Below are positions 1 through 64,000 of a DNA stretch of 64,000 bases, piece after piece. The stretch's first letter is position 1; each line of letters begins with the position of its first letter. The notes below the pieces were generated by a model. The model was not told where the DNA came from and did not search any database. It saw only the letters and a list, made by a program, of their open reading frames with translations. The DNA comes from Bryum argenteum (taxonomy: Eukaryota > Streptophyta > Bryopsida > Bryales > Bryaceae). The translations under genes and the position numbers were made by a program. The stretch is taken from the NCBI GenBank assembly GCA_037043015.1, contig CM073326.1:13524345-13588344 (forward strand), in the 5' to 3' direction.

Positions 1-1266
1 GTCATCCCATTAATTCTTTGTGCTATACGGGCCGTGGCAAACTCCTCCGAAGCAATCGAGTATTTTGGAATAACCGTAAATCCTCACCCGCTTTGTACAA
101 GAACGCCACTCGTGGATCTACCCAATAACGTTTTCGCAGGTCTCCACCATCTCCTCACGTTTTGTAAATGTATAAAGGGATTGCATTGTTTCCGAACCGT
201 TGTGAGAGAACCCCAATCGCATACTCCGATATACACTCGTGATTCATCGGCGGGGAAGTGGAGAAGGATATTATCTGGAGATATATCATTATGGAGGTGG
301 TGGCTCTTGTGGACCTCGTTCATAATATGCAACAACGCCCAAGCAAGCTCTGTCCGTTTTTTACGGAATCGAATCAGTTGATGCGCCCGAATAACTTCGT
401 CGTCAGGGTAATTCCCAAAGTTCAAATGTACAAAGACATCGTCACCATAATCCATATCGCGGTTCAGCATCTCTCGAATAGTCCCGCCATTCCACCAAAA
501 CGCATAGCCTTGATTCTTCACTGGATGAATGGCCACAAAGCGGATCACACCCGGGTGTCCAATCCTTATCGCCATAGACTCATTCATATGCTCCAATTTT
601 GCCAACTCCGGTCGTGTCAAGTGGTGAATGGAAGTTTTTGCAGCAAATTCCCAAAATGGTTCAATGCCTGCAACACCTTCGAAGCGAACTTTGACAATAG
701 TACCATACCGTCCCTTCAACCTCGTGTCGTCAACTCGTATGATTTGAGCTGTATCCGGAATGGTAACCAAATGAGTCAATCGCATGGTTTGAGTTTGTCG
801 TCCCTCTAGCGATTGCCACCATGTTCCAGAGCCTCGACGGTGTGAATTCTTTGAAAATGCCCTCATTTGGGCAGAAAAACAATCAGCCCTATTCACCACG
901 TCAACGAAATCCTCATCACCCTCCCGAAATATCCTCCCATATTTGGCTATTACAACCTTGGGATTCCAGTGCATCCTTCACCCTATTCTCCAAAAACCAC
1001 ATGAACCCTCGTTTCTCTGTCTCTCGCTACCCACTTCGGATCTTTAAGCACTTCTATCATGAGATCTCTCATTTCAATCTTGAACTTACGGATGCCCTCC
1101 TCCCGATATCTCACATATTTGCTTTCCAATGCTCGAAGATCATTGGCCTCATAGAATTTGACGGTAAATTCTATCAAGAATACCTTACAAGCGTCGCAGG
1201 GACCTCATGAGGCTCAAACTTCTCAAAGAAGTTCGCAACACCCTTCTTCTTCTTCTCCTTCGGCAT
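1..1266 (-). pseudogene. Kinase-like protein, frameshifted, cut by the left window edge
   Basis: Not assigned to a named family beyond a protein-kinase-like fold. The likely start is the ATG at 1266-1264, giving MPKEKKKKGVANFFEKFEPH. The frame then shifts near 1190 to a stretch with KFYEANDLRALESKYV (1177-983). It shifts again near 980-1000 into the longest open piece (974-84). That piece contains a glycine-rich-like RYGTIVKVRFEG, a catalytic-loop-like HNDISPDNILLHF and a DFG-like CDWGS, in kinase order. A third shift near 150 moves the reading to RYWVDPRVAFLYKAGEDL, which stays open to about position 10. HxD and N are present in the catalytic loop, but DFG is DWG and I did not find a convincing VAIK lysine, so activity is doubtful. 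At least three frame changes without good splice sites argue for a pseudogene. Unrecognised introns are the alternative. I am fairly sure of the kinase-like resemblance, less so of its status. Confidence 0.6.
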
Positions 1267-1479
1267 CTTGATCCCAAAAAGGAAATATGTAAAGTGTGAA
1301 GTTTTTAAAAAAACTTTTCAAAAAAAGAGCAAAAAAACTCCCCGTATAACAAGTGACTTCCTTCCTCCAAAAGACAAGGAGCGGTGGACGGGAATCACAA
1401 AGAATTCCCGACCGAGAGAAACTCCGCATCCTCTCTTCGTGAGAATGGAGGAAAGAAGTGAGAAAAAAGGAGGCCGGTC

Positions 1480-2030
1480 GGCCTTTTATAGCGGCCGACG
1501 GCCCGCCCGATCGGACGGCCGATCGGTCGCTGCGCCGACCGATCGGACGGCCCGCCCGGATGGCCGACGCGGCCGGCGGCCGGACGGCCCGACCGCCCTC
1601 CAGCCGACCGACGCCCGCCGAGCCGACCGACCGCCTGGCCCGCCGACCGCCGCCGGTTTTTTACGCCGTCCGTCCGTCGGACGTTCGACCACTGGCCGAC
1701 CGTCGGTCGGCCACAAGGCCGATCCGGCGGCCGTCGGGCATGCGGACGGCGCCCCAATCCAACGGCCCATAACGTTCCATCTTGATCCGACGGCCAGGAT
1801 TTGATGCGGTCGGCGGCCGTCCGATTCGCGGAGCGGCCGGGGTCGGTCGGCAGACCGGGATCAAGATCGGCGGGTGAGATCTTTGCCAGGTGGATGATCC
1901 AACGGCCCCGAAGTTACCAGGCACCGGGGTAACTCCCATTTACCCCCCCGGACCATGGTCCGGACTATGGTCCCGGTCGACATAGTCCGGACTACGTCCG
2001 CGGACTAGGTTTACCCCGAATGTCGACCGA
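1480..2030. repeat. GC-rich low-complexity block (CGGCCG/CCGACC-rich)
   Basis: About 350 bases made almost only of G and C in short degenerate words such as GGCCGACGG, GATCGGACGG and CCGACCG, followed to about 2030 by palindromic GTCCGGACTA-type words. Open frames are present on both strands in all registers, which is a composition effect and not coding evidence. It lies immediately upstream of the kinase-like pseudogene, so it could be a promoter-proximal island or a decayed repeat. Its composition is unlike everything around it. Confidence 0.7.
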
Positions 2031-2450
2031 TTTGACAACCCTGGATCAACCTGCAGCAGCTCCATGGCTTGGGCAAGATCAGTCCGGAGTCGTACTTCCT
2101 GCTCTCTGTTGGCCTTCGCTTGCTGTTTACAGTAGCCTTTGAAAAAGCGAACGCACCGGCGGTTTGTTGACATTTTGGAAAGTCCTATTGTGCACATGCT
2201 TTTTCTCGTATTTAAAGAATGTTCGCCCATGTACTGTATAAAAAACTATTGGTCGCAGGATATTCTTAAACAAGAAAAGAATGAAACTTATAATCAAATA
2301 ACAATTTATTATTTCGAAAATTGTTGTTTCTTATTTTTTATCTTTACCAACTAATGTATTAATCATTTGATAATACATGCATGAGCCTGAGCCAGAAATA
2401 AGTTCGGAACGTTGATCGTAAAATCTCAATGAAAACTCTCGTTTTTATAC

Positions 2451-3384
2451 TTAACCCCTAAACTACCAAGGCCTCCGATTAGGAGATTTGCGATTTCGGG
2501 CAGTCTAAGTTAAGATGTTAAAAGTAATATTTTTGCCTAAGATTTTTACTGGATGTTCCCTATACTACAAGGTGTATGTGGGAAAATTTGCAAAGTCAAA
2601 CTCCACCTATGGAGTTCTTAAACGCAAATTTTAGTTTTCAGCCTTGGGGCGGCGGAAAAAAACTTTTTATTTTTACCTTTTTTAAAATTTATTTTTTGGA
2701 AATCTTTTCTTGAATGATTTTGTACTTAGGTTTCCAAGTGACCTAAGTTGAAAATTTTACCAATCCTACAAGGGCACCCTTCAACAATTACAAGAGCTAG
2801 ATTCAAAGTTCTCATTGATATTTCAATTTTTTCACTTAATATTTGCCAAAATTTGAGATTTTGGAATTTTTTGAATTTCTTTCTTCTTGAAATTCAAAAA
2901 CTCAAGAAGGTACATACTCAAACACCGTTCATTTTTCCCCTAAACCATATACAATAAAAGTGGTGCATGTTTTACCAAATCCTTGATTTCTACCTTCTTG
3001 TAGTAAATAAATTGCATGAAGGTTCAAAAAGCAAAATGAGTGTCTAAATTTTGCATGCCCAACTTAGTTATATACATGGAAAAAAATATGAGCTAGATGT
3101 TTAAGGTAATAAGCATCACGTTTTCCTTTGCACAAAGTCGAATATGTTTGCTGAAAAAAAAAATGCATCAACTTTGAATGTTATGATCTTACAAATGGCT
3201 ACAATTTAACGGTTAAAATTTCAGCCACTACCTCTAATAATAGTTCTCTTCAAGATCATACGGTTGAAAATTTCAAAAAAGTGTAAAAAATATTCTCACA
3301 CTCCAAAGTTTACAAGGTGACTGGTATGGAATTGCAATTTTGGAGTTTGAAGCTCACAAAACACCATGGTAGTTTAGGGGTTAA
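2451..3384. mobile_element. TTAA-flanked DNA transposon remnant (non-autonomous), copy 1
   Basis: The element body is 2455-3380 (926 bp), bounded by TTAA on both sides. The left end reads CCCCTAAACTACCAAGG. The right end, read on the other strand, is CCCCTAAACTACCATGG, so 16 of 17 terminal bases match as an inverted repeat. The interior is AT-rich and holds no transposase-like frame. It belongs to the same family as the elements at 11286, 26418, 27461, 28558, 45001 and 58745. The TTAA target with CCC ends is the pattern of piggyBac-like elements; the superfamily call is inference. Confidence 0.7.
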
Positions 3385-4984
3385 AACAGAAAAGGTAGTA
3401 TAACTTTGTGTGAAAAATCAAGCATTTCCTTAGATTCTATATAATTGGTCCTATGGAAACGTATTCTCAACTCACCAAGGAACAAAAACATGATAGAACC
3501 TCAAGTTAAATCTAGTTTCAAAATTGGTTTTCTTGGTCAATAACAAACTCATTTTCTTTTTGTATCAAGGGAAAAAACTATTTTCTCCAATTTTAAAAAC
3601 AATGATAACGAATGTAGTTTTATATTTTTCAAACATATACATGTACAAGTCTAGGCCGCTTTACACGAGGGGCTTAATCATTGATGGGGCAAATTCATGG
3701 CCAAATCCCCTCTTTTGATTGGTCCAATTCTTAAAATTGGCACGAGGGCCAAGGGGCTTTACATGGGGAGTCAAGGTGAATTTTCTGAAATATTATTATA
3801 ATGGATGGGGGACAAGTCATAACACAAAAAAGTTGGGAGATACAAGAATGGAAGGCCAATTCATGGCCGAGAGGCCGTTGCTTGATTTCAATACAAATCA
3901 TTATTTCACTAAAACATTATGATGTGAACAAATCAAAAGCATGGAATGTAGCTAATAATACAAATTGGCCCCATGGCCTTGTTTTTCCTTCTACAAATCA
4001 GCCCCAAGAGCTTTAATATGGGGGACTTGGCCCAGGCTACTTTATTGAATGTTTAATGTGTTCTCCAAGTGGTCTATGGAGCCGATTGGGCTCAAAATTT
4101 GAGTGAATTGGTTTGGAGATTTGTTGGCCTTGACTCCCCATGTAAAGCGTCTCTTAGATATCTTCGCCAAGCAAGCCTCTTGCTTTGGTTCATGTTGTGT
4201 GGATTCAATTGATTAATACATTAATTGGTTCAAGACAAAAAAGAAAAGTAAAGCGTCCCTTACCAAACTTCACCTGAAGTTCATACATTGTACTGTACAT
4301 TCTTCAGCTGATTCATATCTTGGAATAATGTACTATACTGATTGAGCCATTGAATAGAAGGTGCCGGTGGCCAGTTTACCAGTCGGCAAGTGGCAAACAA
4401 ATAGTGCAAAGTGCCATATTTGAACTTGAATAAACCACTAATAATACTCTACCGACAAAATTCACCTCACTTTTTAACATAAAAAGCAGACTCAGCTGCC
4501 TGCCGCGAGTTCTACAAATGGTAGTCAGGCACCTCTTCGGAGTTCGAAGCTACGTTTGCAACGTGAATTGAGTATTGGTATACAGTTGGACAGGAATTTT
4601 GATTAGTGAGGGCCAGCAGTTCAGGCCATGGGAGGTCGGCGCTAATCTGCTCAGTATCGTACGAGCTCAACATCAACTTTGTTGAGGTACTTGACCCCTT
4701 TTCAAGTATAGTATTAATATATAAAAAAAGTCACAAATCAGTTCTTCTGTACAAACTACCACCGAAAGGAAACTGCAAGACTTTGTACAAACTTCATGAC
4801 GGAAAGCTAGTTGGTACACTTCATCGTTGTTCAAAATTTAGGCAATAGATATTTCGCTCCAATTTAGCACGGCCATTAAAAGGTCCGCTTTTTGCATTAC
4901 GACGTGATCGACGAGCCCCCGGTACGGTCATGGACAATCATATGGTATTCCATGAAATTCATCTTTTAATATCATTTGTAATTC
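3385..4984. other. Intergenic, no supported gene; one 21-bp inverted repeat pair
   Basis: No convincing coding region. A perfect 21-bp inverted repeat (3756-3776 and 4128-4148, beginning GCTTTACATGGGGAGTC on the left) encloses about 350 bp. The words ATTCATGGCC and CACGAGG recur around it. This may be a small decayed inverted-repeat element; no target duplication was identified. Confidence 0.4.
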
Positions 4985-5910
4985 AATGATATTTGAGGAA
5001 TTGGTCCATGTCAGCTGCGATCACGGTGTTGACGACAGCGGCCGGAAGTGCGATCAGCATGTCCAGGCTTTGGCGATGCAAATCTGAGCAAGCTTTTGAG
5101 TTGAGCTACTGGCAAGACTACGATAATCGCGCCCATATTAACATTGAAGGCCTTATTCGGGAAGATTAAAAGAATGAGTATCGTGCCCATATTAATCGAC
5201 TGTCGGTTGAACCAATCGGAAATTGCTGGTCCACGGCTTGAAAAGAAATCGAATCTGTAGGTTCTAACAGGTCTCCGTAACTATCACTCTCGCGAGGGAA
5301 TTCAACGACGGTCTCCACAAGTTAGCGATTCTTCATACATTTTGGGCAATACGTACGTACTCACTTCAATCTAGACCTTATTCACCTTCAGTAAGAATAT
5401 CTGCAGATTCCCTGAGGCTTCTGAAATGCAAGTTGTATGATCTTCAACCTTCAAAATACCCACGGAAATTACTCCAAATCAAAAGTGCAGAGTTGCTAGA
5501 ATTGGTAGCATCCACGATTCCACGGGTGGCATAGTTACTCCGTTGACCTGCGATGGGCTTTTCATGCATGAACTAGTTACCGCACGCCGTAAGAATTTGA
5601 CTCTTTGTACTCTGTACACGAGTATTCTTACTCTCGGTGGATACTTTACCACAGGGTATAAATACGTTTCAGTTCTTGTTAAGCGTTGAAAATCATGTCA
5701 ACTAGCAGTTTAATATTCATTTTAAGCGTTGAAGCATGTGACTACAAGTTGCGCCAAGCGAGCATTCGAGAACAAGTGACACCTAAAAGGAGGGAATTGT
5801 ATTTCTCTCAATTGATTATTACCCTGATCGATTAAAAAAATGAAGAAGAAGAGCGGGTCCGCAACTTGATTCACAGTAGTAAGAATATCCCGCATTCGAT
5901 CTCGACTCTC

Positions 5911-5916
5911 TATATA
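5911..5916 (+). promoter_or_regulatory. TATA box of Stig1 copy A
   Basis: TATATA in the context CTCTCTATATAGCGACTCC, about 124 bases upstream of the ATG at 6040. The twin gene has CTCTATAAAACGACTCC at the equivalent place, so this motif is preserved in otherwise divergent upstream DNA. Confidence 0.55.
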
Positions 5917-6039
5917 GCGACTCCGAATATCGAGGTAGTTTCAGTCCGAGACAAGCTGCACAAAAACAAAACCGCAGCGGCCATACTTGGGACTAGCCGT
6001 GCTGGTGGGACTGCTTGAACGATAGGAGTTTGACCGACA

Positions 6040-6897
6040 ATGTCTCCCAAAGCGTCTGCTCTGGTGTTGGCTTTCTTCGGTGCAATGTTGTTCCTGCAGG
6101 TTGCAGCAAACGGTGATGCTACCACCATTGATGGCCAGTCAGACGCCACCGACTTGTACAACAACTCTACAGCAGGTGAAGACTTCGGCGTTGAGACTGA
6201 AGAGTTTGGCGTGGCGAGTGAAGAGTTTGGCGTGGAGGGTATTGACGATGATGAATCTGATGTTGGTCACCATGGAGCGCGAATCCTGAAGTCCATCAAG
6301 AAGTGTCCTGATGGAAAGAAGCCGTGCAAGAAGAAGTGCGGACTCAACTTCATGACTGACCACAAGAACTGCGGGAAGTGCGGAAAGAAGTGCAAATCAT
6401 GGGCTGTGTGCACTCACGGGGTTTGCACGTGTAAGCCTGGGTTGGTTCCTTGCAAGAACAAGTGCGTGAACTTGAAGGGCGATGCCATGCACTGTGGCAA
6501 GTGCTTTGGGAAGTGCCCGATCGGGAAGGGGTGCTGCAAGGGGGAATGCTTCGACTTCACGAAAGACCCGAAGAACTGCGGGAAGTGCGGGAAGAAGTGC
6601 ACGAATGGGAAGGTGTGCTGCGACGGGAAGTGTATCAATCCGTTGAAGAGTGGGAACCACTGTGGAAAGTGCGGACAGGGGTGCTCAAACGGAGAGAAGT
6701 GCTGCCAGGGGATGTGCGTGAATCTTTCGAGTCCCATGAACTGCGGAAAGTGCAACAATCGATGCAAATTCGGGAAGACTTGCTGCGCAGGCAAGTGCAA
6801 GAACACGTTGTTCGATAAGAGAAACTGCGGCAAATGCGGTACGCATTGTGGTGCGTCTACGAAATGCCTCCACGGACTCTGTGGGTACAACGGTTAG
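6040..6897 (+). CDS. Stig1-type cysteine-rich secreted protein, copy A (285 aa, single exon)
   Basis: Predicted extracellular cysteine-rich protein of the stigma-specific Stig1 family. In angiosperms these are small secreted proteins studied in stigma exudate and pollen-tube signalling; the role here is unknown. Residues 1 to about 24 form a hydrophobic signal peptide. Residues 25-85 are an acidic region with three tandem (T/S)EEFGV-like units (about 48-66) and a possible N-glycosylation site at Asn42. Residues 89-281 are cysteine-rich with six (N/H)CGKC motifs at 111, 152, 180, 208, 235 and 263, mostly followed by a CC-x-G-x-C unit. Usual family members are about 130-160 residues, so this one is long through repeat multiplication and the acidic spacer. 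The ATG is the first in a clean frame, with a TATA box 124 bases upstream. A twin gene lies inverted at 20417-21274; eight residues differ, seven of them in the first 28. Confidence 0.9.
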   Translation: MSPKASALVLAFFGAMLFLQVAANGDATTIDGQSDATDLYNNSTAGEDFGVETEEFGVASEEFGVEGIDDDESDVGHHGARILKSIKKCPDGKKPCKKKCGLNFMTDHKNCGKCGKKCKSWAVCTHGVCTCKPGLVPCKNKCVNLKGDAMHCGKCFGKCPIGKGCCKGECFDFTKDPKNCGKCGKKCTNGKVCCDGKCINPLKSGNHCGKCGQGCSNGEKCCQGMCVNLSSPMNCGKCNNRCKFGKTCCAGKCKNTLFDKRNCGKCGTHCGASTKCLHGLCGYNG

Positions 6898-7862
6898 CGA
6901 GCACGCGCCGTGGATCATGAACATGAAGCTTCAGCTCTTAGATTGCATGCAGGCATCACGTAGGATACATCTGCCTGATTTCTAATTCTTTATTTACAAA
7001 GCATTGCGCGCTTCAAATTCTTTACAGCTATCATACATTTATCATTGACCCATCATGTTGGTCATCAATAAGATTACGTTATCCCATTCTTTCATTACCT
7101 GATATTACAGAGATAGATACTGAGTCTGATTAGGTATCATTTAGACCCAATCTAGGTTCATACTGAGAAGTCGAAACACCCCTCCGAAATTCCGAATTAG
7201 AATGGTATAACGCTTATTGCATGCCATGAGGTTGTAGAAAAGTGATTAACGATTAGCCAGCGATTTTGTCGGTGGCAAACCTCGATGGTCTCGGCTGTCA
7301 ACACTTTTGTGCATGTAGGTCCTTCCACTGATTCAATAAAGTTTAGGTCTTCACGTTCATTCTGACGGTATTCGTCGGCTTCTCACTTTCACAGTTGTGT
7401 TTGACTAACAAAATGATGAGGTTCTACAAACTCGTACAAGTAGACATAAGGTTCAGATCTGTGTTTTGAGAAGTGGCATTGTCTTGAGTTTTCGTTTTTG
7501 CCGATTCAAGTACAGGCGATAGGTATGGAGAAAGCGATCTCCAGTCATCCGGTTCTGGAACTCCAGCTGACGACCCCGATGCACATGGCTGCACGTAGAT
7601 GTCGGCTATGTTCTGTAATAGTTCAATATTGTTACATATAATATGGGTGGCTATTGGCTTCACTTGAGATGTGTGAATAGTATATCCAGATTTCCGCCCA
7701 CAGTAATTTTACTGTTTCAAAAATGGTGTGTGAATATGGAAGATCAGCGTAATAGGCTCAAGTCAGAGTATTTCGGGTCGATGAAGCTGGAAGAAGTTCC
7801 TCATGTCAAAATGCATTCACATTCATCTGAACTAGGAACTTTAATTCAGTAGCTTCTATATG

Positions 7863-9057
7863 GTACACTAGTAGGAATAGTGTCCTAAAATGTTGTAAAT
7901 TAAGTTTGATTTTAGCTTCAATTAAATGTGCGTGCAAAGTACGTGCACACGGTGCAATCCACTCAAAACGAAATAAATGTCATAGTTGAATTGTACTATA
8001 ATAACACCCTTTTTGAGTTAGCAAAAGTACACAATACTCCAAGTTGAATTATACCCTGATAAATCTATTTTTGGGTTAGTAAAAGTACACAATACGCGTA
8101 GTTGGATTGTACTTAGCTGAGTAGATTACACTTTTCTTTGTTGTTTTTGCTCGGTCTCGAGTTCTTAGGAGCTTCTAGCACGCAGTCTGCGTGCATCTTT
8201 GTTCCATGTCATTCAAGTGCTTAAAACGTAGGTGTGCTTGAGATGTAGGTGTGTAATGACTTCGAATGTTTTCAAGTTGTTTTCCCGCTATCTTCGGAAC
8301 GTTTTGAAGACAAACGGAGGAAGGTGTCTTGGAAGTGCGTCAGTGATGCAGGTATATGTGGTACCTGGCAATTTACGATCATGGTTTGAAGCTTTCCGCG
8401 ATCGATGCGGATCAATCTTTTTCAGTGACCGCTTCTCCGAAAATCAGTTGAATGCTCTGCCTTTGAAACAACAGAGCGGTGAAGGATCCGATCGCACAGC
8501 AGTAATCGAATCATGCATTCTGGCGTGGCGATGTTCTTGAATCTGCTCGCCTTACAACTCAGTTGCACATTGAATGTTTCAGAATCGTGCATGAGCATTA
8601 AATTCTAGGACTTGATCGGATTGATGTGGACTTTAACTTCACTTGATCCACCCTGTTTACTAACACTAAGCTGTCGATCGTTCGTGTTGTCAGTAGGAAT
8701 CGGGTATTGTTTGCATCCTCTTCAGTACTGGCCGTATCAGTAAATCGTGTAAGAAAAGGAGCAGCTGCATGTAGCATGGAGAATAACACCCTGAAGGTCC
8801 GTCTCCACTGGGATGAGTGTTTTTTTCACAAGTGAAATCAAAGTTCATTTCATCACTAAAAATGGAATATTTGAAAGAGGTGGAGAAATGAGTAAGATCG
8901 ATATGCCACATGAATTAACTTGTGCAAAAGCTTGAGCATATCGAACGTCAAAGAGACACACAACAATCAGAGAGATATTCATCCTCGGAAGAGGCACACA
9001 ACATGGAAAAGGCAAATGATTATGTGTTTACTATGCATCTTCTAGTATGGTCGGGCA
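7863..9057. other. Intergenic spacer, no supported gene
   Basis: Only short frames without recognisable domains. A direct local similarity, TTAGYAAAAGTACACAATAC, occurs twice near 8020 and 8080. Nothing else stands out. Confidence 0.4.
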
Positions 9058-9246
9058 TATCCGTTCAACAGATAGATAGAAACTCCGGTCCCTTTCTAAG
9101 GGGCTAGCGTGAATGAAGTGTCCGTTCGTAATGCTAATAATTATCCCGATGGCCACTGGAGTGACCGGACAAGGGGAAATTAGAACAATACTACTTCCCC
9201 CTTTCAAGGGTGGACACTATAACTACGCTAGTTTATCCGTTCAACA
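9058..9246 (-). mobile_element. Short retroelement-like insertion with 13-bp target duplication (copy 1)
   Basis: The body 9071-9233 (163 bp) is flanked by perfect 13-bp direct repeats TATCCGTTCAACA at 9058-9070 and 9234-9246. Read on the minus strand it begins AACTAGCGTAG and ends in a TCTATCTATC tail. It matches 61252-61406 over almost its full length; relative to that copy its 5' end lacks about 54 bp. Variable-length target duplications, 5' shortening and a simple tail are the pattern of SINE-like or truncated non-LTR elements. No clear pol III A and B boxes were found, so the class is inference. Confidence 0.65.
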
Positions 9247-9587
9247 CTTCAACTTGACGTGAGATGTACATGCATGTCGATCACAACAATTAAAACAGGC
9301 ATTACGGGAAAGTGTAATTAAGACATAACACTACCGAAAGTGTGTCATATAAGACAAACCTGTGAGGCTGTAACTATCGACTATCGGTAAGGTCTAATGT
9401 CATGTGACTGATAAACTTAGTGGTGTTAAGCACGACTAATTGTAATTACGCTTTGGTTGTTACTTCTACTTGTACCATCCATAGAACATGTATTTTGTTA
9501 TAATGGAAGTATTCAGTGAAAGTTATTATGAATTCAATGAACTTATGAAAGTTGAGCTTTAATGGAGCTAAATGTATCCACAGATTG

Positions 9588-9845
9588 AAACCTCAATTTC
9601 GTTAAAATGGCACTATGCCATGTGCCATTTTGTCACACCAAATCTTACATATGCGCTCACATGGAGTGTGTATTCTGTAATATCACAATCTTTTTGATAA
9701 TATCACTCCTATACATACATTGAACTCATTTTCCATAATATCACCTCCAAATTCTGTTATATCACATGATTTTTGAACTGCATTTCAGAAAGTTGAGGTG
9801 AGCCATTTTAGCGGCATAACGCCATTTTAACGGAATTGGGGATTT
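9588..9845. mobile_element. GTTAAAATGGC inverted-repeat MITE, copy 1
   Basis: Ends are CCTCAATTTCGTTAAAATGG on the left and, on the other strand, CCCCAATTCCGTTAAAATGG on the right. The interior has repeated words such as TATTCTGTAATATCAC that are shared with the copy at 13843. About 258 bp, non-coding. Related copies are at 13843-14073 and 23773-24184. The target duplication is unclear. Confidence 0.65.
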
Positions 9846-11285
9846 AGGTACTTCACCGAAATTGCACAAAATAACCAATTGTTGTTATTCTCTAATGGTC
9901 AAAACTTACTCAAATTTTGTTCAAGTTGGGCATGTGAGGTATTTATTGACATCTACTCTTTTTGTAGATGTCCAATCAACTACAAGAATCTCTTCTTACA
10001 AGATTTTTTCACGAATGAAGTGGTGCTTCGTCCATCCGACATGATTGTGCACCAAGGTTGTCTTACACTCTTACATGACACTCTTTCCGTAATTTTCCTG
10101 CTTGAAATGTTAAACAGACATGAAGTTTGACTAGAATGTCTGACCATACCATGAAATGCATAGTAAAAGCAAAAACATTTGTTTATTCAATTTCGTCTGC
10201 CTCCCATGGTGGAAAATGTATGTGTGACAAGACCGTCCTGTCAGTTTGACGTTCGACAATGTTCCATAAGACAACCTTGTTGTGCACTTGTGCGCCAAGT
10301 TCAATCTCCCTAATTGTTTCCATAAATTGTTTTTGGGACATGTAGGTTAAGAGTGTATACCTCACCAATTAGGCGCCTTAGCCATATTGCTTCCTTCATG
10401 GCTCATGCCCTCCATAATAACCATATATTTCAATTTTCACAACAAGAGCGCAACAGTCAAATATTTTTGACTATTCCACGTTATTGGCGTACTTCTAAAG
10501 AAGAATACATATCTTGTAGTTGATTTTCTTGTGGTAGGTGTCTGCTGCATAGTTCGCATTGGTGAAGCCGCACACCTTACTTTCGCCTCCCGTCCTGATA
10601 ACATGGCAAAGTTGGCGTGCCTTTGAAGTTTGAAGTAGCAATAATGTACTTGACAGCTTGCGCGCGAAGTTTCTAAGGTCAAGTCATGAAGTGGCTGACC
10701 ACACTTATAAGGAGGACGATGTATATACGAGTATGGGCCAAGAAGGTTAACTTTCCAACCATTCTTTGGTATTTTGAGACATCTTTTAGACACTCTACTT
10801 CTGATTTTCCTCATTTTGAAGCTCTAAACAGCGTAGACAGTTTGGATTTCCTTCTAGCTTGAAGGCATCTCCCATGAAAGAGTCTCTTGACGCCATTTCT
10901 ACTTGGTGAGAGTCTCACCTCTCTAATTATCTCTTATTACCTTACTTCTAAGTTCTAACTAGTTTTAATAACTAGTCAAAGTGTCGACTCCTTTACTCGA
11001 GAGTCGAGACACTTGGTAGAAAATTTAATCCCTCAAAAACTTAGCTTTGATACCATGAAAGAGATTGGGAATTTGAGTAAGATTGATAAGTTAAATGAGT
11101 TAATTTGTACTGAAGCTTGGGCATATATAATTGAGTACCCACTAGCGGGTAAATTGTAACGTCATGTACATGATTACCTTAGTGGTGTTAATCACTACTA
11201 AATGTAATTATGCTATGGCTGGTAGTTCTAATTGTACTGTCTCAGTAGGACAATAGTATAGTCCTTAATCTTGTTGGAGTTATTA
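9846..11285. other. Intergenic, short uninformative frames only
   Basis: Frames of 60-125 residues occur (for example 10437-10814 on the minus strand) but show no domain, and I treat them as chance. A stretch near 11060-11230 (ATGAGTTAA..ATCACTACTAA) resembles 8890-9460 and suggests a small dispersed repeat. Confidence 0.35.
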
Positions 11286-11841
11286 TTAACCCCTAAGAGC
11301 CCAATCAACCATTTTATGGTCGATCCCGATTTTTGATGAGCTGTACCTGGATTAAAAAAATGATTTTTTGGAATTTTTTTTAACATTCTAGAAGGTTGGT
11401 AAGCTGGGAACCACATCCAATTTACAGAACCCCGTTTGGATTCATAGATTGTTTAGAATAAGCCTTTAAACACAAATAGGGCAAAGTTTTCTTAGTGTAA
11501 GAAACTTACTATTTTGGGAAACTAATAAGGTTCCTCATAGGTTGCTTGTGGCCTCTCTCCATTTTATCATATACTATGTGATTTTAGCCAATCATAGCAA
11601 TTTCAATTACTAATAATAGAAATTACCTTTTATATTGGTTGTCAAAGTTTTACTCTCTTTAATTATTTATTAAAACAATCTTACTTATTTTAGGAAAATC
11701 AACTATATAGATCTAATTTATGGTTCAAGGTCTTTATACTATCTTTGGAGCGCTACTTCATAAGGGTTACCGAATTCATATTTTACAACAAATCTAAGTT
11801 TTTTTTCAAACCCCTCGAGCAGTCAAGCCTCTAGGGGTTAA
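11286..11841. mobile_element. TTAA-flanked DNA transposon remnant, copy 2
   Basis: The body is 11290-11837 (548 bp) between TTAA at 11286-11289 and 11838-11841. Ends are CCCCTAAGAGCCC and, on the other strand, CCCCTAGAGGCTT, so the inverted repeat is short and decayed. It lies in the left half of the palindrome with no counterpart in the right half, so it probably inserted after the duplication. Confidence 0.55.
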
Positions 11842-12399
11842 GAAAGGTGGATATGAACCGTCAAAAATATTAGGGAAGTTTTTGAATTTTTTACTTGGCA
11901 GGGAAATTGGCCCCTATGAATCTATGATTACAACAAGGTTACAAAGCTGTTCCAATCATTATATACAAATTGTACCCGACGATGTTTTTTTAGTCATGTT
12001 CTTACTTTTAATCAGCTGCCCATCTGCTCATTGGAGAAAATAAAGTCCTGAAAGAGATAATGTACCATTATGTCAGCAATAACGGATTGAATATTGTTAC
12101 CGCCAAGTAACAATTGAGGTTATAATTTTAAACTATCAATTTCTAAAAATTGCAGAAACGGATTAAATATTGTTACCGTCAAGTAGCTCCCTACTTACGT
12201 TCACTTTAAACCGGTTCATGAACCATCATGACTGTATTTCCTCTGGACTGCTTATTATCAGATTAATTAAAAAATAAAAAATAAAAAATAAAAAAAAATA
12301 AAAAAAAAGAATCGCATGAACTGCTCCAGCAATGTCGTCATTTCGCAGTAATAAATCTAGTAAATAATCATTTCTGAACTTCAAAATTAGTGATCCGAG

Positions 12400-13350
12400 A
12401 TGAGTCCACGAATCTGTACGCCGCTGCGGAACGCATGTAAATATAGGAGCGATGAGTCAATCTGAGACAAGAAATTCTACGTTTCTAATTCTATTATTCT
12501 ATATTGAACTGTGAAAGTGTTTACCGCGCTGCGGACGTTGCATCCACGGTCCAACACACGATACCCTTTACAAGAATTAGAGCATCCGCTGCGTATACCC
12601 TGTAAAATGACTCGGTAAGTGGTTTTTGGCGTGCAATAATGAGTCCCTGTTTATCGTGTAGCTACGATGGTGTGTGTCCCTCCGCACCCGTGACTGGCTA
12701 TAGGGTCACATGTTTTTCTCCTCTTTCCTTGAAAGTTGCGAGCGGGTCCCGCCACTTCATCTCCCACTTCGTTTCGAGGCAGTGCTTCGATCTCCACCTC
12801 CCCTTCCCGCCATCGCACTTGCACGTTGTCAAGTACACAGTCACTTGATCCTTTTGCGGATATCCTGGACGTGGTTCCTGAGGCTGTACCGTGACCCCGT
12901 CAAGTGACATCAAGTTGGTGTCAAAACCACTTCATTTGACGAGCCCGCCTTTTTGCCGACCGTTGGCATAGTGCCGTTGCGGCACACTTTCGTTGGCCGG
13001 GCCCGCTCACAACCTCAGCGGGACCGTTTGCAGTGTAAGGCAGCGGATGCTCTTAAAGCAATGTTCCAAGCATTTTATCAGTATTTCATGGTCCGAGGTA
13101 TTCCATCTCGAGTCGCGGCTTCACATAGATGAGTAGCTGGACACACAAATTTATGGGAAGCAAGCTGCATGTGTTCGCGGATTGATCGAGGGTACCCTGG
13201 CATGGCGTAGCTTTACACTGCTGTACAGTACAGTACTGACAGTAGTTGCAAGCTGGACATCCATGGTTCACTGAAAGTGTGCCTTACTGAGATCGGAAGC
13301 TTTTAGTGTTTGTCGAAGCCAAGAAGGGGGGACAGTGACTATTATGTCAA
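12400..13350. repeat. Left inner arm of the inverted duplication
   Basis: Matches 17030-17820 in opposite orientation. GATGAGTCCACGAATCTGTA near 12400 pairs with the complement near 17815, followed in both by GCTGCGGAACGC. The CATCTCGAGTCGCGGCTTC stretch near 13106 pairs with about 17275. ACATCCATGGTTCACTGA near 13257 pairs with about 17110. GAAGCCAAGAAGGG near 13315 pairs with about 17065. Frames of 60-70 residues inside look like chance. Confidence 0.75.
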
Positions 13351-13842
13351 ATCTCCATATTCGGCCGCTATCCATGTCCAAATGCTCAAGCTACACAGGC
13401 AAACGAGGAGATTGATTTCTTAGCTTGGCTTCACATGTTGCCTGATCGGACTGAGCAAGTATATTCCTTTTGTCAATGGTCGAAATGGAAACCACGCTAC
13501 GTAAAACAAATCAACTCAAAGTAAGCGTAAGGAGTCGCAGTTCAATTCTGGAGGGTTTTGATTATGTGAAGCTTCTGCATTGGAGTTCGCATTTTCAAGC
13601 GCTCCATATTGATTCCAGTGAAACTGCACCTGGTCCTCGAGGATCGCAGCGATCGAAAACCCTTAAAACCATCATTCAGACTCGACACGATGGCCTTGCA
13701 TGTACAGTATGCCATCTAGCTTTACGGTACTGGATCATGATTTGAATATGTTATATACAGGACCAAGCCCGGTAAGTGAGCGTTACACATACTAATGAGA
13801 GAATTTAATGGAAGGTAAGATTTGCAACTGGTTAAAGGTTTT
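13351..13842. other. Intergenic, no supported gene
   Basis: A 91-residue frame (13470-13745) shows no domain and has no counterpart in the mirror half. Nothing else seen. Confidence 0.3.
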
Positions 13843-14073
13843 AACCTCAACTTCGTTAAAATGGCACTCACATATGGGCTCACTTGGAATGATGTATTCT
13901 GTAATATCACAAATTTCTCAATCATATCACTCCTTTCTATACATTGTGACCACTCATTTCCCATAATATCACCTTCAAATTCTGTTATAACACATGGTTT
14001 TTGAACTGCAGTTCGGAAAGTTGAGGTGTGGCATTTTAGCGGCATAAGTGCATAACGCCATTTTAAGGGAATT
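13843..14073. mobile_element. GTTAAAATGGC inverted-repeat MITE, copy 2
   Basis: The left end, TAACCTCAACTTCGTTAAAA, pairs with TTTTAACGCC-type sequence at the right (GGCATAACGCCATTTTAAGG region near 14050-14073). The interior shares TATTCTGTAATATCAC and CCATAATATCACC words with copy 1. A run of about 20 T follows directly at about 14071-14088. Confidence 0.6.
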
Positions 14074-15005
14074 TTTTTTTTTTTTTTTCCAGACTTGTAC
14101 CACATTGTCCTGATGAATCTTGTACGTCCAGAACTTCCTGCATGTCCAGTTACACGATTTTACGTAAATAAACTCTTTTAATTGTACCTCCCGTAGATGC
14201 AGCGTTCGATGCAGTTGTTTCATCCAATCATTCTTTCGTCTCCCATAGTCGACGCTGATCCATATATTATCAAGCTTAGTACAGTCTCAAGCTTGATTCA
14301 GTTCAATTCTTAGCTGTGTTACTCACAAATGGCATTCGATCGGATGCATCACATTCGTAGTATTTTACAACTCCGGACCATGAGCGGCATTGGGAAGCAT
14401 CGACCAAACATTATATTCAGCTGTGGACGGAGTGAAAGTACTCCCTTGTAATGTTCATGTTCTCGTTCAAGTTCTTTCTCACCCTGGCCTAGCCGATGAA
14501 GGCTTGTATTATTTTCTTGCAATGAAACTACTTCCATCTGCGAAAAGAAACAAAGAATAACAACAGTTTACCAAAGCGCCTTGCAAGAAACAGGTGGTCA
14601 TGTAAATACAACGATCGTCAGAAACTTCAAACTTTCGATAACCTCAATGGCGAATTCAGTGACAAATTGTGCTTGAATCCTGCACTTTCAGTTACGACAT
14701 GTGTGAACGTGTTCGAAGGCCACATCGCCGACTGCCTTTTCAAGCAACAACTTCACTTTCATCTCAATCATGGGCATACAGGGCTCGATCAGGAAGCCAC
14801 TTCCAAACTAGGAGATAGATACATGAATTGTTTAAAAATTAATAATAAAAAACAAACTAGGAGATTGATTTTTTTGGTTCCATACTCCAAAGGAACAGTA
14901 CGTCCTTACATACAGTATCTTACAGTGTGCGAGTCCATCCATAGATTGAGCCACGATGAGCGGAAGTTGGTGACCTTTGTGAAGGATCTTAGACTACCAT
15001 ATATG
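14074..15005. other. Spacer near the palindrome axis, no supported gene
   Basis: A poly(T) run opens the stretch. The frame 14667-15104 (145 residues) shows no recognisable domain and runs straight into the perfect palindrome, which argues against it being a conserved protein. I do not support a gene here. Confidence 0.3.
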
Positions 15006-15033
15006 CATGTCGAGTTGTCGACAACTCGACATG
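15006..15033. repeat. 28-bp perfect palindrome near the inverted-duplication axis
   Basis: CATGTCGAGTTGTC is followed immediately by its exact reverse complement, with no spacer, so a 14-bp-arm cruciform is possible. Its centre (15019) is within about 200 bp of the axis deduced from the inner arms (15.1-15.2 kb). Confidence 0.9.
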
Positions 15034-16293
15034 ACCATATATGCACGATCGAACTGGCTGCACAGGACGACAGAAGCCACTGGTCAGTTCAGACTTTATT
15101 ATAGATCTGATTTCGGCGACTTTAAAATTCGCGACAAATATCATATATGTTGATCACTATATTATACATTTTGATCGGTGCTGGTGGTAGTTGAGACGGT
15201 TTGTTCGTAGAATGAACGACGTCACCGCGACGGTGATGACAAGGATGCGCGCGTTTGTGATGTACCGCCATCCTAAAAATGGAATGACATTGTTGGCCAG
15301 CTGAAGTTACAGTCGTCATCGAAAACACTGAACTTTTGTTATATATATTTTTTATTTCTTTACTTTTTTGTTTACAATCAATGTATCGATCAATTGAGAG
15401 AAATACAATCAAGAATACAGGAACCAATTGAGAGAAATACAATCAGGAATAAAAGTAGCAAGCTATTTGGAGAAGAGAAATTTCTGTGATTTGATTAATA
15501 AACCTCGTTGCTACTTGATACTTTTGTCATATTTTAGAAGTAAGCACTACGACATGTATCACAAATTGGAATAGCAACCTTGGCTATACATTATAGAAAA
15601 TGAAGCACGCAGGAAAGACAACAAGTGTTAGAGTAGAAGGTGAGAGGTAGAAAGGAATTACCACATAATTAGTTAATGGATTGGAGACATTTGTTAAAAG
15701 GCCCTTACGATGCAAACATGTAAGTTTTCATTGTTCCTAAGTAACCTTGGTAACATATGTGTCCATAATGACAACATGTCCGTAGAAACTTGTTGCTTAT
15801 AACAGGCCACAAGTCCTGTCATTGTCATTACAATAGGCCACATGTTGTATCATTGCAACCATAACTTGTCCAAAATGAGAAAATGACTCCCCCGCTTGTT
15901 TAAAAGCAAGTTTAAGCCATTACCTGAACATCCCCCCATCTCTAAGGACAAATGACGATTGTGTAATTTTACCATGAGGGGTTAAATACCAAGTTGATAA
16001 GCTCTGAATGACTGAAGCAAATTTTCATTGGACGTGTATGTCAAGACAGGCAATGAGAATGGGCCAAAAAAGCTGGGTATTTAAAACACAGGCTCAAAAC
16101 ACAGGTTCAAAACACAGTATGCGGCTATGGCACACTATGGCTGTCAGCGGACTCGCCAATGGGAACAAGACAACAAACGTATATCGTAATATGAGGGGAT
16201 GAGCAGTAAGTATGGTTCCACACTTGTCGGCGAAAATTTAAATTCCCAGATATAAAATGCTAATTAATCTGGGGAATAGAATGTACAGACGAT
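15034..16293. other. Spacer, no supported gene
   Basis: AT-rich. Short direct words such as AATTGAGAGAAATACAATCA occur twice (near 15390 and 15425), and AGGCCACA repeats occur near 15800-15845. The frames of 64-106 residues show no domain. Confidence 0.35.
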
Positions 16294-16404
16294 GACCCAC
16301 GATAGTTCAGGAGGTACAGTAAATGCTTGTGACCCACGATTGTTCAGGAGGTACAGTAAATGCTTGTGACCCACGATTGTCCAGGAGGTATAGTAAATGC
16401 TTGC
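16294..16404. repeat. Three tandem copies of a 37-bp unit
   Basis: Units start at 16294, 16331 and 16368. Each contains GACCCACGATTGT followed by CAGGAGGTACAGTAAATGCT. Copies differ by a few substitutions. The minus-strand frames over it merely reflect the repeat. Confidence 0.9.
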
Positions 16405-17029
16405 GACGCATTTTGACCAAGTGGTCGTAGCTGTCAAGATTTTTTCTAATTTCCGACTTGCCGACTGCACGTGATAAACAGAAAAACCTGTTCATTCGAT
16501 TTACCGGGACGGCGAAACTGGAAATAGAATATCCGACTTTGTAGTACTGCAGAGATTCATTCCTCTCCAGCGATTCTCTCGACTCGGCTGTGTAAGTTCA
16601 TCGTATACACTACGGAGAAGATGATCAGGGTTCAAGATCCAGTATAGAATTTTGTTCGGAAATTTTTGTTTATGAACTCGATGCGTGTAGACGAATACCA
16701 ACCGTGCGTAACTCAGGGGCTGGTAATCAGCTGAGATTGACCATGTATGCATCGCTGTTGGCCATGAGAGGTGAATTATGAGAGCGCTCGATGAACAACT
16801 GCATCTCGCTTGTGTATGTACAAATGCTTAGTACACCAATTGGTTCAAGGGTTTTTAGCGGGCCATCGAATTATGTAGAGAAGGCGAACCTGCAAGCGCT
16901 AAATTACCAAGTGTGTTTTACGACGACATTAATTCCTCAGTCTCCACATTGTCACGTACATACAGCACCAACAGCGGACTGAGGTTGAGTTCTTAGAAAA
17001 ATGATATGACGATTTCAATTTATTGAAGT
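16405..17029. other. Spacer between axis and right inner arm, no supported gene
   Basis: Frames of up to 83 residues without domains. Nothing identifiable. Confidence 0.3.
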
Positions 17030-17820
17030 GGCCCACAAGGACATGATGTCTCTGCCCTTCTTGGCTCCTACGAACACTGAAAGTCTTCGATCGATCTCAG
17101 TGAACCATGGATGTTCAGCCGACCTCGCCATGCAACACACGTACTAACTGTAGATCGGTGTGCCATGGCGGGGTAACAACCATCTGTAACTTTGGGTTAT
17201 GAACCCGCGAGCTCCTGCAGCATGCTTTCGTTTGTGTGTCTCCGGCCACTCATTCATGCGAAGCCGCGACTCGAGATGGAGAACCTCAGACCATCAAATA
17301 CCGATAAAATGCTCCGGATATACTTCTGTTCTTCCCAACGGGGCAACTTGAACAATCGTGCATGTGTTGGTGGGTGGATACTGTGAACGCGACGTTCATT
17401 GAAGGCCCTTTTCGGGGAAACACAAATTACAAAGGAGTTAAACATAGGGAACTGCCTAACTAGCTAGAGGTGGCCCAGATCGCTGCTTGGGTTGCCAAGT
17501 CTGCTGGGGACTGGAGGTCCTCAGGGAGGTTGAGGCCTCTGTGAACGCGACGTTCATAGCGCGACATAGAAGAAAACCAGCGGTTAACACTTTCACAGAC
17601 GTTCAATTCATGGCGCGATTTAGACGAAAACTGGCGGTAAACACTATCAAAGGCCAATACTGGACACCAGCATCAGTTTGACAATTGACACATCATGACT
17701 ATCCTGGTTTACTGATTATAATTTGTCTTTCTTATTTATCACTCTCCAAAAAGGGGTATACCAAATTATCCATATTTACACGCGTTCCGCAGCATCGTAC
17801 AGAATCGTGGACTCGTCGCT
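17030..17820. repeat. Right inner arm of the inverted duplication
   Basis: Mirror of 12400-13350 with indels; landmarks are listed with the left arm. It also contains a local direct repeat GTGAACGCGACGTTCAT at about 17384 and 17541, absent from the left arm. Confidence 0.75.
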
Positions 17821-19344
17821 GACCAACTGTATCTAAAATTCAATAATTTTGCTCCTGATTACCGTAGAATGATGATTCAGAAGCTAGGTGTAGTCCTGGG
17901 TTTTGGAGCTCAAGCTCTTGGGCCGACTTCTGCACAATTCTGAAACACGCAAATATTTACGAAGATTTGATTACTGCAGGCAGAAGAACGCATCGCGAAG
18001 AACTGCGTAGTTTGTTCACCGGTCATATTACTACTTTCGAATAGTGCGACCGGTTCCTACAAAAGTCGATTTCGTGTTTCGAAGGCAAAGCAATCAACTG
18101 TTTCCGAACTTGCGGTGATCTTACCGCGATGTTCGAGCGCAGAAGGTTAAAAATCATGATCGTAATTCCCTACCATTTTGCATGTCACTGCTGTACTTCC
18201 AAAGAAACCTCTTGGCTGTTTGTATTCAAATCTTCCGAATATAGTGATTCTGTTGGTTGGCGGCATTTCACGAGCCATTCCATGAGCCCTTTTGTCCTTG
18301 GGTGGACCGCCCGTATGGGGGAATAGGAGTCCCTTTCTCCTTGGGTGGAGGACCTTACGTAATGTGGAGAAACACGTGCAATTAAAAATTGGTTCATTAC
18401 CAAAAATAATTAGAATTTATTGAACTTTTTAGTTACCTACCTAACTTATAATAATGATGCATCATTTCTAAAATGTTTATAAAATATTCATTTAATATTC
18501 TGTAACCTTTTAACTAATATTTTACTATCTTTTCAAGATTTTACCCCCAAAATATACCAAATAAACCTTATTTTATTGCACATGTTTTATAAGTCAATGA
18601 TATACTTAGTCACACCAAAATAAGCATTTGCATACATGTAAATTTGTCAATTGATTAATATATTGATTGGTTCAAAAGAAGAAATGGTAGACTTCTATAC
18701 TATCACAAAGTCTCCCTCTAATGTCATCATCGATTTCACCACTACTGTATATATATATCACCTTGTATATATATCACCTTGTTTTATGAGTACCCTTCTG
18801 AAACATTAAAAGCTCTGATCACTTTTGGCTATAATTTATATGTTTTGGTCACTTGTGATTATTATAAGCATGTTCAAGTTTCCACCGTGGCACCATTTCT
18901 ACAAACAAACACAATTTTCACATAAGTGTGGTTCAATGAAGTAGGAAGTGAGTCAAGTGACACTAGTGCATATATGGTGTGAGTATGCTCATCATGTAAC
19001 TATACTCAAACTACATAATTATACACAAGTGTTAGAGCGTTTTGAAAACATTCTTGCAACATAGAAAGTACTGAAAAGCTTAGACAAATAGGCACCTATA
19101 CGGCTATACATTCCAAGCATTCCAACATTCTAAACACTTTGGGTGGCTTTGAACCATGAAATCATAATGAGGATGCATTCTGGATGCTAGATGCTTCTTA
19201 TAAATGCATCTTCAGAGCAAACAACAAACAAAGAAAAGTTAAATAAGCTCACTTAGATTCAACCCCAATACTCATTTCGTTTCCAAAGGACTGTAGAACT
19301 ATGATCATCATAAGCTCGCAGTATATGCACGACACTCTAACATA
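17821..19344. other. Intergenic, no supported gene
   Basis: AT-rich. Two near-identical TATATATATCACCTTG words sit side by side at about 18745-18781. The mirror interval on the left (7.86-12.40 kb) is about 3 kb longer, partly because of the three mobile insertions recorded there. Confidence 0.4.
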
Positions 19345-20416
19345 CCAGCACAGAAGCCACTCAATCGAAGTTCCCAGTACAGAATCTGAATGTAAATGCA
19401 TTCTATGAGGACATTCTTCCAGCTTCTTCGACCCGAAATACGCTCATTTGAGCATATTTCGCTAAGCTCACATGCTCACAGTATTTGTGGCACAGTAAAC
19501 TGACTGCAGGCGGAAATCTGGATACACTATTCAAAATTCCTAGGTGAAAGTGTAAAACCAATAGTCACCCTCACTACATAAAATATAATATAATATAAAA
19601 AATATCATAGAACATGGCCGACCTCTACGTGCAGCGTTGAGCATCATGGATGGTCAGCGAGACTTTCGGAACCGGAATGATGCCTAGAGATCACTTTCTC
19701 CATTCATATTAACTAAGTGTCGCCTGCACGTCTTAAATCGACACAACGGAAAATCAAACCGTCACTTCCTAAACAACAGATCATTTTATGCTGAACCGAG
19801 TTTGTAGAATGTTCATCATCATCTGGTCAGTAATACTGACTTGGAAACCGAACATGCCCATGATTGAGTTTAGAACGTCAAGAGCTAAACTTTATTGGAT
19901 CAATGGAGGACCTACCTGCACAGAGTTGTCACAGCCGAGACCTACAAGGTTCGGCACTGACTAAAGTGCTGGCTAATCGCTTTCAACTTTTCTACAACCT
20001 CATGGCATGCGATAAGCGTTATACCATTCTAATTCGGAGGGGTGCTTCGACTTCTCACTAAGCTACTCCTATGATCAGTCAACTGGGGAAACTAGTCACC
20101 TAATTTGTATCTCAATGATATCGTTAGACTACTAAAGATCTCCCGGGAAGGGAGTTGACCACTATACTCCTACAGATCAGTATCCAGTAACTATCTCTGT
20201 AATATAAGGTAATGAATGAATGGTATAACGTAATCTTATTGATGACCAACGTGTGATCAGTAAAGAATAAATGATGAATGTATGATTGCTACAAAGAATG
20301 CGAAGCGCGCAATGCTGTGTACATGAAAAGAATGAATAATCAGGAAGAACGGGCTACGTGATGCCTGCATGCAGACTAGTGCTGAAGCACCACGCCCACC
20401 ATCGTTCGTGTGCTCG

Positions 20417-21274
20417 CTAACCGTTGTACCCACAGAGTCCGTGGAGGCATTTCGTAGACGCACCACAATGCGTACCGCATTTGCCGCAGTTTCTCTTATC
20501 GAACAACGTGTTCTTGCACTTGCCTGCGCAGCAAGTCTTCCCGAATTTGCATCGATTGTTGCACTTTCCGCAGTTCATGGGACTCGAAAGATTCACGCAC
20601 ATCCCCTGGCAGCACTTCTCTCCGTTTGAGCACCCCTGTCCGCACTTTCCACAGTGGTTCCCACTCTTCAACGGATTGATACACTTCCCGTCGCAGCACA
20701 CCTTCCCATTCGTGCACTTCTTCCCGCACTTCCCGCAGTTCTTCGGGTCTTTCGTGAAGTCGAAGCATTCCCCCTTGCAGCACCCCTTCCCGATCGGGCA
20801 CTTCCCAAAGCACTTGCCACAGTGCATGGCATCGCCCTTCAAGTTCACGCACTTGTTCTTGCAAGGAACCAACCCAGGCTTACACGTGCAAACCCCGTGA
20901 GTGCACACAGCCCATGATTTGCACTTCTTTCCGCACTTCCCGCAGTTCTTGTGGTCAGTCATGAAGTTGAGTCCGCACTTCTTCTTGCACGGCTTCTTTC
21001 CATCAGGACACTTCTTGATGGACTTCAGGATTCGCGCTCCATGGTGACCAACATCAGATTCATCATCGTCAATACTCTCCACGCCAAACTCTTCACTCGC
21101 CACGCCAAACTCTTCAGTCTCAACGCCGAAGTCTTCACCTGCTGTAGAGTTGTTGTACAAGTCAGTGGCGTCTGACTGGCCATCAATGGTGATAGCATCA
21201 CCGTTTGCTGCAGCCTGCAGGATCAACACTGCACCGAACAAAGCCAACACCAGAGCAGCCGATTTGGGAGACAT
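20417..21274 (-). CDS. Stig1-type cysteine-rich secreted protein, copy B (285 aa, single exon)
   Basis: Inverted twin of the gene at 6040-6897, with the same predicted role: a secreted cysteine-rich Stig1-family protein with signal peptide, acidic spacer and six CGKC motifs. The protein differs from copy A at residues 5, 6, 12, 16, 18, 21, 28 and 67 only; residues 68-285 are identical. In the DNA I found only two differences between the codon for about residue 28 and the stop, whereas the signal-peptide codons, leader and 3' region are clearly diverged. The ATG at 21274-21272 is preceded by the leader GATAGGAGTTTGACCGACA, also shared with copy A. Both genes look intact and have TATA boxes, so both may be expressed. 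The two genes point towards each other across the palindrome axis. Confidence 0.9.
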   Translation of the reverse strand: MSPKSAALVLALFGAVLILQAAANGDAITIDGQSDATDLYNNSTAGEDFGVETEEFGVASEEFGVESIDDDESDVGHHGARILKSIKKCPDGKKPCKKKCGLNFMTDHKNCGKCGKKCKSWAVCTHGVCTCKPGLVPCKNKCVNLKGDAMHCGKCFGKCPIGKGCCKGECFDFTKDPKNCGKCGKKCTNGKVCCDGKCINPLKSGNHCGKCGQGCSNGEKCCQGMCVNLSSPMNCGKCNNRCKFGKTCCAGKCKNTLFDKRNCGKCGTHCGASTKCLHGLCGYNG

Positions 21275-21396
21275 TGTCGGTCAAACTCCTATCGTTCAAG
21301 CAGTCTCACCAGCACGGCTAGACCCAAGGATGGCTGATATGGTCTTGCTGATGTGCTGCTTGACTCGAGATGGAAGCACCTCGACGTTTGGAGTCG

Positions 21397-21403
21397 TTTT
21401 ATA
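21397..21403 (-). promoter_or_regulatory. TATA box of Stig1 copy B
   Basis: TATAAAA on the minus strand in the context CTCTATAAAACGACTCC, about 123 bases upstream of the ATG, at the same place as in copy A. Confidence 0.6.
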
Positions 21404-22527
21404 GAGTGTCCCGAGACCGAGGCGGGAATTCTTGGTTATGTGAACCAAGCTTCCCTCCTTTCAGTTCCCACTTGCTCGTGCACGCTCGGCGCCACTTGTG
21501 CGACCTCTTTGTTGCCTACAGCTTGTACTTTCAGTGAACCTAGTTAGTACAATTGCCGGTTATAGCTGGTACATACTTCAACGCGAATGAGTTGACGTCT
21601 TTGTCAACGCTTCATATGAACTGCAACGTATATCTACAGTGGTAAAGTATCCACCGAGAGTAAGAATACTCGCGAACAGGGTATAAAGAGTCAAATTCTT
21701 ACGACGTGCGGTAACTAGTTCATGCATGGAAGCCCATCGGAGGTCAAAAGAGTAGTTGTGCTATGTTCATGAAGGCTACCAATTCCAGTAACTCTTTATT
21801 TTGAGTCGAAGTAATTTCGTGGGTGTCTCGTAAGTTGAGGATCAATCAGAGTCCATTATTTCTCTTCGAGCATGCAATGGCTCAATAATGTATGTGTAGC
21901 TTACGTGGTTCTATTCCATGAATTCAAGCGAAAAAAGAAGTAGAGTCATCACAGTATTTCTTATAAACAAACATTGGCCAAGCTCCATATATGATTCTCT
22001 GGAGAAAGATCAGTGCTGGTGCTAGTGTTCACATTGAGATAGCCGACTGTCAACCAAATAGATCGCCATTTCATTTGAAACAAAGAAACCAAAACTTAAG
22101 GGTGTGCATGTGACCTGACCTTCGATTCAATATCTGAATGATTGTGTAGGCCAGTGTTACTATATAGTTACCTGCAGTGCTTTGCATCTCAGAGGCCTTC
22201 TGGACTCTGCAAATACTCCTAATGGTAACTAAGTGTAGATTGAAATACGTACGTACAGTATACCCCGAAATGTATGAAGAATCGCCAAGTTACGAAGACC
22301 GCTTAGGACCTACAGATTCAAGGTTCTGATATTTCTGCAAGCCATGGACCTGCAATATTCAATTGGTTCAACCGACATTGGATATTATGGGCGCGATTGG
22401 CGTAGTGTAGTGTCAGGAGCCCCAACTTAAAAGCAGCTGAGATTTCCATCGCCATAGCCTAGACAACGTGATCGCGGTTCTGCCGCCTGTCGTCAATACC
22501 GTGATCGCAGCTGACATGGACTTGGTC

Positions 22528-23321
22528 CTATTATAATACGCACTCCACCTTCTATAAATGTTAACGTTGGGGAGTAAGCTTTTCTTAACAAGGTATTAAC
22601 AGTTAACCATTCCAGAACTCCACTTTTGATCATTATTCACGTCTTTTTAATATCTACATAATAATAATATTTTTGTATGCATGGTTTCAGGAATGTACAT
22701 TCAATGAATTCGAACTCATGCAGTGGAATTTAACCCTTCAACGCCCCAGGCGGCTAAAATTGATCGCAGAGGCCACCTTATCGGCTGTGTGATAAAATTG
22801 AAAAGGAAATAAGTAAGATTTGAGAAAAGAAAGTGTGCGTAAGGACACTATCCAGTCAATGCAATGTACAAATGTGCGATCGGAGTAAAATCAAGCAAAT
22901 GGGAGCCAAAAATTAATGACTGCCTGGAGAGATACAGTGACATTTGTATATAAATGGAAATATTATAAAGAAATAGTGAAAGAAATGGAAGGAAATTATA
23001 GCGAAGGTTTTCAATCGCCATAAGGTCATCTAGATTTTTCCGGAGAGTAAAGGTGATTTGTTGAGTGGATAGTCCATGTATTTTCTTCAAAGGCCTACTC
23101 CTCTTAGTGTGAATACATTTGGTATAACGAGTATTCTCAAAGTGCGATGTGTACAGCAAAGCGTATTAGTGTACTCTGTCATATTACCTATTGAATCACC
23201 GTCTTGATTTTCTACATGCTCGTTTGAACAAGAGTATGTTGTGTATCCAAGTCTCTATCTACTCTACTTCGTGAGAATCTAAGGTAGCATTTTTGGATGA
23301 GTTTGACATACTATTATCAGG
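22528..23321. other. Intergenic; solo end of a TTAA-family transposon
   Basis: TTAACCCTTCAACGCCCCAGG at 22730 resembles the 5' end of the TTAA-flanked family, but no matching right end was found. A 103-residue minus frame (22848-23159) has no recognisable domain. Confidence 0.4.
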
Positions 23322-23470
23322 GTTGTCTTATTAGACAAAATTCCTATTCATTTGTCAAACACAATTTAGATGAGGTGTATTGATTGATTGATCATTTTCA
23401 ATTGATCAAATGTATATCTCATCTAAATTTTGTCTGACATATGAATGAGAATTTTTTTTTATAAGACAAC
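23322..23470. mobile_element. Fold-back (hairpin) MITE-like element, 149 bp
   Basis: The left arm starts GTTGTCTTATTAGACAAAAT and the right arm, read on the other strand, starts GTTGTCTTATAAAAAAAAAT. Both then continue through TTCATTTGTCAAAC-like and AATTTAGATGAG words. The arms are about 52 bp, imperfect, with a short AT-rich loop containing TTGATTGATTGATC. Non-coding. No clear target duplication. Confidence 0.6.
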
Positions 23471-23772
23471 ATTGACTATTATTGTAAGCATACTTCACAA
23501 AATATGGAGTGCTATTTGGACATCATACAAATGTTAGCATTTATTCATTTATATTGTGGATGTGTAGTGATGCATTTTATAAGCTAACATTTATAAATAA
23601 ATCAAAATTGCAAAGAAAGGAGTATCATTTTTATAACAATTAACAAGTTTCACATTTTTTTGCATGCAATATGTACGAGTAGAAGAAATTTAACATTTAA
23701 AGAAGGTTAACACTTACAAGTGTAGCATTTATAGAGGGTGGAGTGTGCATATATACCAATATTTTTGCAAAT
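23471..23772. other. AT-rich intergenic, nothing identified
   Basis: No gene and no structured repeat seen. Confidence 0.3.
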
Positions 23773-24184
23773 AACCTCAATTCCGTTAAAATGGCGTTCT
23801 TCTGCTAAAATGGCGCTTCTTGGGGTACTTAAAATGAAAAAAATGATGTTGGTTTTTGTCAAGTTTTGACATGATAGAGTAAATATTTCTGAACGACCGT
23901 TAAAAAACAGCAATGTTTGTGAATATTGCCCTTTTACTGTGTCCAAAGGTCAAAAACCATAAAAATTGTGTGATAATTATTATGAAAATTTTGGTGATAT
24001 TACATAAATTTTGGTGATATTACGGAGTACATGTGTGATATTAATAAACATGCCATTTTGTAGGCATAAATACTTTTGAACTTCGGTTCAAAAATATGCT
24101 TGTAAAATGGCACGTTTGCACATCGCACTTTAGCTCCGCGAAAATGGCACATGGAATAGTGCCATTTTAACGGAACTGAGGTTA
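23773..24184. mobile_element. GTTAAAATGGC inverted-repeat MITE, copy 3
   Basis: The left end is AACCTCAATTCCGTTAAAAT. The right end, on the other strand, is AACCTCAGTTCCGTTAAAAT, so 19 of 20 match, making this the best preserved copy (about 412 bp). The interior is longer than in the other two copies and carries GGTGATATTAC words twice. Confidence 0.75.
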
Positions 24185-24638
24185 AATACAACATATGGTT
24201 TTTGTGGTCAATTTCAGCTTTAGGGCATTAACTTTCATGAACTGCTCAAAGAATAAAGTCAAACAACATCAAGTAAAAATACATAAAAATGCAAGAAAAC
24301 CCGAGCCAAGTAGCCAAAGAATAAAGTCAGATAACATCAAGTAAAGATGCAAGAAAACCCCTGCCAAGAAGCTGCGCTACTTGGGTTCTCGATTGCATTC
24401 CTCTCAATTTTTTAATACATCGATTTCTTCAAAAATAAAAATAAATCAACTCCTCCTCAAATTACTTAGCTAGCTACTGTATCTCTGTCGATTGATTAAT
24501 ACATCGATTGTTAAAAAAAACTGAAAAATAAGAACAAAAAGAAGTCAGACAGAAATAAAGTATTGAACATTGATTTTGACGGTGAACTAAAGTTGGTGCT
24601 TTCTTCACGTATAAATCTAGCACTGCTTTTTCCACTTG
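24185..24638. other. AT-rich intergenic with a local direct duplication
   Basis: A unit of about 60 bp (CAAAGAATAAAGTCARAYAACATCAAGTAAA ... GCAAGAAAACCC) occurs twice, starting near 24248 and 24317. No gene. Confidence 0.5.
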
Positions 24639-25152
24639 TCACCTTCTAAATAAGCCCTTACCGACAAGTCGACCTCGACGATCAATTCGAGCGGCTGCCA
24701 GCTTCACAGTGAGCTCCACGATGCTTTCTATATCGGAGAACAGCTCCTGCACCATATACTTTCCGGAGAAGGTGGACTGTCTACCATATTGTGGAGGGGG
24801 ACCTAATCGAGGCGACCGCTCATGTAAATTGCAGTCAAAGTTGCAAACTTCAACGATGCTCTTAAAAGTCGTACACAAGAGAACAGGCTTATACACAGCG
24901 GACAGGACCCTTTTTGGTACAGGATATTGCCATTGCACCACTAGGATATAATATCCAAGAGCTAGCGTGGAGTAATGATACAGTAGGAAGGATCGATGTG
25001 TGTATCGAATTCGATGATCTAGGGCGGTCGGAACCGTGCATGTCCACGCTTGACTGTCCCCGATTTACAATCAAGAGGTCAACTAGCTCCGTGAGTTGCT
25101 TTTTATCGAACCAAGCAATGTAATTCAAATTGAGAAATTTAATTTGTTCCAT
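24639..25152 (-). other. Hypothetical coding pieces of unknown family
   Basis: Two overlapping minus frames, 25152-24889 (starting MEQIKFLNLNYIAWFDKKQL, ATG) and 24941-24639 (ending GRLVGKGLFRR), could be parts of one gene separated by a frameshift or an intron. No domain is recognised. Base composition is slightly less AT-rich than the surroundings. Weak support; chance frames remain likely. Confidence 0.2.
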
Positions 25153-26417
25153 AGTCTGCCTGGAAATTCATTGCAGTAACCTCTGTGAACGGATATAAAA
25201 CGGAGAGGAAGATAAGAGACAGAGAGAGCTCTTAGTGAAGGAAAAACCCTAGAGAACTGAGTGAGGTTCCACTCAAGAGTAAGGTCTACTCTACTGGTAT
25301 TCAAGACATTAGTAGGTAGGCACATTGTAACTAATCTAAATAAGAACTTATTCTTAAATAAGAACCTAGGGTTGGTGTAAACAAGGTTGGTTGTATGCAG
25401 CCATGCAGTCTTGGTAGCCTCTGAAAAGGCCTCCCATCTTTCCTCGGAGGTGGGACTCCCAGATCATCTTTCCTCGGAGGTATCTTTCCTCGGAGGTGGG
25501 ACTCTCAGATCATTTTTTCTCGGAGGTGGGAAGTTCATCTCTCCTCAGAAATCTATTCTCGGAGGTGGGAGGTTCATCTCTCCTCTCCAACCAGCTTAGT
25601 GAGTTACAAAGTGGATGGAGGGTTATCCTGTCTGAAATGTCTTACTTGTTCTGCTGCAGAGATGCAGTATTGCAGTGTTCTCGTGGCTGGGTCCTGTTTT
25701 TATGAACCCTGACTTCGCAATTCTGCTCTTCGGATCGGAAACATGCTACTGTATGTGCCTTTAGATGAATCTGCATGACTTGAAACTGCATGTCGCCATT
25801 TCTCTTCTGTGACACAATGTGGTCACCACCTTCTCAGCATTAGCACCGAGATCCGATGGTATAAGCGAGTTTCATATGCTATCACTGGCATCGGATTGAA
25901 GATTCGAAGGGAGAGTGCTCAGTAAATGACAGATTTCCTAACCTGTGAAGTAAATACTTTAAGCAATTTTTGTGCATAGGGAAAGTAAATGGAAGGATAG
26001 TTAAAGTGAATTCATCATTTTTGAACTCTTATACAATTTGTTATGATTTTTTTAATGGGGACTCATAGGTGTTCCTAAATTGGTGCCCTGATTTTGCACC
26101 CTATACATGTTGTTGCTGCTTTGAGTGGAATAGCTATCATGTACCTCTGGATGAAGAAGCCTAGTGCTCCATTATTGGTATCAACCTCAATTTTATAAAT
26201 GGCGGGTTTGGGATGTTACAAAATGTGCAAACAGATGAGATCTACTTAGGTCATTTCAAAAGCTTCAATGTTTCACGACTCCTGTTCTAAGATGCGATGA
26301 TATATTACGGTTCTTTTTTATATTATGAAGTCATACTATATGAAAACGGCCATTTCGGAGGCATACGAATGCAACTTTTGGTGTAGCAAAATGATGGTTG
26401 GAATCAATATAGTCATT
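25153..26417. other. Intergenic with a degenerate minisatellite
   Basis: Between about 25430 and 25590, TTTCTCGGAGGTGGGA-like units recur about six times with variable spacing and an intervening GATCATCT or GTTCATCTC word. The rest shows no gene. Confidence 0.6.
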
Positions 26418-27396
26418 TTAACCCCCAAACGTCTTTGGGGTATTTTTAGCCAAAAACTCATTTTTTAAAAAAGTGATATAGATGAAAATAAAGATAAGCT
26501 ATTCAGATCTCAACCGTACAAACTTGTAATAGACTTGTAATAGATCATGTGGACCAAAACTTGACTCATGGGACCTCATAGATTGCGAGATCATAACATA
26601 TTAGTGCGCAAAACAGGATACAAAATATCATCATTTCCACTTTGAAGTGAAAATACTACCAACATGAAATTTGCAATCAAAAAATCAGCAACTAAAAAGT
26701 TGTTCATCTTCATCTCAAAGACACTCTTGTACCAAAAAAATTCATCAAAAAAAAATCTTGGCTCAAATAGTAGCCTTGTAGTCGTGAAAACTGCCAAAAA
26801 TTTTACAAAGGAAAAATAGTCCAAAACTAGACCCCTCGCACTCAAATTCATGCCTTTTCTTCAATATATCCTCGATTGGGTCAAGATTTCTACCACTAAA
26901 AATAGACTATAATTGGAATCCATCCCAAAAAATAAAGTCAAAATCTAACGGTGGATGAAGGAGATCTAGCTCTTCAAAATCATCCATTTTTTCACTTTTT
27001 TCATCGTAGAAACATCATTGCAAAGCCAATACCAAAGTTATTTAGATCAAAAAACTTTCAACTACAAAGTTGTTGGGATGCATCTAAATATCAAACCTAT
27101 GAAAAAAAAATCATGAAAAACTATTTTAGATTTCACATAATTGGCATGCAATGGTAAAACATGCCAAATGTTTGAAAACCCAAAAACGAAAGCTGCCTTC
27201 ACTAAAATCCATGCCATTTATTCATACTTTATTTTACGAGTCTGAAATTTTTACCACATAAACTAGACTTGATTTGTGACCTAACCCAAGTGATTTCGTC
27301 AAAAACGGAGTTTGGATGAAGAAGTTATGGCTCTTCAAAGTTTCTGCCCTTCATCCAAAATGTCGTTTTTCGACACTAGGGACGTTTAGAGGTTAA
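26418..27396. mobile_element. TTAA-flanked DNA transposon remnant, copy 3
   Basis: The body is 26422-27392 (971 bp) between TTAA at 26418 and 27393. Ends are CCCCCAAACGTC and, on the other strand, CCTCTAAACGTC. AT-rich, no transposase frame. Its left half recurs inverted inside 28558-30277 and as a fragment near 61090-61200; its right half recurs near 43080-43505. Confidence 0.7.
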
Positions 27397-27460
27397 TGAA
27401 ATCGCTTGTTATCTTAAAGGAAGGAGAGGTGAGAATAAAGAGGTTAAAGAGATGACATTG

Positions 27461-27774
27461 TTAACCCTTAAACGCCTAAGGTGACCCGAGGGGTTCTTTA
27501 CCAATGTACTCAACTTTTCGCTTATATTTTGATGTCAGACTGGTCACCTACTTGTGATGCATTCAAAAAGTGAAATTTTAGAATTCAAATGACAATTTGT
27601 ATGAGTGATTTTGTGCTTTGAAAGGATTTTGGTAGTAGGTTGGGGTTGTACATAACCTTGTAGGAGATTGCAAGCTCATCATTGATTGGATCATTCATGA
27701 TGCCCAAGTTCAAAAGATGTTGTGATCCAATTTTGGGCTGCCTGTTTGAGACACCTTAGGCGTTTAAGGGTTAA
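27461..27774. mobile_element. TTAA-flanked MITE with perfect 19-bp terminal inverted repeats
   Basis: The body is 27465-27770 (306 bp). Both ends read CCCTTAAACGCCTAAGGTG inwards without a mismatch, with TTAA directly outside each. It is the best-preserved member of the family in the window, suggesting relatively recent insertion. Non-coding. Confidence 0.85.
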
Positions 27775-28250
27775 TAGAGATCAGACATGTTGAGGGAACT
27801 AATCAACACAATTACATTCTAATTCCAATATATCAAGTTCAAATATGAGAGTTGTATCATTTATCAAGACAACATTAGGAAAGACGTATAAAGTTGCACC
27901 ATTCCCTTGTTTTGTTGACAACTTTTTACAGAGTGGGTACGAAATACTTGTGACCTTGGCTATATTATGGATTCAAAGTTTTGATTATTTGACCAATATA
28001 CGGCCATTGGACCGCCTCAACAACTAACTTACAGATCTTTTTGCTGTCACTAGCAAACAAAATCACTTGCTAGAGATAATAATCTCCCTCAATTGAATTG
28101 GTTAAAAAATTAAAAAATAAAAATGATTTAATCATAAAGTAAAATCACCTCCCTTAATCCCTAAAGGAGAAGTTCTACAGTGCACATCCAATTTTGATCA
28201 AATTTCACCACACAAATCTTGGGATAAATTGCGTCAAAGTTTGCAAAAAA
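27775..28250. other. AT-rich spacer between transposons
   Basis: No supported gene. TTAATCCCTAAAGG at 28154 weakly resembles another TTAA-family end. Confidence 0.3.
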
Positions 28251-28541
28251 ACTAGTAGAAAATGGCACTAAAAGTGACGACCGTAATGACTTGACCGTAA
28301 TGACACAAAGTGTCACTTTTAATTCTGCTTCTAATAACATCAAAATAAATTATGATATTCGTCACTTTTTCTTAAACTCTTTTTGGTTGTAATAAGCATA
28401 CCACACCCTAATAGATTAGTAAAAAAATTAAGGAAAAGTGACAAATATAATAATTTATTGTTATGTCATTAGAAGCACATTTAAAAACGCATACTTAGTC
28501 TGTTGTTACGGCCGTCACTTTTAGTGCCATTTTCTACTAGT
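28251..28541. mobile_element. CACTA-like MITE with perfect 29-bp terminal inverted repeats
   Basis: The termini 28251-28279 and 28513-28541 are exact reverse complements beginning ACTAGTAGAAAATGGCAC. Plant CACTA (EnSpm) elements often end CACTAGTAGAAAA; here the first C would be an A on both sides. AAA on both sides could be the 3-bp target duplication but is in a poly(A) context. 291 bp, non-coding. It sits 16 bp from the next element. Confidence 0.75.
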
Positions 28542-28557
28542 AAAAGAACATATTTTT

Positions 28558-30277
28558 TTAAGCCCTAAAGTCGAGGCCAACCCAAAGGAGGTTGATTTGC
28601 TTCTAGTCAGCCTATGACTAAATGCATATATAGATCTCATGAAGCTGGAAGTCAACCTTTGGCACATTGTAGAATTTTTCCATACCTTTCCAAAAAGTCA
28701 TCTCATGCTTCTGAATTTGTTATAGTTTAACCCCTAAACGCCCAAGGGGGGGTAAAGCTCCTAACAATTGGTAATAATGCTGATTTTTTCAAAACTGCGT
28801 AAAAACAAATAAAAGATGAAAATGGAAAATCCAACCGTAGGATCTTCTTTGGAGCATGGCAATTAGTATGACCACCAAGTTACATGCCATTTGGAGTTAT
28901 GGATTTCAAGATCCATGCAAAAAAGGGGTGAAGATCACACCACCAAAACTTTCATGAAAAATCTCTTTCGCCCACTCTCACAAATTGAGGATCAAGGTTT
29001 TTACTATTTATCCAAGGAGGGAGTAGAGTAAACCCACCGAGGAGTTGAGCAAAAAAAACGGCGGATGAAAAATCGATGGGAGGAAAGCGGGTTGTGCACC
29101 AAAGACGGAGCCTCACATCCAAAATGTCGAAAAACGACACCGTGGGCGCTTAAGGGTTAAGAGATATTTACGGTCAACGTTTGAATACATTATTTGAAAT
29201 TTACCCAAAATTTTCCGAGCTGTCGCAATTGCTCATTGATTTTCAAAATCTACCTAAAATTGATCTAAGTGCAGAAGTTTTAAAAATTTACCAAAAACTG
29301 AGATTTTACTTTTTTTCAATTTTTGTTTTTTGTACATTTATAAAAGGTAGTAAAGCGTGATCTTACCATTTGGATCTTCGTACTAATAATTCATTACACA
29401 CCTTTTTAATTGCAAGACAACCAATTATGTGAATTCTAAATTAGTTTTTCATGAACTTTTTTTCCATGATCATGTTCTTAAGATATTTTTGAACAACTTT
29501 CTAGTTGGAAGTTTCTTTATCCAAATACCTTTGCTATTGGATTTGCATTGATGTTTTCGTGATGAAAAATGTGAAAAAGGGAATGACATTATACAAGCTA
29601 TAATGCTCCTTCATCCACTATTGGATTTCATCATTACTTTTTGGGATGAATTCCAATTGAAGTCAAGTTTTAGTGATAGAAATCTTCACAAGATCAAAGA
29701 TGTTTTGAAGATAAGGCATGAATTTGAGTGCAAAAAGTTTACTTTTGGAATATTTTTCCTTTGAAACTTTTTCGGCACTTTTCTATGTTGCAAGGCTATT
29801 ATTTGAGCCAAGAAATTAAATTGATGAGTTTTTTTTGGAGGCAAAGGTGCTATTGAGATGAAGGTGAACAACTTTGTAGTCACTCATTTTTTGATCGCGA
29901 TTAGTTTGTTGATAGAGTTTCCACTCTAAAGTGAAAAAGATGAAATCTTGCAGTTTGTTTTTAGTATTAACACGTTATGATCTCCCGATTTATGAAGCCT
30001 CTTGGCTCAAACTTTGGTTCACATGATCTACAATAAGTCCATTACAAGTTTGTATGGATGAGATCTTAATAGCTTATCTTCATTTTCATTTATGACATTT
30101 TTTATAATAATTTATTCTTTTAGCTAAAAATAGGCTCGGATGTTTAGGAGTTAAGTACTAGATCTTACAGCTACATACTACAAAACTTGTCACGACTTAA
30201 AAATCTACATCTTGCATCAAAAGAGGGTATTTTAAGGGACTTTGACTATTTTGAGGGTGCTCACTTTTAGGGGTTAA
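28558..30277. mobile_element. TTAA-flanked transposon (copy 4) carrying two nested relatives
   Basis: The outer element spans 28562-30273. The left end GCCCTAAAGTCGAGGCC and the right end (other strand) CCCCTAAAAGTGAGCACCC are flanked by TTAA at 28558 and 30274. It is homologous to the elements at 45001 and 58745 (for example GGAGATATTCACGGTCAAA and AAAATTGAGATTTTAC words). It is interrupted by a complete element at 28731-29156. A further piece, about 29430-30150, is an inverted, truncated copy of the 26418 element, ending GATGTTTAGGAGTTAA. This records successive insertions. Confidence 0.7.
28727..29160. mobile_element. Nested TTAA-flanked element (copy 5) inside copy 4
   Basis: The body is 28731-29156 (426 bp). 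Ends are CCCCTAAACGCCC and, on the other strand, CCCTTAAGCGCCC, with TTAA at 28727-28730 and 29157-29160. Removing the element and one TTAA restores TATAGTTTAAGAGATATT. The uninterrupted relatives read CATACTTTAGGAGATATT at 45156 and, inverted, near 59272. This is direct support for TTAA target-site duplication. Confidence 0.8.
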
Positions 30278-31457
30278 GCAAATTGATCACAATGTGGTCG
30301 ATTTAGGGGTGGAATAAGTGTTAGGAAAAGCAGTTCCCGCCTACCTTCCTTGTTGCTCAAAATACGAAATTCCGTAGAATCTCTCTGAATTGGCCAAGCT
30401 GACGGAATTGCAGCCCAGCAGATGGAATCTGGGACCGAAAGTTCACATACCTTCTGCAGAATCCCATCGATCGGTTCATTGCATGCTAATTACGCCGGAA
30501 TTGCTAATTACCGGCCGGAAAGGGACTCAAAAACTGCATTACATGGATGCTCTGTACACAATCTTCAGTTGCTTAGAAACTCACTCACTCGCCGGAAACA
30601 GAGTCGCCAGCTCTGTGGGTGATCGCCCATTGCTTGGAAACTCACTTCATCGATTGGATTCGCCAGTTGCAACAGCACGCTTTCCCACGTACACAATATC
30701 ATTAAGGTCTCGTAACCCTTGCAAATCCCTTTCCGGGGTGATTGACAGTGACAAGCCTAGGGAAGTTGAAGCAACTTCCACTCAAGGAAGCTCTGTGGTA
30801 ATTCTAAGAGAAACTGTTAAAAAACGAGGAAGCTTGTGCATGTAAATCTTCTTCCCACTGCAAGTTGCCCGGTAACTCTAGATCATATTCTTGTGTTGTT
30901 TACACTGCCGGCCAGCAGTTTCGGCAGGCAGCCACCAGCTACAATTCCGTTCCCACATCCTGCTGACCTGCTGTCCAATGAGATTCCATCCTTGCGGGTC
31001 CCTATGGTGTAGGAGGTGGAAAGATGGTCTTGCCTGCTGTGCCTGCTGGTTGAAGATGGCTGTTCCGGCCTGCTGGGTGCAAAATTCGCTTGCTTAACTC
31101 ATACTTAATTTAGGGCTGCCCAGCAGGCGCAGCAGGGAGAGGGAGTGTGAACGTAGTATTTGTTAGTTGCCTGCCTAAATCCTCGCCTAAGTTATCTCGT
31201 CTTCCTTGTCGTTGAGATGATGTTCGTTGCCGTGGTGGTAACTCCAATCTTACTTGACTGCTTCAAGGTCTCGTAACCCTCTTTTCGACCATAGAATTGC
31301 TCCTAGTAAAAAAGAATCATGATATTAATACCTCTCAGAAGGGCTCTTTTGGTGCTCCTAAGAGACCCCTTGTCAGGAAAAACACAAGAAAAACACCTAT
31401 TTTAGGTAGGGGAGTGGAATTGTTATAGAAGTCCATTACGAGATGTAATATGCATGC
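30278..31457. other. Intergenic, one unexplained 151-residue frame
   Basis: The frame 30390-30845 (plus) starts MAKLTELQPSRW but has no recognisable domain, and I see no supporting splice or promoter structure. GGAAACTCACT-type words repeat inside (about 30575 and 30638), as does AAGGTCTCGTAACCCT (about 30704 and 31265). The region is less AT-rich than its neighbours, so a decayed gene is possible. Confidence 0.25.
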
Positions 31458-31581
31458 AAAGTGATTGTTCCTTCAGAAAGTGATTGTTCCTTCAGAAAGT
31501 GATTGTTCCTTCAGAAAGTGATTGTTCCTTCAGAAAGTGATTGTTCCTTCAGAAAGTGACTGTTCCTTCAGAAAGTGATTG
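31458..31581. repeat. Six tandem copies of a 19-bp unit
   Basis: The unit is AAAGTGATTGTTCCTTCAG, starting at 31458, 31477, 31496, 31515, 31534 and 31553, with a partial seventh. Only one substitution (GATT to GACT in unit six), so the array is young. Confidence 0.95.
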
Positions 31582-32179
31582 GTGAGTTGTAGGTTCTTGT
31601 GATTAGCAGCTATGCATGGTGACCACAGATCTCTTACTGTGCTAGATATTAATTCCCTTTACTACGGTTGTTGAACATAGTTTCAGGTTGGTCTGACGTT
31701 GCTTCCGAAAGTAGCTGCCACGTTTAAGGAATAACTAAAAACACAGAATTAGGAATTTTTGCACTTGGGGGTAGAATCATGCACTTGCAAATGGATGGTT
31801 CAAAAAATCACATTTAGTGAAATTAGGTGTACCATTTCATCCTTGAATGTCGTATCCTATTTTAATATCAAAATTCTAAAGAAACATTCATTTCTGGTAA
31901 TTATTGAACCTCATGATTGGATGCAATGTATCTTGAAAATTTTCATGTGTAGCATTCATTTCCCAGGGTTTAGACCCCTTCAAGTGGTATAAATGGCCAT
32001 GTTATCCAAAACTTTATCGCATCTTTGTAACAAAAAAGACATGTAATGTATAAGAAATCTAATACTTCTAAAACTCCTTTAGTTAGCAACCATAATTTAT
32101 GATTACCACTAAAATAAACTTACACTGCTAAAAGTACACATTCTCTTCTCTAAATATTTATTTCTCCCTAATCTCTATA
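31582..32179. other. AT-rich intergenic, nothing identified
   Basis: A 77-residue frame (31759-31992) lacks any domain. No structured repeat seen. Confidence 0.3.
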
Positions 32180-35100
32180 CTAATAACGGTCTATATCATT
32201 TTGAAGGCGTTCGTTATCTATGTATTCAACTTGCATTGCAATGTATGCTAGAAGGTGTGGTTTTGCAAAAATTGGAATTTTGATGTTTCGCTCCGTTGAA
32301 ACACCGTGTATTGGAATACAAAGTTGTTGCGGTTCTTTGGTTCTTGCATGTTGTGTTTCATCCACCCATGAATAAATCGATGCTTCTTTCTCCACCCATC
32401 CATGTCTTTCACCCGATGGCTCCCACTTTGACTCCATGCAATTCGAATACCGTTGTCTATCAAGAACCGATGATATTTCTTGGGATCCCCTCCATTGCGG
32501 CCAGTACCACACTACTTTCATTTTTGTTGCCCACCTTCCATGACCAAATTCCAAAACTTTTCCAATATAAAACGGTACACCTGCTTGAACTTCCGTGGGA
32601 TCCACCGTCAGGCGCTACAAAGTGTCCAACCTTCACATCATCATCACGGACAAAAATGGGTAAACGGAGCTTCTCCGTTCTCGGTGTAATTAGTACATGC
32701 GACTCTAGTATTGAAGTTCTACGTCTTGTTGGTGCTCTTGTCGCGACCTCTCTCTTCGATGGTCTCTCCCTACGAGGACCAAAATATTGCCTTCGTCGCT
32801 GGATCGGGCATTGTTCTCATTATAAGATCCACCGTGCTCGTGTCCAACGTTCCATCTTGATTTTCGATAGAAGTTGCGGTGCATTTACGGTTGCTCTGTT
32901 TGGGCTTTGATTGTCTTCCGCCAAAAAGGGGCATTTGTTGCCGTGCTCCTATCTTGTTCGAGGAAAGTGTTCCAAATAATCGCCAACCACTTTGCTTGAT
33001 CAATGGCTTCCAAGTTCTTCTCCACGTTTTGGAATCGTTTCTACACACTTCTCCTTGTAGGCCACAAAATCTTCTAATGCCCTTAGTTCCCTTGCATCAC
33101 CCCAAATACCTCTCGGCTAGCATTGGCTTTGCGGCTCTAGTAGGCATTGATCTCAAACATGGATGCCCATCCGCTGGAACCCAAGCATCTTTCTTGAAAG
33201 TCTTAGATCGTACTCGAGGCATTCCACCCACCATGTAAAATCGCATGTGATGTGGGAACGTTATGCCGTCAAAGTATCGCCACCTACGAGCAAATGAGGA
33301 GTGATGAAAGACTTCCAATCCCTCACATTCTCTAAATGCCTCGCACTCACATACGCTTCGGTATACGAGGTTCCTCTCTCGACTAGTGATAGTAACTCCT
33401 TCATAGAATCAATGTCGCTCCTCTTTAACGTATTTGAAATGGTACTAAAACGTTGGTCTATATCTTCGTGTGTGTGCCCAACCAATAGAAAACATAGCCC
33501 CACCTCTTGAAAAAACCCCATACCCACTAGCGCAAAGACACAAGGCGAACATGTATATGTTCTTGTTCTCCCGCGTCGTATTATCCGCTTGAATTCGTAA
33601 AGTTGGTGGCAACATTCCTTTCCTTCTCTTCACATCCGTAATAACATGCATCAACGAGGTAACAACTTGATTGCTATCGTGCTTGTGGTGTGCATCGAGC
33701 CATACATCCGCATAGAGGCCAATCCCGCACAAGCACTCCGCATAGGTGTGTCTTCACGAACCGCCATTCAATGTTTTTCACTGTTTGCTTCATCTTTGGC
33801 ACCATTGTTGTATTTTGGTCCATCCCATCTACGATTATGCTCATGAAAAGATCTGGAGTTATGATAGCTGACCTTTTGAAAATCCAATAATCTCGACGCT
33901 CTTCCATTTGACGGTTAATGTGTACCAAAAACAATTTTTGATTTTCGCCTTGGCCGCCTCATTCGTTGTGGATTCCATGCCACATTTGTACTCCCAAAGA
34001 ATGAAAGCACTTTGAAAACCTTGAGAATGGTGGAATTTGCACGTGGGGAAAGTCAGTCCTCCACATTTTGTGAAACGAACTTATTGATATTGGATGTCCA
34101 TCAACTAGCTTCTTCACCTCCTCATTCACATAATGAAAGACATCAGTTTTTGTCGTATTCATTGGCAATAGTATCAACGGCAATATTGCATCGTCTGATC
34201 TTCTCTTCACTTGTCGATGCGGTTGGGTACACCCCACTTCATTGACAAACACCGCAAAACTTTCTCGTCTTTGCAGATATCTTCCTTGCTCCTTCTCGCT
34301 TACCATTATTCCCATGTACGCATGACTACCTTTCCATACAGTGATCGTGCTTGCTTGAGTTGTTTGAAACGCCTTTGGGAGTATCCTAATGCTCGAGCAT
34401 AGCATGCGTTGCATACACGATGACCATCAAGCTTGGTGTCAAACTTTTCCTTCCGTTTGGTATTTGTTCGTGTGTAAAATGAATTCAGCATTTGCATGAT
34501 CCATGTAGCTCTGCTCTCATACTTTTGTGCCCATGCCATGTACCGATTGTCCAAAATTACTCTCTCGTTCACATGCTTCAAACAATTTAATGTACAACCT
34601 CCTGTGACCTTTCTTTGCCCGTGACGCTTTCAATTGTCACTTTTGTTTTTGTTGATTCCCCCTTCTCCCGCACTCTTGTTGGTCGACTCCTCCGGTTTTG
34701 CATCGAATATTTTCTCCGAGGTCTACCTTCCACCAGTCCTTCCACTTCAAATACACCTCCAACACTAGATTGTGACTCGGTGTCCTTTGGTAATGATCGT
34801 TCCCGACACACTGCTGCCCACTAGGTTGCTTTGGACATCCGAATCGGCATTCCATGATTAACTTCATCGTCGAAATCAAACGCAGATGTTCCCACATTTT
34901 GAAACGTAAATGATTGCCTTTCCTCTAAACCAATGTTTCTCTGTGGCAATCCACATTTTTTTCGCAAGTTTGACGCCTTCCAACGAATGACCAAACCTAC
35001 ACATTGTTCAAGGCGTTCTCCAACAACTTCACCAACCCAAAGTGAACCTTGAAAGACTTCCGTTACACACACCGCAACCTCGTCCAGGGTTAATTTCAAA

Positions 35101-35349
35101 TAATGTAATTCCATCCCTGGTTTGTAGGTTTGATCTACGAATCCTTGCCCTACCAATACGTCGTCCTCTATAAGAAGCTCTACAACTCCATCCAGGCGTA
35201 CTCAAGTTCCGTTGCTCTCCACGAGTTTGTCTGTCAAAGTCATTTGCAAGACTACGTACAAGTCTTCTACCCACCGTATTTGTTCTTGTTGTGGGAGGTG
35301 CTACATTTTGATACCCAACAACCGGACTTCCAAAACCCAAATTCTCCAT
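32180..35349 (-). pseudogene. DUF7869-type, transposase-like gene, multiply frameshifted
   Basis: Read from right to left, consecutive minus frames give one protein-like series. These are a GMELHYLKLTLDEVAVCVTE stretch (about 35.1 kb) and a Cys-containing KLDGHRVCNACYARALGYS (about 34.4 kb). Next come SSFHKMWRTDFPHVQIPPFS (about 34.05 kb), IIVDGMDQNTT (about 33.83 kb), RIQADNTTRENKN (about 33.59 kb) and FLLVGHTHEDIDQRFS (about 33.47 kb). The series ends with VPFYIGKVLEF (about 32.58 kb). The DGMDQ, QADN and GHTHEDID blocks, in this order, are characteristic of DUF7869 proteins. Their spaced acidic residues resemble an RNase-H-like (DDE-type) transposase core; the catalytic interpretation is inference. 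Overlapping frames require many frameshifts, so this copy is dead. It lies divergently to the ORF series at 38.2 kb; whether both belong to one element is unknown. No terminal repeats were recognised. Confidence 0.75.
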
Positions 35350-36719
35350 CTTTATCTACCAACAAGAAACCCACAAACACTATGTCATTCATAATGTGAA
35401 GCTTAGAAATCTCAAGGTAAGCATTGTTTTTCAAACTCTACTAATAATGTCCAAATCATCGAGTTCACTTGATTTTGAACCACAAATTGATGTAATACCT
35501 ATGAGATCCTAGTTGGACACTTTGGATGACAAGCTCAAATTCATTAAGAGACCGAAACTTATTGATAGCATTCAATATTGGGAGATTTGGATTAGGTTGA
35601 ACTCCAAATCACGTGTAGGTTTTTTTGCTACAAGTTACAAAGTTGAAGAAGACCATATGAACGTATAGCATGCAATATATGAAGGTAGCTCTATTTTGAG
35701 AGACTTAAAACGTGAGGTATGTTTTACAACTCAAGCCAATTAAATTCCAAATACCCGATAAGGGTGTTACACATGCCACAATCTTTAAAAATAAAACTAG
35801 TAAATTTTGTATAGTGTATGACATACACTCTATGTGTCTCGCATATGGAAATGTCATTATGTCGTAAGAGACAAAATTACATATTTGTCAAGATCTTTGA
35901 TTCTAAGCATAAATTATTATTAGTATAATATGTGCATGCCCCTTGTACCTCAAAGCTTGTAATCACGTATGGAAATTTATAAAGAAAACTACTAGAACAC
36001 TACTAGGGATTTGCAAGGTTTTTGGAAATGTTGTCCAAGCAAAACAACATCTTGGTACTTGCTCTAGCAATTTTTCCAATTTTAAATACTTAAAATAGTA
36101 AACAAAGTTTTTCATCAATATAATAACTTTACTTAATTTTGTAGGAACATTACTAAAGCAAGACCTAGGACATTCCTTTACTTGCGTAGCGTTTGACAAA
36201 AAAAAACGTAGAGATTCCCCTTTTAATTTTTGGTAATGTAAAAATGTATATTTTGGTTTGATAATACAAATGAGAGTAGATTATAATACGAGGTTGTCTA
36301 CATGATTTTAATTCACTATAAAATGTCATATTTATGGAAATTCTATTTTATTTCTAAAAAATCGAAAATCGTCGAAGGTGCTATTAATATTGTGCCACCG
36401 GCGCTCCCAAAAAATTTCAAGTCAATATCATCAAATTTGAGTAAATTAGAGCCATACAGACTTGGGAATCTCACAACACAAAAGTAAACTAAAATTTGAA
36501 ATAAACGGTTGCTTGAAATATTTTATGAGAATACTACATGCATGTTATTTATCCATACTAAATAACATGAAGATGCAACTTCCCAATGCAAATATTAGAG
36601 CAAACCATAGAAAGTAATAGAAAATAGAAAAGGAAAAGAAAAGAACAAAAACTAGAAAAAAATCAAAATAAAAAATCAAATAAAATTAAGAAAACAAGAT
36701 CAATTACTAAACAGAAATG
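35350..36719. other. AT-rich intergenic between two divergent relics
   Basis: No supported gene. The last 120 bases become progressively A-rich, leading into the poly(A) tract. Confidence 0.35.
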
Positions 36720-36752
<33 letters not shown>

Positions 36753-37070
36753 AAAAAATTAAAAAATTTAAAAGAAAATTTAAAAAAAAAATTTAAAAAA
36801 ATTAAAAAAACCTGCCGCCCTGCGGCAGCGCAGACCTCCGCACGCGCGGAGGGGTGCTGGCCGGCAGCAGCTGGCTGGTTGCCTTGCCGCAGCAGCTGGC
36901 TGGCTGCCTTGCCGCAGCAGCTGGCTGGCTGCCTTGCCGCCTGGCTGCCGGGCAGGCTGGCTGCCGGGCAGGCTGGCTGCCGGGCAGGCTGGCTGCCTAG
37001 CCGCCGCCCGCCGGGGCAGGCTAGCCGCCGCCTAGCCGCCGCCCGCCCGGGCATGCTAGCAGGCATGGGG
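36720..37070. repeat. Poly(A) tract followed by a GC-rich minisatellite
   Basis: A 31-base A run begins at 36720, followed by A-rich DNA to about 36810. From about 36811 the DNA abruptly becomes GC-rich. CCGCAGCAGCTGGCTGGCTG units of about 25 bp (about 36865-36930) give way to about three copies of a 16-bp unit GCCGGGCAGGCTGGCT (about 36945-36995). CTAGCCGCCGCC words then follow to about 37060. Lysine-rich or alanine-rich frames here are composition artefacts. Confidence 0.85.
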
Positions 37071-37095
37071 AGGGTATAAGTACCCCTCCCCACAT
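37067..37095 (+). promoter_or_regulatory. TATA-like promoter in a GC-rich palindrome
   Basis: GGGGAGGGTATAAGTACCCC lies within a nearly symmetric GGGGAGG..CCTCCCC context at the end of the GC-rich block. It is followed by CTTGGAGGTGAGA at about 37125-37138, which looks like a splice donor (GAG|GTGAGA). A long AT-rich 5' intron ending at TTTGTTTATTAG (about 38190), just before the ATG at 38211, would fit. All of this is inference from motifs. Confidence 0.4.
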
Positions 37096-37435
37096 TTTAT
37101 TTTCATCAGTTGAAAATTTGCAAATACCTTGGAGGTGAGATTTTTTTGAAACAACAAGAACTAACCACCATTTCAACCTTTTATACCAAACAAATTAGGG
37201 TTTCATGATTAAGAATCTAAATTTTACATGTTTTTTCAAGTTCATGTAAGTTTTCTTTTACAATGTTAGGGTTTCATTGCAAATTAATGTTTTTGTAATT
37301 TTAGGGTTTTGTATTTTATTTTATTTTTTTGGTTGTTTCATTGTTTTTTGTGTTTATATAAATTTTTCATGAGATACTAGGGTTTCATTGCAAATTTATT
37401 TTGGAGCTTTAAGAATTTCCATAGTTTGATTTTTT

Positions 37436-37442
<7 letters not shown>

Positions 37443-37470
<28 letters not shown>
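37443..37470. repeat. Poly(T) run of 28
   Basis: Uninterrupted T run inside AT-rich DNA that may be the 5' intron of the downstream relic. Confidence 0.9.
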
Positions 37471-38210
37471 CCTTCTTCCATATTGTTGTGGTTTTATAGA
37501 TTTTTGTGGTTTATTTTGGAATTTTAGGATTTTATTGCAATGCTTTTATGTGGTTATGGGATTTTGTGTCGTTTGTAGTTTTTGGACTTTTTGCTATTTT
37601 TGTAGTTTTTCTTTTTTAGCAATTTTAGAATTTCATTTCAAGAATATTTTCAAGTTCTAGGTTTTTGTTTGATTGTGGGTTTTGTGGTTTTGGTATTAAT
37701 TGTTGTATTTTGAGCTTTGAAGTTTCTTTCAAGTTTTAAATTTTCTATTAAATTAAAGCTTTATGTAACTCATGACTTTCATTGCAAAATCAATCTTTGA
37801 ATTTACTTGTGATGGTTTGTAGCCTTGAGGTTTTTGTAATTTGTGGATTTTTGTGGGTATAGATCTTTTTAGATTTTTTTAGTTTTGATATTTGATTTTC
37901 CAAAACCTACGGAAAAATTGATCAACTCAAAAGTTATATGTGTTTGTGAAATCATTATTTCTTACAACATTGTTAAATTCTATCTTTCAAACTTCTAGAA
38001 AATAAACAAATAAAATTACTTTTACAAAAACCAATGTAAAAGTACAAACTTTTATTTTTTTCATTTTACCCACTTTTAAAATAATAAATATTTATAAATA
38101 TATTACATTGATAAATGTAAATTATCACATGATAATTTAGTACTTAAGAACTTTATTTTTATATATATACGATTATCGTTTGTTTATTAGATATATCTAC
38201 ACAAAGAAAC

Positions 38211-41200
38211 ATGGCACCTCAAAGTCAATGGAGTGAAAGGCGGGTGGATGATATTGGCTCCAAACAAGGACCAAGCTCGATTATGGATTTGGACTACCCG
38301 TTGGTACGTGGTCGGAGATTTGTGCAATCGGCAAGGACGTCGGGCAAATTGAGAAAATTGTAGCGATTCAGAGGGGTTGGTTCAAGTGAAAGTCCGAACT
38401 CGTGCGCATGTAGTGACCCTATACAAGATTGAGAAGGGAATATCTTTGCAGAAATTCCTAATTTGTTGTTTGAAAGTCGCAAAACCGCTCCGAACATTGC
38501 GCTCTTTAGCATCATTTTGGAAAGGTTTGATCAAGACGTGAGAATGGAAGCATCTTCTTTGCCATTGTGAAAGCTAGGCAGTGCAATCCTGAGGAGATAT
38601 TGGAACTGAGAAATCAATATATTCAGCAAAGAAGGGATTTAATCGAGCAGCAAGAACGACCTAACGTACCGGATTTCGTAGTGTCAGGAGCGGCATCACA
38701 TGGACCTCACACTAGTCCTGATCGATCGTATGCAGATGTGGTTAGTAATAGAGTAAGGAATGATATTCTATCACAACCAGGGCATGTCACACATCCAATG
38801 CTACAAACAGAGCCAGTAGAGGCACCTTCTTCACAAACACAACCTCCAAGTGCCACGAGACCAACACCAACACAGAAGGCTACAGAAGTGGGTCCGTCTT
38901 CTAGCGTGAGGAGGGCAAGAAGTGCAGCACGTGCTTCTACTCAAAGTCCAGCATCAACATCACGTGTGCCAAATGTTGCGGTATCGAGGGGAAACAATTC
39001 AAGTGGAGGAGGAATATCACGAGGACGACCTGAAAGTTCTGAAACAGGTACACATAGTGGAGCTCCATTATGCCAGGTTCGAGCGCTCATAATATTACTA
39101 CTCCTACGAGTATTAATATTTCAAGGAGTGCAAGACTAGCTACATCAGTAGCACCAACTCAGACTGGCAGCGAATCAACTAGAGGACGTGGAAGACGATC
39201 ACCCACATCAAGAGCTCCACAAACTCAAACACCTGCTGCTAGAAGGCAAGCACGTGTTGTACAACAAAACACAATACTAACAGAAACTCCCAGAGCAGAG
39301 CAAGAGGGCGGGGGATCAGAAGATTTGGACAACCCTTCTTCCGATGAGGAAGAACCAAGAGAAGTGGAGAAAAGTACTAAAGGCCCTCTGATTGCATTAT
39401 GAGAGGAGGAATTTAAAGCTGGATATGTGTGGGGGATGGAGGCGGTGTTTAAGATTCGCACGGAGAATGTACGGCGTGCAGTAAGTGCAGAAACCAACCA
39501 TCGGGCATTGTCAAAGAAGCGTATGGCTGAGATATATGAACGTCTACGAGGAGATGATGAGGACCTCGTGTCCCCCATTACACTTCGGCCAGTTGCATTT
39601 CTTGAAAAGAGAGTGGATGGTGATGGCAATATAGTAGAAAAAGAGGTTCCATTCGGGAAGGAGGATCTGATGGACCATTTCAAAACCGTATTTGAGAAGT
39701 ATCAAAGGCAACAAGACAATACAATGGGCATTTTAAAGACGGAATGGTTACGAAATGCAATAATATGGGAACGGTGGATGGGCAACACATTATAGAAGCA
39801 TGCAAGTTTGCAAAACAACAATTGGCGGCCCAAAGACTCTCTCAAGAAGAATATGCAAGTATATTTGCGAGCAGGCGACAAAATTTGTTGTATACAACAA
39901 CCCTCGTTTTTACATTGAGGCCTGCGTGCGGATCAATGCAAAGCGGTTTGAGAGAAAATTTTACATGTCACTACAAGACCAATTGGTGAAGCTCGGGGCG
40001 ATCTGGGAGTCTTGTAGGAAACCCAATGCGGAGGTGAGCTCACGACGCCAACCGAGACCAAAGCAATAGCTATGGCGGTGAGTCTGTTGCATCTTAGCGT
40101 CAAATGACTTCACGGGAGCCTTTGGGACTAGTGGCAAAACGGATGTTGGATTGGACTAGGCATGCGTGGAGCGAGAATGAAGAATGCTACAAAGCTATTT
40201 TGGAGGTGTGCAAAGACTACGAAGATGGTTGTTTATGGTATAGTAAAGCGGATGAGAAAAAGTGGAAGAAGTATGCTAAGGAGAAGGGGTTGGATAGTAC
40301 GGGGATCTAAGACAAAAAGACCAAAGATGGAGAAAACATGGTTGAGGCCTTTAACAAGGGTACCACCCTTTGAGGAGTACCTACAATTGGCTAAGGAGAT
40401 GGTAGCTAAACCTATTGTAAATGGAAAGAGGAATTCCCAGAAGTTCTATTTCAATAGGGCTCATAGGGGTTTTATGGAAAAACAAACTCTCGAATGGATA
40501 GTAGATCGACTACAACGTCGACGCGCAGTTCAAAATGCATTGCGGTGGTTGATAGTATCTAAAGGAATGGAGCACCCAACATCCATGGAAGATTTTTACA
40601 ACATAGATGTTGTGTGCGATGCAGTGGAGAGAAGGCAAGACAGTTTCAAGCGCTTGCAGAGGAAATAGACAAAGACATGAAGAATACTTGGTCAATGCCA
40701 TCCGTGAAAACCATGGGGAGTTTGGTTAAATTTGGAGAGAAAATCAACGCCCATGTGAAACAACATTTCGAAGACGTGAATGTTGGTGGTAGGTTCTACG
40801 AAGGTTTGGGAATAAGAGGAGATCAAGAGGAAATTTCCGATGGGATTGGAGAGTTGATGTCAAGCAAGGAGATGAAGACCATAGTGTGGGAACGATTCCA
40901 ATCAGAGGCAGTTCCAGATTCTTTAGTGATGAATACCATGAAATGCAAATGCCTTGTTTGTGGGTATTCGATTGTCGAAGGGGAGTATGGATGGCGGGAC
41001 AAAGCTTGGACAAGAGGAGAATACAAAAGCGTCTTCGTAAAGGTACGAAAGTGGATGAGTAAGATTTTAAGGTGGACTATAGTCTTTTTATTTCCACGGG
41101 GAGAAACCTATGGCGACGAGATGCGGGATGTTACGGGTGACATAGAAGGAATGACGTGCGTGAGAGGGATTTGGGCGTTCCAATCGGACCGTTAAAGATT

Positions 41201-42362
41201 ACAAGAAGAATTTTAGGGAGGCGGCGGGGTTAGACGCAAAGTATAAGCGCTTGGAAATATTGTAGTGTTGATGGAACACCCGGTTGATCTGAGGAGCTAT
41301 CAAGAATTTGCCGAAGAAAAAGATGTACTCCCAAACCCTTTTCAGGACTCTTGGACAGCTGGAAGGGTGCCTTCAAGCGTTGACAAGCTAGAGAGAGATC
41401 CTATGGAATTGCGTAGACTTGTTCAATCGTATTTGCATCCTAAATGGACGTTGGTGGCATTTGGGATTACGACATCCATTCCGGAGATACTGACAGGTGG
41501 ATTCGAAGGGCAACAAATTTTGTCTTGATCAATCTCAAGCCCGAACAACATTTTTGTACAATACCCTAGTACAAGAATTCAAGGGCTTCATGAGACAATC
41601 ACCACCACAAAATTTGGCGGACGTAGCGGGACCTTCAAGCGATACATGCGAGAGGATCGAAGATGAAATTGAAGAGGGAGATGAAAGAGATTCTGAAGAA
41701 GAATCTGAAGAAGAAAGGTTCATTACAACCGATGAAGATGATAGTGATGATCATGTTTCCGATGATTCTGACACAGAGTCAGAATCTTTGGAGCCATTGG
41801 AGAGAAGACGGAAGACGGTTGTACAATCGGCAATAGTAGATGATGATACCCAACCAAGAACAACGAACGCATCAAGGATGAGGACGGCAAGTACCAATGA
41901 TGGAGGGGCAGAAGAAACTCCGAGACCACTTGATGCGGTACCTAGAAGTCAGTTGGTAGAGGGGGAGGGCATTATTGGGAGAAGTGTTGGTAATAGTCCA
42001 ATTCATAGAGCACATCAAGAACCGGTTCTGAGGATTTACCGCTACCAAGTAGAGACAACGTCTTGTGATCACCTTTTGAATGGGCAAACACCGAGCACGC
42101 AATGATCCCAGGGAATGAGGGTTTCTACTTCAATCCAAAGGGGGTGAGGTTTCGCCGCATTGGTGAAGAAGGCAACCATACTTTTGTGGAGGCATCGTCT
42201 ATTTTGGAGGAAAATTCGGGGTTGGAACGAGTGCCATCCGGGGTGATAGATGCTATGGTGGCGGAAGGGGCAATAGATTATGCGGACCCCTCGATTCCAT
42301 GGGAGATGCGGCCGCGTGAAGGGCGAGGAGTTACACTGTCATCGAGAGAGGAACGACCTTAA
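38211..42362 (+). pseudogene. Long broken ORF series of unknown family
   Basis: I do not recognise the family. Plus-strand pieces follow in order with similar composition. These are 38211-38363 (starting MAPQSQWSERRVDD), 38567-39139 (Ser/Pro/Thr-rich with an RRARSAARAS segment) and 39070-39402 (RGRGRRSPTS, then acidic). Next are 39427-39795 (KSxxEIYERLRGDDEDLVSP-like), 39800-40069, 40104-40310 and 40162-40668. The series continues with 40614-41195 (FYEGLGIRGDQEEISDGIGE), 41265-41528, 41497-42105 (strongly acidic, EEGDERDSEEESEEE) and 42102-42362. Changes of frame between overlapping pieces imply several frameshifts, though some joins could be introns. Together they suggest an ancestor of more than 1000 residues with a disordered N-terminal part and an acidic C-terminal part. 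The location in transposon-rich DNA beside the DUF7869 relic suggests a mobile-element-linked gene. There is no evidence of function. Confidence 0.5.
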
Positions 42363-43040
42363 TCTGAAAGTGTCGAGTTAATAGCGGAAACTCCTCCGGA
42401 CTTGCATTGATAGGTTTTAATATATTTGGATGGTGTCAAATATATATTTGATTTGTGACCTGAAAGCATGTAATGTTTTTTTTGGAGTAAAGTAATGAAA
42501 GCTTTCTTTCGTCATGATGTATTTGAGTTTGAAATCGCAATAATTGCATGTTCTCATATGAACGATTCTTACCAAAATGTTGATAAAATTTCATGAGCGT
42601 TTTAAAAATTCTTGTATAAAAGTTTTGCTTGCTGCAATGACATTTATTAAGTGTACGTTGTCATGACGAAGATAGGATACCTACATTGATACTGGTTTGG
42701 TATACCAATTTGAAAAAATTAGGGATTTTGGTCAAAACCGATTGCAAATGTACATTGCACTTCTTGGGTGCAAAATTAACGAATTCGGTGTTTAAAGCAA
42801 CAATCTTACTAGCTATGTTTTCGTTGTTTTTGCTACAAATGTGTAGGTTATAAATGGGTCAAAGGTGAAATCATACAATTGACAAATTTGAAAATGAGAA
42901 TATCTTATTCACATTGAAATACTTAAGGACGTATGTCCTAGTTAATTATCATACTTGATACAAAAGGCTAGTTGTTTTGCTAGCTTTCAGAATGATAATG
43001 AAGATTAACTGCTTTTGGGCAAATCTTGAGAATATTTGAG
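42363..43040. other. AT-rich intergenic, no supported gene
   Basis: Downstream of the broken ORF series; may include its 3' untranslated region. Nothing structured. Confidence 0.3.
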
Positions 43041-43505
43041 CATATACTACAATTTTGGGCAGCATTCACCATGCTCTAGTAGTGATTTCAAATTTTTACT
43101 AGGAATATTTTCTAATGCATCACGACTTTTGAGGCTTGAATGGTTTTTCAAGAAAGGTATAGAAAACCTCTACAACTCGGAAAAGGTTCCAACTTCATGC
43201 GTCTTGTATTTAGTAAAAAAATCATCAAAAACTATTTTTAATTCACATAATTGGTTTGCAATAGTGAAACATGCCCCATGTTTGAAAACCCGAAAACAAA
43301 AGCTTCCTCCACTAGAATTCATGTCATTAATTTATTGTATGGGTTTGCAATTTTTACCACATATAGTAGACTCGATTTGAGACCAACCCAAGCAATTTTG
43401 TCAAAAAATGACTTTGAAAAGGACTCAAAAAAGTTATAACTCCTCAAAGTTTCAGCCCTTTATGCATAATGTTATCTCTTGACATCAAGGATGTATAAGG
43501 GTTAA
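43041..43505. mobile_element. Truncated TTAA-family element (right part only)
   Basis: Matches the right half of the 26418 element (for example ACATGCC..TGTTTGAAAACCC and TCAAAGTTTCAGCCCTT) and ends ATGTATAAGGGTTAAGCC with TTAA at 43502-43505. The left end is missing. Confidence 0.55.
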
Positions 43506-43904
43506 GCCAATTACCAAATATATATTACTATGTCACTTATTCCTTAAAAACTATGAGGAACTGAGGTGATATAATAAAAGCTATGTTTTTTTAGATGATT
43601 AGGCAATTTTTAGTGAACCTAAGACCATCTCATTCTTTATGTTTTTTAGTTTACCAATCAAAACAACCAGTTTGGACTTAAATTTGTCTCGATTATGATC
43701 ACATAGTTCACTATGCAACAACATAATTTAATTAGTCTGAAGCCTTTTTTGCCACCTGGACCCCCTTGAGGGGATGCCACATGGACCCCATGGGTGACAT
43801 TACATAATATTTTCATTTTATTCCACAAGTGAGCCCCCAACACCCGCCCTCTTGTACTTTCTCATGAAAGGGAGTAATTACAAACAATATGGTATAAATC
43901 TCCT
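43506..43904. other. Intergenic, nothing identified
   Basis: No supported gene. TGGACCCC occurs twice near 43760 and 43783. Confidence 0.3.
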
Positions 43905-44107
43905 CCCCCAAGACCCCCGCTCCAAGATCCCGCCCCAAGATCCCTGCTCCCAAGACCCCGCCCAAGACCCTGCCCCAAGATCCCTGCTCCCAAGACCCCG
44001 CCCAAGACCCTGCCCCAAGATCCCTGCTCCCAAGACCCCGCCCAAGACCCCGCACCAAGACCCCGCCCAAGACCCCGCACCAAGACCCCGCACCAAGACC
44101 CTGCCCT
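43905..44107. repeat. C-rich minisatellite, CAAGAYCCYGC units in a 40-bp higher-order repeat
   Basis: Basic units of 10-13 bp (CAAGACCCCGCC, CAAGATCCCTGCTCC) run for about 200 bp. Two and a half copies of a 40-bp higher-order unit (AAGATCCCTGCTCC followed by CAAGACCCCGCCCAAGACCC) lie in the middle (about 43938-44040). One strand is almost free of G except in the AAGA words, so it is strongly strand-asymmetric. Open frames across it are artefacts. Confidence 0.9.
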
Positions 44108-45000
44108 TAATACCCCTCCAGCTGGACCCTCTTATCCGCATTACCCGGCGTGAAATGCGGTCCGCATTTCAGGAGCATAAGTGAGATTTTGGGAGATAGT
44201 TTTAGAAAGCTACCTGTAGAAAGTATCTCAGTTAACTCAAAAATATTTGAAATGACCAGATTTTCTAGATTCAAGCCTCAAGTGAAAAAAATTATGTATG
44301 GAACAAGAAGTATTCAGGAGCACATGGAGCAATAAGCGCGCGGAAGACATAGCATTTGGTAGCATGTGGAACAGTTAGCGTAAGTTCTTTAGCTTTGCAA
44401 TGGTGAAAATTGCCCTGAAAATTACAAAGGAAATGAATGTCTAAATATAACCCCTTGCACTAAAACAAATGCCATACCTTCCTTAGATTTTGGATCGAGA
44501 AAATTTTGTCCCTACTAGAACTAAATTGAAACGAGAATCCAACCCAACAAACAAAGTTGAGATGCAATAATGGATGAAGGAGATGTAGCTCCTCAAGTGC
44601 CATGTAATTTCTTGATCTAATGTAAATTTTTTTCATGAAAATCTTCTTTTGATTTCACATAATGAGCTGGCAATGATAAAATGTGCCCCATGTTTGAAAA
44701 TCCTAAAACATAAGCTTCATCTACTAAAAGGGAGCCAACAATCCTTATTAGCTTGGATGAATATGCAATTTTTACCACACAAAGTACAGTTGGATTCCAA
44801 CAACATTATGCATTAAGGGTCATTTGGCAACCCAATATTGGAATCGTGAAAATTATACAACCTCCAACTTCAATAATTATTATGATTTCCACATATCATG
44901 ATAATGAGAATATGACATAATATCGTGAATATTATGATATTGCTAATATCTTGATTTTGGGTGAAATATCATGATGGCCGGGTGGTTGCAAAACGCAGCC
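44108..45000. other. Intergenic with decayed transposon pieces
   Basis: The stretch 44440-44800 resembles fragments of the 26418-type element (TAACCCCTTGCACT, TTTTTACCACA, CATAATGAGCTGGCAATG). Around 44850-44960, ATATCATGATAAT-type words repeat. No gene. Confidence 0.4.
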
Positions 45001-45830
45001 TTAACCCCTAAAGTCAAAAGAGCCCAAATCGGGTCGTTTGGGATGTGGTCAAGCCCGAATTTACTATATTTAGTTCGTATGAAATTGAAATCTTTTGCAA
45101 GTTAAAGAGTTTTACCATATCTTTCCGAAAAGTCATTTCATGCTCCAAAATTCTTCATACTTTAGGAGATATTCACGGTCAAAGTTTGAAAACACTATTT
45201 GAAATTTGCCCAAAACTGCCCAAACTAAGGTATATGCTCGTTTATTCTCAAAATCTGCCCAAAATAAATAAGATCGTAGGAACTTCAAAAATTCACCAAA
45301 AATTGAGATTTTACTTTTTTTTCAAGTTTTGTTTTCTGTACTTGGAAATAAGGTTTTAAGGCATAGTTTCACCGTTTGGATCTTTCATCCAGGCAATTAT
45401 TCTTCACATGCCATTTTTATCGTCAATGAGGGGCCTTTGAAATTGAATTTCAGCATACCTCCATGTGAATAATCAAGCATTTCTTTAGGTTTTATGGGTC
45501 GCATGAGGGTAAAAATTACTTAGGAACAAGAATTTGAAGAGCCTCATTTCAAGTCTACTCTTGAAGTTGGTTTTTGGGCTCACAAAATACTTCGAACCCA
45601 TTTTGCAACAAGGGGAAAAAACTTTTTTTTTGGCTTTGAATGTTACGATCTCACAATTGGTAAGGAATTCTATACTAAGTTTTGGTACGCACATACATGA
45701 ACAAGTTAGGTACAAGATCTTACGGTTACTTTGAGATTACGTCAAACCTTTAAAACTTTCATCTTGCATTGAAAGAGGGTGGTTCTGAGGAGTTGCGACA
45801 ATGTTGGGGGCTTTCGACTTTAGGGGTTAA
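45001..45830. mobile_element. TTAA-flanked DNA transposon remnant, copy 6
   Basis: The body is 45005-45826 (822 bp). Ends are CCCCTAAAGTCAAAAGAGCCC-like on the left and CCCCTAAAGTCGAAAGCCCC on the other strand at the right, with TTAA at 45001 and 45827. It is a close relative, in opposite orientation, of 58745-59427, and of the host element at 28558. It provides the uninterrupted version of the site used by the nested insertion at 28727. No transposase frame. Confidence 0.75.
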
Positions 45831-46391
45831 TTAGGAAGATAAGAAGTTGAGTTAGTCCATATGTGAGTAATCACTTAGACCATGCATAAATCCCACGTCA
45901 ACTACACTAAAAATTATATTTAATGTAGCCACAATATACAATCAAGATACGCTATAACTTTTTACGATTGATGAATTTTTTTACTGGGCACACAACAACA
46001 TGTTGTACTTTAAGAAAGGCAAACTTGTGAACTTAATTAGTAAATTCTTTGACAAAAAAACTAAAAAGTTATAGTGGTTATATATTAATTAGTGCAGACA
46101 ACATCAAATATAGGTTTCAGTGTAGTTGTTTCACATCCTACACAAACTTGATGAGCTGAGACTCTCTCTCATTCCTTCCTACTCATTTTCTGTATTCTCT
46201 AGACTGTAACTTCTCACCTTCCTTCTCACGTGCCTGTTTCAACTCCCAAACGTAAGAAATCGAATGCATTCCACCTACCTCAAAAGGAAAGTTCCTTGGA
46301 AAGCACCACCAGATCGAAACATCAATACACGATCTATAACACTTTGCTAGATAATTGTGTTTTCCTGTTGCTCGTTTAGCAGTTTGTCGCA
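45831..46391. other. Upstream region of the cupin gene
   Basis: AT-rich at first. The last 200 bases are more mixed and probably hold the promoter and 5' untranslated region of the next gene. I see no unambiguous TATA box. Confidence 0.35.
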
Positions 46392-47744
46392 ATGACGACG
46401 AGCTCGGAGATCACCAAGCTGCTGGATCTGCAGCCACATCCGGAGGGCGGCTTCTTCGCGGAGACGTTCAAGGACTCCGACATCACAATTCCTCACGACC
46501 TGCTCTCGGAGCATTGTAAGGCTATAATTTGTGTCAAGAGGTTTAGGGTTTTGGAACTGCATTGTTCTGTTTTGTATTGATTGTGAGTTGGGTTGATTGA
46601 TTGGGTGCAGACAAGGTTGGGCGGGCGGTGAGTACTGCCATTTACTTCTTGATGCCCACAGGGAATGTGTCCCACTTGCATCGCATTCCTTCTTCCGAAG
46701 TCTGGCACTTTTACGCTGGCGAGCCGCTTACGGTGAGCTTGCTTCGCATCTGGTGATTGTGCATTAGTAGCTTGACTCTTGTGAATTTCGATTGCTGTAC
46801 TCTACCGAGACAACATGCTTGTGGATGACTCCACTTACCACCAATCTAAAATGTTCATTGAAAGTACATTGAAATTGAAGTCAAAGTATATTGCTGCTTG
46901 GATGTACTTAGTGATCGATGTGGTTGTCGAGCTACATACCTAAATTCTGCTCTTGTGAATTTCAAATGTTGCTTTTATAACAGAACACAACATGCTTGTA
47001 TGGCTTTTATATCACTGCACAGGTGAATTCTTCGGTAAGACACTGTACTTACCAACTGAAAAGAGAAGAATTCAGAAACCGGTGTTGTTTGAATAAGCTA
47101 TCGCAAGTCTGATGAGTAAAATATCCAATAGAAGAATTGCTCAAATCGATATGAAATTGCTCTTGCTCATCAGTAATATTACTCACATCCAACACCTGTT
47201 TTTATTCCCTTTTTCACCATGTCATTGTTACATAGATAATCAAGCAAGTAAGCAAGTACTACATCCCTTATCTCTCCTGCTTGTGTGCTATGAACAGTTT
47301 TCTCTATCATTGACAGCCTCGTATGATCAATCACACTTGTGATGCTATTTCAACTTCCGCATATAGTAATTCACTTGTTCCAGCATTAGAATCACTGACA
47401 AGAATGGGTTATTCTGGCAGGTGTTCGAGATAGACGATGAGGGGAAAATGAAGCATACGGTGTTAGGGCAAGACATTGCAGCAGGCCAGAAGCTGCAATA
47501 CGTGCAGAAGCCGTGGGTGTGGTTTGGTGCTTACCCAACCAAGGATCTAGAGCACATCGCGGAAGCAGGAAAACCTCTTGTGAAAGCAGCACCCAGGGAC
47601 CCCGAAAAGCATTACTCGCTGGTGGGGTGCACGGTAGCCCCTGCTTTCGAGTATGTGGACTTCGAGCTTGCCTCTCGCTCTGATTTGTTGGCCAAGTTCC
47701 CTCATGCTCAGAATTACATCGAATTCCTCACTCACGCCGAGTGA
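46392..47744 (+). CDS. DUF985 cupin-family protein, 3 exons, 189 aa
   Basis: Cupin_5 (DUF985) family: small single-domain beta-barrel proteins, probably cytosolic, of uncertain biochemical role. Exons are 46392-46515, 46611-46732 and 47421-47744. All introns are GT-AG and the phases (1, then 0) join without a break: SEH|YKVGR and GEPLT|VFEID. Family signatures are LLDLQPHPEGGFFAET (residues 10-25), AIYFLMPTGNVSHLHR (51-66) and SSEVWHFYAGEPL (69-81). Next come QYVQKPWVWFGA and YSLVGCTVAPAFEYVDFELA near the C-terminus. The histidines in SHLHR, Glu71 and His74 sit where cupins bind their ligand. Length matches the family (about 150-190). Introns are about 95 and 690 bp; the second contains chance frames only. 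The first ATG after an in-frame-free leader was taken as start. Looks intact and functional. Confidence 0.93.
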
Positions 47745-48452
47745 TTGATTCTCTTCTCAACCAATGCATCGATCACTCATAGTCCTTACTCAGGTTATGA
47801 GCCCTCTTCTCAACCTTTTTTTGAAGCGAAAGAGACATTGGGTCATTAGAAATCGTTTGTTGCCTCGGGTATCAGTTCAACACTTGCTCAAAGTTTAGGA
47901 TCAGGGAAAAAGCAGTATTATTGAACCGCAAATATAAGTTATCTTTATAGTTGTCCTAACTTTCATGGCACTTTTCATGATGTTGACTAAGTTATTGGTA
48001 AAGTCCTTACTTTCATAAGAGGGAACCAGCTGCCAATTTTCAGTATTTTCAGTATGTGGAAGTTCAATTGCTCAAAGATCGCCAGAATTTCAGAGATTGC
48101 TTTGCAAATTTCAGAGAGTGTTGTGCAAAATTCAGGTTGGCAAGCTCATTGGGAAGTGGTTAAAGGGGTCCAATTCTGAAAATTGTGCAAAGCATGCAGG
48201 AGATTGGTCTTATTAGAATCATACGTTCTGGATATAAGATTTATATCGAACTAGATATGAATTTGGGAAGCAGGATTGGTAGGTACACCAAAAAGGACTC
48301 ATTTTCAATGGGTTTATTTCAAAAACATTTGACTCAATTGAAGGTTTGTAAGCAATGGCCATCCTCCTACATACCGTATATGGTGTTTTTTTGAAGCCTC
48401 ATCCTCATACGTGAAATACCGGATTCACTCGGTCCAGAATTGTTCATCATAC
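47745..48452. other. Downstream of the cupin gene, no supported gene
   Basis: Probably the 3' untranslated region followed by spacer. Short duplicated words: TTTCAGTATTTTCAGTATG near 48040 and CAGAGAKTG near 48095-48120. Confidence 0.35.
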
Positions 48453-48552
48453 TTCAACTCCTTGCCTAAAATATTCGTTCAACTCCTTGCCTAAAATATT
48501 CGTTCAACTCCTTGCCTAAAATATTCGTTCAACTCCTTACCTAAAATATTCG
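48453..48552. repeat. Four tandem copies of a 25-bp unit
   Basis: The unit begins TTCAACTCCTTGCCTAAAAT and ends ATTCG. Copies start at 48453, 48478, 48503 and 48528; only the last differs (G to A). A partial TAAAATATTCG follows. Confidence 0.95.
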
Positions 48553-48918
48553 TTGTTAAAATATTCGAAAGTAAAATTCAACAACTTTTAACGGTGAATA
48601 AGTATTTACATTACCAAGATTCCACAATCCACCGTCGAGTTCAAGGTTATCCATTGGGTCCTCATATCCAAAACCTCCACTTCAAAATTGAGAAGCCGGC
48701 ATCAAAACCAAGGAAAGTTACACCAATTTACTGGGTCACCGTTGCAGATGCTCTCACCGTTGAAGAGCCAGGTCTGAAGATTTGCTCCAGTCCCGAATCA
48801 CAGAGAATCTCCTTTGCCACGCCGAACGGGTCTCCGTGGCGGCTGTGTGGAGAAAGAGAAAAGGGGACTAGGGGAAACCAGGCATTGCGTTGCTCCGCTC
48901 ACTGGGCGTGCTCGTGTT

Positions 48919-49010
48919 GCGCTGATCTGCCTGCCATTGTTGCGCTGATCTGCCTGCCATTGTTGCGCTGATCTGCCTGCCATTGTTGCGCTGATCTGCC
49001 TGCCATTGTT
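48919..49010. repeat. Four perfect tandem copies of a 23-bp unit
   Basis: The unit GCGCTGATCTGCCTGCCATT + GTT repeats without a difference. As 23 is not a multiple of three, it is not coding. It lies just upstream of the probable 5' untranslated exon of the PRELI gene. Confidence 0.95.
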
Positions 49011-50298
49011 GCGGCTGTCGCCCTCTTTCTCTCCAGTGCCCCATTCACGACAGCAATCTTCCATCGTATCTTCCTCAGAAGAAGCCTTTTTACGTAGAAT
49101 TCCACACTCGCCGGCCTTGCTTCGACCCAATTTTGATTCCAGGTTCGTTGTACTTCTTCGGCACATTCTCTCTGAATTCTTTTGTTTTTGAACTTCCCGG
49201 CGTCTCATTTTAGGTCATTGCACGTGATTATGACGTTTTCTTGGTTCAAAAATCTTTAAATTCGAGGGATCGGGACTTTTCTCTTTGAAGTTAGTTCAGC
49301 TAGGTACCCTTTGGAGCAGAATATCACCTTTGACCTAGATTTTACGGGGTGATCAGTTCTGGTTTCGTAGCCTTCTCTGTTTCTTGAGTCAGTAGACGGA
49401 GTTTCCATTTGTCATCACTCTTGGTCACTTCCATTCAGGGCGCATCTATGTTCTTTCAGTACTGTATGGTGCCTTCAGCTGATACATTCCCTTTTTTGAT
49501 TTGTTGTTGTTGTGTACGTAATCATTTAGTGCTGATCTTAGCTTCTTTCTGGAAAATGTTGCCATGACGATTTTTGTAGCTTGAGCAAGAACTTTAGGTT
49601 TCAGTCAGGAAGTTGTAAACTGCGCGTGGTTGATGTTACGGGTTGACTATTTGAAAATGCTTTAAGGGAATACTAATTCGTAGAAGATGCTGCGGTTTTT
49701 GAATTTGATGCCATTTTCATAAGTTTTGCAGAGCTGATGGACATTTGATGAGTTTAATAATAGATGAAGAATGTGCGAATCACTAGATATGATGTATGTT
49801 TTAGAAGTCACTGCGTTAAGTTTAGAATGTATCAATCTCACCTTGTTTTGGTCTTCAGAACTAGTGAGGGGTCCGCAAGAGTAACTTAGATAAGTGGAGG
49901 TAAGAAGTTGTTGTCTTTTTTGAACATCCGTAGTTGACTGATGAGTATCAATAGCTTTCCTCTTTCTCATTAACGAGTACATCGTCCAAAACAAGGATAT
50001 GTTTAGGGTTTGTATCATCATTTTCTTACATTAGGTTTTGTAGAGTAATTTGATCTTGCACGAGTGCTTGCTGTTTGATTCAATCTCTTAATTTTATGAT
50101 CCATATGTGTGAGCTCGCTCAATTACGAAGGAGTATTTTCTTCATATTTTTATGCAGTTTTTAGTTTCCTTTCAGGAGGTTGTTGCAATAGAACGAACAA
50201 TTACTATCCTTTGATCTAACTGAATCAAATTCAGCTGACGAGTTTTGCTGTCCATGGTATGCAGGTAGTGATAGCTCATTAGACAAGCTTAGATCGAC
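49011..50298 (+). promoter_or_regulatory. Probable 5' untranslated exon and long leader intron of the PRELI gene
   Basis: C/T-rich leader-like DNA at about 49018-49142 ends in CCAG|GTTCGTTG, a possible donor. A possible acceptor, TATGCAG, lies at 50258-50264, 35 bases before the ATG at 50299. The T-rich interval between them looks like a plant intron. This is inference from motifs; transcripts would settle it. Confidence 0.4.
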
Positions 50299-51048
50299 AT
50301 GGTGAGAGGATATGTGCAAGAGCATATCTACAGGCATCCATGGGAACGAGTAACAGCGGCGAATTGGAAAAAGTTTTCAGACATGGAGCACAGACCATTG
50401 CTGTCTCACGTAGTCGAGGTCAACATAGTGAACAGAAGAGTGGATCAAGAGGGAGGGCAGCTGCTCACCACGCGAGCAATCACTGTAAATGCTCCTGGTC
50501 CCTGGTGGTTGCAACGTCTCATGGGAACAAATGTGTGCCAATGCATAGAGGAGTCCGTCGTCGACAACGGTAAATTCTCGATCGGGAATCGTTCTTCCTA
50601 GCTTTTTATCAAACTATTGTGTGTACATTCTTACTAACAAAAGCTTGTTACAGGCAAGCGAACGCTCGATATGGTTACTCGCAACGTAACTCTGAAAGAT
50701 TTCGTCGACGTAGAAGAGAAGTGCTCCTATTATGCACATCCTGAGAACTCAGATTGGACATTGTTTCGGCAAGAAACGAATATCACATGCGCGTCTGTGC
50801 CGGCCCTGAAATCCATGGCGGAGAAGATTGAGCAGAAGTGTGCGGAGAAGTTCCAGCAAAACAGTGCTCGAGGTAGGGATGTTGTGGAGTTCGTGTGCGA
50901 AGCTTTGGAAAGAGCTGAGTTGAGTATTGCACAAGGAGCCGGTTCGAAAGCGCCAGAGCCTCCAGAGTCGCTTGTGAACAGCAGCACCCGGAGCTCCAGC
51001 AAGTGGAGGACTTTTGAACGAGCCGAGTTTGTGGGTGCAACTTTGTAA
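50299..51048 (+). CDS. PRELI/MSF1-domain protein, 2 exons, 221 aa
   Basis: PRELI/MSF1 family: mitochondrial intermembrane-space lipid-transfer proteins in yeast and animals (Ups/PRELI, moving phosphatidic acid or related lipids). Plant members are presumed to act similarly. Exons are 50299-50569 and 50654-51048, joined across one GT-AG intron of 84 bp in phase 1 (VVDN|GKRTLD). The PRELI domain fills residues 1 to about 175. It includes QEHIYRHPWERVTAANWKKF near the N-terminus, then PLLSHVVEVNIVNRRVDQEG, TTRAITVNAPGPWWLQRL, MVTRNVTLKDFVDVEEKCSY and MAEKIEQKCAEKFQQNSARG. The last 45 residues are Ser/Glu-rich and not conserved. The length is typical for the plant family. No classical presequence, as is normal for this family. 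Intact. Confidence 0.93.
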
Positions 51049-52164
51049 CATTATTCATTATCTTCTCCTCTCCTTTTGAGGCATTCTTTGTCCCTCATTA
51101 CTTGGGACACACCCAATTTTGGTAGGACATACACCTCACTTAAATTATTTTCCACATATCAGGTCATTCTCTCAAGTTGATACAAATTGGTATCATTTTA
51201 GGAATCTGCAAGGGCTGCATCATTTTGATCACATGTTCGGGCACTGAGAGTTGTAGGATGAGTAGCTTACGAAAGACTTATCATGTTCTGGGTAGCACGA
51301 GATTCTGCGTTGGCTCACTTTGAAGTCTCCGCTAAACTGGAGCTTTGAGTAGCTGGAAAGGCTGCTACGAGGTATAGAATCTAATACGACTCGATTGATG
51401 TAGAATAGTTGCAGATTGTATACTTCAAGTCCGTGGAAGAGTACTTCTCTTGAGCCAAATTTTGACAATAGCGGGGGAATACTCGTTCGTGCTGTGCATC
51501 CAGTGTCATCGTACCCCCGCTTGTTTTGATTGTCTAGTCAGTCTATGAACCTGGTCGGAGCTTTTTACAAAAATCAATGTAGAAAGTTCATTTGTGCATT
51601 GGTTGAGGGAAGCAGTTCTGACATGTGGGCGAAGTTTGTAGGAGATTGACACAAACATCACAGTAGGGAGCTCCTTGTGGAGCAGAGTTCGGGAAATAAT
51701 TCCAGCTTTATCTGGTAATAGTTGGTATTTCCCATTGTCCACCGGCTTTTAACGAAGCTCTTCCGGCAATTGCCTCAGTGGGAAAAGAAGTTTTTATATA
51801 ATTTTCCATCAGTTTTAGCCAATGGTTTCAAGAATTGACAGGCTAGTGGGCGCTTTTCATCTGCTGATAATGAACTGTTGGTTATTCTTGATCATTGTTG
51901 TGGAGTGGTCAAGGGAGTTATATTTAGAAAAACAGGACGTAATTGCTGAAATAGCCCTTACTTTATCAAAATTGCAAAAATGGCATCAAAATTGCAAAAA
52001 TGACCCTCAATGGCTACGCATCTGCATTATTTCTCCCCATCTCCTCCAGAGGAACCCCCAAACTGACGACCACTAATACATATACAAAAAAAAAGTTTTC
52101 CTCTCTTCCATTGCCACTACTTCAAATCCAATCTCGACATTGTACCCCCACATCGGATTTGTTA
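51049..52164. other. 3' region of the PRELI gene and spacer
   Basis: No supported gene; several frames of 60-84 residues without domains. TTGCAAAAATGGCATCAAAA near 51970 forms a short direct repeat. Confidence 0.35.
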
Positions 52165-52450
52165 ACAATTTCAAAGGGTCAGTAACTGTTGCGGCACACA
52201 TCAGACCTAACCATGGTTGTCATATCAGACAAATTACTTTTCATTTCATGTCCTACAGGACGACCTAACCATGGTTGTCATATCAGACAAATTACTTTTC
52301 ATTTCATGTCCTACAGGACGAGTTACTATTCATCACATGTACTTGAAAGGTACATTTGATAAATGGTAACTCGTCCTATTGAATAGTAATTTGTCCAATA
52401 TGACAACCATGGACCTAACTACAATTTCAAAGGGTCAGAAATTGTTGCGG
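52165..52450. mobile_element. Fold-back element with flanking 30-bp direct repeats
   Basis: The core, 52204-52420, contains two tandem 58-bp copies (starting 52204 and 52262) of GACCTAACCATGGTTGTCAT followed by ATCAGACAAATTACTTTTC. An inverted copy at about 52366-52417 ends GACAACCATGGACCTAAC. So arms of about 50 bp can pair around GTACTTGAAAGGTAC. Just outside lie 30-bp direct repeats (52165-52194 and 52421-52450, ACAATTTCAAAGGGTCAG...GTTGCGG, 28 of 30 identical). Thirty base pairs is long for a target duplication; replication slippage or template switching are alternatives. Confidence 0.7.
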
Positions 52451-52719
52451 TACTTGCATCTTTAAGGCTTTCTTTGCTTGAAAGATGTCTTGTTTGTTCA
52501 TATTGACGATGAATTGTGATGAACGGGATAGTATTATCCTCGCACGACCACAACAAATCTAGAAAGCACGACCGGAGCAAATCTAGAAAAGCACGTATAG
52601 TATGTTTGTGCAGCCGAGGACCACTTCTGATATTTTGAAAAAGCACGGGCAATTAAAGAAATCTAAATTGCCAAACCAGCTCTCAAAAGTGAAAATTTGA
52701 AAAAACACGAGCAATTTCA
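52451..52719. other. Spacer, no supported gene
   Basis: Short direct words such as CAAATCTAGAAA(A)GCACG recur near 52553 and 52579. No gene. Confidence 0.3.
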
Positions 52720-53194
52720 GAAATCTCAAAAGTTCACCAAAAATTTAGATTTTACTTTTTTACAAGAAGTACCAAGGGATGGTTTCACTCCATTAATTCT
52801 TCATTTGCCTTTTTTATTATTGAGAATCGCCATTTCTATTTGAATATCAGCATATATGAATAGGTTGTAAGAGAGTGAAAATTGCATACACGTATTCCTA
52901 ACTTACCTAGGTACAAGAATGTCAAATTTTCTACTATGATGGTTTTGGCCCTCAAAACACTACTTACCCGTTTTACAACAAGTGAGAAAAACTTCTTTAC
53001 AACTTTGAACATTATGAACACACAACTCAGAGTTTGAATCTAGAATTCGATCTATCACCCATAAAGAAGTATGATGCTAGATCCTACTATTGCATACTGC
53101 AAAATTCATCTTCACGTGAAAATTTCTCACCTTGCATTGAAGGTAGTATTGAGGATAAAACCTGCAAACAATGCCTTGAAACTTTAGGGGTTAA
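52720..53194. mobile_element. Truncated TTAA-family element (right part only)
   Basis: Resembles the right two thirds of the 45001 element (CACCAAAAATTTAGATTTTAC, GATGGTTTCACT, CACGTGAAAATT regions) and ends AAACTTTAGGGGTTAATTG with TTAA at 53191-53194. The left end is missing. Confidence 0.6.
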
Positions 53195-53683
53195 TTGAAG
53201 TTCTACCTATACAAGGACCATTTGAAATGCATTCGCTCGTCCCAGAAAACACTTGAAGGTGTCTGCCAAAAATTTCCTATGCACACAACTTTCTAGCTCC
53301 CATATCTCAACGACCATGTGCGAAATCAACAAATATGTTAGAAAAATACTGATACAACCGTACAAGAGCCACCGACACCAACGTAGCTCCAAAGAAATAT
53401 ACAATCCTGAGAGTAATGTTGAGGATAGCTCAAACTCTCAATCCGGAAGTCGGGGTCATCAATACTGAAACTGCCCTACTTCTTTCAAATCTAACCCGAA
53501 ACCTCTTCATTGATTCTTCTTCTACAAAGAACGTATGGCACATCGATAGCACCGCTTTCTTATCACGGTGGGCCAAAGCTCCTTGATTACATATAGTTCC
53601 GGACAAGTATTCATTCACACCCTCTAAGCTAAAGAAGTTGTGGGTGGAGAAAAAATCGGCGAATATGTCGTAAATCGACAGGG
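53195..53683. other. Downstream flank of the GIL1/IRK-interacting-like gene
   Basis: Likely includes the 3' untranslated region of the minus-strand gene that ends at 53684. No separate gene supported. Confidence 0.35.
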
Positions 53684-56600
53684 TTATGTGTTGCTGCAGT
53701 AGACTTGGCATTTGATGATTTGTCGATTCACAATGAAGCCAGGATTGAGCATGATACTGATCTTGGATCTTGCGCCACCATGCTGGTCCTCCTCGAAAGA
53801 CGTGACCTGCTCCATGAAGCGGGCGTCGAAGTCTGAGGCCGGGGAGACGCGGAAGATGGACACGGGATGGTCGAAGGCGAATGCCATGTGGTGTACCAGC
53901 CACACTGCTTTGACGGCGTTGAAGAAGGCGGACATGAGTTGGAGAGTGATTTCATTCTCTGCAAGCTTGCCTAGTTGGGAGAGAATGAGCTCCATGCGCA
54001 CCACGAAGAAGCGGTGGAAGTTGGCGTTCACCACTAGTGCGCCGGGCTTGCCTAGTGACTTCTCGATCGTGCTCCACTCCTGCCCTTTCAAGCTCTGGAA
54101 GGCTTGGTACGATTGTTGTTTTAGTGTGTCTGGACAGAATACTGAGGAGGCTCCGTTGGGCTCGAAGCTCACGTTCTCGAAACTCTCAAACAGCACCTGT
54201 CAAAGCATCGCCCCACTCATCGTTAAAATGGCAACCTCATTCAGAACACGAGCACCCCTGAAGTTGATCTATCCGACTGAACCTCCATACTGGCTTTAGT
54301 GCACACTGGCACTGCTGAGAATGCAGAAAAGAACAGTAAGAAGGAAGAAAACATGGTAAAGTGGAAAGTGACGCGAGGAGGAGAGACTAAGGCGCAATGC
54401 AAAGATATCATCATGGCAAAGTTGTAGTAAAGTGATGTGAGCAATTTGTGTGTACACGCAAAGTAAATTGAAGATTGGACCTCTTAGAAGCATCATTTGT
54501 GGACCATTCTAAAATCTGTCAAGAGTTTTGAAGTTTAACTTGTAGGTAATCCCAAAATGCTACAAACTAGATTTTCACAGTGAGTATATTGAAAATCAGC
54601 ATTTTAAGATATTGAAAATCAGTGTTTTAAGTTAGTATGTACCTCTGTGAAATTCACCCCAATGGGTCATTTTTGGATTTGCACCAATATCATACAATGC
54701 TACCTTAGTGGGTGACAAGATGATATAAATGAATAGTTTAGTTTTATAGCAGGAGAAGCACAATCGCTTACACTTTACATGACTCTATGCAGAGTGGCAT
54801 ATCAAAATGAAACATGAAATAACACCAATTGAGGTTACTGAGAGAACATTGGCCGTAGTAGTACCCTACCGGTCACTCTCAGATAATTTAGTGTCAATTT
54901 AGCTCACAGTTGGATCATAAGAGATTCACAGCATTCTAGGCCCATTACAGATTGAGGCTTTTTCTCATCTCCTGTTTAAAAGGATTAGTTATTGGTGTTC
55001 GTGAAATGATTAGTAATGTATGAAACTGAGGGAATGAAGGTAGGGTATGGCAGTACCTGGTTGAGGAACGACTCAAAGTAGAGGATGATGACATTCCGCG
55101 GCATGCGAGCCACAGTGCGACCCACTTTGTGCTGCTCAAGGAGCGCAGTAATGACCTGCGTAGCAGACTCGCCATTTTCACGAATATGGTGACAAAGCGC
55201 AGACGCCAGTTTCCGGAGCGTAGTAATAGCATCCTCAAACACTTTCAGAAACCCCTCGGGAGTCAGTTCCTGCGACGGAAACCTCGCAATTGGAGCCACC
55301 GCCGGCGGGTCGCCCGATAGATCTCTCCTTCCCACAATATATGTCGCAGCACTAGTACTACTCCGACGGTCCGCCTCAAGCTCCTCGATATCCCAGAGTC
55401 CGCTACTGCGCGCGCTCAGTTTGAGCTCCAGTTCATTGCACCGGTGCGTCAGCTGCCGAACCTTCTCGTCGGAAGCTTCGAGTGCCGACTGTAAAGCGAT
55501 AACCTCGTCTACGGCCGATGCGCGCTTCTGATTCGCTTGCTCCAGCTTGTAGCGGAGTGTTTTGATTGTGTAGTCTAGGACTTTGAGAGAATCGGAGTCC
55601 GCTTTCACGCTCCCGAGATCGTCTGATTCTATGAAAGACTCTGGTGACTGCTTGTGGTTTGCTGTGGGGTTGGGACCTCCGGATTTCCTCCTGCCCCAGC
55701 TCCGGAAATTGAAAATGTTGTAGGAACCGGACTTTTGTGTTGAGGCTACCTTCTTGCCTCCTAGTCTGATTGGCAGTTCACCTGACTGATCCAACTCACT
55801 TGAAAGCTCTACTGCAGTCACGAAGAAATGCTATCAGGATTCCACAACATTGTTTTCTTCTCTTCCAATCTCTCAACAGCACACTTGTACAAGATCATGG
55901 TTGAAACACTAACAGTGATTCAAAATATTGTTTCATCCTGCCCTAATGTCAGTGATATTTCAACCTTGTCGGTGCACTGTCAAATGTACAATTATCCGTT
56001 TCAGACACTAATGGCATGCTGAAACACTAGTGCAAAAATTGACTGAAACATTATTACCAATGTGTTTCAACCATGAACTTGCACTACTCGACAGCCACTA
56101 CCAAGGTCATAATACACTCAACGCGGCAATCCAAGCAATCGAAGAGGTGGACACATCGATGTAATCAAACTGTGAAATGATCAATTTACGAGTCAAATCT
56201 TTCAATGATTAAATCCTGAGATTTGAAATCATCCCCAATGATTGCATTGTTTGAAGGTCTAACTTGTGTGATGATCGTGACACAGTGGCGATGATAGTGT
56301 GACAATTGTGCGGATGGAATGTAATCGGAAAGAGCACGGACCTTGACGGTCAAGGGCAGGAGCACGGTCCATGGCTTGAACGCCGCCGCCATCGCCACGA
56401 TCCCGCCAGCTCGGGACAGCCGATGAATTCACAGCAGCTGCGGTCGCTCGTCCTCCAGTGGTACTATTCCCCTTGAACGAGTTGTTGAGGTCTCCTCGCG
56501 TCATGCCCCTGGCGCCACCAGTGGCCGTCGCCGGCGACATCGCACCGCGGATGGAGCTTTTCCATGTGCGACCCGGCGACCTGTCCTTGGACACTGACGG

Positions 56601-57960
56601 CCGCGACGCGGTTTGCTCCGACCCCTGCGCGGATTTCAGCATCTTCTTCAGCTTCATGGCGGAGCTCATCGGTGTCCCCGCTGGAGTGCTGCTCAGAGTC
56701 ACCTGCAAAGTATACCAACAACACAAAACCTCAGAAACCCCACGGTAACAGTGCCGAAACAGAATCACAGTAACATGAATATGCCCTAGCCATGAAACTT
56801 CCCAGAATTGAACAATCTCCAACTGGTGTAACTTGTATCCTGTAACAGCAATACGAGTGTGTCTGTGCATTACGTAACGCTCAATAGCCTCCGAATTGGG
56901 AAGGCGAAAAGCCATATTATCTCTGTTAGTCAGGAAAGACTGTTTGAAGAATCAAACGACTCGAACAGCTCAAATTTACAAATCGGCTAACTTGCAGACC
57001 CAGATTGAGAAGATTGCCACGACTCAGAAAATGAAGCGTGATCGAAAAACGACTAACTGCAATGTAATAGTGTCGCGCTCACGTCTCAAGCTGGTCACAA
57101 GACTGTTACTCTTTCGCTTGCAGGTTTTCAATCAACAAGAAAACTGAAGTCCAAACCCGGGGGTACCTGCATTGGAGTCCGTGCGACGGCTGCTGCAGGT
57201 GGAAGCAGATTGGGATGGAGCTCCACACCCGAGTCGTGATCGAAGGCATTCGTCTCGGGGCTAAGAGTGAGCTGATTCACCATGGGCGTCAATCCACCAT
57301 TGGCGGTAACTCGCGGATTCGCAATATGGAGCTGAGTGCGCTTGGGGCTCTTCTCGAGCGGATGCAGCTGCGGACTGAGGATATTTACATTCTGTGGCGA
57401 GTGAGGCACGATTGTCGACGGACTCCCACGCATCACTCTCTTGTAAGTTTGCGTCGGCGTGCCAGGCCCATAGTAGTTACTCCCCGTGGTGTTCATGGCG
57501 ATTCTTCCACCCCTACTCGCGGGACTCATGAGAACCGCCGGCGCCTCCATGAATCCACCACCACCACCACTACCGCTGGCAACACTGACAGTGCTCGGCG
57601 TGAGGGGACTTGTCGCACTACTGGCGCCACCCCCGCCGCCCGTATCAGTATGAATCTCTTTCCAAATTCCTTGCCCGTCTGGTGACTCCTGATAGCTCTG
57701 CGAGTCGGAATTGATACTGGTAGTTCCTAATTCTCGAAAGCCCTGCATTCACCGCAGCTCGGACCATAAATCCATAACATGCTCATCATGTAAACTCCTC
57801 CTAAATACAGTGTGGTCAAGTCTTGCCGGCTTACAGGTGTGAATATCGGATACTCGCGTTGCGGTGTCATGGTCCGCCTCCTGCTGCCGTCAACCACGTC
57901 GTCGCCATGGACTCCAAGCAAACCCCGGCTCGCTGATTGCATCTCAGCGAGCCCCGTCAT
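53684..57960 (-). CDS. GIL1 / IRK-interacting-like protein, 5 exons, about 776 aa
   Basis: Related to plant GRAVITROPIC IN THE LIGHT 1 and IRK-interacting proteins (DUF641-containing family), cytoplasmic or membrane-associated coiled-coil adaptors in light/gravity or receptor-kinase signalling; role here inferred. Exons are 57960-57835, 57742-57167, 56702-56342, 55811-55057 and 54196-53684. Donors and acceptors are all GT-AG and phases fit (0, 0, 1, 0): TP|GFREL, MQ|VTLSS, RQ|VELSS, NQ|VLFES. Residues 43-354 are low-complexity Gly/Ser/Pro-rich with basic patches. Residues about 430-487 form a coiled coil (LRYKLEQANQKRASAVDEVI). The C-terminal domain holds KAVWLVHHMAFAFDHPVSIF (about 702-721) and a final MLNPGFIVNRQIIKCQVYCS, both typical of the family. 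The long disordered N-terminal half exceeds the usual length. The start is uncertain: the frame stays open upstream to about 58110, so a further exon is possible. Confidence 0.82.
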
Positions 57961-58744
57961 ACTGCGGGTATGCACACACTCATCCCGCTTGCTCAGCTCA
58001 GAACCCCCCACTAGCTTGAACCCTCCAACTCCAAACCAGTCCGTCTCTCGACGATGCAAGACCAACACTGGCTGGTCCAAGGGGAGTTGACAGGAGATGG
58101 AGCACCACTTATCGTGTCAGTGAGAATCTGCCTGGGGACTGAAGAGTTATGATTCTAGACAGTCGAATCCAGTTGCTTCCAGGAGTTCCACGGGCACGGT
58201 TTCATCGGTTATATAACGATACTGGTGAGCCTGATCCTGGTACCAGATGATGGACGTGCTGTGTCGGGTAGTGGGAGTGAAGGAGACGAAGTCGGAGGGG
58301 AGGTGACGGCGCGACAAAGCAGGAGAGGTGTGATCTTGACGACCAGGAAAGGAGCTCCGGCCTTAATTGCCACTATGCCGAGTGGCATGTGCACTTGTTG
58401 CCTCGTTATCTCGTTCAGCAGCTGCAGTTTATTCCCATTAAATATGCGTCTTTTTGCTCGCCGTTCTTGTTTCTTTCTGCTTCATTCTGATTCTTTCCTC
58501 TGGGTTCGCAATCTCGCATCCGTAGTCTCGTACACTGCGGTATTGATGTTTGTATCCAAATAAAGGCCAAGTACATTCTCCGTTCTTTCTGAGCATCCTG
58601 AATCTAGTCTTCTGTGAGAAAATCTTTGTAAGCGCTTTGTTTGTCATCATTTTTCAAACTTTAACTTCAAGAGTTCTCACTTACATTTTTGTGAAGTCAC
58701 TTCAACATGACTTTATTCATTCCAAATTGTGATTACATCAAGTT
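57961..58744. promoter_or_regulatory. Upstream region of the GIL1/IRK-interacting-like gene
   Basis: Mixed-composition DNA that probably holds the 5' untranslated region, promoter and possibly an unrecognised first exon. The 112-residue plus frame at 58225-58563 has no domain and overlaps this region, so it is not supported. Confidence 0.35.
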
Positions 58745-59427
58745 TTAACCCCTATAGTCGAAAGCCCCTAAAACTGTCACAACTCCTCAAAAACACCCTC
58801 TTTTAATGCAAGATGAAAATTTTAAAGGTTTGACGTAATCTCAAGTATGTAACCGTAAGATCTTGTACCTAACTTGTCCATGTATGTGTGTACCAAAACT
58901 TAGTTTAAATTTCCTTACCAATTGTGAGATCGTAACATTCAAAGTTGAAGAAAAAGTTTTTTTCCCTTGTTGCAAAATGAGTTCAAAGTTTTTTGTGAGC
59001 CCAAAATTGACGATAAAAATGGCATGTGAAGAATAATTGGATGAAAGATCCAAACGGTGAAACTATGCCTTAAAACCTTATTTCCAAGTACAGAAAACAA
59101 AACTTGGAAAAAAGTAAAATCTCAATTTTTGGTGAATTTTTGAAGTTTCTGCGATCTTATTTCTTTTGGGCAGATTTTGAGAACAAACGAGCATATACCT
59201 CAGTTTGGGCAGTTTTGGGCAGATTTCAAATAGTGTTTTCAAACTTTGACCGTGAATATCTCCTAAAGTATGAGGAATTTTGGAGCATGAAATGACTTTC
59301 GGAAAGCTATGGAAAACCTCTTCAACATGCCAAAGGTTTCAATTTCGTATGAGCTAAATATAGTGAATACCGTGGGGTGAACAACCCCAAAGGACCGGAT
59401 TTGGGCTTTTTCGACTTTAGGGTTTAA
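58745..59427. mobile_element. TTAA-flanked DNA transposon remnant, copy 7
   Basis: The body is 58749-59423 (675 bp). The left end is CCCCTATAGTCGAAAGCCCC. The right end on the other strand is ACCCTAAAGTCGAAAAAGCCC-like, with its last base mutated. TTAA is present at 58745 and 59424. It is a relative of 45001-45830 in opposite orientation; for example AAACGGTGAAACTATGCC near 59053 is the complement of DNA near 45378. Confidence 0.75.
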
Positions 59428-60334
59428 TGTGACAAGAATCCTGTGTTAGCCTCAAAGTGACATCGAGAATTACAATACTATAATGCATTGCAAAAGAGAA
59501 TGCTTAATTTACATTAAAGAAGTGATCATTGATTCTTCTGTACTCAATAAGTGACCTATGCAAACTTTCAAATTATCAATAACTATAATGTAACTAGCAA
59601 CCAAGTAAATGATGTACAGAGTCACGATGTTTTTAGCAAGTGCAATTCTTGAAAGGCTTACAAACTACTCCGTCTTCCCAAACCTTTGTGCAATCCCACT
59701 AATATTTGGTTCTTGAAGTATTTCTTGCCTCTTACGATGTTGGTTTTTGGAAGGCACGACAAGCCTTGACTAGCTTGGCGGTTGGAGCTCATGGCCCCTG
59801 ATGAGTAGGCCATGGATTTCCTTCTCTAGTCGTCCACACTGCTCACCATCACACTCTACCCAATTGTGGTAAGGGATTTTTGAACCTTGTTGTTCGGGTA
59901 CCTTAAAGTCATTAAGGGAAATAACATGTTGGTTATCTTCAAGGCTTTAGTAGCTCACTCCAAGAGGGGTTAGTGGTTCGACCAGTTGTGTTATGATCTT
60001 GGGAAATACAAATCGTAGATAGATCAAACAAACCCTTTATTCACATTGCCATCCAAGTTCATCATATAAAAAGTTCGAATTTAATAAAACAATTTCATAA
60101 TTTTTTCCATCATTACGAAACAAATTCTTACAAATAAGTTCACCCTATAGAAGAGCTCAGACACAAGTCCATTTTGAGTTCTCCTATTGCTCGAGGTTGT
60201 TCTCTTAATAGCTTCTCAAAGAGGGCTTAATTGTATTCAGGTTGAGAAGCCATTATTGAAAGGAAATTAATGTTACCTTGCAAATTAGTGCTACTTTTGC
60301 AAAAATCAACACCCACGTTACTGTGCGTGCTATA
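59428..60334. other. AT-rich intergenic, no supported gene
   Basis: Nothing identifiable; no frame of note. Confidence 0.3.
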
Positions 60335-60780
60335 TAAGGTAGGAGTCCTGAAAACCGTCTGAATTTCAGCTTTGCATACTTGGAACAGTGGTGTAAAATT
60401 TTAATTATTTTTCGATGGTCTGCAAAGCTATTGCAAATCCATCCCAAAAAAAAAAAACATTTTTTGAGTAATCATATAATTTCCTATGAATTTTTGAATC
60501 TCGAGTCTTAGGAGTCCCACTACCCGAACATAGAGTGCTGGCTTTTTTGCAAGGTTGTATTCCGAAAAGTGTGGATTGAATGTCCCAAAATGAATTAAAA
60601 TAGATTTAGGAATTGACATAGGAGTTGTCTAAAACCGTTCAGCATGCAAGGAGGGAGCTAAAAACAGTGGATGGTTCCCAAAACCTGTCAGTTTACCATG
60701 AACGGACGGTTCTACAGCCCCTACCCATAAACCTACTGTGCGGTTTTTGGGGCTGGACGGTTTTCACGACTCCTACCTTA
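60335..60780. mobile_element. 446-bp MITE with 25-bp terminal inverted repeats
   Basis: The left end is TAAGGTAGGAGTCCTGAAAA followed by CCGTC. The right end on the other strand is TAAGGTAGGAGTCGTGAAAA followed by CCGTC: 24 of 25 identical. Internal copies of the CGGTTTT and GGAGTCCCAC words suggest a composite interior. Non-coding. The target duplication is unclear (TA possible). Confidence 0.75.
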
Positions 60781-61183
60781 AGATTACATTCTTTTTGCTA
60801 GCTTTTTCAGCTCTTCTGGGGTCTGCCAATCAATTCCGGCCCTGAGCTATCAAATAATTGTGGCAACCTTGCAAGTTGCAAAAGCTGATGGGTGAATTCG
60901 TAAAGGGAGCTCGAGTGCATCCCATTCATAGAAAGACATGCCTCAGGCGAGCTCAATATTTTAATTGTGCTTCGGTAACTGTTGCCTTTAATTCAAAATA
61001 AATTCAGGTGATCTGAATTGTGCAATTCAATCTCATACTGGCGCTGTTGTTTCAATTTGTGTCGCATGAAAAATGCTTCAGTTTTGCATTGATGAAAATA
61101 AAGATAAGCTATTCAGATCCAAATCGTATAAACTTGTAATCGGCTTCTTGTTGACCGAAAGTTGACTCATGGGACCTTATAGA
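60781..61183. other. Intergenic with a fragment of the 26418-type element
   Basis: From about 61091, GATGAAAATAAAGATAAGCT and CATGGGACCTTATAGATTGC match 26481-26590. The fragment is the target into which the short element at 61199 inserted. Confidence 0.6.
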
Positions 61184-61421
61184 TTGCTTTATCATAATCC
61201 CTTTGGGGGGATACTATGTCAAGTATCTTCAAGGCACTAGTAACTAGGCTAGAAACTAGCGTAGTTATAGTGTCCACCCTCGAAAGGGGGAAGTAGTATT
61301 GTTCTAATTTCCCCTTGTCCGGTGGCCATCGGGATATTAGCATTACGAACGGACACTTTATTCACCCAGCCCCTTAGAAAGGGACCGGAATTTCTATCTA
61401 TCTATCTTGCTTTATCATAAT
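61184..61421 (+). mobile_element. Short retroelement-like insertion with 15-bp target duplication (copy 2)
   Basis: The body 61199-61406 (208 bp) lies between perfect 15-bp direct repeats TTGCTTTATCATAAT (61184-61198 and 61407-61421). It begins CCCTTTGGGGGGATACTATG and ends in a TCTATCTATCTATC tail. It is the longer relative of the insertion at 9071-9233. The interrupted host sequence is a fragment of the 26418-type transposon. Confidence 0.7.
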
Positions 61422-64000
61422 GGGGCAAGTGTCCAATCAGGGTATCCTCTTCCGGACTGTCCGGACTTTAGAAATATGTCCTTTTGGAAATGAAAAAAAT
61501 ATTAGAAAATTACAAAACTTTCATGGTGTCATAGATGGCATGTTGGTACACAATAATCATGTGATTTATAGGTTAAACTCAAAAATTGAATATTTTCCTA
61601 ATTTATCATATTCAGCACTTGTTCACATTATAGTAGCAAAATGACTATGAATTTAAGATTTTATATTGAAACAAATATTCATGCATTTTATTAAGTTTAT
61701 ATTTGAGCATTTCATATAGTTTCAAGACATAGATAATATGAAATCATAGTCCTTTTAGGTTGTGTAAAAATAGCTGATTTTTGAAAGTTCTCATAATTAA
61801 GGAAATATAGTAAAACATCAAATCTTGATTTAAGATTAAACATAGATATAACTCTAATCTTGTTTTAACTAAATTTCTTCTTCGTCACCTACTTTGCTTT
61901 AAATTGATATTCCGGAATGTTCCTTTTGTCTCAAAAAGGAATTAAGACAGATTCCTTTTTGAAGACTAAAGGAATGAAAAGGAATATGAAAATTGTTCGA
62001 TTTTTCTTGCTCAATGCAATTTTGCATGGAGTATTACAAGTTTCTCATGAATCCATCATTGAATACATGCGAATTGAAAAAGTGTAATTTCTAGCACACA
62101 ATAAGTGAAACATAAAATGACAGTGTTTTAGTAAGACAATCCTTTTTGGTACCCGTATCAGACACTTACCCAATGATTTACTGCAAAAACAGATGAATTG
62201 GAGGAAACGATCTCAAAATTCTCTACAGTAAGCTATGTATTCTCTTTTTCTTTTTTCCTTTGTCTTTTCTTCTTCTTCTTCTTCTTTCCTTTTCTGTTTG
62301 ATAAAAGCAATAAGTGTATTATGATATGAGGAATATTAATGTGCATGGGGAATCGACATCACTTTTTGGTATTGCTGAAGAGAGAAAGAGTGCATCTGGA
62401 GGTAGAAGACAAATTGGAGAGGTATCTGGGTAAAGAGCACTGCAACCATTTCATGCAACTGGAAAAATTAGGATCGTACAGCATCGGAACGAGGGCCACT
62501 GACGCTAGCTATTATTGATTTTGTGTCAATTCCAAATTGCTCTGTCCTTGTATTGTTTTTGCGCACTAAGAATCGCTTTGCACTATGGACCATGACGTTT
62601 GACCACGGCCTTCCGATATCTGTGATCGGAGAGTAAAGTGCTCTTGGTCTTATTTGGCTTTAGACTAACTTGAAATAAGGAGAATGATCACTAATTTCGA
62701 GGTTCCTAAAGTATGCTAAATTTTGCATAGTGGATAATATTTTCATGCTCTTCTTGATTAATGTTGACTCAACTACAATCAAGGAGACCATGAGGGTCAA
62801 AATACATTGATTGGCTAAAATTCAATGATTTAAAAGAAAGGAGGATAAAGGAGAGGGTAAAAGAGAGAATGATGAGGCTTTATATTAAAGAGCTAAGCTT
62901 AAACTTGTCCGGGTCCAAATCCACTTTACACTACAAGAGTGACCAAGCTACTCTAAATTTCGTTTTTGATTTATCATATCATCACGGCTCTTGGCCAAGT
63001 GCCATGATCATGTGATAAGTGTTTTCATTCTTCATTAATGCCAAGCAGTTCTTACCGATCATATACCGGTGAGGAGATTTCTACTGCAAGCATGTTCATG
63101 CCTTCTATTTCTTTCTTTTCTTGCACTCTCAAAATGTGCATCTTGTCTCATTCGACTTGACAGTGTGTTGATTTGAATCCTACAAACTCCAGTCAAACGG
63201 ACAATTACTGAAACACTCTTGCAGGGTCTGCAACTTGATGTATTCGAGCCTCCTAGCTCGCCATTGACTGTTTAACTGACACCGATTTATCATAGAAATG
63301 GTACTCGTACTGTGCAGGAGAACGCTCGCGAGAAATCGATAACTTACTATCATCTTTGCTCCAAGGAGAGGCTTCTCTTGAAAGAACTGCACTTTCCAGC
63401 ATGGAATACGCTTTAATTAGGTTACGAAGCGCGCACCATATGGAATTCCAGATGGCCCTGGTACTGTACAGATATATGTATTCTCAAATGAAAATACAAA
63501 TGATTGGTTCGAAAGGAACGAAGAATGTTACTGTAGTTGGCCCAGTCGGACGAGTTCCGGAAGTCTCCGACGTCTGCACAACATCGATTTGTCTCTTTCA
63601 CGAACCGAGCATGCAATACTCCGGAAGGCGGATCAGTGCTTCGTAAATGAACCAAGCGGACGATTATCCGATTCTCCTTCTTGATCGGAGATCGGGTGCA
63701 ACGGGAACCAGAGACTCCAGCTAGCCAGGTTCATCCTGTTGTTTGTGACCACAGAAGATTGTTCCATGGCTCCAGGACTCCTGCAAGGGCAAACCTTGCT
63801 TTCCTAAATTGCCCATTGCATTAAATGAAGTTGGTGATGCTCATTCATTGCTGCTGTTACTGGTTTTTCCTCAGTCCCGATCTGTATCGCTGCCTGCCTG
63901 GTGGTAAAGTTACCTTTGTCGATCTCGAGATTGAGTGTACGATTTCAATCGTGTAATGCACCGTCAACTTGCAATTCTACTGTACTTCGAGCGTGCAGTT
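61422..64000. other. Intergenic to the right edge, no supported gene
   Basis: AT-rich to about 63.0 kb with a CTT microsatellite at about 62266-62289. The last kilobase is more mixed in composition and has a 96-residue plus frame (63356-63646) without a recognised domain. It could be the flank of a gene lying beyond the window. Confidence 0.35.

Follow-up and report, generated by a model that had tools for sequence, protein, structure and literature searches.

Genes and features of the locus

The window, i.e. the whole stretch of 64,000 nucleotides that was analysed, lies on contig C6 of a Bryum argenteum assembly of 258.8 Mb in 25 contigs. Two genes, designated A and B, were found tail to tail, one in each arm of an inverted duplication (Table 1), and their products had 97% amino acid identity. 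Both exceeded the curated cut-off (24.1 bits) of the Pfam Stig1 profile (PF04885), with scores of 140.2 bits for A and 139.6 bits for B; four Stig1 repeat stretches were matched by the profile in what is a cysteine-rich protein with several Stig1 units. Codons 1-27 appear, from their hydrophobic sequence as judged by eye, to be a signal peptide, and the proteins are accordingly described here as putatively secreted. A larger duplicated block was considered and rejected, as self-BLAST of the window paired the arms only over about 5004-7857 / 22521-19352.

Several repeats were noted in and around the arms. The short stretch that is present in arm A and represented by a gap in B had 7 further matches in the genome among those listed, at 84-87% identity, and is probably the remnant of a dispersed element. 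In the spacer, a 475-base dispersed repeat (12579-13053) was 96-100% identical to at least nine other genome sites, and from this identity it is probably a recent insertion; another of about 535 bases (11285-11820), for which at least 30 near-full-length copies with 89-93% identity were seen among the 40 candidates scored out of 4,785, is perhaps a solo LTR. Elsewhere in the window, a second inverted repeat pair (45001-45830 / 58745-59427) had 90-91% identity, its left copy being in two pieces set apart by about 144 additional bases, and a probable GIL1/IRKI-like plant gene was located on the minus strand at 53684-57748 (Pfam GIL1_IRKI_C at 53684-54196). An open frame adjoining this match (54985-55821) had 16 relatives in the protein search, with identities of 43-87%.

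Table 1. Positions of the genes, arms, tracts and putative promoter elements in the window
Feature	Positions	Strand	Basis
Left arm A, running inwards from the promoter side to the 3′ side	5004-7857	+	Self-BLAST pieces and alignment
Short A-only stretch, gap in B	5796-5852	+	Genome DNA search and alignment gap
Putative TATA-like box of A, within diverged DNA upstream of the tract	5912-5917	+	By eye
Best-fitting conversion tract in A	5993-6904	+	Maximum-likelihood single tract
Gene A, 285-aa Stig1 protein, one open frame	6040-6897	+	ORF and Pfam
Codons 1-27 of A, differing from B by six nonsynonymous and zero synonymous changes	6040-6120	+	Nei-Gojobori counts
Core tract A: codons 68-285, stop codon and 7 bases 3′ of the stop, zero differences	6239-6904	+	
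Spacer between the arms, with dispersed repeats at about 11285-11820, 12579-13053 and 13867-14073	7858-19351		
Right arm B	19352-22521	-	Self-BLAST and alignment
Core tract B	20410-21075	-	
Best-fitting conversion tract in B	20410-21321	-	Column mapping (5992 pairs with 21322, 6905 with 20409)
Gene B, 285-aa Stig1 protein, one open frame	20417-21274	-	ORF and Pfam
Putative TATA-like box of B, TATAAAA	21397-21403	-	Alignment read by eye

Divergence between the arms and edges of the tract

In the upstream flank (5004-5988), 173 of 787 aligned bases differed between the arms, with 16 gap events, and in the downstream flank (6905-7857) 204 of 917 differed, with 23 gap events, the combined divergence of these homologous flanks being 22%. 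Divergence on the right began at the eighth base 3′ of the stop codon, with differences at 40 of 214 aligned bases in 6905-7122 and at 164 of 703 in 7123-7857. The original prediction that about a quarter of the positions differ directly on both sides did not hold on the left, where only 7 of 72 bases differed in 6051-6122 (9.7%) and 2 of 62 in 5989-6050 (3.2%), and the jump was situated at about 5988; the adjoining segment, 5872-5988, which holds the TATA-like box of A, differed at 39 of 117 positions (33%). Within the gene, differences fell to 2 of 116 in 6123-6238.

Change-point likelihood placed the best single tract at 5993-6904, with 10 differences in 912 columns, and this model was 156 lnL units better than uniform divergence; edges within 2 lnL were 5986-6102 on the left and 6897-6904 on the right, so that the limits proposed earlier (6119-6905) had to be moved. 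On this fit, the tract probably starts some 80 bases past the putative TATA-like box, within the 5′ untranslated region, leaving the diverged promoter outside. Division of the tract into two tiers at 6239 (10/246 on the left, 0/666 on the right) gave a further gain of 13 lnL, and this fit suggests an older, longer conversion followed by a later one confined to the body. The advantage of the two-tier model rests partly on amino acid changes, which selection can sort, and at neutral-type sites the left and right parts (3/109 and 0/132) differed with p = 0.09, which alone is no proof of two events.

The identical core and its silent sites

Residues 68-285 had been described as identical in the two proteins, and the comparison bore this out, since the longest run of identity between A and B was an exact match of 666 bases and codons 68-285 contained no difference in 125.3 synonymous and 528.7 nonsynonymous sites (Nei-Gojobori). 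From codon 28 to codon 285, one synonymous difference (in 151.5 sites) and two nonsynonymous differences were counted. The base differences between codon 28 and the stop, given as two in the earlier reading, were three (positions 6122, 6150 and 6238) when codon 28 is included and two when it is not. The probability of finding no change in 125 silent sites was 3e-14 at a silent rate of 0.22 and 2e-6 at a rate of 0.10.

The length of the run was evaluated by shuffling the aligned columns 20,000 times in each of two sets, and this procedure together with the change-point likelihood took the place of a formal GENECONV analysis. Compared with the 666 bases observed, the longest runs under shuffling were 101 for columns 5439-7857 and 190 for columns 5872-7122, under a null that assumes even divergence and is therefore too generous. 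As divergence is uneven in ordinary Stig1 duplicates too, the shuffle result is not decisive by itself; the silent-site count is independent of it.

Perfect identity across 666 bases would also be produced if one body sequence had been entered at both loci during assembly or polishing. Such an artefact is in our judgement very improbable, because both arms lie within one contig, each with its own diverged flanks. Moreover, 666 bases are fewer than an ordinary long read spans, polishing would not be expected to replace sequence that differs by 22%, and the differences at 6122, 6150 and 6238 were retained inside the tract.

Search for a donor and related sequences outside the window

When the 258.8 Mb assembly was searched at the DNA level, simple repeats and very common words being omitted, matches were returned for the two arms only, and no third copy that could have served as donor was found. 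The next best protein match in the assembly by E-value had 45% identity over residues 150-269. DNA matches to the flanks were likewise confined to the two arms, save that one short dispersed stretch also matched 7 other sites among those listed. Overwriting of one or both genes by a body that came from a third copy or a reverse-transcribed mRNA is made conceivable by the position of the tract, which lies within the presumed transcript, starts about 80 bases past the TATA-like box and contains an uninterrupted coding frame. It is nevertheless extremely unlikely, as that search yielded no third copy and the tract ends 7 bases past the stop codon, so that no 3′ untranslated region or poly-A was copied.

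The best match in the protein search (P0001) has a length of 201 aa and comes from a contig of 912 bases (source 'lgn'). At the eight residues that distinguish A from B, it was B-like at 5, 6, 28 and 67 and A-like at 12, 16, 18 and 21, and it was unlike both at residues 11, 53, 74 and 126. A recombinant origin of this protein was considered and set aside, since the mixture of residues in its signal peptide is also compatible with ordinary lineage-specific changes on a three-branch tree. The protein is shifted in frame past residue 151, and its final 48 residues corresponded to the translation of gene A in another frame (48/48); from this agreement, the underlying DNA must differ very little from the tract, even at silent sites. 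The source is probably the same or a close species.

Comparison with other Stig1 loci

A cluster of Stig1 open frames (L056-L061) was located at about 4.71-4.88 Mb on the 6.99 Mb contig C11 of the same genome. Its duplicated blocks, present in both orientations, had about 9-15% difference events in eight aligned block pairs. These eight pairs, in which one pair of loci occurs twice with two blocks, made up a set of ten alignments together with A/B and a self-overlap of locus L069, the last being dropped as a tandem repeat compared with itself. L069 (G000:C6:18975000-18980500) has a 619-codon frame with ten Stig1 matches among those listed, six of which have start points spaced at exactly 168 bases, and is thus a tandem array of Stig1 units.

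The longest identical runs in the eight control alignments were 46-227 bases. Seven of them exceeded the expectation under even divergence (expected numbers from 0.0088 down to 5e-8; 0.17 for the eighth), and the A/B run was nearly three times the longest control run despite a higher overall divergence. That longest run, 227 bases from L059:3621, belongs to the inverted pair L059/L061 and lies within a Stig1 frame (3568-4035), over which two 250-base steps had 3.2% and 4.8% difference, compared with 5.2-16.4% in the other nine; pS over the frame was 3 in 104.5. This pair may be a milder parallel to A/B. In L058/L059, divergence dipped to 2.8% inside the frame and to 1.2% outside it, where the longest run (112 bases, L058:3094) was found, so that low-divergence dips are not confined to Stig1 coding sequence.

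Among five Stig1 frames of the C11 cluster, read from stop to stop and thus possibly including non-coding codons, pS in the ten pairs was 0.029-0.363; the two lowest values were 0.029 and 0.047, from pairs that may themselves be partly converted, and the other eight were 0.109-0.363. Silent sites of other Stig1 frames therefore diverge and codon choice is not frozen in these genes. Strong purifying selection on protein, codons or RNA, which would have kept the body alike since the duplication, draws on the cysteine-rich nature of the body, on its GC3 of 0.75 (about 0.5 in codons 1-81) and on the two low pS values, but it can be given next to no credence in view of the 0 of 125 silent sites changed, of the eight pairs with higher pS and of the unexceptional GC3, for which values of 0.44-0.80 were obtained over the corresponding stretch at eight other Stig1 loci. 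With the body inside that range, GC-biased conversion was likewise discarded as a long-term sign.

Outside this genome, two putative paralogues of Ceratodon purpureus, P0010 (KC19_10G066000) and P0015 (M758_10G062600), which are annotations of two isolates and were compared at the protein level only, were identical at 182 of 183 body residues and at 40 of 74 aligned N-terminal residues. One further protein record (P0011) carried two neighbouring gene names, M758_2G078900 and M758_2G078800.

The putative signal peptide

Codons 1-27, with the differences listed in Table 1, comprise 59.8 nonsynonymous and 21.2 synonymous sites. Absence of silent change in 21 sites has a probability of 0.005 at a rate of 0.22, and on this ground these codons were probably converted once too. 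The nonsynonymous differences (6/60) were more frequent than differences at nearby neutral-type sites (3/109), an excess that is only suggestive (Fisher p = 0.07). Six amino acid changes with no silent change, located inside the tract, match neither a simple recent tract nor an untouched flank, and two histories can be proposed: relaxed or favoured changes may have come after an older conversion, or the conversions may have missed this patch. On the side of the body, the amino acid differences between A and B are T28I and G67S.

Discussion

Taken together, the analysis revealed that 1) near-identity of A and B is local and includes silent sites (0/666 bases, 0/125 silent sites), with homologous flanks that are diverged (173/787 and 204/917), 2) the identical run is longer than expected by chance (666 versus 101 and 190), which holds at much shorter lengths for seven of the eight controls as well, and 3) a donor is present in the same genome, the two DNA matches being the two arms. 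Comparison of synonymous with flanking divergence is in line with this, since the silent sites of the body are identical and the flanks differ by 22%. The proposal of recent gene conversion, made originally from the sequence alone, is thus strengthened by the silent-site counts (0/125.3 for codons 68-285 and 1/151.5 for codons 28-285, compared with 22% in the flanks), and we consider it highly probable that recent interlocus conversion between the inverted copies is the best explanation.

A possible course of events is as follows. An old inverted duplication gave rise to the two tail-to-tail Stig1 genes, as is shown by the arms with their 22% flank divergence. Much later, a break in one copy may have been repaired from the other by homologous recombination, by which a stretch of about 0.9 kb would have been copied, starting in the 5′ untranslated region and ending shortly 3′ of the stop codon, where the arms lose their likeness. 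Extension of the heteroduplex was probably limited by the divergence of the flanks, and this would have kept the tract inside the coding region. We lean towards at least two conversion events, in which case the first would have extended over 5993-6904 and a later one would have renewed about 6239-6904. The outcome would be mature proteins that are nearly identical, apart from T28I and G67S if cleavage occurs near residue 24-27, with diverged promoters and signal peptides. Neutral-type differences within the tract, 2/62 in the untranslated region and 1/173 at synonymous sites, add up to about 3/235 (~1.3%), compared with 22% in the flanks; if rates are equal, the last homogenisation would have roughly one-twentieth of the age of the duplication.

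The A/B pair represents a sharply bounded natural ectopic conversion in a moss, and illustrates a way in which the promoters and signal peptides of duplicates can drift with a single protein body preserved. There is a consequence for dating as well: where age is estimated from the coding sequence of genes like these, an old duplication will seem recent (about 3/235 in the tract versus 22% in the flanks). Leads for recurrent homogenisation in mosses are the A/B pair, the 227-base run on C11 and the two Ceratodon purpureus proteins. By analogy among them, we tentatively raise the possibility, which we regard as doubtful at present, that conversion homogenises the cysteine-rich bodies of moss Stig1 duplicates again and again and leaves their promoters, signal peptides and acidic pro-regions to diverge, by which the same secreted protein would come under different control.

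In flowering plants, Stig1 proteins are secreted and function in the pistil; mosses have no stigma. A and B resemble the members of the Pfam Stig1 family, such as the STIG1-like proteins and GRIM REAPER of flowering plants, in having cysteine-rich Stig1 repeats, and differ in being 285 aa long and containing several Stig1 units; a length of about 150-170 aa is found for many of the flowering-plant matches listed. In our limited literature collection, no paper linking STIG1 with gene conversion was found; a study of RALF knockouts in a moss names a Stig1 protein in the legend to a figure (PMC9933782). Conversion as a process is already known, and A/B is a new case with unusually clean edges. 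Repair by homologous recombination is described as more prominent in Physcomitrella (PMC4990234). Tandemly arrayed genes of Physcomitrella are highly similar, perhaps via conversion, according to a statement cited in PMC3045890; A/B are similar to these arrays in being moss duplicates that are kept alike, gene conversion having been suggested there. That statement, as given in the source, concerns tandem arrays generally, whereas A/B are one inverted pair with mapped edges and diverged upstream and 3′ flanks.

A comparable arrangement is that of the hsp16-48 modules of C. elegans, for which conversion between adjacent inverted paralogues is described (PMC3966223). Both systems have two inverted duplicates with a homogenised stretch, but unlike the modules as described there, the conversion tracts of A and B are separated by about 13.5 kb. 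Surviving Caenorhabditis conversion tracts are mostly 50-200 bases long, ranging from 12 to 2,958 in Table 1 of that paper; the A/B tract, at 666-912 bases, is therefore long compared with the typical Caenorhabditis tract and lies within the range reported.
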